Shown here piece after piece: positions 1 to 46,054 of a DNA stretch of 46,054 nucleotides. The position numbers and the translations under genes are program-made. How positions within the stretch are numbered: position 1 is the stretch's first letter; the number at the start of each line of letters is the position of its first letter. Below the pieces are notes generated by a model. That model was not told where the DNA came from and did not search any database. It saw nothing but the letters and a program-made list of their open reading frames with translations. Origin of the DNA: a virus. The stretch spans positions 1-46,054 of the IMG/VR virus record IMGVR_UViG_3300009537_000029; one strand, given 5' to 3'.

Positions 1-1
1 T

Positions 2-145
2 TCATTTTTCCTCCTCTGTGGGTTTCGGATTGATAAGTCCGCTAATCTTTTGTTGAAGTACAGCGAAAGTAATTGCTTCGCTTCCCTTCAAATCCACTCT
101 GTTCATCAGAGCGAGTAGGTTTTGGAGTTCTTCTTTTGTAAACAT
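2..145 (-). CDS. Small hypothetical phage protein (47 aa)
   Basis: A 47-residue reading frame starts at ATG (145-143) and ends at TGA (4-2). It begins MFTKEELQNLLALMNRVDLK and is mostly helical and charged, ending in PKPTEEEK. It is the last complete gene of the fibre cluster. The sequence GAGGAGGAAAAATGA at its 3' end would place an ATG at position 5 overlapping its stop, so a further minus-strand gene probably starts there and leaves the window. Function unknown; support is the clean codon pattern and the head-to-tail position behind the 66-aa gene. Confidence 0.55.
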   Translation of the reverse strand: MFTKEELQNLLALMNRVDLKGSEAITFAVLQQKISGLINPKPTEEEK

Positions 146-155
146 AAAATTTAAT

Positions 156-356
156 TTAGGTTGTTGTGAATGTTCCATCAGCGTTTCGGGTGATTGTTTT
201 TAGCTCAACAGTACCCATATCCTTAGAAATATCCTGCATCTCTAATTCAGTAACGTCAAACTGCTCAAAGTCAGTCCCGAGTTCTGCTGTGAAGTCGCAG
301 TACCCTGCTGATACTACTTTGTTGTCTGATTTTTGAACTTTTACTTTTGGTGTCAT
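156..356 (-). CDS. Small hypothetical virion-cluster protein (66 aa)
   Basis: A 66-residue protein beginning MTPKVKVQKSDNKVV. It has a short beta-rich look and ends with RNADGTFTTT; the RNADGTF segment also occurs in the 192-aa protein at 9055-9633, which hints at a shared small structural module. It lies directly downstream of the 241-aa fibre gene with an A-rich leader (TTTAAAAACAAAACAAT) before ATG. Function unknown, likely a small appendage or assembly protein because of its place at the end of the fibre genes. Confidence 0.6.
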   Translation of the reverse strand: MTPKVKVQKSDNKVVSAGYCDFTAELGTDFEQFDVTELEMQDISKDMGTVELKTITRNADGTFTTT

Positions 357-368
357 ATTGTTTTGTTT

Positions 369-1094
369 TTAAATTCTATCGTAATAACCCTCTACTACAA
401 TAACGCAACCAATATTAGGGTCAGAATCACATTTGTATTGAATGACTTGTGAACTATCCGTTATTACATTGCCGATTTTTTCATGCCGAAACCTTAGATT
501 GAGAACTTGTGCAAATGATATAATAGATATTTGTCCAATATTTGAACTTGCTCCTTTGGGATGAACTCTTATTGTATTTCCAACACCTGCTCCGTAATTA
601 TTAATGTCTGAAATAACATTAAAAGTTCCTAATCTGGAAGTAGTTGGAATATATGTTGAACAATCCACATCTGTTGACGATGTTGCCCTGCCACCAACAA
701 GAACACTTAAATTTCCTCCCAACCAATAACTCACCCAACTCCCATCTTGTGTAATTTCTAAAAAATTACTGCTTGCATTATTTCTTATTGCCCCTACCCT
801 GCGTTTCTTAGTATATCCGCTTGGCATAGTTGGTGTTGTTGAGGAAAGAGAAAGCAAAGACGAAACTGTAAAATCTTCCTTCGCTATTGCCCAGACGTAG
901 TACCAAGTATTTGCTGCCTCTGCTCCTGTGTCTAAGCCCCCTGCTCCTGAGACAGTTATATCTACTGTCTCCGAATAGTCGGAAATTCTTGTTCCTTCAA
1001 TATCTATTTCATCCGCTGAAATGTCTAATTGATAATTCGGATTTGTTGCGTTATTCTGAATAACGAGATTGCTGATTGTTATTTGTGATGGCAT
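369..1094 (-). CDS. Putative tail fibre/appendage protein (241 aa)
   Basis: A 241-aa protein, Ser/Thr/Gly/Asn-rich with alternating hydrophobic residues typical of beta-structured fibre domains. Residues about 50-105 (GLDTGAEAANTWYYVWAI, then a TKKRRVGAIRNN segment) match the style of a domain often seen in phage tail-fibre C-termini. The N-terminus MPSQITISNLVIQNNATNPN is short and lacks a signal peptide. It follows the 572-aa fibre gene by 5 nt and is probably co-transcribed. Fibre assignment is inferred from composition and neighbours; the exact role (receptor-binding tip or decoration) cannot be read from sequence. Confidence 0.65.
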   Translation of the reverse strand: MPSQITISNLVIQNNATNPNYQLDISADEIDIEGTRISDYSETVDITVSGAGGLDTGAEAANTWYYVWAIAKEDFTVSSLLSLSSTTPTMPSGYTKKRRVGAIRNNASSNFLEITQDGSWVSYWLGGNLSVLVGGRATSSTDVDCSTYIPTTSRLGTFNVISDINNYGAGVGNTIRVHPKGASSNIGQISIISFAQVLNLRFRHEKIGNVITDSSQVIQYKCDSDPNIGCVIVVEGYYDRI

Positions 1095-1099
1095 AGTTT

Positions 1100-2818
1100 T
1101 TAAGCTAAAATTGTTTGTTTAGTTACCCATACGCTACTTTCATACTTCTGTATTAACAGATTTGCTCCGCTTGCTTTTATTCTCCAAGCATCCGCCTCCG
1201 TAGTGCCTCCGAAGTAAAATCCACTTCCAAGTCCTATGTTTACTTCTCCATTGTCATCAATAGCCATTCTTTGTGCAATAGCACCTGCATCGGGTTTTGT
1301 AAAAAATTGAATTTCCCCTCCTCTATTGTTAGCTGTTGCCCCTTTCGCTACTGTTCGGATTATTGACAATCGGAATCCCGATGTATTATCCGTTGCAACA
1401 GTTGACAAATCAGAAACTATTTGGGCATCCGCTAATACTCGTTGCTGTCCCAATTCAAGAACTCCTGCATCACCCGCCCCACTTCCATTAATCATTGATA
1501 ATGTTCTTCCCGAATAAGTAGTGTGAATTTTGGCAGTTGTACCAATTAATACATTACCTGCATTGTCAATCCTGAATCTTTCTGTTGGTGCTGACCCCCC
1601 GTCTGGTGTTGTTCCAATAGTGAACCTTGTCGGCATATCAGTACTTCCAGGTGTGCCGTCAACAGTCGCTAACAGTTGAACGCCTGAAAGGAAACTTGCT
1701 CCGTCATACCCCGCAGCTACAATATTAAATATATTATCTCCGCTTGCTACTATTGTCTTAGATGCTAATGTTCCTCTTGATTTATAGAAGTTTAATTGTG
1801 GTGCGCCTATACTTGCACTTGACCTTTCCAATATGTGTGTAATAGTAACATCACCATCTTGCGCTTCGTGTACTAATGAAGATGGTGCTGCTGTTCCAAT
1901 ACCGACATTGCCGGAGGTGTCTATGTTCAAATTACCACTACTTATGGCTGAATTAAATCCAAGAGAAAACACTCCTGCTGTGCCATCAGCAGTTAAATAA
2001 ACATCGTCAGCATCATCTTTAAGTTGGATACGTGCTTTGGTATCCCCAGATTCAAAACGAGCTATCGTATCAGTCGTTGCATGAAACACATGAAGAGGAA
2101 TCTCCGGCGTCGTAGTCCCAATACCAACATTGCCTGCATTGTCAATGACCATCCTAGCCACCAAACCACTAGCACCATCAGCCTTTGTATAAAAATCGAT
2201 CAAACCACCTCTATTATTTGATGTTGTTCCTGATAAGGCAGAACCGATAAAAGCAACACGCTTATCTGCTGCAACAGAATTTGAATCGGAATACTGTATG
2301 CCGCCAACCCGAACGTCATCTGCATCAGCCTGCGCCGTTCCCATTTCATATATGCCACCTCCCGTTGAACCAACTATGGTTGAAAAAGTTCTCCCAGCCG
2401 TTGTTTGAATACCAGGCGTTGTTGTTCCAATACCAACATCGCCCGCAGCTGTAATCCTCATCCTTTCTCCGCCATTTGTATAGAATGTCATCGGATTGTT
2501 GAACGCTCCATTGGGGCCGAACTGCATAACATCAGATGCTGTGATTTTTGCAACTTCCCATCCTGAACCGCCTGAATCAAGTGCTATATATGACTTATTA
2601 TTGTCTACAAGAATGTCTCCTGCTATAACGTGTAGCTTTTGTAATGGTGTTCCACTCCCGATAGCTACATATCCATCTGAATTTTGTATTCTTATCTTCT
2701 CTGTACCCCCTGTTTCAAATACAAGGTTTTGAGCATCATTAGTTCCTAATGTGCCTGTTGTACCAAAAGAGTTCCCTCCTTGTACAAATCCCGCTGCTCC
2801 GTCTGGTCTTATAATCAT
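1100..2818 (-). CDS. Repeat-containing tail fibre protein (572 aa)
   Basis: A 572-aa fibre-like protein built from repeated blocks carrying G-x-V-x-IGTxTP motifs, for example GYVAIGSGTPLQKLHV near residue 50, then GDVGIGTTTP, GNVGIGTTTP, GNVGIGTAAP and GNVLIGTTAK further on. Such motifs are common in beta-rich trimeric fibres and often accompany Peptidase_S74 chaperones, but no S74 domain follows here. The protein ends with WVTKQTILA. It begins 3 nt after the stop of the 480-aa repeat gene, so the two are probably translated from one message. No catalytic residues were recognised; it is probably a host-contact fibre or side appendage. Confidence 0.75.
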   Translation of the reverse strand: MIIRPDGAAGFVQGGNSFGTTGTLGTNDAQNLVFETGGTEKIRIQNSDGYVAIGSGTPLQKLHVIAGDILVDNNKSYIALDSGGSGWEVAKITASDVMQFGPNGAFNNPMTFYTNGGERMRITAAGDVGIGTTTPGIQTTAGRTFSTIVGSTGGGIYEMGTAQADADDVRVGGIQYSDSNSVAADKRVAFIGSALSGTTSNNRGGLIDFYTKADGASGLVARMVIDNAGNVGIGTTTPEIPLHVFHATTDTIARFESGDTKARIQLKDDADDVYLTADGTAGVFSLGFNSAISSGNLNIDTSGNVGIGTAAPSSLVHEAQDGDVTITHILERSSASIGAPQLNFYKSRGTLASKTIVASGDNIFNIVAAGYDGASFLSGVQLLATVDGTPGSTDMPTRFTIGTTPDGGSAPTERFRIDNAGNVLIGTTAKIHTTYSGRTLSMINGSGAGDAGVLELGQQRVLADAQIVSDLSTVATDNTSGFRLSIIRTVAKGATANNRGGEIQFFTKPDAGAIAQRMAIDDNGEVNIGLGSGFYFGGTTEADAWRIKASGANLLIQKYESSVWVTKQTILA

Positions 2819-2821
2819 GGT

Positions 2822-4264
2822 TTATTTGTATAAAAGGTTTACGAAGCAATCTGCTGCTCCAAGTGTTTTGTTGAATATTGTGGCATCCGTTGAATTACAC
2901 CAAGAAATACCTGCCGAACAATATATCCCGAACTTGCCTGTGTCAAAGCTGAAATTACTATTACCTGCAATTCTAATAGCAGCAATAGGGGTAACTGCTC
3001 CATTGGCAGGAACTGTTGCTGAATTAAAAATTAATAGCCACTGAGCAGATGCTAAAGTGTTATGCCCTGAAAGTCCATAAACAACTCCTGCACTTGCTTT
3101 ACTTACAGAAGATGCTTCTAATGCCCCTGACAAGTCGCTGCTTGGAGCGAAGGTTGATGTTGCATCTGGCTCCTCTTTTGTCTGCACAAGGTTTGTAGTC
3201 CCGGGTGTAGTTTGGTCTATACTGACTTGCCCTATTACATTTGCTCCTGTCTGTAAGGTAGATTGAACTGCAAATGTTCCAGAGTTTTTGACATTCCCTA
3301 TCTCTGCAACACCAGCTGCTAATTTTCCAATTTCAGCTGTACCTGCTTGTAGGGTTGCTTGTGTAGCAAATGTTCCGCTATTCTTTACGTTGCCAATTTC
3401 AGCAACACCAGCTTCTAATCCTACTAATGAACCTGTCTTTGTAACAACTTCATTTGCATTTGCTGTTACTTGGTCAATTCCTACTTTTCCAATAAGATTT
3501 GTTCCTGCAGGAAGTGCTACGTCTGTTGCTAAAACAACTCTCTGAACTCCTGTTCCAGTAATTCCGCTGTCAACTGATATTGCTACACCGTTCAACTGAA
3601 TGTTGTTTACGTCTTGTGTTCCTGAAGGTGTTGAGGTGACAGTACCGTCAACAGTTATTGAATTACCGCCATCTTGTATGTTAACTGCTGCTCCGCCAGC
3701 TGCGTTGTCTACTGTAACATTATGTCCGTCAGCTAACTGGTTTGCCGCTGTTGCTGCTCCTGTTGGCAATGGTAATGAAGTGGCATCTATTGTAATGCTA
3801 TTGCCGCCATCTTGTATATTTACAGCACTTGCACCTGCCGCATTATCAACAGTAACATTTGCTACCTCTAAATCAACCTGAATTGCACCACCTACGTCAG
3901 TTTTGATGATTCTTTTTGTAGTTCCACCATCATCAGAACCATAAATAGCAACACTATCAGTTGCATTTGTCAAATCTCTTATATCTAAATCAACTGCATC
4001 TACGGTAATAGAGTTTCCTCCGTCCTGAATATTTACAGCGGAAGCTCCTGCTGCGTTGTTTACAGTAACATCTCCTACGTCAACGCCTGGCTGTGCAGAT
4101 GCCAATACCTTCACTTCGTTGCTGGCGGTTACTTCGGCTCTTGTGTCCGTAGTTCCGTCTTTTATTTCAACGGCTCCTATTTCGATGTCAACGGCACTTA
4201 AATCAACCTTCTCTGTAAGATATACGGGTTGAGATAATTTGCCTGAATTTTTTGATACTCCCAT
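2822..4264 (-). CDS. Repeat-rich fibre/appendage protein (480 aa)
   Basis: A 480-aa protein starting MGVSKNSGKLSQPVYLTEKV. Its first half carries several copies of a block centred on AVNIQDGGNSITVD, preceded by VTVDNAAG-like segments; its second half repeats GVAEIGNVKNSGTF and similar units. The C-terminal 100 residues, from about SSVSKASAGVVYGLSGHNT, look like a compact globular beta domain. It sits between two other fibre genes and has the A-rich leader AATAAACATC. No enzymatic motif is visible. A virion fibre or whisker role is inferred from repeats and location. Confidence 0.7.
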   Translation of the reverse strand: MGVSKNSGKLSQPVYLTEKVDLSAVDIEIGAVEIKDGTTDTRAEVTASNEVKVLASAQPGVDVGDVTVNNAAGASAVNIQDGGNSITVDAVDLDIRDLTNATDSVAIYGSDDGGTTKRIIKTDVGGAIQVDLEVANVTVDNAAGASAVNIQDGGNSITIDATSLPLPTGAATAANQLADGHNVTVDNAAGGAAVNIQDGGNSITVDGTVTSTPSGTQDVNNIQLNGVAISVDSGITGTGVQRVVLATDVALPAGTNLIGKVGIDQVTANANEVVTKTGSLVGLEAGVAEIGNVKNSGTFATQATLQAGTAEIGKLAAGVAEIGNVKNSGTFAVQSTLQTGANVIGQVSIDQTTPGTTNLVQTKEEPDATSTFAPSSDLSGALEASSVSKASAGVVYGLSGHNTLASAQWLLIFNSATVPANGAVTPIAAIRIAGNSNFSFDTGKFGIYCSAGISWCNSTDATIFNKTLGAADCFVNLLYK

Positions 4265-4294
4265 GATGTTTATTTGTTTATTATTTTGATAATT

Positions 4295-5815
4295 TTAATA
4301 TATTCTGTATGCGGTGAATGTATTTGCTGCTGTTTTTCTGAACCTCCATGTTCCGGTAGATTTTGAAGTTGCCGCGTCATTTGATTGAACAGCGTCAGAA
4401 CCTACAAGCGTAATGCCTGCCCCAGCAGCTACTGTAATATCCTCTGCGGCTACCGTTGAAATGTTGATAATTGTAAAATCAATACAATCATCATTAGTAA
4501 GAGTGTTAAATTCTGTTTCAATATTTGCTCCAGATGGAAATGTGTAAACTGCCGCTCCTGCCGCTCCTTGATTTGCTGTTGCATAACCAACTCTTAATTG
4601 AGCTGCTGTTATAGCCGCGGTAGTAGTAAGAGCCGTAGGCGCTGCAAATTGTTTAACTACGCTTCCTCTGTTTAATATTGCACCTTTAGCTGCCGATGCA
4701 GTGCCGGTTGTAAATATAATATTTCCAGAATTTCCTGTTGTAGCACTACCTGTTGTTAATATTGCACTTCCGCTGTCTCCTGTGGTTACATTACCTGTCT
4801 GCGCATTAATCGCTCCACTATCACCAGTAGTTACAGCACCACTCTCAACAGTTATAGTACCACTGTTTCCGGTAGTTGCGGTTCCTGTTGACATCCTTGC
4901 CAATCCGCTATTACCTGTAATCACTTGTCCTGATGCGATTTGAGCACTTCCCGAATCTCCAGATACGAGTGAGCTACCAGAACTTAATGATAATGCCCCC
5001 GAATCTCCAAGTGTAGAAACATCTCCTGATGCAATATTTACAATTCCTGAATTAGCACTTACTGTCGTTCCTGATTCAACATTAACAGCATAACTTACTG
5101 TTGCTCCTGTTGCATCAACTGATTGAATAGTGTGATTTACTCCAGTAGCAAAAGAAATATTATCCGTAACGCTTGGAGTAGATATAATGGGTGCTGTTAA
5201 TGTCTTATTAGTAAGTGTTTCAGACCCCGCCAATGTTGATAATGTGCCTGTGAGTGGCAGCGTTACATTGGTTGCTGCGGTAGATGTCAATGTGATAGAA
5301 AATGCCCCTGATGTCGCCAGCGTACTGTTATTAGCTATTGTAAGCACTCCTGATGTGGTGGAATTAATAGTAAGTCCATTAAATTTTGTGCCTGTACACT
5401 CACCTAATACGGGCGCGATTAAGTTTGGGGCGTTATTAAAGACAAGAGCGCCTGTGCCTTCTTCGTCTGTACAGGCGGCGGCAAATTGAGCAGAGGTGCT
5501 TGCGGTTAAAGCAGATATGTTGTCTGATGCGTAAATTATTGTTCCACCTGCGCCACAAGTTAATGTGCTTCCGTCTGTCCCCGCCAAAGTAAGGGTGTTG
5601 CTTGCGGTTAAAGTTTTCCCATCCGCAACTGTCAATGTAGATGCAGTTGCTGGTGTGGTGAGAGCAACTTTATTGACAGATGTTGCGGTTATTAAGTCCG
5701 CTGCGAGTGTCCCCGTGAATGTCGGAGAAGCTGTACGAGCAATATCACCTGTGCCTGAATCGGCGGTATAATTATAACCCCCACCTACTGTTATTGTTAA
5801 TGTTTTTGTTGCCAT
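4295..5815 (-). CDS. Fibre protein with tandem [DN]SG repeats (506 aa)
   Basis: A 506-aa protein, almost free of aromatic residues in its middle, dominated by Thr, Ser, Ala and Gly. Between roughly residues 245 and 380 a unit of about 14 residues containing TG[DN]SG recurs at least eight times, as expected of a parallel beta-helix or triple-beta-spiral shaft. The N-terminus MATKTLTITVGGGYNYTADS probably anchors the fibre and the last 100 residues form a non-repetitive cap. Its start follows an AAAACTAAAAACAAA leader. It belongs to the fibre run downstream of the S74-containing gene. Confidence 0.72.
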   Translation of the reverse strand: MATKTLTITVGGGYNYTADSGTGDIARTASPTFTGTLAADLITATSVNKVALTTPATASTLTVADGKTLTASNTLTLAGTDGSTLTCGAGGTIIYASDNISALTASTSAQFAAACTDEEGTGALVFNNAPNLIAPVLGECTGTKFNGLTINSTTSGVLTIANNSTLATSGAFSITLTSTAATNVTLPLTGTLSTLAGSETLTNKTLTAPIISTPSVTDNISFATGVNHTIQSVDATGATVSYAVNVESGTTVSANSGIVNIASGDVSTLGDSGALSLSSGSSLVSGDSGSAQIASGQVITGNSGLARMSTGTATTGNSGTITVESGAVTTGDSGAINAQTGNVTTGDSGSAILTTGSATTGNSGNIIFTTGTASAAKGAILNRGSVVKQFAAPTALTTTAAITAAQLRVGYATANQGAAGAAVYTFPSGANIETEFNTLTNDDCIDFTIINISTVAAEDITVAAGAGITLVGSDAVQSNDAATSKSTGTWRFRKTAANTFTAYRIY

Positions 5816-5831
5816 TTTGTTTTTAGTTTTA

Positions 5832-6350
5832 TTATCCCATTATTCCGTGCCATTGACCTGTAATTGCAAGCCCTGACCCAACTTGTGTAAATTTAATTTT
5901 ATAGGAGGTATCTGTTATGTCTGCAAGCAATATTTGTCCAACCCATTGGTCGCCAGGATTTCCCTCTTGTACATGAATACAATTAGAAGAATCTACACTT
6001 ACTGTGCTACCATTTATTCCTGCACCATTTGAATTTTGTATAATACCATCACTTCTTCCATCAGAATAGTTAACAGGTTGTCCCGTTTTAATACATATTC
6101 CTTGCCATAATTTAAGTTTTTTTGTGGTAGTAATTTCTAATGTTGGGGTAGCTCCTGGGTTTGTAAGGACTCCCCCTGTTGCACTAAGCCCATCAGCAGC
6201 AAGAGTGAATGTTCCGCTTTCGATGGTGGTTGTTCCCGTAAATGACGGCGCTGTCGCCAATGTATCAATGGTGTCAACATACTGCGCCTCCGTGGGCTTG
6301 TCCAATCGGTTGAAATAAGTTTTTAATTGTGCTATTGATACTACTGCCAC
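5832..6350 (-). CDS. Short fibre-like protein with shared N-terminal anchor (172 aa)
   Basis: A 172-aa protein starting at GTG (6350-6348), with MAVVSIAQLKTYFNRLDKPT as its first 20 residues. The first 31 residues are nearly identical to those of the 435-aa S74 fibre directly upstream, so both probably attach to the same virion site. The body is a small beta-rich domain ending GSGLAITGQWHGIMG. GTG was chosen because the homologous upstream gene starts with ATG at the equivalent codon. It looks like a duplicated anchor carrying a different tip, or a remnant of a fibre gene duplication. Confidence 0.7.
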   Translation of the reverse strand: MAVVSIAQLKTYFNRLDKPTEAQYVDTIDTLATAPSFTGTTTIESGTFTLAADGLSATGGVLTNPGATPTLEITTTKKLKLWQGICIKTGQPVNYSDGRSDGIIQNSNGAGINGSTVSVDSSNCIHVQEGNPGDQWVGQILLADITDTSYKIKFTQVGSGLAITGQWHGIMG

Positions 6351-6358
6351 GATGTTTA

Positions 6359-7666
6359 TTATTTAGATTCTAACAAATTTAATCTTTCTTTTAATTCGTT
6401 AATCGTTTTTTGTTGCTCTTGAATTGCCTTTGTTAGCACAGAGGTTATTTGTCCATAAGAAAGTGTCATTGACCCTTCTTCTCCATATACAATTTCAGGT
6501 AAAATTTCCTTAACTTCCTGTGCAATAAATCCAATGTCCTGTTTATTGGAATCATTTAATTTGTATGATACTGGATGTAATTTTAATACCTCATTTAATC
6601 CATAGGATATATCTTCAATATTATGTTTCTTTGTTCTATCGGAAGCATCTGTCCATATCCCACCAACTGTTAAAGTTGCTCCGTTCCCATTGGTTACTCC
6701 TGTTCCAACCTTGATTGCATCTGTTCCAGCGGGGGATACTCCAAATCCCCACCCAATGACAGCGGTGTCTCCAAACATCATATTATTACTTGCGCTAACT
6801 ACGGCGTTGGCGCCTATCGCAGTAGCATTAAATAAACCATTTGTTAAAATATCTGCATTTGCTCCAATAATAGTATTCTTATAGCCAGTTGAGTGTGTGT
6901 CAAACGCTCTCACTCCAACGGCAGTGTTCTCATAACCAGATGTATTATTGTAAGAGCTTCCGTGCCCAATAGACGTATTTCTGTACCCTCCAACAGTATT
7001 AAAAAGAGCAGCCCATCCAAAAGCGTTATTTTCATATCCAACCGTATTTTTATTTAAAGATTTCCATCCCGTAGCAACATTTCCTGCTCCCGTGGTATTT
7101 GCAATTAAAGCATTATGTCCTACCGCTGTTGTTGTGGCTTCCGTGTTTACATTACCTGCTTGGTATCCCAATAATGTAGCTCCAGTTGAAGTTAATTTTA
7201 CCGCTTGTTGATTGTTTACCTTAATTGTAAGGGGAATATTATCGGTAGTGCCTATAAAATCAGTCCCAGGAGTTGTTCCAGCGTTTCCTGTTAATAACCA
7301 TCCGGCAGAAGGGGTTTGCCAACTTGCAACTCCATTGGCATCGCTCGTCATTACCTTATTTAGACCTTCATTAGTATCAACCATTCTTATAGAGCCGACT
7401 ACATGGAGTTTCTCTGTTGGGGTAACGCCAATTCCAAATAACCCCCCATTAGTAACCCTAACTCTTTCTAAATTATTTGTGCGAATAATAAAAGAGACAT
7501 TATCAGTAGTTCCTATAAAATCTGTCGTCGCATTTGTACCAGCATCTCCAGTCAGCGACCACCCGCTGGAATCCAATGTATCAATTAAATCAACATACTG
7601 CGCTTCTGTCGGTTTATCTAACCTATTAAAATAGGACTTTAGCTGTGATAATGATACTACTGCCAT
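6359..7666 (-). CDS. Tail fibre with C-terminal Peptidase_S74 intramolecular chaperone (435 aa)
   Basis: A 435-aa fibre protein. Residues 1-31 are the anchor shared with the next gene. Residues about 35-72 and 122-159 are an internal duplication (GWxLTGxAGT ... DFIGTTDN). Residues about 165-300 hold YadA-head-like repeats (NTAVG, NTSIG, NAFGW). Residues about 335-435 match the Peptidase_S74 (endosialidase-type) intramolecular chaperone: SDRTKKHNI with Ser342, then IGFIAQEVKEILPEIV, and a final coiled coil (about 411-433). In this family the chaperone drives trimer folding and then cleaves itself off just before the serine of the SDxRxK motif; that serine is present here. Start ATG lies 1 nt after the upstream stop. 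Confidence 0.88.
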   Translation of the reverse strand: MAVVSLSQLKSYFNRLDKPTEAQYVDLIDTLDSSGWSLTGDAGTNATTDFIGTTDNVSFIIRTNNLERVRVTNGGLFGIGVTPTEKLHVVGSIRMVDTNEGLNKVMTSDANGVASWQTPSAGWLLTGNAGTTPGTDFIGTTDNIPLTIKVNNQQAVKLTSTGATLLGYQAGNVNTEATTTAVGHNALIANTTGAGNVATGWKSLNKNTVGYENNAFGWAALFNTVGGYRNTSIGHGSSYNNTSGYENTAVGVRAFDTHSTGYKNTIIGANADILTNGLFNATAIGANAVVSASNNMMFGDTAVIGWGFGVSPAGTDAIKVGTGVTNGNGATLTVGGIWTDASDRTKKHNIEDISYGLNEVLKLHPVSYKLNDSNKQDIGFIAQEVKEILPEIVYGEEGSMTLSYGQITSVLTKAIQEQQKTINELKERLNLLESK

Positions 7667-7667
7667 G

Positions 7668-8600
7668 TTAAAATACTCTGTTTATTGGTGCGTTTATTCC
7701 ATTTCCTTCTATCTGCATATAATCTACCCCGTCAAGCTCCCCTGCTGTTCGGTTGCTAAGGTTCACTACATCCTCACAAGGGATAGCGCATAAGCTGTTT
7801 ATTTTATTTAATATCCTCTGTACTTGCTCATTCGTAATTCCATTTGCCCCCTGTAACACTCCCGCCACCCCGCCTGCCAGCGCATTAGGGGCTATGAAAG
7901 TTAGTGTGCCATTCGTGGTAGAGCCGCTTACCGCAACTGCGTTTGCTGTTGCAAATGTACTTCCCGATATAATGACATTCGCTCCTGATGCTTCTGCGTA
8001 ATAAGGGAAGTTTTGAGGGTATTCATCATTGATTTTAGCGGCTATGTCTGCGGCGAAATCACTGTTTGAAGATGATACTGAATTAAACGAGTAAACAGCA
8101 GTTCCGATGGTGAGAGAAACAACAGGAATACCCGATGTTGCGGTAACGGAAATCATGTAAGTAGCTTGCTTGCCTGACACATATTCATTTTCGGGAACAA
8201 ATCCTGCAATGCTGTCAATGAAATCTACCATAAGTTCGGCATCTTTCTTTAAGTTATCACAAGGAATGTCCTGGTCGAACTTTTCAATATACTCTGCTCC
8301 TTTTTTTGCGGCGCAACAATTATTTATTTGAAGCTGTCTTTTTATGGAAGCTGCTGTTAACGAATTAGCGGCATTTGCATCTGTCAATCCTTTTGCGTAA
8401 ATCGCTGTAAGCGGTGTGATATTAGTCGTAGTGGGTGTGTCAAAACCAAAAATGACGTATTCTCCAAGTTTCAAATCAATGAATCGTGTCGGAAGTGTAG
8501 CATCGGAATAAGTAATTGTATTCCCCGCCAAGTCCTCAATAGTGCCTGTTGTAGTTGAAGCTACCAATTTCACAACTCCTATGGTAACAGTATTTGGCAT
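7668..8600 (-). CDS. Virion appendage protein, cysteine-containing (310 aa)
   Basis: A 310-aa protein beginning MPNTVTIGVVKLVASTTTG. The N-terminal third is beta-rich, residues about 103-135 contain a CC pair and a single Cys (NNCCAAKKG, DIPCDN), and a second Cys pair (LCAIPCED) lies near residue 280. The middle (VTATSGIPVVSLTIGTAVY) looks like an immunoglobulin-like or sheath-like beta domain. Its start codon overlaps the previous stop by one base (TAATG), so translation is probably coupled to the 147-aa gene. Function unknown; a structural role is inferred from location between ejection proteins and fibres. Confidence 0.65.
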   Translation of the reverse strand: MPNTVTIGVVKLVASTTTGTIEDLAGNTITYSDATLPTRFIDLKLGEYVIFGFDTPTTTNITPLTAIYAKGLTDANAANSLTAASIKRQLQINNCCAAKKGAEYIEKFDQDIPCDNLKKDAELMVDFIDSIAGFVPENEYVSGKQATYMISVTATSGIPVVSLTIGTAVYSFNSVSSSNSDFAADIAAKINDEYPQNFPYYAEASGANVIISGSTFATANAVAVSGSTTNGTLTFIAPNALAGGVAGVLQGANGITNEQVQRILNKINSLCAIPCEDVVNLSNRTAGELDGVDYMQIEGNGINAPINRVF

Positions 8601-9043
8601 TAGCTATAAGAAAAGGTTGAAGTAGCAATGTTTATCGTAGCTCCTGCTGCTGTATTATGCTTGACCTGAACCGCTAAAATAGCGCTCGATACATTATATA
8701 TAGATTGCCCTGTTACCACCTCTACATTTGTTGCGGAAGTTGAAGTAATAGAAGTATTTTCATACACTACGGTAGAGGTGATTAAATCAATTACTCTCAT
8801 GCTACCTTCACCTGCGCTCACCCATACATTTGTCCTTAGAGCGGTAAAAGGGTCGGCGGCGGTATTAGAGAATATAAATCTTCCCGCCTCCTCATAAGTA
8901 GTGGTTGCCGCGGCGAAGGGGCTTCCGCCAATAGTATAAGATAATGCAAGGATGCTCGGCGCTCCTGCCGCACCGGTCAACCCGATAGGAAGTCCTAAGT
9001 CGGAATTGCAACTGTTACAGGATGATGAAGTATTGTTTGCCAT
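8600..9043 (-). CDS. Small virion appendage protein (147 aa)
   Basis: A 147-aa protein with the N-terminal segment SSSCNSCNSDLGLPIGLTGA, which carries two cysteines and a short collagen-like Gly-Xaa-Yaa stretch, followed by an all-beta domain (about residues 30-147) rich in Thr, Ala and Val. It is sandwiched between the Cys-rich 192-aa protein and the 310-aa protein and shares a one-base stop/start overlap with the latter. A small fibre tip or linker is the most likely role, by inference from context. Confidence 0.6.
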   Translation of the reverse strand: MANNTSSSCNSCNSDLGLPIGLTGAAGAPSILALSYTIGGSPFAAATTTYEEAGRFIFSNTAADPFTALRTNVWVSAGEGSMRVIDLITSTVVYENTSITSTSATNVEVVTGQSIYNVSSAILAVQVKHNTAAGATINIATSTFSYS

Positions 9044-9054
9044 TTTATTTTAGT

Positions 9055-9633
9055 TTAACAACAAGAATTAGAATCACACATTGAGGTTAATTTATCAAGA
9101 TATTTTTGAATATCGTTAAGATTTCCACAGCACTCTGCACTTTTGAGAAGCCGCATATACAAAGAAAAGCATTTAAAAGAATCTTCAATATCATTACATG
9201 AACAAGAGCAGTCGGCAAGTGTGGCAGCTTTTTCCTGATAACAAACGGCTATACTGTTCCTTAAAGTTTCATATCTTGTTGTGCTTGTGCTGAAAGCTGT
9301 TCCTCCCGAAACCCCTGTTACTGTATAAATAAATCTATAAATACCATCAGGATAGGTAGCGGCAGTTACTCCATCAGTTGCTGTTATGTCAAATTCACCT
9401 GCCGAGTTAGATGGCAATGTGGAGTAAGCGTCAATAGTGGTGTCTGTGCCGAATGTCCCATCTGCGTTTCTTTTGGCTATTTTAACAGTAGCGGTTAAAG
9501 CATCTGAAATTTCAGGGTTGGGAGTTCCGAACCCCCCTACATTTAGACCAGAGTATGCTCCGGTCTTGTCTATGATGGTCAGTATTGCCCCATCAGAGGA
9601 GAGGTCAATATTAAAGGCGAGCGCAAGTGCCAT
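9055..9633 (-). CDS. Cysteine-rich tail appendage protein (192 aa)
   Basis: A 192-aa protein with an N-terminal beta-sandwich-like region (about 1-130, containing NADGTFGTDTT and YPDGIYRFIYTVTG) and a helical, cysteine-rich C-terminus. The last 62 residues hold eleven cysteines, including CSCSC, ECCG and SCC. These could coordinate metal or form disulfides in the mature virion. It is the first gene of the appendage run and has its own good promoter box at 9650-9657, 17 nt upstream of ATG, with the leader CTAAAACTAATGTAAA. Function unknown. Confidence 0.65.
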   Translation of the reverse strand: MALALAFNIDLSSDGAILTIIDKTGAYSGLNVGGFGTPNPEISDALTATVKIAKRNADGTFGTDTTIDAYSTLPSNSAGEFDITATDGVTAATYPDGIYRFIYTVTGVSGGTAFSTSTTRYETLRNSIAVCYQEKAATLADCSCSCNDIEDSFKCFSLYMRLLKSAECCGNLNDIQKYLDKLTSMCDSNSCC

Positions 9634-9649
9634 TTTACATTAGTTTTAG

Positions 9650-9657
9650 CAAAAGTA
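9650..9657 (-). promoter_or_regulatory. Bacteroidota-type -7 promoter box for the fibre genes
   Basis: The minus-strand octamer TACTTTTG matches the Bacteroidota -7 consensus TAnnTTTG and lies 17 nt upstream of the ATG at 9633, in the only sizeable gap between the 2646-aa gene and the appendage genes. No convincing -33 TTTG is seen. The spacing resembles that of other candidate boxes in this window. Confidence 0.5.
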
Positions 9658-9706
9658 TTAAAATTAATAAATTATAGTGCGAAATACTTATTATTTTCAT
9701 CAACAT

Positions 9707-12700
9707 CTATTTTTGGAATTTCAATTTATTTATTTGTTTTTCTACTTCTTTAGTAATAATTTTTTTCTTTTTCAAATCTTTTATGTATTGGAATTTTTCT
9801 GCGGCATCCATATCCTGTGTCTTGTTTGAAATATACTTCGCTCTTGCTTCGTTCTCGATTCCAAGTTGCTTAATTAATCTATCTTTATATTCAAGTTTTT
9901 CTGGGGCGTCTATGTCTTCCAATAATTTATCATATAAAGCCCTGTCTTTTGACTTGTATATTAATATAGAAAGTTCTTGTTGGGATTTAGGCAAGTCCTT
10001 TATTTCATTAAATATTTTTTCAGCTTTTTGATTAAGCAATCCCTTTTCTTTTTTTTGCGCTGAAATAGCTTTTTTAATCTCGTCTATTTCCCCTTTCGTA
10101 TATCCCCTCGCTATCTTATTTACAAAAGTGTTCGGAATTGCCTTGCCACCCCACATAGCAATAGCATTAAAAGTATTTACCGACAACTGCATTAATAAAA
10201 CCGCTTCTTTCTCTGGCTCTGTTAATATTTCTCCATTTTTTACTTTTTCGTAAAGATATTTAGCCCCTCCCACAGAACTTATTTCTTTATTGAAATTATC
10301 TATTATGGTAGCTATTGGAGCAATGGCATCTCCAATTTCTAACGCTATTTTTTCTTTTCCCATATATCCACTTTCTTTTATGGAAAAAGGATTGCTATAT
10401 GTAATGTTTCTTACAATAGATTTTGCGTATGCTTTATCTTCGGGCGTATCGGCATAATTATAATAAACGCTTCCCGCTAATTTCAAAAGCTGCCTCCCCA
10501 TTCCTCTGTATTTACTTGCACCTAAAGCAACAATGCCTACGCCCATTTCCGTAAACACACCATTGGCAGTTGTTAGTTTTTCAAGCTCCTCTTTGGCTTT
10601 TTCTTTATCATCATCATCTCCAATTAACATTTGCGTAAGGGCATACGAAATTTGTTGTCCATAATTATATGCTGTCAGCCCCAGCAAAGTTCCCATAACA
10701 GGCAGTAATGTTTTTGCAACATCTCCTTTTGAATATTCGGCATCTTTAGCCGCTTGTCGAAAAGCAGAAAAAGAATCATACGCTTGCAATATTTCTCTTT
10801 GTGTATAACCTGTCATAAAGCTCATTATCGCTCCCGATGATTTTTTTGCGTCCAATCCTTCACCCAACCCCATCGCCTTACTTATTTTACTGGGGAGTAT
10901 CTTGGTTGTTCTAATCTGCCCTGTCCCTGTTGTTGAACCAGCAATCTTTTCATAAGTCGCATCTGCGGTTGACGCAGCATCCAAAATCTGTTTATTAAAC
11001 CTGTTTTTATATTGAGTGTTGCTTAAATATTCGCTTTCACTAAAACTCACGCCTGTTTGCTCTTTGAATCTATTTTTGAAAGTAGCCATCCATACTGGTT
11101 CTAATCCTAACAATTCAGGCAATGCAGCAAGATAGTGGGTTGATTTTTCGATAAATCCCTTTGGCTGTATTGTCCCCTTCTCTAATTCTATATGTTTGTT
11201 TAAATTTTTTCTATTAGTAAGTGAGCTTTCGGTATCTTCAAGTAATTTCCTAACCGCCTTCCTTGGTTTAAATAATTCAATATAACTATTCATCGCTTTT
11301 GCTCTCGCGGGATAAGCAAGTACAGACGAAACTAATTCAACAACCGTTCTTATAGGTGCTATCAGTATTTGCGCTGCTTTGGCTTTCATTAAATTCCTTA
11401 CAACAGGGCTTATTTTTGATGAAACAAATTCATTATTAAGCGAGTGCTGTAAATTTTGTGCTGCCACATCCATATATGCTTTTTTGTTTTCAGGCAAATT
11501 CTCTTTGGTGTTTTTTATAACCGCATTTACTTTTTGAAGCATAGGAGTAAAATAATAATCCCTTGCATTTTCCTCTAATGTTTCTGTAAATATTTTCTCA
11601 AAGTTTGTTTCTACCACCCCCATTTCTTCTGTTAGAACTTGCTTTCCACTACCTGCCGCAAGTTTTACATTTCCCTTATCTGTCATTTCAAAAGGCATAG
11701 CCCCTTGCGCTTCCTTACCGCCTTTTCTTATTCTTTTGATATGGAACAACAATTCCTCAAAAGGCATACCTCTTACTTCATTGGCGAACCTTTGTTTGCC
11801 TGTCATATTTTCGTCTTTCCATTTCTTTACATCTTTTAGAAACTCCATCTCATTTTTTGACAGAAACTCAGTAGTTCCATTAACAAAACTATTATACACA
11901 TCATTAGGAGAAACGCTATCTTTTTTTCTAATCAAATCCCACGCATTTTGAATTGACTTTAACTCATCTTTGCTTAGTTTTGTCCTTTCGTATTCGCTTT
12001 CAAGAATATGCTTAAACCAATCTCTTGTACCTAATTTATTGCCTCGTCTATCTTTTTTCCCCTTATATTTTGGATTGTGTTGTAATGCGTATTCTCTTAG
12101 ATACATAGCAACCATGCCAATCCTATTCATCTGGTCGCTCTTTATTCCATATTTCTTTTTAAGTTTAATAAAATTATCTTGCCCTTTATTTACAAATCCA
12201 ATATAACCTCCTGCCGCACGCTGAACAGGAGCAACAATGCTTTTTTGAAATGCGCCATAAACTACTTTTCCAAGCCCCATAGACCCTTCCCAAAACGAAC
12301 TTGTCAGAGTACCTAATTTAGCGACCACATCTTTTACGTTCTGCTTGAATGGCTTTGCTTTATCTATTTGAGAAATAACTGCTTTTGATTCTGTAATCGC
12401 TTCCGCTTTCGCTATTATCGGATTAAGGCGAAACGCATCCACATATCCATCCTCAATAGCGTTATCTAAAATAGAACGTAAATTATAAAGTTCTTCTGGG
12501 CTTAGATTGCGTAAATCATTATTATCTAAATTCTCAAACCTATCTAATAATTTCTTGTTTTCAGCAGTTATATTATCTAATCCAATACTCTTTATACTGC
12601 CCTTCAATTCGTTTATCAAATCTGTTTTCAGAGAAGTTATCTCTGATGCGTATTTACTTTCAACTGCTTTTTGGTCTTTACCTACCTGCTCAATCAAATC

Positions 12701-15700
12701 GTTAAATTCTTGTTCTGTAATATCTCCACGCTCATGCAATTCATTGACTTTTCTCTTGAAAGAATTTATATCCTTAAATAACTTTCTGTAATCCTCTATG
12801 GACTGCACTTTATTTAAAGCTATGTCGTTGTATTTTTCAACCGCTTTTTCGTATGTTTTTATGTTTGAGTAGGTGTCAGGTTTTATTTTCGCTTGCTCAA
12901 TGTCGTAATATATTTCCTGCATTGTTTTATAATCAGGAACTCTGCCACCTATTTCGTCTAATGCTTTGGTGTATTTATCTAAAAGATTATTGGGGATATT
13001 TTCAGGATTGATATTCAGAAAATCTTTTACTGCTTTGTCGAAAGATGGGTGCTTTCTCTTAGCAGCAGTAGATTGAAGTTTTCTTATGTCTGTTATCCTA
13101 TTCGCATATCCGGCATCCTCAATAACCTTATCAGCATAGTCAAAATACTTTTCTAATGCAGGAAATGTCTTAATGTTTTTCGCTCGCAATTTTAAAGCAT
13201 CCTTTTGTCCCTTGTCAAGTATTTCGCTTTTATCAATAAAATCAATGGCTTCTTTTTGGAACGACTGTATGTCCGACACTCTCTCTTTTTCTGTTTTCTT
13301 TCCCTCCCTTGCTCCAATTTTTGCTCCCTTAGCAATATCCCTAAGTTGTTTTTTTAATGCCTCTTTTTCTGTAATTGTGATTTTCTTCTGTTCAGGTTTT
13401 GTAATCTCCTTAACCGCCGCCTTTATTTCAGAGGGTTTGGCTGGTACGCTAATTGCCTCTGCTTTTCTCAATGCCTCTTTTTGTTCTTTTATTTTATCTT
13501 TCGCCTCCACCAATATCTCTTTTTCTTTTCCTTTCACTTCATTAAATGCCGCTTCAATTTCTTCATCTTTATACTTTACGAAATCATCTCTGAAATCTCT
13601 TATGAAATCTTTTGCGGTAAGATACCCCGCCTTGATAGCCGCTTTCACAACTGCTATAAATTCAGGAATGGCTTGTAATGGCGCACCCATACCTAACCCC
13701 ATTTTCTTTCTAAACGCTGCCCGCGCATCTTCCAAAACTTTGAATGACTGTTCTGTTTCGGTTAATGGCTTCGCCTCTACTTTTGGGGCTGGTTCGGCAG
13801 GGGGCTTGACTTCTTCGGCTGGTTTTTCCTTTGCGAGAGGTTTCTCTCTTGGTACAGTTCCCAACTCGCCTGTCTTAGGCGCTGGGGAAGGGTGTCTTTC
13901 GGGGATGGTTGTTTCGTATTTGACATCGAATTGTTTTTGTATTGCTTCTGCTTTTGATATTCCTTCTATCTTTTCTTCAAGCAACGTAGCTTCTTTGCCT
14001 TTTATTGATTGTTCGTATTCCGCAAAGATACGCTTTATTTCTGCTTGATTCTTAGCGTCAAGTAATTTTTTAGCAAGGGTTAACTCAAATTCGGTAAATA
14101 CGTCTTTCGGAGTAGCACCCTTAAACATATCAACCGTATTAGACCATTCATTAAACTTGCCTAATCCCTGATTCTTAAATTCTGCAATGGCTATTATTGC
14201 GTTTTGTATTTCGGGCAGCAATGAACTTTTCTTTTCAACAGCAAGAATATTGGGCATTGATTTTTGTAATCCCTTCTGTATGTTGTCAGGCAGTGATTCA
14301 AAAAGCTCAGGTAATACCGCTTTTCCATCTTCAAACAAAAAATGAGTTACCATTCCCTGAATATCATCCATCCCTTTTGCCGTAAAACCTTCTTCCGAAA
14401 AGGCGTTTTTAATTTGTGCAGGATTAAGATAACCCTTTATTATAGCTTTAATTTTATTAGCGCTTGCCCTTATTGCCTCTTTCGCTGTTGCGTATTCTCC
14501 CGAAAATAAAATAGATGAAAGTTTTGATTTATCTTCGGGTGTCATTTTTCTGCTTGTGGAAATAGGGTCAATGTGTTGTTTGCCTCCTGTTTCAATATCT
14601 TTTACATCGTGTTGCCCCAATGACACTGCTTCGCTGTCTGTTACTTTTACTTCTCTGACAAGTATCGGATTTTTCATTCCTTCTACTTGTTCTTTTGTAA
14701 GCCCATACTTTTCAGCGTTGGCAATTAAATCGGCTTTATATTGATTTCCTTTATTTTCATAATGTTTTTTAAGCCCTATACTTCGGTTATTGCCTTGTAT
14801 AACCTCTCCTCTTTCGTTTATAATAGGCGTTCCGAAATACGCATTAGGCGAACCGCTTACCTCCTCAAAGTTTGGGTTTTTGGCTATTTTATCCTGCGCC
14901 AACTTACTTGCCACATCACTTCGTTCTTTGGGTTGCGCCCCTGCTATATGGTGCTTTGGATTGCGTTCCCCACTTGGCAGGTGGGAAGGTTGTAAACTTT
15001 CTGATTCAATTAACTTATAGGTAATTGGCACAGAAACATCTGCCGTAAACTTTGTTTCTCCCTTGCTTCCTTCGGGAACATTTGTAATCGGCTCGTTCCT
15101 CGCTTCTATGTTCTCTGCAAGTAACTCACGTTTTTTAGGTACAACTTTCTCCCCCACAGGCACTTCGGCAGGTTTCACCTCCGCTTTGGGTGCTTCGGTT
15201 GGTTTGGGGGTGGGTTGTTTCGGATTATATTCAAATTTATTCTCACCCACTTTTGTAAAACCATTTCTTTCGTAAAATTCATTCAGGCGTTTTATATCTC
15301 CGCCAAATTCATCGGTGGCGGTTAATGTAACTTTCTTACCTGTCCTGTCTGCTTCCGATTTTACTGTTTCCAAAACTTTACTACCTGCACCTTTACCTCT
15401 TTCTGTTTCTTTCACGAAAAGACCTGTCATCGACAAATCTTCTCCTTTGGGTGTTATCAATACACTTACGCTTGGATGTTCTTCGGCTATCTTCTTATTT
15501 ACCTCCTGCGCTATGTTATAGTTTTTATCGGCAGCTGGCTCTGATGGCACTCCTTTCGATTTTCTTTCTGTTTCCGCCTTATACTCATCAGGATAGGTTT
15601 CTTTCAGCTTCACTTCTTCGGCAGTAAGTTCCGTACCCGCTTTCTCTTTCTTAGAGATGTCGGCAAGTTCTGTGAAAGGGATTAAGCCTTTTACTTCGGT

Positions 15701-17647
15701 AAAGGGCTTTGCGGCTTCGGTGGGTTTTGCTTCTTCTGCTTTTGTTAATTTTCTTAATCCTGCCTTATCAATTACATTTTGAAGTTCACCCTTTGAAAGT
15801 TGCTCGGAAACAAATTCATACAACTTTATTTCATCGGGAGTTATCGGCTCTTTGTTTTGCAGTTTATCTGACAACTTTTCTGCAACATCAACAATCCTCT
15901 CTTTAGCATTTGTTTCCAATTTTTCTATTAATGCGGGGTCAGAAACAGTAGCTTTTGTCTTTAAATTCTCCCATTCTTTGCCTCTTTTCACAAAAGCCCC
16001 TTCTGGCACAAATGCTGATTTTTCGTGTTTGCCGATTTTATTCATTGCCTTGTGCGCTCCGCCCATAAGCAGCCCAACAAATGCAATATCCCCAATGGTT
16101 GATAAATCTCCTGGCTCATAACCCATTGCCTCCACAGCTTTTGATATAGGGGCAAAAAGTAAGTGCTCCACATCTTCGCCATAAGGTAATTCCTGTAATC
16201 CTGCACTTGCTCCTGTAAATCCCCATCCAACAGGTGTAACTGCCATAATACCAGCTATCCCTGCCTCCATTGAACCCTTTAATACTTTTATCGGGTCTCC
16301 CTTCTCAAATCCTTTTGCAATTTCTTTTCCGCCCTCTGTAACGCCTTCTATTCCGGCTCTTGCTATATATGCCACAGGATTCATAATAAGTCCCGCTACG
16401 CCTGCCTTTTGGGGGTTAAAAAGCAAATCATCTATGGCTTCCGAGAAAGCGGTAGCGTGTTGCCAATCTTTAATATTTGCTGATGCTATGGTTGGTGGTT
16501 GTTCCCCTTCGGTAAATTCAACAGATTCTCCTTCTGTTATTGCCTTTGTTCTCTCCTCAAATAATTTTTCTTTTGCAGTTTGCTCATCCTTTTTGGTGGA
16601 TATTTTTAATCTACGAGCATTATTGAAATCCTTTTTATATTGCTCTTTAAAATATTCTTGGTCAATTTCTTCTGTCGCAGGGTCGCCTTCTCCATTTATT
16701 ATATCAATATATTGTTGAGCAAGTGTTTTGTTTTCCGATAACTTACCCCATATTTTTGTGCGTTGCTCATAAATATTCGTCAACAACGCCTTGTCTTTTG
16801 TTTTTCCTGCTATTATAGCACCTTGCTCTAAATCTTTTAGCGCACCAGGATAATCTTCTACCCTTTGTTTGTAAATAGCTCTATTATGATAAAGTTCTCC
16901 CTTGTCGGGATTGTTTTCAATAGCGTCATCCATAATAGATAAAGCCATTGGTGTTTGTCCTGTATTTCCATAAACATAAGCAAGCCCCGTATAGGCAGAA
17001 GCCATTTGCGGATTCTTGGCTATTATCTTCTCATATCTATCTCTTGCATCTGTATATCTTCCAAGTTCCGACTCTCCCACCGCCGCCGCGTATTGCCAAT
17101 CTTCATTATCTGGATTTCTTTTTAATTGCTCATTTGCTATCCTTAATGTTTTTGCCGAATTAAACATTTTATCCCCTTCCGCTTTTAGGTCTGCCCAATC
17201 ATTTATGTCATATCCCGCTTTTTTAAGGACAGGAAACATCTTCTTATATAAATCATTTCTCCTATCCTCTCCATTCTGGAAGTCATAAATTTCGCTATTA
17301 TCAACAAACGCCTCTTTAAGAATATCGCTTATTTTCTCTTTTTCATTAACGCCCTTTGTCGTTTCGGTAGGGGGTGGCGTAATTGTTACCTGTAAAGTGG
17401 GGGCGGGTTTCAGTTCCGCCTTAGATGGCTTTATCTCATCAAAAGAATACTTATATTCAGTCGGCGAGATAGATTCTGATACGGATTCTTCTGCACCAGC
17501 GGAGGGCTCTAAGGAAGGTTGTTTTAAATCTTTTTTTTTTAATGGGATGCCAAACTCATCAACTTCTTGTGATGATGGCTCCGCAACGGATACCCCACCG
17601 CCTTTTATAAGTATTCCAAATTCATCATATTTTTTATTGTCTGGCAT
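9707..17647 (-). CDS. Giant polyvalent ejection (internal virion) protein (2646 aa)
   Basis: A 2646-aa multidomain protein. Visible parts in order: two DEFGI-containing segments at the N-terminus; TPR-like helical repeats (about 170-300); hydrophobic Gly/Ala-rich segments (about 412-490 and 515-530); a GNAT-like acetyltransferase fold (about 708-806, with KETERGKGAGSKVLETV as the acetyl-CoA loop and FYERNGF at the end); a DdrB/ParB-like domain (about 868-1020, with NPKHHIAGAQPKERSD and VIQGNNRSIGL); then about 1600 residues mainly of charged helices, with one further hydrophobic stretch near residue 2290 (LLPVMGTLLGLTAYNYG). Long multidomain proteins of this type are injected with DNA in several phages. 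It follows two smaller proteins as T7 gp16 follows gp14 and gp15. Start overlaps the upstream stop (TAATG). Confidence 0.82.
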   Translation of the reverse strand: MPDNKKYDEFGILIKGGGVSVAEPSSQEVDEFGIPLKKKDLKQPSLEPSAGAEESVSESISPTEYKYSFDEIKPSKAELKPAPTLQVTITPPPTETTKGVNEKEKISDILKEAFVDNSEIYDFQNGEDRRNDLYKKMFPVLKKAGYDINDWADLKAEGDKMFNSAKTLRIANEQLKRNPDNEDWQYAAAVGESELGRYTDARDRYEKIIAKNPQMASAYTGLAYVYGNTGQTPMALSIMDDAIENNPDKGELYHNRAIYKQRVEDYPGALKDLEQGAIIAGKTKDKALLTNIYEQRTKIWGKLSENKTLAQQYIDIINGEGDPATEEIDQEYFKEQYKKDFNNARRLKISTKKDEQTAKEKLFEERTKAITEGESVEFTEGEQPPTIASANIKDWQHATAFSEAIDDLLFNPQKAGVAGLIMNPVAYIARAGIEGVTEGGKEIAKGFEKGDPIKVLKGSMEAGIAGIMAVTPVGWGFTGASAGLQELPYGEDVEHLLFAPISKAVEAMGYEPGDLSTIGDIAFVGLLMGGAHKAMNKIGKHEKSAFVPEGAFVKRGKEWENLKTKATVSDPALIEKLETNAKERIVDVAEKLSDKLQNKEPITPDEIKLYEFVSEQLSKGELQNVIDKAGLRKLTKAEEAKPTEAAKPFTEVKGLIPFTELADISKKEKAGTELTAEEVKLKETYPDEYKAETERKSKGVPSEPAADKNYNIAQEVNKKIAEEHPSVSVLITPKGEDLSMTGLFVKETERGKGAGSKVLETVKSEADRTGKKVTLTATDEFGGDIKRLNEFYERNGFTKVGENKFEYNPKQPTPKPTEAPKAEVKPAEVPVGEKVVPKKRELLAENIEARNEPITNVPEGSKGETKFTADVSVPITYKLIESESLQPSHLPSGERNPKHHIAGAQPKERSDVASKLAQDKIAKNPNFEEVSGSPNAYFGTPIINERGEVIQGNNRSIGLKKHYENKGNQYKADLIANAEKYGLTKEQVEGMKNPILVREVKVTDSEAVSLGQHDVKDIETGGKQHIDPISTSRKMTPEDKSKLSSILFSGEYATAKEAIRASANKIKAIIKGYLNPAQIKNAFSEEGFTAKGMDDIQGMVTHFLFEDGKAVLPELFESLPDNIQKGLQKSMPNILAVEKKSSLLPEIQNAIIAIAEFKNQGLGKFNEWSNTVDMFKGATPKDVFTEFELTLAKKLLDAKNQAEIKRIFAEYEQSIKGKEATLLEEKIEGISKAEAIQKQFDVKYETTIPERHPSPAPKTGELGTVPREKPLAKEKPAEEVKPPAEPAPKVEAKPLTETEQSFKVLEDARAAFRKKMGLGMGAPLQAIPEFIAVVKAAIKAGYLTAKDFIRDFRDDFVKYKDEEIEAAFNEVKGKEKEILVEAKDKIKEQKEALRKAEAISVPAKPSEIKAAVKEITKPEQKKITITEKEALKKQLRDIAKGAKIGAREGKKTEKERVSDIQSFQKEAIDFIDKSEILDKGQKDALKLRAKNIKTFPALEKYFDYADKVIEDAGYANRITDIRKLQSTAAKRKHPSFDKAVKDFLNINPENIPNNLLDKYTKALDEIGGRVPDYKTMQEIYYDIEQAKIKPDTYSNIKTYEKAVEKYNDIALNKVQSIEDYRKLFKDINSFKRKVNELHERGDITEQEFNDLIEQVGKDQKAVESKYASEITSLKTDLINELKGSIKSIGLDNITAENKKLLDRFENLDNNDLRNLSPEELYNLRSILDNAIEDGYVDAFRLNPIIAKAEAITESKAVISQIDKAKPFKQNVKDVVAKLGTLTSSFWEGSMGLGKVVYGAFQKSIVAPVQRAAGGYIGFVNKGQDNFIKLKKKYGIKSDQMNRIGMVAMYLREYALQHNPKYKGKKDRRGNKLGTRDWFKHILESEYERTKLSKDELKSIQNAWDLIRKKDSVSPNDVYNSFVNGTTEFLSKNEMEFLKDVKKWKDENMTGKQRFANEVRGMPFEELLFHIKRIRKGGKEAQGAMPFEMTDKGNVKLAAGSGKQVLTEEMGVVETNFEKIFTETLEENARDYYFTPMLQKVNAVIKNTKENLPENKKAYMDVAAQNLQHSLNNEFVSSKISPVVRNLMKAKAAQILIAPIRTVVELVSSVLAYPARAKAMNSYIELFKPRKAVRKLLEDTESSLTNRKNLNKHIELEKGTIQPKGFIEKSTHYLAALPELLGLEPVWMATFKNRFKEQTGVSFSESEYLSNTQYKNRFNKQILDAASTADATYEKIAGSTTGTGQIRTTKILPSKISKAMGLGEGLDAKKSSGAIMSFMTGYTQREILQAYDSFSAFRQAAKDAEYSKGDVAKTLLPVMGTLLGLTAYNYGQQISYALTQMLIGDDDDKEKAKEELEKLTTANGVFTEMGVGIVALGASKYRGMGRQLLKLAGSVYYNYADTPEDKAYAKSIVRNITYSNPFSIKESGYMGKEKIALEIGDAIAPIATIIDNFNKEISSVGGAKYLYEKVKNGEILTEPEKEAVLLMQLSVNTFNAIAMWGGKAIPNTFVNKIARGYTKGEIDEIKKAISAQKKEKGLLNQKAEKIFNEIKDLPKSQQELSILIYKSKDRALYDKLLEDIDAPEKLEYKDRLIKQLGIENEARAKYISNKTQDMDAAEKFQYIKDLKKKKIITKEVEKQINKLKFQK

Positions 17648-19005
17648 TAGTCAATAATTTCTACCCCTTTTTCAATTAGCAATTTCTCGTATTCTTTGTT
17701 GGAATATCCTGCCGCTTTTGCTTTAGCTGAAATATCAGACCGATTAATTGTTTTTGATTTCTCATCTTCCAATCCTTCAAGTGTTATTTTTTTCTGCTCC
17801 AATACTGACTTTATTGCTTCGTAATCTATGTATTTCGGTTCTCCTTTAGATGTTGTTCCGCTTGCGAATTTTTTCCACTTTACTTGCTTTGAAAATTGTT
17901 TCGCAATTTTATCTCTTATGGGCTTGCCTTTTATTGTTGGTAGTTCAATTATGCTTGAAATTTTAAAATCCTGCGCTCCTACAATGCGTTCAGATTCCCA
18001 TGTGGTCGGGTCGAATGTTTCAATGGTTTCTTTTTGAATAGGAATAGTGGTTTTTAATTCCCATGTGTTTCGTGCTGTTACCTCTCCTTCTACGAACCCT
18101 ACCTGTTTGCCATCTTCGATTGTCGGAATATTTATATTTATTGTCTTATTAGTAACAGGTGTTACTGAATATTTTGAGGTTGCGCCTTCTTTGCCGCCTG
18201 TTTTTAATGGTGCAGCTTTTTCGCCAAATAATCCAAAATATGCTGGCTTAAATTCTTCATCTGCTGCCTTTTCCGCTTGCTCTCTTGTGTTGCCTTTTGT
18301 CATCCAATTTACAATAGTTGCGTTCCACTCAGGGCTTGCTTGTTTGAATGTTTCCCATGATGATTCCTGTGTTTTAATGGGGACAGCAGCCCCTCCTGTT
18401 GCAGTTGGATGTATTCCTTGTTTCGCAGCCCATCCAGACATTGCTCCTAATAGTTTTGGCATATCCGGTTCGGGTTCATTTGCTGTTATTGCGCCATAAG
18501 TATAAACACCTGTCCCCCCCGTTAATTTATCCCACGCCTCTTTATCGTTCTTGCCTACCGCATCCGTCCATTGCGTTTGCAATGAAAATGATTTTGGATT
18601 TTGAACGCCTTTTTCTACATCCTTTAAATACGCCTCTGAACTTATCCTGTCTCTGGCGGTAATTTGTTTTAGGTCAAACCTCATAGTGTCGAGTTCGCTA
18701 TCCTCATAAGGATTATAGTTGGGATTTGAAGCTATATTCTTTTTTACATGGTCAATTATAGCTGCACTCATGGCTTTTGAATTTCCTTGTAATGGAGCAA
18801 TAATACCTTCTACGTTAAATTTACCTAAGTCATTTCTATATTTATCTTGTAATCCTTTGCTTTTTTGCGCTGCCTTCTTCGCCGCATCAATAGCATCTTG
18901 CTCCTCTTGCCTTCGTCTTGAAATTTCTTCAAGGGGAAATTGATTAGATGGCAGCTTAAATCCGAGCGATATTGCCTGTCCGAGTGATGGGGTGGGTGTT
19001 GCCAT
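17647..19005 (-). CDS. Putative internal virion/ejection protein (452 aa), gp15-like by position
   Basis: A 452-aa charged, helix-rich protein with no recognised enzymatic motif. It starts MATPTPSLGQAISLGFKLPS and has a long amphipathic helix at about residues 25-60 (EEISRRRQEEQDAIDAAKKA). The middle is mixed alpha/beta and the C-terminus ends in a KEYEKLLIEKGVEIID helix. It lies between a small Ala/Gly/Gln-rich protein and the giant 2646-aa protein, with one-base stop/start overlaps on both sides, the same order as T7 gp14-gp15-gp16. An ejection-complex role is inferred from this order only. Confidence 0.65.
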   Translation of the reverse strand: MATPTPSLGQAISLGFKLPSNQFPLEEISRRRQEEQDAIDAAKKAAQKSKGLQDKYRNDLGKFNVEGIIAPLQGNSKAMSAAIIDHVKKNIASNPNYNPYEDSELDTMRFDLKQITARDRISSEAYLKDVEKGVQNPKSFSLQTQWTDAVGKNDKEAWDKLTGGTGVYTYGAITANEPEPDMPKLLGAMSGWAAKQGIHPTATGGAAVPIKTQESSWETFKQASPEWNATIVNWMTKGNTREQAEKAADEEFKPAYFGLFGEKAAPLKTGGKEGATSKYSVTPVTNKTININIPTIEDGKQVGFVEGEVTARNTWELKTTIPIQKETIETFDPTTWESERIVGAQDFKISSIIELPTIKGKPIRDKIAKQFSKQVKWKKFASGTTSKGEPKYIDYEAIKSVLEQKKITLEGLEDEKSKTINRSDISAKAKAAGYSNKEYEKLLIEKGVEIID

Positions 19006-19733
19006 TAGTCGTAAGATGTCGTTTTTATATTATAGGGCTGTGTTTGTTGATATTGTGTTTGTTCTGGGGTTGACCAATCAAAGGAACCAGGCGCAGATGT
19101 TAATCCCGACACCTCTGTCCCCGCTCTTGCCCCTACACCTGCCTTTGCTACTCTTGCTCCCTTTCCTATTCCGCTTCCCATAGAAGCTATGCCTATGTTA
19201 GAAATATCGGTTAATGCGCCAAACATATTCTCTGTGCCCTGTGCTGATGCCTGTCCGTATGCCTGCTCTAACATTTGTCTGCGGGCTATCCTTTGCTGTT
19301 GTATGAGGTTTTGCTGTGATTGTACTTGACTTGCAAGTGTATCAGCGTATCGGATGTTTTCTCTTTTAAGTCCCGCTCCTTTGGCTGCAAAGTCGGTTAT
19401 AGCACCTGTTTGTTGGGCTTGTAAAACAGAACCTATTGCTCCTCCCATACTACCTCCGCTTAAATCCAATGCTGATTGTCTTTGTCCCGCCTGACTTCTT
19501 GCTAATTGTCCTTGAAATTGCGCCTTTTCTTCGGGAGCAAATCCATATTGGCTCATTGCTTGCGCTCTTTGATACGCCCCCTGTAATTCAGGAGATACGC
19601 TATATTCGGGCGGAGGGGTTTTGGCTAACTCTTTTAACGCTTTCTGCGCTTTCGTTTGTTGAATTATTCCGCCAACGCCTTTTGCAAGAGCGGATGCGCC
19701 TGCTATGGCGGGTATTATGAGGGGTACTGGCAT
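19005..19733 (-). CDS. Small internal virion protein (242 aa), gp14-like
   Basis: A 242-aa protein with a hydrophobic N-terminus (MPVPLIIPAIAGASALAKGV), a Gln/Ala/Arg-rich helical middle (RAQAMSQYGFAPEEKAQFQG, SQQNLIQQQRIARRQMLEQA) and a Gly-rich low-complexity end. This layout, an N-terminal membrane-active segment followed by Ala/Gln-rich helices, is typical of the small ejection protein (T7 gp14 class) of podoviruses. It is the first of three genes joined by TAATG overlaps. Assignment is from layout and gene order, not from sequence identity. Confidence 0.7.
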   Translation of the reverse strand: MPVPLIIPAIAGASALAKGVGGIIQQTKAQKALKELAKTPPPEYSVSPELQGAYQRAQAMSQYGFAPEEKAQFQGQLARSQAGQRQSALDLSGGSMGGAIGSVLQAQQTGAITDFAAKGAGLKRENIRYADTLASQVQSQQNLIQQQRIARRQMLEQAYGQASAQGTENMFGALTDISNIGIASMGSGIGKGARVAKAGVGARAGTEVSGLTSAPGSFDWSTPEQTQYQQTQPYNIKTTSYD

Positions 19734-19775
19734 GGGTTAAAAATATTGTTTTTCGTTAATTTTTAATGTTATTTG

Positions 19776-20489
19776 TCAAATGTTATAGTTTACAGCTTTG
19801 CTTACAAGTAATGCGTTCCATATATTTTGTATCTCTCTTTTATTATCCTGAAAGTCCTGTGCCACATCTTGCCCAACCATTTTCGCCTTCTGTGCTTGCC
19901 ATGTGCGTTTATATTCTTCAATAACATATTGATTGAATTTTTCTGCCCACGCCAAACTAAACATATAGCAAAGATACGAAGCTACGGCTCTTTCATATCG
20001 TTCATAAATTAAACTTCTCCCTTCTTCATCAACATTTAATCCCAAATAAGCAAGATTGGCTTCGAGTATTTCTATATCAGAATTAAGGTGAATAAATCCG
20101 TTGTTTATCTGGAAACCGCCTCTGTTCCAATTTAACGCCCCTCCTACATTACATCCGCACTGTGTTAAGAAACTAAGGTCGGCATACAAGAACATCTGAC
20201 ATCCATTTAGCACCTGATTGGCTATCGGGTCATTGGTTGTGCTGGGCGCTACATCTAATTTTAATGCCAAATACCTTACATAGTCCTTTGGGAGTTGTGC
20301 TGTGCTTCCCTGAAAAGTAAGGCAACATTGTTTTTTTATCAGTTGAGATAAGGCGTTTAAAGAGCCGAGTGCCTCATATACCATGATGGAAAAATAATCG
20401 TCATATTCAGCAGTATTCCCTAAGCGTAATTGCGCTTTCGCGCGGGTGATAACCTCCTCTATTGATATGGTAGAAAATGTCGGTGTCAT
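19776..20489 (-). CDS. Putative tail ring/connector protein (237 aa)
   Basis: A 237-aa protein starting MTPTFSTISIEEVITRAKAQ. It is largely helical with a conserved-looking Tyr/Leu/Cys core (YLCYMFSLAWAEKFNQYVIEE) and ends near NIWNALLVSKAVNYNI. Similar small helical proteins sit between the stabilisation protein and the ejection proteins in crAss-like and other podoviruses, where they form rings under the portal. The ATG overlaps the preceding stop by 4 nt (ATGA), which suggests coupled synthesis with the 214-aa protein. Confidence 0.6.
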   Translation of the reverse strand: MTPTFSTISIEEVITRAKAQLRLGNTAEYDDYFSIMVYEALGSLNALSQLIKKQCCLTFQGSTAQLPKDYVRYLALKLDVAPSTTNDPIANQVLNGCQMFLYADLSFLTQCGCNVGGALNWNRGGFQINNGFIHLNSDIEILEANLAYLGLNVDEEGRSLIYERYERAVASYLCYMFSLAWAEKFNQYVIEEYKRTWQAQKAKMVGQDVAQDFQDNKREIQNIWNALLVSKAVNYNI

Positions 20490-21130
20490 TTAATTGCAGT
20501 GGGATTGTCCACCATATTATTTTTATAATCGGTTGGCGTTTTAGCCATCGGTTCTGTTTGTGAATTGTATATTAATTGCTTTAACTGCACTAAGTCATCT
20601 CCCGAAATAGGATATTCTGAAATATCAATGTTGTAGGTAGGCAGAGATGTTGGGTTTGCGAATATTCCGTCTATCCTGATTTCTTTTTGGAGCGGATTGC
20701 CCCACACTTCCAAAAATCCCTCTGACCATATTGTTTTTATCTTTCCTTTCGTACTCACCTTTGTTGCTCTGTGATTTTGATACATGGAAAGTTCTGCTCT
20801 GTTTTGGTTTTTTCTGAAATTACAACTTTTGTCCAATGTTCCTATGTATAAAAATCCGTCTGTCTGATCGTCTAAAATAACAGGATTGGGAACTTCAAAT
20901 TTTACATACAATTTTGATTCTTGCAAGTCCTCCGAAAATTCAGGAAAGAATTGCTGTGTCCATAGCGGATTAACACGCCCTGTTCTTTCGTAGGTAGTTC
21001 GGAATATAACTTCCCTATATTGTCTAATTAAATCATATATGTAAGGAATCTGAAATTTACTCTGCTCCGTAAATATAGCCCCTTGCGCTGACTTAATTAT
21101 ATCTTCTGCTATTTTTGTAAGTGTAGGCAT
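20486..21130 (-). CDS. Putative tail ring/connector protein (214 aa)
   Basis: A 214-aa protein beginning MPTLTKIAEDIIKSAQGAIF, with an N-terminal helix pair (YIYDLIRQYREVIFRTTYER) and a beta-rich middle. It lies between the 375-aa and 237-aa proteins, overlapping the stop of the first by one base and the start of the second by four. Position next to the muzzle-like and ejection proteins suggests a tail connector or ring component; I recognise no specific family motif. Confidence 0.6.
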   Translation of the reverse strand: MPTLTKIAEDIIKSAQGAIFTEQSKFQIPYIYDLIRQYREVIFRTTYERTGRVNPLWTQQFFPEFSEDLQESKLYVKFEVPNPVILDDQTDGFLYIGTLDKSCNFRKNQNRAELSMYQNHRATKVSTKGKIKTIWSEGFLEVWGNPLQKEIRIDGIFANPTSLPTYNIDISEYPISGDDLVQLKQLIYNSQTEPMAKTPTDYKNNMVDNPTAIK

Positions 21131-22257
21131 TATGTTTTTTGTGCATCAACTTGTTGTAATAAACCCTCTCCTTGTAAACTTTCAAAATCTTTTGAACGGG
21201 CAAAGAACATATCCTTTGCAGTATCTATTACCCTAATTAAAAAATCATAGTGAAAATAATTTTCTAAATCAATCGCGTTATCAGCAACATCTATCGTTAC
21301 CGATGGGTTTGATATATAATCAAGAGTTACTTCTACGCAGGTGCTATCATTTGGTAATATCTTCAACAGGTTGTCCGCCCTGTCAAACTGCGGTGAATAG
21401 ATGCTTGGTTTGCTATATTCTGATATTTGTCTGCTTGAAAAGAATGGCGTTGCTGATTTATATTGTACGCGGTTTATAGTTCCCGCACCCCCGAATACCC
21501 CATTGCCATTTACTGCATTAGTAAGGTCTTTGTCAGAATACAAGTCAAACTGATAAGTATTAATTTTTTTAACATACCTATCACCATTTGCGTTTAAATT
21601 TCCATTCACCCCGCTTATGTTGATAAGTTCTCCTGTTTTAATGTTGTTTCTTTTGTCAATCTTTATTCTTATGGGAGATGTGTTTGTGGCATCTGTAACT
21701 GATAATTGAAGGACTTGATTGAATTTTGCTTTTAAAGCCAATAGCTCTTGGTGGGAACTAACCTGCTTACTTACATCATCTGCCCCCGTGGTTTCAATTA
21801 TTTGCCCCGTGTTGGTTGTCCATGTTCCTGACCCCGTAGAGAAAGTAACGAGGAATTGTGTTGCGCTGGCAACTGTTACTGCGAAAAATGTACCATTTAT
21901 AGCGGGGGTTGTAGTGAATCCTGCCACCCCTGAAAACTTTACTTTATCTCCTGTAATTAAATTATGTGGGACAGGAGTTGTTACAGACCCTGCCGAACCA
22001 AAAGCAATTTCAAATAATGATATAGGTATCGGAGAGGTGTATATGCGGTTATTATTCAGGTTAAATACTTGCGCAGTTCTTATGACAGAAGCAATGTCAT
22101 TATAGGAATCTTCATCCGCAAGATTAGCATACGTTTTTAATATAGTATCGTATAACGCCTCCTTAAATAAACGATTCTCCTGTGTGGGGTCTAAATAAGC
22201 AGAATACGCTTTATCTATCTTATCTGCAAATATGCCCTCAAATTCAACTCCTGTCAT
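21130..22257 (-). CDS. Tail structural protein with beta-rich insertion (375 aa)
   Basis: A 375-aa protein. An N-terminal helical part (about 1-75) is followed by two copies of a beta motif of the form HNLxTGDxVxxSGVxG...NGTFxAV (about residues 98-145, more weakly about 205-250), and by a C-terminal part with VEVTLDYISNPSVTIDVADN and a helical end. The H-x-L-x-x-G-D motif is common in phage tail-hub and decoration proteins. It follows the 1521-aa protein by 13 nt. Tail hub, ring or adaptor protein is the best inference. Confidence 0.62.
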   Translation of the reverse strand: MTGVEFEGIFADKIDKAYSAYLDPTQENRLFKEALYDTILKTYANLADEDSYNDIASVIRTAQVFNLNNNRIYTSPIPISLFEIAFGSAGSVTTPVPHNLITGDKVKFSGVAGFTTTPAINGTFFAVTVASATQFLVTFSTGSGTWTTNTGQIIETTGADDVSKQVSSHQELLALKAKFNQVLQLSVTDATNTSPIRIKIDKRNNIKTGELINISGVNGNLNANGDRYVKKINTYQFDLYSDKDLTNAVNGNGVFGGAGTINRVQYKSATPFFSSRQISEYSKPSIYSPQFDRADNLLKILPNDSTCVEVTLDYISNPSVTIDVADNAIDLENYFHYDFLIRVIDTAKDMFFARSKDFESLQGEGLLQQVDAQKT

Positions 22258-22270
22258 TTTACAAAGATAC

Positions 22271-25200
22271 TTATTTTGATTTAATTCTTGCTGAAACTCT
22301 AAATTTTACAATAAAATTTGATAATTTCTGATATATGTTTATGTCAAAAAACATTTTCGCCTTTAAATACTTGCCAAATAATGCTGTCGTGTTGGAACTG
22401 TTAATCCCCGAAGTAGTGGAATCTTTTTTAATAGGAGAGAAGAAGCTATCTTCCCTTGAAGTAAATTCGCTTTGTGTTAAGAAACTTTGATGTTGTTTTG
22501 TGGCAAACTCAAAACGATTAGGAACTATTTCTGAATCAACTCCCATCGCCTCATACCATTTTGTTTCTTCGGGTAATTGGTTAATCACTCCCTCTATAAA
22601 TGCTTTTTCGGTCTGCGACACCCCTGCGTTTAAATACCATGTCAAATAAGAACCTTTGTCGTGTTGGTAAATTTTATCTACGGGGGTTATGGGTCGAGGG
22701 CTTAAATATGTATCTGTCCATTTTAGATAAATCTTTGGAGTAAAAGTTGCATCACAAATAAAGGCGTTCTTAAATTCATTGAATAATATCGTGTATTCGT
22801 TGTAATATGTTCCATCATTTGCTAACTTTTTCCATTTTAAGGGGAATAAATCTGGTTGATTCCCTGTATTGGTTTGCAGGTCTATTGATTCATAAACATC
22901 CCCGAATGTACTGAATGGAGTGCTAATATAAAAAATCTTGTCCCCCGTTTCATATCCTACCGATGAATTCCATGAGCCAAAACTTTGCGCGGCATTTATT
23001 CTTCCCTTTACAGTCCATATTGCATTAGCGTATCTATCATCCCATACTCCGTGTATTCCTTGCCCATCAGCAGGAGTGTCTTGCGAATCTACCCATGTAA
23101 GATTGTTAGCGAAGAATGACTGCATCCCTTTAATATCAGCAATACTTACCGTCCCGTCATATCCGAATCGTAGTGCTTTTTTGAGTTCTGTATTAATCCA
23201 ATAAAATACATCATTGCCTCCCTGACTTTTCCCTCTAATAATAGCCCATTTATGTTTAGAGCCATATCTCGATACTGTTACGCCATCCCTGCTCATTACA
23301 CTTCCGTCTCCTATCAATATCTCTGTAATTCCTTTTACTTCTAACGTGCCTCTGGTGTTAAAATATTTTCGCGTAAATGCTCTTAGCTGCCATGCGAATA
23401 ATTCTCCATTTACGTTGGCATGATGGACAATTTCCCCGAATGATTGATCTGAATCATGGACGTCAAGTGGCAGATAGGTTCTATATTGGTCGGATAAACT
23501 TCCTTGTGGTTTTATTGCGCTCCACCTTATTCGTGCGGGCTGGTCGCTGTCATCTTCTAAGAGAGGGTTAAAAGCAACATCGGATTGTACTTGGTTGCGG
23601 ATGGTGTACCCTTCTTGGTATGCTTCACCAAACGAACCGTCAGTGTTCGATGGGGATGTTAGCCAATCTACCGTAGGGATTCCCGGATAAAGATTGCCTG
23701 TCTGTGAAGGTGATTTTTGCTTCATCTGTGCGTTTATTCTGTTTTGAGAATAAAAAGCTAATCCACCTGCGAAACCATCTATACTGCCATCGGTAGATGG
23801 CGAGTGGCTGGGAAAAGTAGCGGGAAATACTCCTGGAGACCTATGTTTTAAATAATTAAGTTGAGTAAAAGTATCTCCACCAAAAACATCTGTATTCTGG
23901 AATCCTGTTGCTGATGCTGCAATATTCATTCTGTGCCCACAAGTAATGTACGTGGAAAGCGCCACATTGCCGTACTGCTCTGATAAAGGGCTATAATATT
24001 GGTTATAATAGAATGCTCCATCAACTTGTCCAGTCCCCGCAATCTCGTTGAACTCAAGGGTTGTTTCCATTATAAATGATTCCCTTATGCTACAAATAGT
24101 ATAATTTGTGTTAGCAGTAGATATAGAGCCCTCACCTAATCTAAATCTTTTTCTATATATCGTCTCGGACACAAAAGTATGGTCTAATCCATATCCTAAA
24201 AATGTAGCTTCTTTTACTGGAATTATAGCGGGTTTATTGGTAGATGTTGTTCCTAATACACCACTATATTCCGCATAATTAGACTTTATAAAACTTGCCA
24301 CAACTGGGGAGTATCCATTATGGAAATTTACATAATGTGGGTTTCCAAGATTTATCATAACATCCCCATTTGGAGATGTAAAAGATGGAATACTCGTATG
24401 ATTAAATTGAATATCAGGTGAATAAAAAGCGACAATTTTTCTTTCTCGTCCGTAAATATCAAATTCAGAATTACTATATAATGGATTCCCAAGAGAAGCG
24501 CCTGCAAGAGTGCGCCCTGAAATTAATGGAAATTCACCTTTCCCGACATATTTTGCGCTGTAAATATTCGCAGGCAGTGAATCATTTACAACAACCAACC
24601 CGATACTCGGCACGGCATACCCACAAGCAAGAACAGTAGGATTGGAAACCTCCGCTCTTTCAATTTCAATGAAATCAAATATCTCCCTAATAGGTATTCC
24701 GTTTATCTTGTAATCAAAATCTATATTGCTGAAATTAACATAAGGGACATAAACATTTTCTACCACAGCTGGTGATGCGCCCCCATCTGTTAAATCAAAA
24801 TCGGGAAGTCCGACAACTCTCCTTGTAGGGTCATTTGTGGTAGGATTGGTAAGTCCTGCAATAGCAATATTTGTCGCTTCACAATTTATTACAATATCGT
24901 CTATGTGAAAGTTATCGGTGAATCCACCTCCTTTTAAATGCCCTTTTAACGAAAAGCGGTATGTCTCATTGTGCATCAACCCCATATTCGTATTTACATT
25001 TACAGGGTCTTGGTATTCGCCTACTCTTATTGTTCCAGAAACAGCACTCCTTACTGCTGGAATAGATTTCCTTAATATCGAATGTTTAAATGTCTGCGCC
25101 CATGATGAAAAATCAATTTTTTGTTTTGTAGTTAAATTCGACAAAACCATCCTTTTGTCAATAACTGTTATGTTCTTAGCGGTGGCAATCTGCTCAAATA

Positions 25201-26836
25201 TTTGATTGAGCAGTCCTAAGTCAAAATCACTTGTATTAGTTTCAGCCCCTGTATGATTAATGGTTATTGATGTTTGAGTGGAATCCAATGATTCTCTACG
25301 GATATTATATCCTACTATGGAATCTCCTACATAATTTACTCCTATAAGTTCAACATATCTGAAAAGTCCAGGCAATATCTCTGTTATCTCTAATTGATTT
25401 ATTTTAGAGGTTATCGTTTCAGGCGCATCTCCTATGATAAGTGTAGCATCTCCGCCCGTATCGGCTGAATATACGTTTACGGGATTGGTTATATCGCTTG
25501 TAGTGGTCGCGGTTAAACTTTCGGTTAAGAAGCGTGTTGCGTAGCGCCAATTTCCTGATGGTAGCTGACCGCCCGTTTGTAGTTGTTGTAAAAAAGTAAT
25601 CCTCGTTCCACTTTCATTTAGTTGAAGTGCTGATTCTAATAATATGCTTTCATAAGTATAAGAGCCGGTTGAGTTGATTGTAGAAATAATACCATCTCCA
25701 AAGAACGGAGAAGTCCTGAAAAATGGAAGCTTATTTCCATTAACATCATATTCGTAAATATAATAAATAACTCTCGGATCATTAAAGTCATCTGTCCAAT
25801 AGATAGAACTTTTTACCGCTGTTTGTTCGCAATAGGTATCGGGTTGTTTTTTAGTCCTGAACCCCCATTGTTTGGTTCTGCCAAGTCGGGTATAAAGCCA
25901 TGAATCGGTAGAAGCAGTATATTGACCTACCCCTATTTCTCCTATACTTTGGGAATATAGAGTTGTTGTTATTTTGGTTGGAGGAGTGGCAGGGAGTGTA
26001 TGAGAAAAATAATCTTCAAGAACTATTATTTTAGGGGTAAATCCTGTTGTGCTTACTATCCATGTTCCATCTAAAGAAGATAGTGTATTGCCCAATAAAT
26101 TTACTGACTGCCCCGCTGTTAGTCCATGATTTTCAACAAATGTAATCTGATATAAATTTCTTGCCCCTACAAGGGCTAATGCCACACTACTTACAGTTAA
26201 GGTTGTTTTTAGCGGAAGGTTTGTTCCTGTGGTTGACCATACATACAAATCCCCTAATAAATCATAAGAGCCGATTGCATTAAGTTCTCCGGCAAGTGTT
26301 GTATCGTATGCCTCGTAAAGCGTGTTAAATGTCATTGCCGTTCCCGTCCCGTCAGTTGCGCTTATTGTATAATCACTTCCCGCTATTAAATTTAGAGTGA
26401 TGTCAACATAAGTATCTCCCTCGACTACGGTGGCGGAGGAATCCCATACAGTTATTGCCGCTTTTATAACACTTGCCTGCGCTGTAATGGGTTGGTTTCT
26501 TGACCACGTTACGATATAGGGAGTTAAACCATTAACGGGGTCGTTAAATTGAACTCCATTAGAATAAAATAAAAGAGTTGAATCTGGTTCGGGGGGGAGA
26601 ACCGCACTTGTATCTTCGGTATAAAGCCGATATGTCTTGTTTTGAACAGCAACAGAACCTAAGTCGAAAGCAGATACATTTCCGAGCATAGGGATATGGT
26701 CGCGGGTACTTTCGGTATTTCTCGTAAGAGGCAATACATTACGAGCATCAGTATAATTATTGGGGTCGAGTTTTTCGGGTGCGGTGTCCTTATCTAAATG
26801 TCCTGAAAAATCAAGTTTTTGTAATGACCTTGCCAT
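22271..26836 (-). CDS. Tail stabilisation/muzzle-like protein (1521 aa)
   Basis: A 1521-aa, Thr/Asn/Gly/aromatic-rich all-beta protein. The N-terminus (MARSLQKLDFSGHLDKDTAP, then LDPNNYTDARNVLPL) matches the typical opening of the large 'stabilization' proteins of Bacteroidota podoviruses including crAss-like phages, in which this protein closes the tail tube as a muzzle or nozzle. A GLTAGQSVNLLGNT beta motif occurs near residue 245. The C-terminus ends with NIYQKLSNFIVKFRVSARIK. It has its own promoter box 18 nt upstream (26854-26861) and is followed closely by the ring and connector genes. Family assignment is from N-terminal style, size and position. Confidence 0.75.
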   Translation of the reverse strand: MARSLQKLDFSGHLDKDTAPEKLDPNNYTDARNVLPLTRNTESTRDHIPMLGNVSAFDLGSVAVQNKTYRLYTEDTSAVLPPEPDSTLLFYSNGVQFNDPVNGLTPYIVTWSRNQPITAQASVIKAAITVWDSSATVVEGDTYVDITLNLIAGSDYTISATDGTGTAMTFNTLYEAYDTTLAGELNAIGSYDLLGDLYVWSTTGTNLPLKTTLTVSSVALALVGARNLYQITFVENHGLTAGQSVNLLGNTLSSLDGTWIVSTTGFTPKIIVLEDYFSHTLPATPPTKITTTLYSQSIGEIGVGQYTASTDSWLYTRLGRTKQWGFRTKKQPDTYCEQTAVKSSIYWTDDFNDPRVIYYIYEYDVNGNKLPFFRTSPFFGDGIISTINSTGSYTYESILLESALQLNESGTRITFLQQLQTGGQLPSGNWRYATRFLTESLTATTTSDITNPVNVYSADTGGDATLIIGDAPETITSKINQLEITEILPGLFRYVELIGVNYVGDSIVGYNIRRESLDSTQTSITINHTGAETNTSDFDLGLLNQIFEQIATAKNITVIDKRMVLSNLTTKQKIDFSSWAQTFKHSILRKSIPAVRSAVSGTIRVGEYQDPVNVNTNMGLMHNETYRFSLKGHLKGGGFTDNFHIDDIVINCEATNIAIAGLTNPTTNDPTRRVVGLPDFDLTDGGASPAVVENVYVPYVNFSNIDFDYKINGIPIREIFDFIEIERAEVSNPTVLACGYAVPSIGLVVVNDSLPANIYSAKYVGKGEFPLISGRTLAGASLGNPLYSNSEFDIYGRERKIVAFYSPDIQFNHTSIPSFTSPNGDVMINLGNPHYVNFHNGYSPVVASFIKSNYAEYSGVLGTTSTNKPAIIPVKEATFLGYGLDHTFVSETIYRKRFRLGEGSISTANTNYTICSIRESFIMETTLEFNEIAGTGQVDGAFYYNQYYSPLSEQYGNVALSTYITCGHRMNIAASATGFQNTDVFGGDTFTQLNYLKHRSPGVFPATFPSHSPSTDGSIDGFAGGLAFYSQNRINAQMKQKSPSQTGNLYPGIPTVDWLTSPSNTDGSFGEAYQEGYTIRNQVQSDVAFNPLLEDDSDQPARIRWSAIKPQGSLSDQYRTYLPLDVHDSDQSFGEIVHHANVNGELFAWQLRAFTRKYFNTRGTLEVKGITEILIGDGSVMSRDGVTVSRYGSKHKWAIIRGKSQGGNDVFYWINTELKKALRFGYDGTVSIADIKGMQSFFANNLTWVDSQDTPADGQGIHGVWDDRYANAIWTVKGRINAAQSFGSWNSSVGYETGDKIFYISTPFSTFGDVYESIDLQTNTGNQPDLFPLKWKKLANDGTYYNEYTILFNEFKNAFICDATFTPKIYLKWTDTYLSPRPITPVDKIYQHDKGSYLTWYLNAGVSQTEKAFIEGVINQLPEETKWYEAMGVDSEIVPNRFEFATKQHQSFLTQSEFTSREDSFFSPIKKDSTTSGINSSNTTALFGKYLKAKMFFDINIYQKLSNFIVKFRVSARIKSK

Positions 26837-26853
26837 TTTAATAAAATATTCGA

Positions 26854-26861
26854 CAAAGGTA
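26854..26861 (-). promoter_or_regulatory. -7 promoter box upstream of the muzzle-like gene
   Basis: Minus-strand octamer TACCTTTG matches TAnnTTTG and ends 18 nt before the ATG at 26836. It lies in a 152-nt intergenic region between divergently transcribed genes, so a promoter is expected here. It would restart transcription of the tail genes downstream of the plus-strand island. Confidence 0.6.
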
Positions 26862-26922
26862 TGAAAAAATACATAACCGCCTTTAAAATGAGAGACGCGC
26901 CATCCGCAAACATTTGTTTTTT

Positions 26923-26956
26923 TTACACTAATATATTTATAACATAAATAGTGTAA
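26923..26956. promoter_or_regulatory. 8-bp inverted repeat, possible operator
   Basis: TTACACTA (26923-26930) and TAGTGTAA (26949-26956) are perfect inverted arms separated by 18 nt of A/T-rich sequence. The element lies between the muzzle promoter box (minus) and the lipoprotein gene start (plus, 26989). A one-mismatch -7 box TACCTTTT (26964-26971) follows on the plus strand. The right arm is part of a 14-nt sequence found again at 43120-43133. A repressor-binding site is a plausible but unproven reading. Confidence 0.35.
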
Positions 26957-26988
26957 CCTTTTATACCTTTTTTCGTATAGGTGATTAA

Positions 26989-27492
26989 ATGAAAATAATT
27001 ATACTCATATTATCTTTATTCCTTTATAGTTGCGCTATACGGATTCCAGAGGGGAGTACACCTGACGACAATTCGGCTATAATTGAATTTGTTGAAAAAA
27101 ATATAAATAAAAAAGTTGGGAAGGGTATTTGTTTTGACCTTGTCAGAAAAGCAGTCGAAAAGAAAAATAAGAGATGGTATAAAAATGTTTGGTGCGATAG
27201 AAAGCAACTAAAAATGTGCAAAACAGAAAATCCTGTGGCGGGAGATATAATAGATTTCTCAAAAGTTGTTATGAAGGATGGGAGAAAAATTTTCAGCCAC
27301 ATAGGAGTTGTTTCTTCTTTTTCACGTAACGTGGTTATTTATTATGAGCAGAATGTGTGTGGTTCAAAAAGCAGAAAGCCGATACGGTATCACGGAAAAA
27401 ATAAAAGAGTATGCAAAAATAGCGCGGTTCAAAAAGGAATTATTAACATTAACCTAAAAATAAAAGGAAAAATTACATTCTATCATTTCTAA
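26989..27492 (+). CDS. Putative lipoprotein cysteine peptidase (CHAP/NlpC-P60-like), candidate lysis enzyme (167 aa)
   Basis: A 167-aa protein with a short lipoprotein signal: MKIIILILSLFLYSC, lipobox LYSC with Cys15 as the lipidation site. The mature part resembles the papain-like CHAP/NlpC-P60 fold: GICFDLVRKAV with candidate nucleophile Cys48, NPVAGDIIDF before the second strand, SHIGVV with candidate His104, and YYEQN near 118-122 supplying a third polar residue. Such enzymes cut peptide or amide bonds in cell-wall peptides. It sits on the strand opposite to the virion genes, as a lysis gene might. No holin is obvious nearby. The fold is inferred from motif order; overall similarity is low. 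Confidence 0.6.
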   Translation: MKIIILILSLFLYSCAIRIPEGSTPDDNSAIIEFVEKNINKKVGKGICFDLVRKAVEKKNKRWYKNVWCDRKQLKMCKTENPVAGDIIDFSKVVMKDGRKIFSHIGVVSSFSRNVVIYYEQNVCGSKSRKPIRYHGKNKRVCKNSAVQKGIININLKIKGKITFYHF

Positions 27493-27500
27493 AAAAAGTA

Positions 27501-27508
27501 TATCTTTG
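27501..27508 (+). promoter_or_regulatory. -7 promoter box of the 65-aa ORF
   Basis: TATCTTTG matches TAnnTTTG exactly and lies 24 nt upstream of the ATG at 27533, in the 40-nt gap after the lipoprotein gene. Its presence argues that a plus-strand transcript starts about position 27515. Confidence 0.5.
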
Positions 27509-27532
27509 CAATAACAATTTAAAACTATTATT

Positions 27533-27730
27533 ATGCCAGACGGGAAAAAAGACAAAAAACGCTTAAAGAAAGAGTGCAATCCGTTTACAGGATGCAAAAG
27601 ACTTTTAACGCCGAGCAAAAAGAGGAGTTGGCAAGACGGAAGGGGCTCATCTAAAAGAACAGACAGGGATGAAGTAAAAGGCGTTGATACTCCCAGCTTC
27701 CCAAGACAAGATATGAGAGCACCACGGTAA
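27533..27730 (+). CDS. Small basic hypothetical protein (65 aa), frame uncertain
   Basis: A 65-residue, very Lys/Arg-rich reading frame starting MPDGKKDKKRLKKECNPFTG just downstream of a good promoter box. A second frame across the same DNA, ending QKEELARRKGLI at about 27656, also has natural-looking composition but no upstream ATG apart from a late one, so the true product is unclear. It is convergent with the minus-strand 53-aa gene that ends at 27758. No family recognised. Confidence 0.35.
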   Translation: MPDGKKDKKRLKKECNPFTGCKRLLTPSKKRSWQDGRGSSKRTDRDEVKGVDTPSFPRQDMRAPR

Positions 27731-27757
27731 TCGGGGCAGAAGAAGTAAGTCAGGATA

Positions 27758-27919
27758 TTAATCCTTCATTCCCTTATATTTATTCTTTCTCTTGTTGGGT
27801 TTATCCCCAACGTGCTTAGGGAGTTTCTTCCCTTTGGGAGTTTCTTTACTCCACCTCTCGGCAATGTCGGGGTGGTGTATATAAAGATACGCTCGTTGTG
27901 CTTGCGAGGAAAATGGCAT
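27758..27919 (-). CDS. Small conserved-type phage protein (53 aa)
   Basis: A 53-aa frame starting at ATG 27919-27917, 1 nt after the portal stop, ending at TAA 27760-27758. The sequence opens MPFSSQAQRAYLYIHHPDIA and continues ERWSKETPKGKKLPKHV. This matches a small protein type often encoded beside phage structural genes (pattern MPF-x-S-x-AQ-R-x-Y/F-x-x-x-HP-x-x-A-x-x-W-x-x-E/K-T-P, then K-LP). Its function in phages is unknown. The spacing behind the portal gene and the strong family pattern make this a confident call despite its short length. Confidence 0.8.
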   Translation of the reverse strand: MPFSSQAQRAYLYIHHPDIAERWSKETPKGKKLPKHVGDKPNKRKNKYKGMKD

Positions 27920-27920
27920 A

Positions 27921-30131
27921 TTATTTTTGTTTCGCTTGTTTCATTGCTTCTATCTCTTTGTCCCCCTCATTCTTCATATCGGTTACTCCTATTTTTGTCG
28001 TTGCCTCTATTTTCTTTTTCTGCAATCCTATATCCTCTCTTAAAGCGGTGTCTTGCTGAATACCTTGCTGCCTCTGCGCCTCTGCCTGCATTGCGGCTTG
28101 TTGTTGCATAGCGAACTCCTGTTGTTTCGCTTGTTCTCTTTTTTTCATGCTATATTCCAACTGATTCTCCAATTCTGAATATGTATTGTTTTTCTGCATG
28201 GCAATAAAGTCGAGAATATCAATTTGGTCATTCTGCGCCATCGCTTGTGCGATACTCAATAGTTGGGTTTTCTGTTGTTCGTCAATCATATCTTTTGGAG
28301 ATACCATCACAAGTACGTCCTCAAATAATCTTTTCTTTATAAGTTTAAGCGCTTTAATGCCCCTGTCGCCTACTACAAATGGAGCTGTTTCATCCCCCTC
28401 CCCTTTTGCGTATATTAATTTTCCGAGATTTACGCAGTATTGAAGGTTGATTTCATTAAATTTAAACAGATTTTTATATAAATTAGCATTTCCTGTCATG
28501 GATTGTTGTATAACACCTCTCTGAACGCCCAATCCTATCACCTCCTGTTGCGTTCCTTGCGCTATCTTTGGCAAACTAAGCAATTCCTCCACTCTCTGCT
28601 CTAACGTGCGCCATAGGTTGCTATAATGAACAATAGCATCGTCCAGATTGAAGTCAACCGGATATACCATTGGTTGGTTATTGGTGGGGTCGCCTGATTC
28701 ACCGGTAGTTCCTTCGGAAACGTGTATCCCCATTGTTTTAAGGTCTTGAAGCATTTCCTTTGGCTTAATGCCAACTCCCAATTTATTACCATTAACTACA
28801 TAAGTCCTTCCTATATTTCTTCCCATCAAATCTCTTATCTTGAAGTCAAAAGCATCCATATCGTCAATTAATTGAGCAATAGTGCCAATTATGGAAACAC
28901 CATCTCCAAGCGTAGTGTTTCCTGTCATTACTTTTATGGGAAGTTCGGGTGTTTCCTTCTCATTAATACTTCTCACTACGTTTTCATCGTATCCGTGTTC
29001 AACCAGGAATCTATTTCCAAGTAATACTGCCTTATGGATATCTTGTATCTTATAGTCCCCTTTAGTATTCTTTCTGTCCCTCTCCATGTATTTTCTTCCA
29101 TGCTTATTCTCTTTCATCACATATTCCGTGTCTTTCTCTCCATTCCAAAACATAGTAACGGCGGTGATGGTTGTTTCTCCTGACCTGTTCAAATACCATG
29201 TCATGTTGCTGGTATTGTATGTCTGAAATATTCCATCAGCAAAATCTCCTCCTCTTGCAATTTCTTTTATCTCCTCTTTTTCATCAGGAGTTAAATTGGG
29301 ATAGCGCTTAAATATTTCAGGAACCGTCAATCTTTCTATAAACCCACAAAATCTTCCATCCCTTACAAATGGGTCATCGCTTGTAATATCCCATATAAGA
29401 TTGTAAAATGGAATCTTTTTTTGCTTTATCCTTCCGTTCTCTACATAATTATAAACTCCCATAAAATTTGCAGGAGCGTAATCTTGCTTAAATGCTTCGA
29501 TGTATAGCGTATCACTATCATTGGAGTATTCTACATATTTTCCTATTTCTGTTGCCGCTACTTCTAAATCATCCTTAAATGAATAGGTTAACCATTGTTC
29601 CGCTTGTTCTTTGGTGTCAAATTTTTTCCCAAGAGGAGGATTGTATTGTATTCCCATTTCAGCAAGTTCATCAAATATTTTTAATGCCTGCGAATCGTAC
29701 TGAAGCATCGTGTCTTGCCACATATTCATTTTCTCGGTAACAGCTCTCTCCGATAATGACCTGGCGGATATATCCTTATTTTCAAATTGTTTAATAAGGA
29801 TGCCAGCCATTCTGTCCATTAGGTTTTTGACTTTTTTTGCCTTAATCCACATCGCCTGCAATGTATTGCCGTCGGTGTCGGTGGTAATGTGATTGTAATT
29901 TATATTACGCTGCTTGCCTATGTTATAAAGGGCATATTGGATTCCCCTTTGAACAGGAGATAAATTCTCTATATAATCATCCTTATTCCATATAGGGTAG
30001 GGTCTGTCATAAAATGTAGTAAAATATCTTATGTTTGACATCCACCATTCCTTCGTTTTTTCACTCTCAGGAATATCTTGAGGTGGTTGTTGGTATAAAG
30101 GAGGGTTAGCCGGAAGTATAAAAGTGCCCAT
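27921..30131 (-). CDS. Portal protein (736 aa)
   Basis: A 736-aa portal protein, counting from ATG at 30131-30129 (MGTFILPANPPLYQQPPQD). The frame is open eight codons further upstream to a TTG at 30155, but those codons overlap a terminator hairpin, so the ATG is preferred. Features: an N-terminal region with WWMSNIRYFTTFYDRPYP; a clip/wing part with KIPFYNLIWDITSDDPFVRD; a long stem-like helix near AIVHYSNLWRTLEQRVEELL; and a C-terminal Gln-rich coiled tail (QQEFAMQQQAAMQAEAQRQQ). Portals form the dodecameric DNA entry ring and carry the tail. Size and layout suit portals of Bacteroidota podoviruses. It lies downstream of the capsid genes. Confidence 0.85.
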   Translation of the reverse strand: MGTFILPANPPLYQQPPQDIPESEKTKEWWMSNIRYFTTFYDRPYPIWNKDDYIENLSPVQRGIQYALYNIGKQRNINYNHITTDTDGNTLQAMWIKAKKVKNLMDRMAGILIKQFENKDISARSLSERAVTEKMNMWQDTMLQYDSQALKIFDELAEMGIQYNPPLGKKFDTKEQAEQWLTYSFKDDLEVAATEIGKYVEYSNDSDTLYIEAFKQDYAPANFMGVYNYVENGRIKQKKIPFYNLIWDITSDDPFVRDGRFCGFIERLTVPEIFKRYPNLTPDEKEEIKEIARGGDFADGIFQTYNTSNMTWYLNRSGETTITAVTMFWNGEKDTEYVMKENKHGRKYMERDRKNTKGDYKIQDIHKAVLLGNRFLVEHGYDENVVRSINEKETPELPIKVMTGNTTLGDGVSIIGTIAQLIDDMDAFDFKIRDLMGRNIGRTYVVNGNKLGVGIKPKEMLQDLKTMGIHVSEGTTGESGDPTNNQPMVYPVDFNLDDAIVHYSNLWRTLEQRVEELLSLPKIAQGTQQEVIGLGVQRGVIQQSMTGNANLYKNLFKFNEINLQYCVNLGKLIYAKGEGDETAPFVVGDRGIKALKLIKKRLFEDVLVMVSPKDMIDEQQKTQLLSIAQAMAQNDQIDILDFIAMQKNNTYSELENQLEYSMKKREQAKQQEFAMQQQAAMQAEAQRQQGIQQDTALREDIGLQKKKIEATTKIGVTDMKNEGDKEIEAMKQAKQK

Positions 30132-30140
30132 GTAGTTCTT

Positions 30141-30171
30141 ATAAAAAACCCCCAACTTATATGCTGAGGGC
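30141..30171 (-). terminator. Intrinsic terminator-like hairpin just before the portal start
   Basis: On the minus strand GCCCTCAGC (30171-30163), loop ATATAA, and GTTGGGGGT (30156-30148) form a 9-bp stem with three G-T wobble pairs, followed by TTTTTAT. This fits an intrinsic terminator or attenuator 27 nt after the 349-aa gene and only about 10 nt upstream of the portal ATG. No promoter box is seen between it and the portal gene, so the portal is probably made by read-through. Confidence 0.6.
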
Positions 30172-30197
30172 TTTTAGTTTATAATCAAAATATTAAA

Positions 30198-31247
30198 TTA
30201 AGCAACTGCCATTTTTTTATCTTGCTCGTAAGTTAAAACTTTTTTTCTGCAAGTTTCAATAGTCCATTGCTCCATTACCTGCCATCCTTTCATGCCGTAT
30301 TTTTTCATTTTGGCTTTCAGGATTGCACGTTCATCATGTTCTGATGTAGCATCTGTATTTTTTTCTGCTTGCCTGTCCGCCTTTTCCCCTAAAGTAGTAA
30401 TCTTTTTTTCCTTTACTTCTTTGGGTTCTGGACTTGCTTCGCTTACTTTTACATTTCCCCTGTTTACATCCAATGGAAGGACATCTTTTTCTGAAACTTG
30501 TCGTAACACGTAGTCGTACAACTTATCATTAACCTTCATATAAGCAACTACTCCATCTGCGCTATCTCCAACAATTTCGGTGTTTACATAATATTTGCCG
30601 TCCTTGTGTGATATTATTTTAAGGTCTATCGCCTTGCGGACACTAACAACATGATTTTGGTCGGGGCTTGCCCAATCTATTAAAAACTGAGAAGGATTCT
30701 TCATTAAAATACCCTTCGGAGTTCCGTTTTCATCAGTATCAAAATCAAGCAATGTCACAAAGGTTTCCTCGAAAGATTTACCAACGGGGTTGTGTCCTAC
30801 GAAAAATGAAATATCCATCAACTCATCTACTTTCATGTTGTTAACCATATTGAAAACAACAGCTTTTTCTTTGAGTTTTTTAACCTTTAAATCATTCTGC
30901 TTGCGCTTGTCAATAAATTCAAACTGCGGAGTTCCTTGTCTATTAGGATTATTCCACCCTTCGGTGTGAACCTGAGTGTGCCTTTGCAGGGCATTTACAA
31001 AATCAGTGGTCTTTTTGTCACTGTCATTCCATATAAGAGTGAAGTCCCTGTTATTCTCTCCAAACCATTTTGTGAATAGTTTTTCGGTAAGGACTGGCTC
31101 TCTGTCGTATATGACATTGAATCTGTTTCCTCCTAATTCAACAAGAGAGGCGTTTCTGCCTTGTTCCTTGTCGAAATACTTACCCGTAAAACGAGTAGTC
31201 ATTTTGTAAGTGCCCTGCATGGGGCGCAATGTGATTTCTTGAAGCAT
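30198..31247 (-). CDS. Unknown head-cluster protein (349 aa)
   Basis: A 349-aa protein starting MLQEITLRPMQGTYKMTTRF. The N-terminal 100 residues are mixed alpha/beta; the middle contains NMKVDELMDISFFVGHNPVG and a region about WASPDQNHVVSVRKAIDLKI; residues about 270-310 are Lys/Glu-rich and probably disordered; the end (GMKGWQVMEQWTIETCRKKV) is helical. It lies between a head-fibre-like gene and the portal, in the operon with capsid genes. I do not recognise the family. A capsid assembly or DNA-packaging accessory role is possible from position. Confidence 0.65.
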   Translation of the reverse strand: MLQEITLRPMQGTYKMTTRFTGKYFDKEQGRNASLVELGGNRFNVIYDREPVLTEKLFTKWFGENNRDFTLIWNDSDKKTTDFVNALQRHTQVHTEGWNNPNRQGTPQFEFIDKRKQNDLKVKKLKEKAVVFNMVNNMKVDELMDISFFVGHNPVGKSFEETFVTLLDFDTDENGTPKGILMKNPSQFLIDWASPDQNHVVSVRKAIDLKIISHKDGKYYVNTEIVGDSADGVVAYMKVNDKLYDYVLRQVSEKDVLPLDVNRGNVKVSEASPEPKEVKEKKITTLGEKADRQAEKNTDATSEHDERAILKAKMKKYGMKGWQVMEQWTIETCRKKVLTYEQDKKMAVA

Positions 31248-31283
31248 TTATTTTTGGTGTTAGTTATTATATGTGTTTTTAGT

Positions 31284-32078
31284 TTACGCTACAACTGGAC
31301 CCGGCGCTAATCCCCCAACACCTATTACATACCAATTTCCATTAGTAAATAAAAGTTCTGCGGAATCTCCTGCATCAGCAAATGTTATATCGGTATAACC
31401 TCCTGCATTAGAAGGTGTCAATGTTCCGTCTCCAGCATCTGTTACCATAACTACTGTCAATCTCTGTCCTTCAACACCATCAGCTAATGTCCAAGCTCCA
31501 CCACCAGTAGAATCACATTCCGCTATTGGTTGGGTTATTGGTACAGCGCCAGAGCCTGCAAGGGTAGATGTTCCACCATGACGAACAAATCCTGAACTGG
31601 ATTCAATAGCTGCTGCGCCTGCATTTCCATCAATTAAAAGCGCCGCTCCCGTAGTCAAGGAACTTGCTACTATGTGTACGGCATCCGCGGTAGTTGCAGA
31701 AGATGTAACAAGTAAAGCTCGTTCTTCTGCCGTGTCTGTAATAGAAAGTGAACCTTCTGATAAAATACCATTTCCTGACGTTAAGGTAAAATTTCCTGCC
31801 GTTCCTACGATATTTCCTGATGTTAAAGTCAAATCGCCAGAAGTCATGTTTACATCGCCAGAAGTAACCAAAATGTCTCCTGCCGTTAAAGTGAGCGCAG
31901 GTGTTCCTGACGCTACCCCAGCAAGTGTTAATGTTGTTGTTGATATTGAACCATCGTTCAGGTCATTCACTATATCAATCATAGGGTTTATATCGCCTGC
32001 CACAACGGGGAGTCCATTCACTCCCGCAACCCTTGTTTTTAGATACCGCTGCGCGGATGTTACTTTTTTTAGTGCCAT
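31284..32078 (-). CDS. Putative head fibre/decoration protein with SGD repeats (264 aa)
   Basis: A 264-aa protein. The N-terminus (MALKKVTSAQRYLKTRVAGV) looks like a capsid-binding anchor; residues about 50-115 contain eight or so short repeats of the form TSG[DN]-x-T-L (ILVTSGDVNMTSGDLTLTSG), suggesting a thin beta shaft; the C-terminal domain (about 170-264) ends WYVIGVGGLAPGPVVA. It is encoded two genes after the major capsid protein, where head fibres and decoration proteins are often found. The gene is preceded by a strong hairpin and an ACTAAAAAAA leader. Confidence 0.62.
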   Translation of the reverse strand: MALKKVTSAQRYLKTRVAGVNGLPVVAGDINPMIDIVNDLNDGSISTTTLTLAGVASGTPALTLTAGDILVTSGDVNMTSGDLTLTSGNIVGTAGNFTLTSGNGILSEGSLSITDTAEERALLVTSSATTADAVHIVASSLTTGAALLIDGNAGAAAIESSSGFVRHGGTSTLAGSGAVPITQPIAECDSTGGGAWTLADGVEGQRLTVVMVTDAGDGTLTPSNAGGYTDITFADAGDSAELLFTNGNWYVIGVGGLAPGPVVA

Positions 32079-32111
32079 TTTTTTTAGTTTTTAAAATATT
32101 GTTTATAAAAA

Positions 32112-32145
32112 AGAAGTATGGAGGAGTTTATGCCTCCATACTTTT
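32112..32145. terminator. Strong bidirectional terminator-like hairpin
   Basis: AAGTATGGAGG (32114-32124) and CCTCCATACTT (32133-32143) form a perfect 11-bp stem with an 8-nt loop. On the minus strand the stem is followed by C then a T-rich stretch (CTTTTTTAT). It lies just downstream of the 360-aa gene and upstream of the 264-aa gene, in a 76-nt gap. Confidence 0.75.
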
Positions 32146-32154
32146 AAAATTAAA

Positions 32155-33237
32155 TTATGCTATTCTTGTAAACACATAAGCAGTTGCACTGGCGAACATA
32201 ATCCTGTAACAAGCTATGCCAGTAACTCCGCTCGCAACAGTCAAATCACCAAAACTACCTGCGCTATCAGCAGCAGCGGTAGATAAGATGCCATTTACCG
32301 CCACAGCGATTGTAACTGTGCTCGCTCCAAGTGTATTGTCAATAAATAAATCAAATACACTTCCTCGTACCGCTCCCAATTCTGCTCCCAACAGTGTTCC
32401 GGTAGGGAGTGTGATGGTAGTACCCGCCGCCGAAGTGGAAGTGATATAACCAGTAGCAACTTCTGCCGCCGTAGCCGTAGCCGTAGCGTTTATTGCCGCC
32501 GTTGCAAGATGGTCAACTTTTTCAGAATATTTATCCTGGGAATTTGGTTGAACAATCTGTCGAAGCAATCCATCAAACCAAGCGAAATCAGCATCTCCCT
32601 GATTAACATACAATGTGAGTGTATTAAGACCTGCGTTTGTTTCCGTACCCATTTGAGCGGGTTGGTTTGAATAAAAATCGAACTCATATACAGTGTAAGT
32701 ATCGCCTGATACCGCCCCAGCAACTCCTGCTGCGATAAGGTCTGCTCCGATTCCTACTGCCGCAACACCTGTCGCTCCTGCAACAACCGCCATATTGGAG
32801 ATTGCTGATGCAGTGAAAAAGGGATAACCTGTATCCGCTGTAAGGGTTATTGTATTTGCCCCACCAGCGTCGGTACAAGTTACTTTTAAATCAGTTTGTG
32901 AATTTATTAAATCCACAAACGCTGTCGCTATTTCCAAATCAGTAGCACTCGTATCGCTTGTATAAGAAGCAACAAAAGTAGTTGGCGCTCCATTAGCAGC
33001 ACCTGTATTTTGAGTTATAACTAACTCATAAGTAGTGCTGTCAGCGGGTGTGTAAGTTACTGTATTGGTTTGCGCTGTTTCAGCGACACCAGTTGTTTTA
33101 GTAAAGGTTTCGATATTGGGAACATACATCGAAGGGAATGTTCCGCTGTCAACTGCGATAGTCAGCGTACCGTTGGAATAAGTAATATCCGCGGCTGCTG
33201 CTGCAACTGTGCTTATTAAGGCGTTTGAATTTTCCAT
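32155..33237 (-). CDS. Putative auxiliary capsid protein (360 aa)
   Basis: A 360-aa Ala/Thr-rich protein encoded directly after the major capsid gene. It is all-beta in character: residues about 55-140 (YTPADSTTYELVITQNTGAA) look like an Ig-like or sheath-like domain, and a central segment (TLTLYVNQGDADFAWFDGLL) is followed by Thr/Ala-rich strands to the end YVFTRIA. No catalytic motif. Hairpins flank the gene on both sides, as expected for separately dosed abundant proteins. Auxiliary or decoration capsid protein is inferred from place and composition. Confidence 0.62.
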   Translation of the reverse strand: MENSNALISTVAAAAADITYSNGTLTIAVDSGTFPSMYVPNIETFTKTTGVAETAQTNTVTYTPADSTTYELVITQNTGAANGAPTTFVASYTSDTSATDLEIATAFVDLINSQTDLKVTCTDAGGANTITLTADTGYPFFTASAISNMAVVAGATGVAAVGIGADLIAAGVAGAVSGDTYTVYEFDFYSNQPAQMGTETNAGLNTLTLYVNQGDADFAWFDGLLRQIVQPNSQDKYSEKVDHLATAAINATATATAAEVATGYITSTSAAGTTITLPTGTLLGAELGAVRGSVFDLFIDNTLGASTVTIAVAVNGILSTAAADSAGSFGDLTVASGVTGIACYRIMFASATAYVFTRIA

Positions 33238-33257
33238 TTTGTTTATTTTTTTAAGTT

Positions 33258-33287
33258 ATTCCCCCGCCTGTTTTTTGACGGGGGAAT
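33258..33287. terminator. GC-rich hairpin downstream of the major capsid gene
   Basis: ATTCCCCCG (33258-33266) pairs with CGGGGGAAT (33279-33287), a perfect 9-bp stem with a 12-nt loop containing a T-run. On the minus strand no U-tract follows directly, so it may act as an mRNA-stabilising or attenuating hairpin after the capsid gene rather than as a classical terminator. Confidence 0.55.
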
Positions 33288-33306
33288 GTTAATGATTATT
33301 TTTTAA

Positions 33307-34638
33307 TTACGCTTGTGGCTCAAAGAAACACATTCCTTGTGCATCCACAATATTGATTCCATTATCAGCCATTGCGTGGGCGGACATTCCAGCAACATCA
33401 GAACTAATTACAGTATCCGAAGGATTCATGTAATCTGAACTGGTAGTTCCTGCATTTGCCAAACCTCTGATATGACCGTAGTACATCTCTTGTCCATAGT
33501 GGAACAATTCAACAGGGGGTTTGCTTCCGCCGCCCATTCCGACTAACATATTTTTGTCAATCAAGAAGAATGAGTTGCTACCGCGAGTTCCTGTTGCATT
33601 AGGAAGCGTACATGGTTCTGGGTTAAATACTGGGTTGTCAAGAAGTGGGAAGTAAATAAAGGAAATGTTAGTAGAACCTATATTATACATAGGAACTGAA
33701 AATCCTTTTACTCCATCACCGCCGAAAGTGTTTTCCTTTCCGCTATACTTGATAGTTTCTCCCAAGAATTTATCAATCTCCATTTTTGCAGCACGACCAT
33801 ACAGACAAACGAGGTCTTGTGTGGCAGCAGCGCGTTTAACGGAAACCTGATAAATCAAATCATCCAACGTATTGTTGTCAATGATGTTTGGGGATTTAAG
33901 ATATACACCACCACGATTTTTAATAGACCAGATAAGACCACCATTTACATAGTATTCTCCATCTTGACCTGTAATTACGCCACGATTGGTATAAACCCAT
34001 TTTTGTTCAAGTTGACGTGCAAAATTTTGAAGCATCAACTCCTCCTGTGCATACCACCAAAAATCACCTTTGAATTTAGGATAAGTAGCGAGCATATCTT
34101 TGAGGTCAATAAATTGACTGTCGCGGGTAATGCCTGGATAGTTGAAATCCAAAGTTGGAGTTACATAAAGAGAAGATACTCCTCTTGAAGAACTTTTGAT
34201 TGAAGCATTACCAACACATTTTGCGGTCATGCCTGCTGTGAAGTGTGTGCCAGCTACAAGAGCTACACCTGATGGTTCGATAGTAACGCTTCCTGCTGAT
34301 GCGGAAATTACTTTACCGAAAATCATTTCGCTGTCCATCAAAAGGTCTCCTACTCTGAAATTCTTATAAGTAGTATCTTGAAGTGTAAGTACAAGATTAG
34401 AGCCTACAAGTGAGTTTGACGCGATTAATGCAGCAACAGAAAGATTACCTACTGTTGTGAACTCATACTTGATTGAATCAATGCGGTGACTTGACCATCC
34501 ATTGAGTGCTGATACGATTGAAAGAAAAGGTGTATTGTATCCGCGAGAAATATCTGTAACCAAATCCATAGGATTTCTTTCATTTAGCGTTGCAGATATA
34601 AGACTGTTCGCTAAAGGTAAAGGACTTAAATTTGCCAT
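33307..34638 (-). CDS. Major capsid protein (443 aa)
   Basis: A 443-aa protein with the layout of an HK97-fold capsid subunit. Key stretches: MDLVTDISRGYNTPFLSIVS near the N-terminus, a beta-rich region about 75-150 (FRVGDLLMDSEMIFGKVISA), an E-loop/P-domain-like part with GDFWWYAQEELMLQNFARQL (a long spine-like helix), VYLKSPNIIDNN, and a C-terminal domain with ELFHYGQEMYYGHIRGLANA. It follows the scaffold-like gene by 14 nt and carries an A-rich leader (AACTAAAAAAAC). The fold was not computed; identification rests on size, order after the scaffold and character of the long helix. Confidence 0.82.
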   Translation of the reverse strand: MANLSPLPLANSLISATLNERNPMDLVTDISRGYNTPFLSIVSALNGWSSHRIDSIKYEFTTVGNLSVAALIASNSLVGSNLVLTLQDTTYKNFRVGDLLMDSEMIFGKVISASAGSVTIEPSGVALVAGTHFTAGMTAKCVGNASIKSSSRGVSSLYVTPTLDFNYPGITRDSQFIDLKDMLATYPKFKGDFWWYAQEELMLQNFARQLEQKWVYTNRGVITGQDGEYYVNGGLIWSIKNRGGVYLKSPNIIDNNTLDDLIYQVSVKRAAATQDLVCLYGRAAKMEIDKFLGETIKYSGKENTFGGDGVKGFSVPMYNIGSTNISFIYFPLLDNPVFNPEPCTLPNATGTRGSNSFFLIDKNMLVGMGGGSKPPVELFHYGQEMYYGHIRGLANAGTTSSDYMNPSDTVISSDVAGMSAHAMADNGINIVDAQGMCFFEPQA

Positions 34639-34652
34639 GTTTTTTTAGTTTT

Positions 34653-35816
34653 TTAAGCAGGGTTGAAAGCCTCTTTTGCAGCTTTTCTTGCTTGCTCTGA
34701 TTTATTTGTTATTTTTACTTCTGGTGCAGAATTAAACTTCCTATCATTACTTGAAGGTCGGGATATTTCGAGAAGTGCTTTCTCGTAACCCCTTGCCTCA
34801 CCTTTCTTGTATGTATTCTGCAATATCGTCCGCCCATTGAGCGCATAATTGCCGGTTTCAGCATACAATTCGTAATTCAAAGTTCCATCTGCGTTTATGA
34901 AATTATATTCTTTTTCAAGAAAATTTTCTAATTTATTGATTTCGGAAGATGTCATTTTCATGCCCTGCCAATCTTTATCTTTAATCTTTTCAAAGAATTT
35001 CTTTCCTTGCTCCTGCGCTATTAACGCTAATTTTTTTTTGTCTTGTGCTTGGGTTGTATTATCAGCGGCATATTTTTTGAGTTGCTCGTTTTGCTGAGAA
35101 ATCAATTCTTTTCTAAATTCCTTTGTTTTTTGCTTTTTTTCAAATGGACTTAGCTCTGAGAACTTTTCCATTTCAATAGCAATATCATCTTCCGACAATC
35201 CTTCTGCCTTCAAATTGGCATCCCATACTTGTTCTGGGGTGAGAGCATTTACATCAACGCCTTTTATTTCGCTTACAAAAGCATTGGCATCTTTCCCTGC
35301 CTTTTTTGCTGCACTATAAGCGGCAATAAATGGGTCAGAAGAAATATCGTCATACTCCTTTGCCTTTAACTCGTATTCCTTTAATAGTTTAGAATTATCG
35401 TTTTTCTTTACTTCTTTTGTATCTTCTTTGGTGGAATCTTCAAAGCCAAGTTCTTTTCTCCAATCAGTTTCTTCTGGCGGAGTTACAGGGGTTTCTGTTT
35501 TGGCGGGCTCAACCTCTTTCTTAGGATTATCCGATTGCCCATTAGAAACAGGGTCTTTCGGCGCTTCCGATTTTGAATCCTCTACTTTAGCAGCATCCTT
35601 CTCTGCCTCTGGTGCTTTTGTTTCAGCAACGGGGGGTGTAGTCGGAGAGGGATTAGTGGTTTCTGTTTTCGGCTCTGACCTGGCGGCTTCCTGTTTTGCC
35701 TGTGCTTTCTTTTGTGAAAGATTTTCGGCAAACTTATTCATTACATCAGCCGTTGTTGTAAATGTGTCAGGCGATTTTTGCACTTCGGGCGATTTAACTT
35801 CTGCTGTTTCAGCCAT
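34653..35816 (-). CDS. Scaffolding protein (387 aa)
   Basis: A 387-aa highly charged protein rich in Lys, Glu, Pro and Ser. Residues about 1-140 are low-complexity and probably disordered (TFTTTADVMNKFAENLSQKK, then Pro/Glu/Lys-rich); residues about 140-300 are coiled-coil-like helices; the C-terminus ends in a basic helix (SEQARKAAKEAFNPA) of the kind that binds capsid subunits. This is the usual make-up of internal scaffolding proteins, and the gene lies directly before the major capsid gene. It is the first gene of the minus-strand virion operon, behind the promoter box at 35836-35843. Confidence 0.75.
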   Translation of the reverse strand: MAETAEVKSPEVQKSPDTFTTTADVMNKFAENLSQKKAQAKQEAARSEPKTETTNPSPTTPPVAETKAPEAEKDAAKVEDSKSEAPKDPVSNGQSDNPKKEVEPAKTETPVTPPEETDWRKELGFEDSTKEDTKEVKKNDNSKLLKEYELKAKEYDDISSDPFIAAYSAAKKAGKDANAFVSEIKGVDVNALTPEQVWDANLKAEGLSEDDIAIEMEKFSELSPFEKKQKTKEFRKELISQQNEQLKKYAADNTTQAQDKKKLALIAQEQGKKFFEKIKDKDWQGMKMTSSEINKLENFLEKEYNFINADGTLNYELYAETGNYALNGRTILQNTYKKGEARGYEKALLEISRPSSNDRKFNSAPEVKITNKSEQARKAAKEAFNPA

Positions 35817-35835
35817 TGGTTGTTTAAGTTTTCAA

Positions 35836-35843
35836 CAAAATTA
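35836..35843 (-). promoter_or_regulatory. -7 promoter box of the virion operon
   Basis: Minus-strand TAATTTTG matches TAnnTTTG, 20 nt upstream of the scaffold ATG, in the 113-nt divergent intergenic region shared with the terminase operon. No clear -33 element. Confidence 0.5.
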
Positions 35844-35898
35844 AACTCTATGGTTAAAAGAAACTATACATAAAAAGGTATAGGTGTTAAAATATTAT

Positions 35899-35906
35899 TA
35901 ACTTTG
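35899..35906 (+). promoter_or_regulatory. -7 promoter box of the XRE-terminase operon
   Basis: Plus-strand TAACTTTG matches TAnnTTTG and lies 24 nt upstream of the ATG at 35930. Together with the minus-strand box at 35836-35843 it defines a divergent promoter pair between packaging and virion genes. Confidence 0.55.
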
Positions 35907-35929
35907 CTCAATAATTCATTATTCATACT

Positions 35930-36208
35930 ATGAGAAAAGAAAAATTAATAGAAGTGCCACAAGTAAAAGAAGTTTCAACAAACGAGGCAAGAGAGATACT
36001 AAAAACTAATATGGAACTTATACAAAACAACATCTCAACTGTTATGGCTTCAAAAAATTTATCTCAAAGCGAACTGGCGAGAGCGATAGAATCGGAGCCA
36101 GGGCATATCAATTACATTCTTAGGAAAAAAAATAAAGGCATAACTATTAAAATGCTTGGCAGAATAGCAAAAGCATTGGATGTTAAATTAATTGATTTGG
36201 TTAAATAA
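35930..36208 (+). CDS. XRE-family helix-turn-helix protein (92 aa)
   Basis: A 92-aa protein with a lambda-repressor-like (XRE, HTH_3) domain at about residues 30-90: SQSELARAIESEPGHINYIL forms helices 2-3 with the recognition helix near GHINYILRK, followed by TIKMLGRIAKALDVKLIDLV, typical of helices 4-5. The N-terminal 25 residues are charged and not part of the HTH. Such proteins bind DNA as dimers and regulate transcription. It heads the terminase operon and sits beside the divergent promoter pair, so autoregulation or control of virion genes is likely. A role as DNA-binding packaging factor cannot be excluded. Confidence 0.82.
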   Translation: MRKEKLIEVPQVKEVSTNEAREILKTNMELIQNNISTVMASKNLSQSELARAIESEPGHINYILRKKNKGITIKMLGRIAKALDVKLIDLVK

Positions 36209-36220
36209 AACCAAAAACCT

Positions 36221-36520
36221 ATGAACGCCACAAACAGAACACTTCTCATCTTGCATAAAGAAGCACAGCAGATGCAATCAACCTTAAATGGATTATTCCA
36301 AAGAAGTAAATTAAAGCAATTCTATAATGATAATGGATTGCGGATAGAGACCATTCATGGAAAGATGCGTAAATTACAATCAGAGTATTTTGTAGTAGAA
36401 AATGAGCAGATTAAAAAAGACAAAGATAATCAACCTGTTCTTTTAGAAGGGAAAGATAAAAAGGAATTTGATGAAAAATTTGAAACATTAATGAATGAGG
36501 AGGTGAATATTAAAATATAA
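36221..36520 (+). CDS. Small protein upstream of terminase (99 aa)
   Basis: A 99-aa helical, charged protein starting MNATNRTLLILHKEAQQMQS, with ETIHGKMRKLQSEYFVVENE in the middle and an acidic end DEKFETLMNEEVNIKI. The pattern of a helical start, a variable acidic linker and a terminal EEVNIKI-like strand is seen in small head-region proteins of other phages, but no family is assigned. It starts 12 nt after the XRE stop and ends 1 nt before the next ATG. Confidence 0.6.
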   Translation: MNATNRTLLILHKEAQQMQSTLNGLFQRSKLKQFYNDNGLRIETIHGKMRKLQSEYFVVENEQIKKDKDNQPVLLEGKDKKEFDEKFETLMNEEVNIKI

Positions 36521-36521
36521 T

Positions 36522-36848
36522 ATGCTCACAACAGAAGAACTAAAAGAAGCGCATAAGCAAGCGCAAAAAAGCGAAGTAGTTAAAAAACTCCTCGACTTTT
36601 ACAATGAATCACAGATTGACGGATTGATGGCACTCCGCATTTCGCTTAATAAAAAATTAATCGCCATCAGCACCACCGTTGAGGGCGCTAAAGAATCTGA
36701 TAACGAAGATAAAACCTTTGAACGCATTGACCGTATTGTAACGAGTTTAAAGAAACTCCCGAAAGAGAAAAACGAAGAAGAGGATGAGGATAATGACGAA
36801 TCCTCATTTCTTGACAGGACGGCTAATAAAAAAAGGAAAGAGAAATAA
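36522..36848 (+). CDS. Candidate small terminase subunit or packaging accessory (108 aa)
   Basis: A 108-aa protein starting MLTTEELKEAHKQAQKSEVV. Two N-terminal helices (about 5-55) are followed by a helix with FERIDRIVTSLKKLPKEKNE, an acidic patch (EEEDEDNDESS) and a basic tail (RTANKKRKEK). Its stop overlaps the terminase start (TAATG), which is the usual place for the small terminase subunit. Size and helical make-up fit loosely, but no HTH is obvious, so this is a positional inference. Confidence 0.5.
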   Translation: MLTTEELKEAHKQAQKSEVVKKLLDFYNESQIDGLMALRISLNKKLIAISTTVEGAKESDNEDKTFERIDRIVTSLKKLPKEKNEEEDEDNDESSFLDRTANKKRKEK

Positions 36849-38686
36849 TGCCCAAGCCAAAGTTTGAATATTCGTCCTACGCAAAGACAATGATTTCGGA
36901 TTCCGCTACAAGGTCGGAGAAAGATAAGTTTTGGGGGAAAGAGAAAGAGAGGTGGAAAACAGGACACGCGGGACTTGCCGGCTATCATTATTTTTTCCTC
37001 ACCCAATGTCTTATTAAAAATTCGGCAGGAGAGGAGATACGCCCCTATTGGAGAGATGTAGATGAAGATATTTTTAATGCGTATGAACTGGCGAGGAAAG
37101 AACGTAAGGATATTCTTTATGCCAAAAGGAGGGAAGTGGGGCTTACCACAATCTTTGGAGGGGCTATACCTATTTGCAATGCCCTTACATATCCTGGTTC
37201 AAATAGTTTAATCACATCGGCTGACAAAGACCGTATAAAAAATCTGTTTCTTGAAAAGACATCTGTTATTTATGACAACCTGAATCCATATATTAAGCCA
37301 AAACGGGCGGGAACAAGACAAGAGGGTTTTATGTTTTTTGCCGATAAAGACACGCGGACAGGTGAATACAGGGGGCTGAAAAGTTCTATTATCAGCAAGG
37401 AAACAGTAAAAAAAACTTCTGCATTTGAAACATATCGTGCTATTTACGGATTTGTAGATGAATTTTTTCTGCATCCCAAAGCAGCCGAAGTGCTTTCCTC
37501 TATGCAGTCATGCGTGAAAGCGGGATTTAAAAAGGTTGCTCCTATTGTATTGGGCGGCTCGTGCGGGGTTACTTCTATTGAAGGGCTTAAAGAGGGAATG
37601 AAATTATGGGAAGATTCAGAAATACTTAAAATAATAACAGTATTCATCCCTGGATGGAAGGGAATATCGGAAGCCCCTGAATTTGATAAAGACGGAAACG
37701 AAACAGAGAAAATAGTTAATTTCTGCGTCAATGGTTATTCAGACGAAAAAGCAGCAACCGATTGGATTCTTCGCACCAGGGAGATATTGAGCAAGGCGCA
37801 AGACAAAAGCAGATACCGCAGATTCATAAAAGAATATCCGCTAACCATCGAAGAATTATTTTCTTTGAGTGGAGACGGGGTGTTTAAGGAATATCCTGAA
37901 ATACCAAAAATGATTGACTTGCAAAAAATACACATAATAAATAACCCACCTCCTGTAATGACATATAATTTACGCAGGGGGTTGGCGGGTAATGTGGAAG
38001 CCGAGCCGCATCCAGAGGGGAAATTTGTCATATTAGAAAAAGCACAACCCAACATCCCATACATAGCAGGGAGTGACCCCATCCCTTTTAATACCGAGAA
38101 TATAGAAGAAGGTTCTGCCTATGCTATCACGGTCAAAAAACCACTTGCAAGTACCTATGTTGCTTATTATAAAGAGAGGAATCTTGATTCAGATATTGTG
38201 GTAAATAATTGTATTCTCTTACAAGACCACTTCAATAAAGCAAAAACCTTATTCGAGGTAAACAGAGGGGGTGTGGCAAAAAAAACATACAAGGATTTAG
38301 GTAGAACTGATTTGTTAGCCAAAAGACCGGAGGCGCTTGGAATCCAATTTGTAGATAAACATGAAGCGTATGGCTATTATAAGACAGGGCACACTGCACA
38401 GAGAGGGGTAGAGCTATTAATAAAATATCTTTTAAAACATACTGACAAAATATTTTTTCGCGATGTACTTGATGAATTAAGTCGTTTCTTAATAGGCAAC
38501 ACCGACTTACTTGACGCTATAATCGCCTGCGAATTTCAAGATGCTAATATTATTGAACTGAACAAAAAATACATTGCACCTAAAAAGCAACCAAGGCAAA
38601 TACAAACAGTTGTTCGCGGCGCTGATGGCATTACAAGGACTGAATGGAAAACAATTAACGTAGCCGTTCACAGTACAAAAAGATGA
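36848..38686 (+). CDS. terL: Terminase large subunit (612 aa)
   Basis: A 612-aa DNA-packaging motor with ATPase and nuclease parts. ATPase: deviant Walker A KRREVGLTT (about 93-101), Walker B YGFVDEFF with Asp204 and catalytic Glu205, and a coupling motif region VLGGSCGVTS (about 234-243). Nuclease (RNase H-like): metal-binding Asp410 in IAGSDPIPF and Asp555 in TDLLDAIIACE. It translocates DNA into the prohead and cuts concatemers. It is transcribed away from the virion genes, last in the XRE operon, its ATG overlapping the previous stop. The VDE/AGSD pairing resembles terminases of Bacteroidota podoviruses. Confidence 0.92.
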   Translation: MPKPKFEYSSYAKTMISDSATRSEKDKFWGKEKERWKTGHAGLAGYHYFFLTQCLIKNSAGEEIRPYWRDVDEDIFNAYELARKERKDILYAKRREVGLTTIFGGAIPICNALTYPGSNSLITSADKDRIKNLFLEKTSVIYDNLNPYIKPKRAGTRQEGFMFFADKDTRTGEYRGLKSSIISKETVKKTSAFETYRAIYGFVDEFFLHPKAAEVLSSMQSCVKAGFKKVAPIVLGGSCGVTSIEGLKEGMKLWEDSEILKIITVFIPGWKGISEAPEFDKDGNETEKIVNFCVNGYSDEKAATDWILRTREILSKAQDKSRYRRFIKEYPLTIEELFSLSGDGVFKEYPEIPKMIDLQKIHIINNPPPVMTYNLRRGLAGNVEAEPHPEGKFVILEKAQPNIPYIAGSDPIPFNTENIEEGSAYAITVKKPLASTYVAYYKERNLDSDIVVNNCILLQDHFNKAKTLFEVNRGGVAKKTYKDLGRTDLLAKRPEALGIQFVDKHEAYGYYKTGHTAQRGVELLIKYLLKHTDKIFFRDVLDELSRFLIGNTDLLDAIIACEFQDANIIELNKKYIAPKKQPRQIQTVVRGADGITRTEWKTINVAVHSTKR

Positions 38687-38980
38687 ATTTTTAGTGTTAT
38701 TTAATATTTTTGTGTTTTTGTGGCGGAAGTTTTTATGCCACTAAATCTCTAAAACACAAAATTCCACGAAATAACAACAAAAACCCTGTGAACGGTTACC
38801 AATTAACGTATGAATAACACATCCTTTTCATACACCACTTTTGATTGGTTTTCTACAAATACGGGGAATATGCCTGTGGTAGTCTATGTTTATGTCCCAA
38901 CCGAATAATGTTGATAACTATTTTCCCACAAATGTTGGGAATGTTATATTTATTCGTATCTTTGTATTATGAATCCATTC
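38687..38980. other. Non-coding region with short inverted repeats after terL
   Basis: About 290 nt without a convincing gene. It holds a TAnnTTTG box (TATTTTTG, 38705-38712), a GTGGC/GCCAC hairpin (38720-38741), a 7-bp hairpin GTATGAA/TTCATAC (about 38807-38834), and a TTCCCA/TGGGAA hairpin near 38930. A 10-nt element CCGTTCACAG near the terL 3' end recurs inverted (CTGTGAACGG) near 38785. This could hold terminators, a small RNA or packaging signals; none is certain. Confidence 0.4.
38957..38964 (+). promoter_or_regulatory. -7 promoter box of the small-gene chain
   Basis: TATCTTTG matches TAnnTTTG. It is 17 nt upstream of the ATG at 38981, a spacing like that of other boxes in the window (17-25 nt). 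Confidence 0.55.
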
Positions 38981-39100
38981 ATGCCATCCATAATAATCCT
39001 TTCAATCTTTTCTTTGGCAGTGCTGTTGTACGCTGATTTTGTTCTTCATTCCGACAGAGATGATTTTGTTGAATGGTTAAGAGAGAAACTTGGAATATGA
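38981..39100 (+). CDS. Small single-pass membrane protein (39 aa)
   Basis: A 39-aa frame (MPSIIILSIFSLAVLLYADF, then a charged tail ending EWLREKLGI). The first 19 residues form one hydrophobic membrane segment, followed by an acidic/basic soluble tail. An in-frame ATG at 38969 would add four residues; 38981 is preferred because the promoter box at 38957-38964 would otherwise leave almost no leader. The stop TGA overlaps the next ATG (ATGA), so the frame is real and starts a coupled chain. A holin-like or membrane-anchor role is conceivable but unproven. Confidence 0.62.
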   Translation: MPSIIILSIFSLAVLLYADFVLHSDRDDFVEWLREKLGI

Positions 39101-39264
39101 AAAAGTTGAAAAAGAAGCAGTACGCCCTTCGTGCCAACATAAGCGAGAAAGCTAAAAGGAATATCACTAAGGTAACTTCCCTATTGGAGAGTGAAGGCGA
39201 GAAGTACACCATCGAGCAAACCGTCAACCATATCTTAGAAACCCTTAAAATAAAATCTATATGA
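39097..39264 (+). CDS. Small basic protein (55 aa)
   Basis: A 55-aa protein starting MKKLKKKQYALRANISEKAK, with a helix-rich C-terminal half (VTSLLESEGEKYTIEQTVNHILETL). The frame is open to an upstream ATG at 39073, but the start at 39097 overlaps the preceding stop by 4 nt and is preferred. The pattern (basic strand, then two helices, with ISEKAK...TIEQTVNHIL) recalls ribbon-helix-helix proteins, which bind DNA as dimers. It ends by overlapping the next gene (ATGA). Confidence 0.6.
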   Translation: MKKLKKKQYALRANISEKAKRNITKVTSLLESEGEKYTIEQTVNHILETLKIKSI

Positions 39265-39608
39265 AAAAATCCTTATCACAATTAATGTCGGAACTTCCTT
39301 CCATCGTCGAATACTATGGACAGACAATTTCTTTTTCTTTATCCAAAAACCCTAATGGATATGTATGCGCGGCACATATCGAAAGAGTAAGCGACACTAT
39401 AACTAAGATGGGAGATACTTATGTTATAGATGGTTCTAAATTAGGCAGCGACATAACACCTAAACAATTAATTCAAGACATGAAAACAATGGGCGTACAC
39501 GTTGCCGATGCAGATGACGACAGAGAAGATTTCTCCTTCTGCTCTGAAACACCCGAAGGCGCAGTTAGCGCAATGATTAACAGCTTGAAGGAGGAGGGGT
39601 GTATATGA
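39261..39608 (+). CDS. Hypothetical protein (115 aa)
   Basis: A 115-aa protein starting MKKSLSQLMSELPSIVEYYG, mixed alpha/beta, with an acidic DADDDRED stretch near residue 83 and a helical end (AVSAMINSLKEEGCI). Starts with a 4-nt overlap to the previous gene and ends with a GAGGAGGGG-preceded overlap to the next, so translational coupling is likely. No family recognised. Confidence 0.6.
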   Translation: MKKSLSQLMSELPSIVEYYGQTISFSLSKNPNGYVCAAHIERVSDTITKMGDTYVIDGSKLGSDITPKQLIQDMKTMGVHVADADDDREDFSFCSETPEGAVSAMINSLKEEGCI

Positions 39609-39991
39609 TAAAGGCGGAAGAGCTTAGGATAGGGAATTTGGTTCAGCTTAATCCAAAAAGGATTTCTTCTAATGATACTATCGTAGAGGTTGATTCTGTA
39701 TGTAGTTGGGGTATAAATATAGGGGAAAAACATTATGGACTTGAATGTGATTATAGCTTCGAGTTCCTTCTTCCCATCCCCCTCACCGAAGAATGGTTGA
39801 CGAGGTTGGGGTTTAATTTCACACCGAAAACTTCCGACTCTCTTCGTAATGCGTTATGGAATAAAGGTTATATTCAATTAGAGCAAACCATCTCCGCAGA
39901 TATTTTATTTCATAATAATCATATCAAACACGTTCATTCCCTTCAAAATCTTTACTTCGCTCTCACAGGCGAAGAGCTTGCAATCAAATGA
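39605..39991 (+). CDS. Conserved-type Bacteroidota phage protein (128 aa)
   Basis: A 128-aa protein beginning MIKAEELRIGNLVQLNPKRI and ending HVHSLQNLYFALTGEELAIK. Proteins with an EELRIGN opening, an I-x-LTEEWL-x-x-x-GF middle and a VHxLQNLYFALTGEEL end are widespread and of unknown function in phages and prophages of Bacteroidota; this is one of them. GTG 39599 is also possible, but ATG 39605 gives the usual 4-nt overlap with the preceding stop and lies just after GGAGGAGG, a good Shine-Dalgarno. Confidence 0.8.
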   Translation: MIKAEELRIGNLVQLNPKRISSNDTIVEVDSVCSWGINIGEKHYGLECDYSFEFLLPIPLTEEWLTRLGFNFTPKTSDSLRNALWNKGYIQLEQTISADILFHNNHIKHVHSLQNLYFALTGEELAIK

Positions 39992-40182
39992 CCAACTACT
40001 TCCACACCTGCCACGACGAACACTGCACCTGCGGATGGAAGGGGTGTCGGTGTAAGATGAAAGAAGAACACAGGAGGATAAACGAACACCTTTCTGTCTC
40101 TACTTCCGTATGCCCTATTTGTACCGCCGTTATGCACACCATAAAAACTACTGCCAATGGAACCGCCGCTAAGATTCGATAA
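39988..40182 (+). CDS. Small cysteine-rich, probably zinc-binding protein (64 aa)
   Basis: A 64-aa protein with the N-terminal cluster CHDEHCTCGWKGCRCK (five Cys and two His in 16 residues) and a second CxxC (VCPICTAV) near residue 42. This spacing suggests binding of one or two zinc ions. It starts with a 4-nt overlap (ATGA) to the 128-aa gene. Such small zinc-ribbon-like proteins often act as DNA- or protein-binding adaptors; the target is unknown. Confidence 0.6.
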   Translation: MTNYFHTCHDEHCTCGWKGCRCKMKEEHRRINEHLSVSTSVCPICTAVMHTIKTTANGTAAKIR

Positions 40183-40183
40183 G

Positions 40184-40318
40184 ATGACAATATCTCCTCC
40201 AGACCAGGATGGTGATTTTCTCTTGTTATTAGAAGATGGGGCGGGGTTTAAATGGCTTTCTAAAGAGGACGCGGAGAAGATAATAGAGTACCTGAAAAAA
40301 TACACCTGTAAAACTTAA
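40184..40318 (+). CDS. Small hypothetical protein (44 aa)
   Basis: A 44-aa frame starting MTISPPDQDGDFLLLLEDGA, 1 nt after the zinc-binding gene, ending LKKYTCKT; its TAA overlaps the next ATG (TAATG). Acidic N-terminal half and a helical C-terminal half (SKEDAEKIIEYLKKY). Support comes from tight spacing on both sides. Function unknown. Confidence 0.55.
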   Translation: MTISPPDQDGDFLLLLEDGAGFKWLSKEDAEKIIEYLKKYTCKT

Positions 40319-40923
40319 TGGCACAACTAAACGCTAATATCCCATACCAAAAAGCATTTGTCAGAGACGCTTACCTCACATCTGATTTCAACAACAAAGA
40401 ACTTACGGAGTGCTACATCTTTGGAGTGAAGTCAATAATCAATAAGCCGCTCCTTTTTCACTGCCAACTTAAAAATGGTGCTCTTTATTGGGGTGTGCCC
40501 ATATCAGCTTTTGCCTGGAAAAAAAACTTCGATATTCTTTCAAATGATGAAAATGAAAGACTATCTTTGCTCCAATACTGGGACTGCCAAAGCAATGACA
40601 TCGCTGTTACCGTGTTCTCATACCTCCAGGGTTATACCGTTGATTGCTTAAACAGACACAAGAAATGGACGCAAGGAAAATACTTATTCACCATAGACGA
40701 CTATTATGCTGACGCTAACTCACTACCTGTTGGATACGCTACCGACTTTGACAGCAAATGCTTTCACTTCATTGAACTTGAAAATGGTAATTATTGCGCC
40801 TACGCTAATAACTTCCTCCGTTGGCATAATCTTAACTTCTGTGACCCTTACGACAAAAATAACCCTCCCAAATATAAACCTCTCAATATTGACATGAAAG
40901 CGGAATATGTCAAAATAAAATAA
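40318..40923 (+). CDS. Hypothetical protein (201 aa)
   Basis: A 201-aa protein starting MAQLNANIPYQKAFVRDAYL, rich in aromatic residues and cysteine (YTVDCLNRHKKWTQGKYLFT; CFHFIELENGNYCAYANNFL), suggesting a compact alpha/beta fold. Residues about 44-70 (LLFHCQLKNGALYWGVPIS) form a beta hairpin-like segment. It resembles in style uncharacterised proteins encoded in other Bacteroidota phages, but I cannot give it a function. It belongs to the coupled small-gene chain (TAATG start). Confidence 0.65.
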   Translation: MAQLNANIPYQKAFVRDAYLTSDFNNKELTECYIFGVKSIINKPLLFHCQLKNGALYWGVPISAFAWKKNFDILSNDENERLSLLQYWDCQSNDIAVTVFSYLQGYTVDCLNRHKKWTQGKYLFTIDDYYADANSLPVGYATDFDSKCFHFIELENGNYCAYANNFLRWHNLNFCDPYDKNNPPKYKPLNIDMKAEYVKIK

Positions 40924-40926
40924 CCT

Positions 40927-41205
40927 ATGGCACAAGAAAACTGGGAGGATAAATACAAAAAGGCGAAAGCAGAGAACAAAAGGTTAAAGGGTAAAATTAA
41001 AGACATTAACACCGAACTCGATACCTGCATCCAAGAGGCACTATCGCCTTGCAAACATACCCTAAACGACATCAACAATCACGGTGAAGTAAAAGACATC
41101 GCCGATGCCTACAATAAAGCCGCAAACACCGCATGGTTGATATATACACAGAAACTAAAATATATCAGGAATATCTACCAGGACGAACCAATCGCTTCTT
41201 CTTAA
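40927..41205 (+). CDS. Helical coiled-coil protein (92 aa)
   Basis: A 92-aa protein starting MAQENWEDKYKKAKAENKRL, with a heptad-like coiled coil at about residues 5-40 and a second helical part with AYNKAANTAWLIYTQKLKYI. It starts 3 nt after the 201-aa gene and is the last plus-strand gene of the chain. No known family. Confidence 0.6.
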   Translation: MAQENWEDKYKKAKAENKRLKGKIKDINTELDTCIQEALSPCKHTLNDINNHGEVKDIADAYNKAANTAWLIYTQKLKYIRNIYQDEPIASS

Positions 41206-41695
41206 TCCGCACCCACCTATACGTCTCCAAACACCAATAGTGCGTCTTTGCCTTGTTTTTCATCATAAGGCGAAGATACTACTTATATTGAGGTAATACA
41301 TAATACAAATATAGGGTCTCTGTAAAGGTGGGTAGTGACTACATAAAAAAGGCGGGGGTAAATTCCCGCGCAAAACTCCCCCCGCCCATTGCGCCAGGGG
41401 GGTATGTGTTTTTTCGGCTTTACCCTGCGCCCGTGCGTCACCCACAAATAGAGGGGACGGCATGGATGCGCTTTCCTGCTTGCCTGCTTTCCTCTTGCAT
41501 ATATGACACACAAACAAAGATTTATTTTGCTGTGTAGGATAAGGTTGTATAAAGGTAAGACGTGGCAGGCGCGAGGTAATGATGTTACAAGGGGCGTTCA
41601 GTATATAGGTGATTGATTCCTGTGCATAAGTCATTGTAATTTAATATAATGTAAATTATATAACTTTTATTCTCCTTAGCTTAATTTGGTATTTG
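41206..41695. other. GC-rich structured non-coding region
   Basis: About 490 nt between convergent genes. Positions 41345-41475 are much richer in G+C than the rest of the window. GGCGGGGG (41351-41358) can pair with CCCCCGCC (41379-41386), while an overlapping CCCCCC (41378-41383) can pair instead with GGGGGG (41397-41402), followed by TATGTGTTTTTT. Open frames here on both strands have poor amino-acid composition and are rejected. A minus-strand TATATTTG box (41306-41313) is present with no gene below it. Confidence 0.45.
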
Positions 41696-41935
41696 TCAGA
41701 CATTCTTCTTTATCCTAAAATCTTCTTTCCTTCCTTTGTTCTGACGGATTATTTCGGCGCGAACTATCCGCACAACCTTTCCATCGTGGATAAATAAATC
41801 AATCTCTTTCGGCTTTCTTTTCGCTGTTACTCCTGCACTCATGGTGGCGGCAGAGAATGACGTAAATACCTGCTGTTGTGGCTTTCCGTCAATCGCTACC
41901 ACGTAAACAGATGTCAATTTGTACCCTTTCATCAT
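41696..41935 (-). CDS. Hypothetical protein (79 aa)
   Basis: A 79-aa protein starting MMKGYKLTSVYVVAIDGKPQ, with a beta-rich N-terminus, a Thr/Ser-rich middle and a strand-turn-strand segment KEIDLFIHDGKVVRIVRAEI, ending basic (NKGRKEDFRIKKNV). Codon pattern and composition look natural. It is transcribed on the minus strand, opposite to its neighbours. No family or function recognised. Confidence 0.55.
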   Translation of the reverse strand: MMKGYKLTSVYVVAIDGKPQQQVFTSFSAATMSAGVTAKRKPKEIDLFIHDGKVVRIVRAEIIRQNKGRKEDFRIKKNV

Positions 41936-41996
41936 ACTGTAAATGTACTATTTATATCCTTTTACTGTCGCTGTAAACAACATTATTTGTCAAAAG

Positions 41997-42080
41997 TTAC
42001 CAAACGGCTGGAATTAAGTCGCTGACAATCGAATAAATGCCTGCCTGCTGCACCTTTGCCCATTCTTTTGCCTGATTCAT
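41997..42080 (-). CDS. Possible 27-aa peptide
   Basis: A short frame MNQAKEWAKVQQAGIYSIVS followed by DLIPAVW, from ATG 42080-42078 to TAA 41999-41997. The peptide has an amphipathic helix-like start. It lacks a promoter box or leader pattern; the frame is open upstream to 42197 without an obvious start signal. Included as a possibility only. Confidence 0.22.
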   Translation of the reverse strand: MNQAKEWAKVQQAGIYSIVSDLIPAVW

Positions 42081-42155
42081 GGTGATTTTTTGCGTTATTT
42101 TGCGCTTCGTCTCCGATTTTCTCGGAAAAACACTTTTTTGTGTCCAAATTTTGTT

Positions 42156-42163
42156 TATTTTTG
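42156..42163 (+). promoter_or_regulatory. -7 promoter box of the 100-aa HTH gene
   Basis: TATTTTTG matches TAnnTTTG and ends 8 nt before the ATG at 42171, so the transcript would be leaderless or nearly so. A TTTTTTG run about 15 nt upstream could serve as a weak -33. Confidence 0.45.
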
Positions 42164-42170
42164 CAAGTAA

Positions 42171-42473
42171 ATGAATAATAAACCTACGCGATATCATTCA
42201 TCAGTGCCTGAACATCTAATAACAGATGTTAATCGTCAGAATAAAGAGGTAATTAGCCATGTGGGACGTCATACGGATTATTTAAAGCATCATTACGGTT
42301 TAACGGATAAAGATATAGGTTTGCGCGCTGGGTGCTCTAACGTGGCTGTATGGAAGTTGCGGAAGGGTCTACTTCCTTATTGCGGTTTGACATTTCTTAC
42401 TAAGATAAGCGCTTCTTTCGGTTGCTCGTTGTCTGACTGGTTGCGGACGGATGTACCTGAACTGCCGAAATAG
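42171..42473 (+). CDS. Helix-turn-helix-like protein (100 aa)
   Basis: A 100-aa protein starting MNNKPTRYHSSVPEHLITDV. Residues about 45-90 read as an HTH: LTDKDIGLRAGCSNVAVWKL gives helix 2, turn and recognition helix (SNVAVWKLRKG), followed by LTFLTKISASFGCSLSDWL, the typical last helix pair of XRE-type domains. It probably binds DNA. It has its own promoter box directly upstream and stands alone between minus-strand genes, as small phage regulators often do. Confidence 0.65.
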   Translation: MNNKPTRYHSSVPEHLITDVNRQNKEVISHVGRHTDYLKHHYGLTDKDIGLRAGCSNVAVWKLRKGLLPYCGLTFLTKISASFGCSLSDWLRTDVPELPK

Positions 42474-42637
42474 CTGTTGATCATTCCTTTATTCTATAAT
42501 TTATATTCATTAGTTGTCTATTGGCTCAAATTAAGTCCTTGACGTTGTAACGGTTGCGGTGTTGGCTGGGGTTAGTGTTGAGGGTTGGCTGTATCGTGTG
42601 CTTTATTTTGCTTGTTTTGCGGTTTGCCCTCCTTTCG

Positions 42638-42805
42638 TTAAGGCTTGATGTATCGGGCTGTAAATTTACCCGAATACCTTTCCCCTTCCTTTATTAAATT
42701 TTTGGCTTCGCGGGTGAGCCAGTTGGCTATCTCCTTTTTTTGGCGCTTATTCATCTTAGCCGCGTCTTTTATCGTCAAAACGGCGTGTGTTTTTTCTTTT
42801 TTCAT
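42638..42805 (-). CDS. Small Lys-rich protein (55 aa)
   Basis: A 55-aa frame starting MKKEKTHAVLTIKDAAKMNK and ending YSGKFTARYIKP, from ATG 42805-42803 to TAA 42640-42638. The N-terminal beta strand followed by the helix KRQKKEIANWLTREAKNLIK gives a natural composition. It lies 13 nt downstream of the 70-aa gene and is probably co-transcribed from the promoter at 43035-43065. Basic charge suggests nucleic-acid contact; function unknown. Confidence 0.62.
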   Translation of the reverse strand: MKKEKTHAVLTIKDAAKMNKRQKKEIANWLTREAKNLIKEGERYSGKFTARYIKP

Positions 42806-42818
42806 TGTTTTATTTGCT

Positions 42819-43031
42819 TTATTTGTTTACTTGCCATTGTGCCGGCTGGCGCGGTTGTTTACATTCATAACCTAATTCCTTTAGTATCTTCTCCTTCATT
42901 ATTTCGCTTATTAACTTCTTTTTTAGCCGAAATTTCCACATTTTAAAGCGCGGATGAAATTCAGCTGATAATTCCTTTAATTTCGGGTTTTTCTTGCTAA
43001 ACACGTAATTAAATGCTTTATTTGTTTCCAT
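42819..43031 (-). CDS. Small basic protein (70 aa)
   Basis: A 70-aa protein from ATG 43031-43029: METNKAFNYVFSKKNPKLKE, then EFHPRFKMWKFRLKKKLISE and a Pro/Gln-rich end. The frame is open 29 codons further upstream, but that part crosses the promoter and is unlikely to be translated. It has a good two-part promoter (43035-43065) and forms an operon with the 55-aa gene. No family recognised. Confidence 0.55.
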   Translation of the reverse strand: METNKAFNYVFSKKNPKLKELSAEFHPRFKMWKFRLKKKLISEIMKEKILKELGYECKQPRQPAQWQVNK

Positions 43032-43034
43032 GTG

Positions 43035-43065
43035 CGAATATACATATATATACGAGTTACACAAA
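43035..43065 (-). promoter_or_regulatory. Two-part Bacteroidota promoter (-33 TTTG, -7 TATATTCG)
   Basis: On the minus strand TTTG (43065-43062) is followed after exactly 19 nt by TATATTCG (43042-43035), a one-mismatch form of TAnnTTTG. The 70-aa gene's ATG comes 3 nt later, so the transcript may be leaderless. This is the only case in the window with a clear -33 element at standard spacing. Confidence 0.5.
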
Positions 43066-43191
43066 TGAAACTTATTAACATTTCTTTTGTTGATAACTAC
43101 ATAGATAAATAGTTGCACAAGTGTAACCTTTTACCGTCCTTTGGTGTATAAATAAGAAAAAGAAACACAAACCTTTTAAATCTAAACCACT

Positions 43192-43326
43192 ATGAAAAAC
43201 CAAACCACAACTAACAGAAGCGCGGCGCAAGTTAAGCTTATGAACGGGCTACTAATTGCCGCTGGCATTGCATGGGTTACCTTATTAATAGGAATGTCAA
43301 TATATTTCGGAACCGGGAAAGATTAA
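43192..43326 (+). CDS. Small membrane protein (44 aa)
   Basis: A 44-aa protein: charged/polar N-terminus (MKNQTTTNRSAAQVKLMNGL), one hydrophobic segment of about 20 residues (LLIAAGIAWVTLLIGMSIYF) and a short GTGKD tail. One transmembrane pass is expected. The start is directly preceded by AAACCACT, a shortened form of the leader repeat used by the following genes. First gene of the right-hand plus-strand cluster. Function unknown; a membrane role such as holin or host-envelope modifier is conceivable. Confidence 0.58.
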   Translation: MKNQTTTNRSAAQVKLMNGLLIAAGIAWVTLLIGMSIYFGTGKD

Positions 43327-43330
43327 ACCA

Positions 43331-43370
43331 TTAACCACTAACGCCGCCGGGCATAAAACGGACAAGCACT
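43331..43370 (+). repeat. Intergenic leader repeat, copy A
   Basis: AACCACTAA followed by CGCCGCCGGGCATAAAAC and ending just before the ATG at 43371. A divergent copy of the leader at 43536-43571 and 43874-43909. Confidence 0.65.
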
Positions 43371-43544
43371 ATGAAAAAAGCTCCTAAAACCAAGTATATT
43401 ATTAGAGACAGGGAAGCCGGTAATGTTATTGAAGAATTTGAAACGCTCGACAAAGCTAAAAATTTACTTAAAAAATTTGAGGAATCAGATAAGAAAGAGG
43501 GTATTTTCGAGGATAATTTTTATGAAATCAAAATAAACCACTAA
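43371..43544 (+). CDS. Small charged protein (57 aa)
   Basis: A 57-aa protein starting MKKAPKTKYIIRDREAGNVI, highly charged, with a strand-turn-strand beginning and a helix (TLDKAKNLLKKFEESDKKEG), ending NFYEIKINH. The start follows leader copy A. Its last codons (Asn-His-stop) form the AACCACTAA part of leader copy B, so the repeat extends into coding DNA. Pattern of an x-x-x-V-I-E-E-F strand with a helix suggests a small alpha/beta domain. Function unknown. Confidence 0.6.
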   Translation: MKKAPKTKYIIRDREAGNVIEEFETLDKAKNLLKKFEESDKKEGIFEDNFYEIKINH

Positions 43545-43571
43545 AGCCGGCGGGCATAAACGCACAACACC
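43536..43571 (+). repeat. Intergenic leader repeat, copy B
   Basis: AACCACTAA, then GCCGGCGGGCATAAACGCAC and ACACC directly before the ATG at 43572. Identical at 38 of 39 positions (including ATG) with copy C at 43874-43912. The first nine bases include the stop codon of the preceding gene. Confidence 0.8.
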
Positions 43572-43862
43572 ATGAGAAATAAAAAAATAGTCGCGTTCCA
43601 CATCGGTAGAGGTGGACGCTATTACAACGCCGGACATTTGAGCTATATCGGCGAGTATGAAATAAGTCATTTTATAAACGATTTGTTTATACAGGAAAAC
43701 GGCGAATATTTTGATGGCAGCGAAAACAGCGTAGGATTAACAGAGAAAGAAGTTGAAACAGGCATCGGTAGAATAGATGTTGACGGACTATACGATACCA
43801 CATACTGCAAATTCCTGGACGAATGTAACGAGGAAGAACTCGAATTAATTGCTAAAGATTAA
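43572..43862 (+). CDS. Hypothetical protein (96 aa)
   Basis: A 96-aa protein starting MRNKKIVAFHIGRGGRYYNA. It has a beta-rich Gly/Tyr-containing N-terminal third, then ISHFINDLFIQENGEYFDGS and an acidic C-terminus ending NEEELELIAKD. It looks like one compact domain of a conserved hypothetical family of Bacteroidota mobile DNA, but I cannot name it. It starts right after leader copy B and ends immediately before copy C. Confidence 0.6.
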   Translation: MRNKKIVAFHIGRGGRYYNAGHLSYIGEYEISHFINDLFIQENGEYFDGSENSVGLTEKEVETGIGRIDVDGLYDTTYCKFLDECNEEELELIAKD

Positions 43863-43909
43863 ACCACTAACCAAACCACTAACGCCGGCGGGCATAAACG
43901 CACAACACC
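43862..43909 (+). repeat. Intergenic leader repeat, copy C
   Basis: AACCACTAA occurs twice here (43862-43870 and 43874-43882); the second is followed by the same GC-rich GGCGGGCATAAACGCA segment as copy B, ending at the ATG at 43910. Confidence 0.8.
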
Positions 43910-44098
43910 ATGAAAACTACGAAGCAATACATCAAAGACAGAATCATGAATGATGACAGAACATTAACAGAAGAAAACGCGCAAATATTTGTGGATAAAT
44001 TATTCCCGAATACTGGAATGAACATCATTGTTGAGACGACAGATGAAGACATGAAAGACGAAGCAAAGGGTAAAGTAGGAACGATAATTAACAACTAA
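43910..44098 (+). CDS. Small acidic protein (62 aa)
   Basis: A 62-aa protein starting MKTTKQYIKDRIMNDDRTLT, helical first half with EENAQIFVDKLFPNTG, then a beta strand MNIIVETTDEDMKDEA. Net acidic. The start lies right after leader copy C. No known family; small acidic phage proteins sometimes mimic DNA, but nothing here proves it. Confidence 0.55.
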   Translation: MKTTKQYIKDRIMNDDRTLTEENAQIFVDKLFPNTGMNIIVETTDEDMKDEAKGKVGTIINN

Positions 44099-44135
44099 CT
44101 TCCGCGCTAACACTAACCAATTAAACCACTACATT

Positions 44136-44297
44136 ATGAAATCACAAAATCTTTTTTTCGTTTTTCTCCCTCAAGGTAGGGAGCAAGAACATTATTCTTT
44201 CGGCGGCGTTCTTTACTGCCGAAATCAGAAAGAAGCGCTTGAAATAGCCACCGAAGTCGGCGGTAAGATGTGCGTTTCTCAAATTTGCTTAAATTAA
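44136..44297 (+). CDS. Small hypothetical protein (53 aa)
   Basis: A 53-aa frame starting MKSQNLFFVFLPQGREQEHY and continuing SFGGVLYCRNQKEALEIATE to end VSQICLN. A strand-strand-helix pattern with three cysteines. It is preceded by AAACCACTA (44123-44131), the short form of the leader. Frame quality is natural and it fills an otherwise empty gap between leader-linked genes. Function unknown. Confidence 0.55.
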   Translation: MKSQNLFFVFLPQGREQEHYSFGGVLYCRNQKEALEIATEVGGKMCVSQICLN

Positions 44298-44357
44298 TTA
44301 TTAACCACCACAAAGCCCGAACCCGTGCGCGGATGAAAATAAAGACGCGGTAATAAT

Positions 44358-45557
44358 ATGGAAAATCCAACATTCACACCACGAGAAAACACCCGTATAT
44401 ATAAGAACCATTACGGATGGACAGGAGAAACTAAGTTAAAACAAGACGGCAAAAACTGGAATATTTACACCACCAAGAGGCACGGCGGCACGATTTCCAC
44501 CCATTGCCACGTTGTGACCGATGAGGGCGGGGGAAGTTATTCTTTTACCATGTTTGGGCAAGATAAAAATGAAAGTTTTTATCTTAATGAATTGCCAAAG
44601 GGAACGAAAGCGACCGAGAACACCATAAAAGAAGCGCATTATAAAGCCCTTGCAATGTTTGACGCGAAAAGGGAAGCCGGAGAACTGCCAAACGCTGAAA
44701 AAGAATATAAGATTGAAATAGGGCAAATCCTTTTCACGGATTGCAGAAACGAGCAAACAAGCAGGCGCGCAATTTACGAAATAATCGGAGACGGCAAATA
44801 TAAAACCGTTTTACTCGATGGAAGCGCGACCCGTTACGATGACCATGTACGCAACTACGCTAAAAAATTCGGCATAGGCGTATATTTCAACGAAGGGGAA
44901 ACAATCGAGCAGGCACAAATCGACAACTTGCTGATTCAGGCGCACGAAAAGACAAAGATACGAGAGAAACAAAACGCTATTTTGAAAATAGAGAACGACA
45001 AGAAAGCGGAGGAGAAAAGAAAGTATTTAAGTCAATTTGTAAAAGCAGACAGGCGCATGACTACCAACGTACTGAAAGCGCACATTTTAAAAACCTTTTC
45101 GACCGTTTCAAAGGTAGAAATAAAGACGGACGTTTTCAGCGGAGGCGATAGTATGGATGTTAAATACTACGCACCTGAAAAAATCGAAACTTTGGAAACC
45201 CTTATAAAATCATTCCAAGAGGGGCATTTTAACGGCATGGAGGATATTTATGAATATCACGACAAAGACGAAATAATAATAAGCGGGCATATCTTGCAAA
45301 CGTACAAATACGTTCATTCTAAATTTATTCAGGCAGACACACCACCAACACCACCGGCAACACCTGCGCAAACGGAGGGGGTTCAAGTCCTGGACTATTC
45401 AGAAAAAGCCGTTGCCGTTATTGGTAACACTTATGCGATCAAGGAGCAACTAAAAAAGATGGGCGGACGTTTCAACCGTTTCCTTTCTTGCGGTGCAGGA
45501 TGGATATTTCGCAAAGACAAAAAAGAGGAATTAATACTTTTATTTGTCAAAGCATAA
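44358..45557 (+). CDS. LPD29-domain-like polyvalent protein (399 aa)
   Basis: A 399-aa protein with three visible parts. N-terminus (about 1-115): beta-rich domain with KNWNIYTTKRHGGTISTHCH. Residues about 225-300: a match in pattern to LPD29 (large polyvalent-associated domain): MTTNVLKAHILKTFSTVSKV, then FSGGDSMDVKY and HFNGMEDIYEY. C-terminus (about 348-399): a compact domain, AVIGNTYAIKEQLKKMGGRF followed by RFLSCGAGWIF, commonly found in Bacteroidota mobile-element and phage proteins. A Pro/Thr linker (TPPTPPATPAQTEG) separates the last two. Likely nucleic-acid-related; exact role unknown. Confidence 0.65.
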   Translation: MENPTFTPRENTRIYKNHYGWTGETKLKQDGKNWNIYTTKRHGGTISTHCHVVTDEGGGSYSFTMFGQDKNESFYLNELPKGTKATENTIKEAHYKALAMFDAKREAGELPNAEKEYKIEIGQILFTDCRNEQTSRRAIYEIIGDGKYKTVLLDGSATRYDDHVRNYAKKFGIGVYFNEGETIEQAQIDNLLIQAHEKTKIREKQNAILKIENDKKAEEKRKYLSQFVKADRRMTTNVLKAHILKTFSTVSKVEIKTDVFSGGDSMDVKYYAPEKIETLETLIKSFQEGHFNGMEDIYEYHDKDEIIISGHILQTYKYVHSKFIQADTPPTPPATPAQTEGVQVLDYSEKAVAVIGNTYAIKEQLKKMGGRFNRFLSCGAGWIFRKDKKEELILLFVKA

Positions 45558-45618
45558 CGTATACCCTCTCCCCGCGTTCAGTCGCTAACCTTCAAAGGTA
45601 GGGAGACGGGCAAATATT

Positions 45619-45664
45619 AACCACTAAAAAAAGTCCTCTGATAAAGTAAGGAGGCATAAACACA
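45619..45664 (+). repeat. Intergenic leader repeat, copy D (divergent)
   Basis: AACCACTAA (45619-45627), a variable middle, then GGAGGCATAAACACA ending at the ATG at 45665. It keeps the two conserved blocks but lacks the GCCGGC core and contains a GGAGG Shine-Dalgarno-like segment. Confidence 0.6.
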
Positions 45665-46009
45665 ATGAAAAACCTATCTGATTTTAAAAAAAGAATTTTA
45701 AAGGGGGTAAAAATTCATACCACCTACCACCAAGCCGCTAAAGGAAGGGACGAAAAAGGATTATTAATACTTGCAGACGAGGATAAAGGAAATAGGGAGG
45801 TAAACATAGTACAGGGGAACGCCTTTACCCTATTGACCACAAAGAAAGACGGGAGTATTTCCGATTCGTGGCTACACTTCCCGAAGGCAAGCGAAATAAA
45901 GATAGTAAATGAGAACACCATACAAATTTTGGCGGAAGATTTCCGGATGCCCGCCCCTGAAAGGGAAAACGCGCCCCTTATTCCTTTACTTACTTACACA
46001 TTTATATAA
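45665..46009 (+). CDS. Hypothetical protein (114 aa)
   Basis: A 114-aa protein starting MKNLSDFKKRILKGVKIHTT. A beta-rich middle (GLLILADEDKGNREVNIVQG, then a KDGSISDSWLHFPKASEI segment) is typical of small conserved proteins of unknown function in phages and plasmids of Bacteroidota. It starts after leader copy D and ends directly before copy E. Role unknown. Confidence 0.6.
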   Translation: MKNLSDFKKRILKGVKIHTTYHQAAKGRDEKGLLILADEDKGNREVNIVQGNAFTLLTTKKDGSISDSWLHFPKASEIKIVNENTIQILAEDFRMPAPERENAPLIPLLTYTFI

Positions 46010-46011
46010 CT

Positions 46012-46054
46012 AACCACTAAAACCGGAGACCCCGAGCCGCATAAAGTAGGGGGA
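46012..46054 (+). repeat. Intergenic leader repeat, copy E (cut by window end)
   Basis: AACCACTAA (46012-46020) followed by a GC-rich middle and CGCATAAAGTAGGGGGA at the window edge. A further plus-strand gene probably starts just beyond the window. Confidence 0.55.

Follow-up and report, generated by a model that had tools for sequence, protein, structure and literature searches.

Short oriented repeats in front of unrelated phage genes are known from actinobacterial phages, where Start-Associated Sequences (SAS) and Extended SAS (ESAS) were described in Cluster K mycobacteriophages (PMC3203893) and an analogue in the Microbacterium phage cluster EF (PMC7302621). SAS contain a Shine-Dalgarno (SD) core, and their function was left open (PMC3203893). 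Cluster A mycobacteriophages carry another class of repeats, the stoperators, which are 13-bp repressor sites distributed across the genome (PMC6550527). On the side of translation, Flavobacterium johnsoniae (Bacteroidota) does not use SD pairing, and A at positions -3, -6, and around -12/-13 favours initiation instead (PMC6847099). The leaders compared with these systems here lie at the right end of an IMG/VR record of 46,054 bases without terminal repeats. The whole record was analysed and is referred to as the window.

The left 36 kb of the contig hold structural genes, mostly on the minus strand, and these include genes for tail fibre proteins. A match to the Crassvirus muzzle protein (Pfam crAss_MUZ, E = 3e-35) and a sub-threshold P22-portal match also fall into this left part, and the terminase (phrog_6681) is encoded on the plus strand. 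Judged by these muzzle, tail fibre, portal, and terminase matches, the contig is a distant crAss-like podovirus. Seven gene starts are preceded at 12-32 nt by a TAnnTTTG box (0.7 expected, P = 9e-6), and none of the 40 starts outside of the cluster described below has an SD core. Both are Bacteroidota traits, and these two features of the sequence indicate a Bacteroidota-type host. A weaker A-rich stretch, AAACTAAAA, stands in front of late genes in five copies and is the only stretch of comparable role elsewhere in the contig.

An early cluster of small genes separated by short gaps starts at 43192 and runs to the contig end, the record stopping within it. All of its genes and leaders are on the plus strand. 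The first gene (43192-43326; 44 aa, a hydrophobic segment, no family) has a first block alone, copy H (AACCACTA, 43185-43192), which overlaps its ATG. Leader A (43333-43370) follows with AACCACTAA at 43333-43341, a GC mini-stem, GGCATAAA at 43350-43357, and CAAGCACT, and leads into the ATG of the second gene (43371-43544; 57 aa, no family). The stop codon of this gene (TAA, 43542-43544) forms the 3'-terminal triplet of the first block in leader B (43536-43571, GGCATAAA at 43553-43560), behind which the third gene is encoded (43572-43862; 96 aa, no family). An extra AACCACTAA at 43862-43870 touches the stop codon of the third gene and sits 5' of leader C (43874-43909, GGCATAAA at 43891-43898), which precedes the fourth gene (43910-44098; 62 aa, no significant family). 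Copy G (44124-44131) is again a first block alone, positioned 4 nt 5' of the ATG of the fifth gene (44136-44297; 53 aa, no family), and copy F (44303-44310) is a degenerate first block, AACCACCA, without a second block, ahead of the sixth gene (44358-45557). This gene encodes an early protein of 399 aa with homologues at 41% in L126 and L136. Leader D (45619-45664), with its first block at 45619-45627, GGCATAAA at 45653-45660, and a spacer unrelated to those of A-C, is the only copy with an SD-like AAGGAGG; it precedes the seventh gene (45665-46009; 114 aa), which is weakly related (26%) to a protein of L129, an unrelated phage. Leader E (46012-46045) has AACCACTAA at 46012-46020 and CGCATAAA at 46038-46045, and its gene lies beyond the contig end. 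An earlier note on this DNA had reported two blocks recurring before several genes, shortened AACCACT forms before the genes at 43192 and 44136, and a first block that can hold the upstream stop codon, and all of these were found in place.

Six exact copies of AACCACTAA (starting at 43333, 43536, 43862, 43874, 45619, and 46012) are all on the plus strand, and outside of these the contig has a single exact copy, on the minus strand at 35653. GGCATAAA is exact at 43350, 43553, 43891, and 45653, while the fifth copy at 46038, CGCATAAA, has one mismatch. For the region 43101-46054, the six observed copies of AACCACTAA compare with a mean of 0.03 in dinucleotide shuffles and a maximum of 1 in 2000 shuffles. 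As AACCACTAA was picked after inspection, the shuffles were also scored for any 9-mer with at least six copies, and ~3% of them contained one, mostly a low-complexity word. It is therefore the position of the copies that provides the strong evidence: AACCACT occurs within 60 nt upstream at 7 of 8 cluster positions (the seven genes and the contig tail), compared to 0 of 42 genes elsewhere in the contig (Fisher, P = 8e-8). The repeat is thereby confirmed as real.

Homology between leaders A, B, and C extends along the entire leader, and they share the unit AACCACTAA - N - GCCGsCG - GGCATAAA - A/C-rich stretch - ATG. Being homologous, their agreement is not independent, and it amounts to little more than one observation on selection. 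The similarity between B and C is sharp-edged, reaching from AAACCACTAA to ATGA, and the identity at 38 of 39 positions, ATG included, that had been noted before proved correct. This near-identity suggests that the leader itself was recently duplicated or copied by gene conversion. Paralogous genes as the cause of the common leaders were ruled out, as BLASTP found no paralogy among the proteins encoded behind them (best cross-match E = 0.08). Leaders D and E retained the two blocks while their spacers are unrelated; the chance of finding GGCATAAA in a shuffled D spacer is 0.003, and that of finding it within one mismatch in a shuffled E spacer is 0.02. The sharp repeat edges, the unrelated proteins, and the block-wise conservation in divergent copies bear out the earlier view of one leader placed over unrelated genes. 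In A, B, C, E, and F, the first block lies on the stop codon of the preceding gene or close to it; in G and D it stands further 3'. Its distance to the ATG varies from an overlap to a wide gap (about -1, 4, 28, 28, 30, 38, and ~47 nt), and it is therefore not a fixed-distance ribosome signal.

No exact TAnnTTTG box is present on the plus strand at 43051-46054, and no terminator-like sites were found between the cluster genes on this strand, which is consistent with the cluster being a single operon. All seven cluster starts have A at -3 and at -13, six have A at -6, and four have A at -12. Elsewhere in the contig A occupies -3, -6, and -13 in 57%, 53%, and 62% of starts, with a background of 30%. 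An SD core is present at one of the seven starts (copy D). The AAA of CATAAAC occupies precisely the positions -14 to -12 in copies B and C. Around the cluster starts, predicted pairing is slightly lower than near other genes (0.34 vs 0.42, significance not computed). Because the A residues at -3, -6, and -13 agree with the Flavobacterium johnsoniae determinants (PMC6847099), I favour the ATG-proximal half of the leader as an SD-independent initiation region of the Bacteroidota type, and infer a role in translation from this fit. A-rich initiation features are also present in genes without the repeat, and they therefore leave the conserved GGC and AACCACTAA letters unexplained.

The best explanation, which I hold with moderate confidence, would be a phage-specific start-associated leader within an early polycistronic operon that acts as an SD-independent initiation signal and was spread by duplication, conversion, or gene import. 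The full unit would fill the junction between two genes, from stop codon to ATG, and would consist of the stop-proximal AACCACTAA, a short and variable GC-rich spacer, an A-bearing (G)GCATAAA, and an A/C-rich stretch ending in ACACC/CACT-ATG. Its ATG-proximal half (A-run near -12/-14, A at -6 and -3) would serve as the initiation region, providing each small gene with its own start signal and rendering the leader portable. Multiplication of the unit by duplication, by gene conversion between leaders, or by arrival with incoming genes would result in near-identical leaders on unrelated genes. AACCACTAA is located beside stop codons and would possibly suit termination-reinitiation or the binding of a factor. 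A further reading, in which the two blocks form a start element dedicated to SD-independent initiation and read by a phage factor or a phage-modified host factor, which would couple termination at one small gene to the next initiation and coordinate the unrelated early genes, appears unlikely.

The leaders may also have no regulatory role and be by-products of cassette gain, either because genes were duplicated together with a flanking leader or because leaders served as short recombination homologies, the copies having not yet diverged. The match of B and C beside unrelated genes, with edges that coincide with gene junctions, is what such a process would leave behind, the extra AACCACTAA at 43862 resembles a partial tandem duplication, and exchange regions typically carry small orphan genes. 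However, uniform decay would not predict that the divergent leaders D and E keep both blocks and not the spacer, nor that the first block stands alone before the genes at 43192 and 44136, and I consider this explanation possible but rather doubtful. A site of the phage that binds a protein or an RNA, in the manner of mycobacteriophage stoperators or ESAS, is a quite unlikely alternative in which a regulator bound to oriented AACCACTA sites in the gaps would control transcription elongation or mRNA fate. The eight exact AACCACTA copies in the cluster are asymmetric, share one orientation, and sit at gene junctions at varying distances to the ATG, and among the phage genes there is at least one for a Cro/C1-type HTH protein (35930-36208). 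Against this, the sites are limited to one cluster and not genome-wide, the cluster lacks the stoperator consensus, the motif has no palindromic symmetry, and the contig fragment shows no lysogeny module.

If the leaders were instead repeated promoters, used by the host polymerase or by an RNA polymerase of the phage, they would be reminiscent of phages B40-8, FCL-2, and 11b, in which repeated leaders are found directly behind TAnnTTTG promoters; the missing part of the genome could encode such a phage polymerase, with a promoter of its own. Host promoters are ruled against by the missing TAnnTTTG in the cluster and by sigma-70-like sites that were no commoner than in shuffles. The copies also sit in the short gaps between a stop and the next start, and the first block is separated from the ATG by 4 nt in G and overlaps it in H. 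The giant protein encoded at 9707-17647 (2646 aa) was considered as a phage polymerase that would read such promoters and was rejected, as it matches TPR, GNAT, and ddrB-ParB domains but no polymerase; promoters of either kind are very unlikely. A structured RNA control element or an RNA-processing hairpin at each junction is very improbable. Leaders A-C can pair GCC-NNNN-GGC and D can pair CCTCT/AGGAGG at a roughly equal placement, but the stem of A-C has only 3 bp and no compensatory change, E folds differently, the eight leaders folded were as stable as their shuffles (z about -0.7 to +0.7), and a search of the leaders with the Rfam 15 covariance models returned no match up to E = 1. The proposal of a shared control element made in the earlier note thus divides: its RNA-structure level is not supported by the shuffle-level folding, the empty Rfam result, and the 3-bp stem, while its translation level is favoured by the position of the leaders and the match to Bacteroidota initiation.

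Searches for further copies and relatives returned little. The pattern AACCACTAA-N-GGCATAAA gave single, scattered, and chance-like matches in IMG/VR with no multi-copy record among the matches listed, which argues against a widespread mobile leader. A more specific pattern had no match, and a relaxed GGCGGGCATAAA pattern had five matches without a common leader context. BLASTN of a leader found nothing among phages and only weak chance matches among plasmids, including a Phocaeicola sequence without the leader. No protein relatives were found via the terminase, a predicted structural protein, or the gene at 43572, in collections that may lack near-identical records. L126 (58 kb) and L136 (71 kb) were the only relatives found, through the 399-aa protein; AACCACTA occurs once in each, neither has the motif at gene starts, and the portal is not common to either. 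L126 has its own recurrent junction text, (C)CCACAAAAA and AATCCTTCAC, which suggests that such leaders may be lineage-specific. The gene at 45665 led to L129, an unrelated phage that has its own leaders. The present contig is an orphan fragment and the only contig known to carry the repeat.

The start-associated leader proposed here was compared with other phages using the best ungapped match between the 45-nt upstream regions of unrelated genes on the same strand. The window scored 35 and ranked at the top of ~125 viral contigs, which were drawn from a pattern scan and represent a convenience background; the runner-up scored 28 and the great majority 15 or less. As positive controls, the right halves of the mycobacteriophages CrimD (23) and Adephagia (38) reached a comparable strength, and the 9-mers most frequent in their upstream regions were the published SAS. 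The Bacteroidota phages 11b, FCL-2, and B40-8 scored 36, 25, and 24, and crAss001 scored 15 for its first half only. On inspection, the strongest repeats in the named Bacteroidota phages were located behind a TAnnTTTG promoter or included it. B40-8, FCL-2, and 11b resemble the window in that one 5' leader is reused before several different genes. In the copies examined, however, their unit includes or follows TAnnTTTG and marks the 5' end of a transcript, whereas the present leader is intra-operonic and promoterless.

The initiation regions of Flavobacterium johnsoniae (PMC6847099) share with the cluster the A residues at -3, -6, and around -12/-13 and the absence of SD, but they represent a general compositional preference, in contrast to a repeated leader of 36-46 nt with two fixed blocks. 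Stoperators are likewise asymmetric and oriented repeats, but they differ in sequence and are genome-wide repressor sites, while the leaders are restricted to one cluster. The stoperator consensus is a 13-bp sequence of the GGTGGMTGTCAAG type, and the cluster contains no match to GGTGGMTGTCAAG within two mismatches. The closest likeness is to SAS, which are also short, asymmetric repeats in one orientation, confined to non-structural small-gene regions and positioned at the start codons of unrelated genes, sometimes including the upstream stop codon and in some copies accompanied by a second conserved element upstream. In keeping with this, all cluster copies are on the plus strand, none of the 42 genes elsewhere has one, and the downstream proteins are unrelated. 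The 13-bp SAS consensus GGGATAGGAGCCC and its EF variant GGGAAAGGACCCC, on the other hand, have no match within two mismatches in the cluster, and the one SAS/EF-type site with two mismatches (18380) lies inside a large minus-strand gene (17647-19005). SAS are positioned 3-7 bp before the start, while the blocks described here stand at variable distances; SAS hold the SD core AGGAG, which is missing from six of the seven cluster starts; and SAS are conserved over a phage cluster, while the present leader comes from a single orphan contig. As sequence, distance to the start, and SD core all differ, the leader is best classed as SAS/ESAS-like by arrangement and not as a member of SAS. A similar arrangement where the host appears to ignore SD would separate the function of such repeats from SD pairing, and unrelated genes with near-identical leaders would constitute a compact test system for translation coupling, factor binding, or recombination only. 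What is new here is most likely a SAS-like arrangement with a different sequence and without a classical ribosome-binding site, in a phage of the Bacteroidota type.

On the minus strand of the window, profile searches matched the product of 22271-26836 to the Pfam family crAss_MUZ (Crassvirus muzzle, E 3e-35) and that of 27921-30155, weakly, to P22-portal. Neither the terminase nor one predicted structural protein had relatives in the phage collection. Taken together, these results point to a deep crAss-like lineage. The same strand encodes a 2646-aa polyvalent protein (9707-17647) in which TPR repeats are combined with GNAT acetyltransferase-like and ddrB-ParB domains. Upstream of the minus-strand gene 31284-32078, near 32127, a terminator-like hairpin, GGAGGCATAAACTCCTCC, is followed by a T-rich stretch; the presence of GGCATAAA within its loop region is apparently a coincidence.

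On the plus strand, the 399-aa early protein (44358-45557) has a homologue in the distant relative L136, and the last 60 residues of that homologue, at its C terminus, match Prevotella Lak megaphages at ~40%. A second distant relative, L126, carries an array of small early genes at 4000-9100, where a junction text of its own, TAACCCACAAAAA / AATCCTTCAC, recurs ahead of many of them. L129, an unrelated phage, carries a homologue of window gene 45665, and in its 4860-5700 region repeated AGACGGGAGACTA leaders lie ahead of small genes.

Among named Bacteroidota phages, B40-8 has four copies of the leader GTGTCAAAAGGAAACAAATTACTAACA, near 75, 16780, 18984 and 32550, each preceding a different gene, and all three copies examined lie downstream of TAnnTTTG promoters. 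Flavobacterium phages 11b and FCL-2 have promoter-leader repeats resembling those of B40-8.
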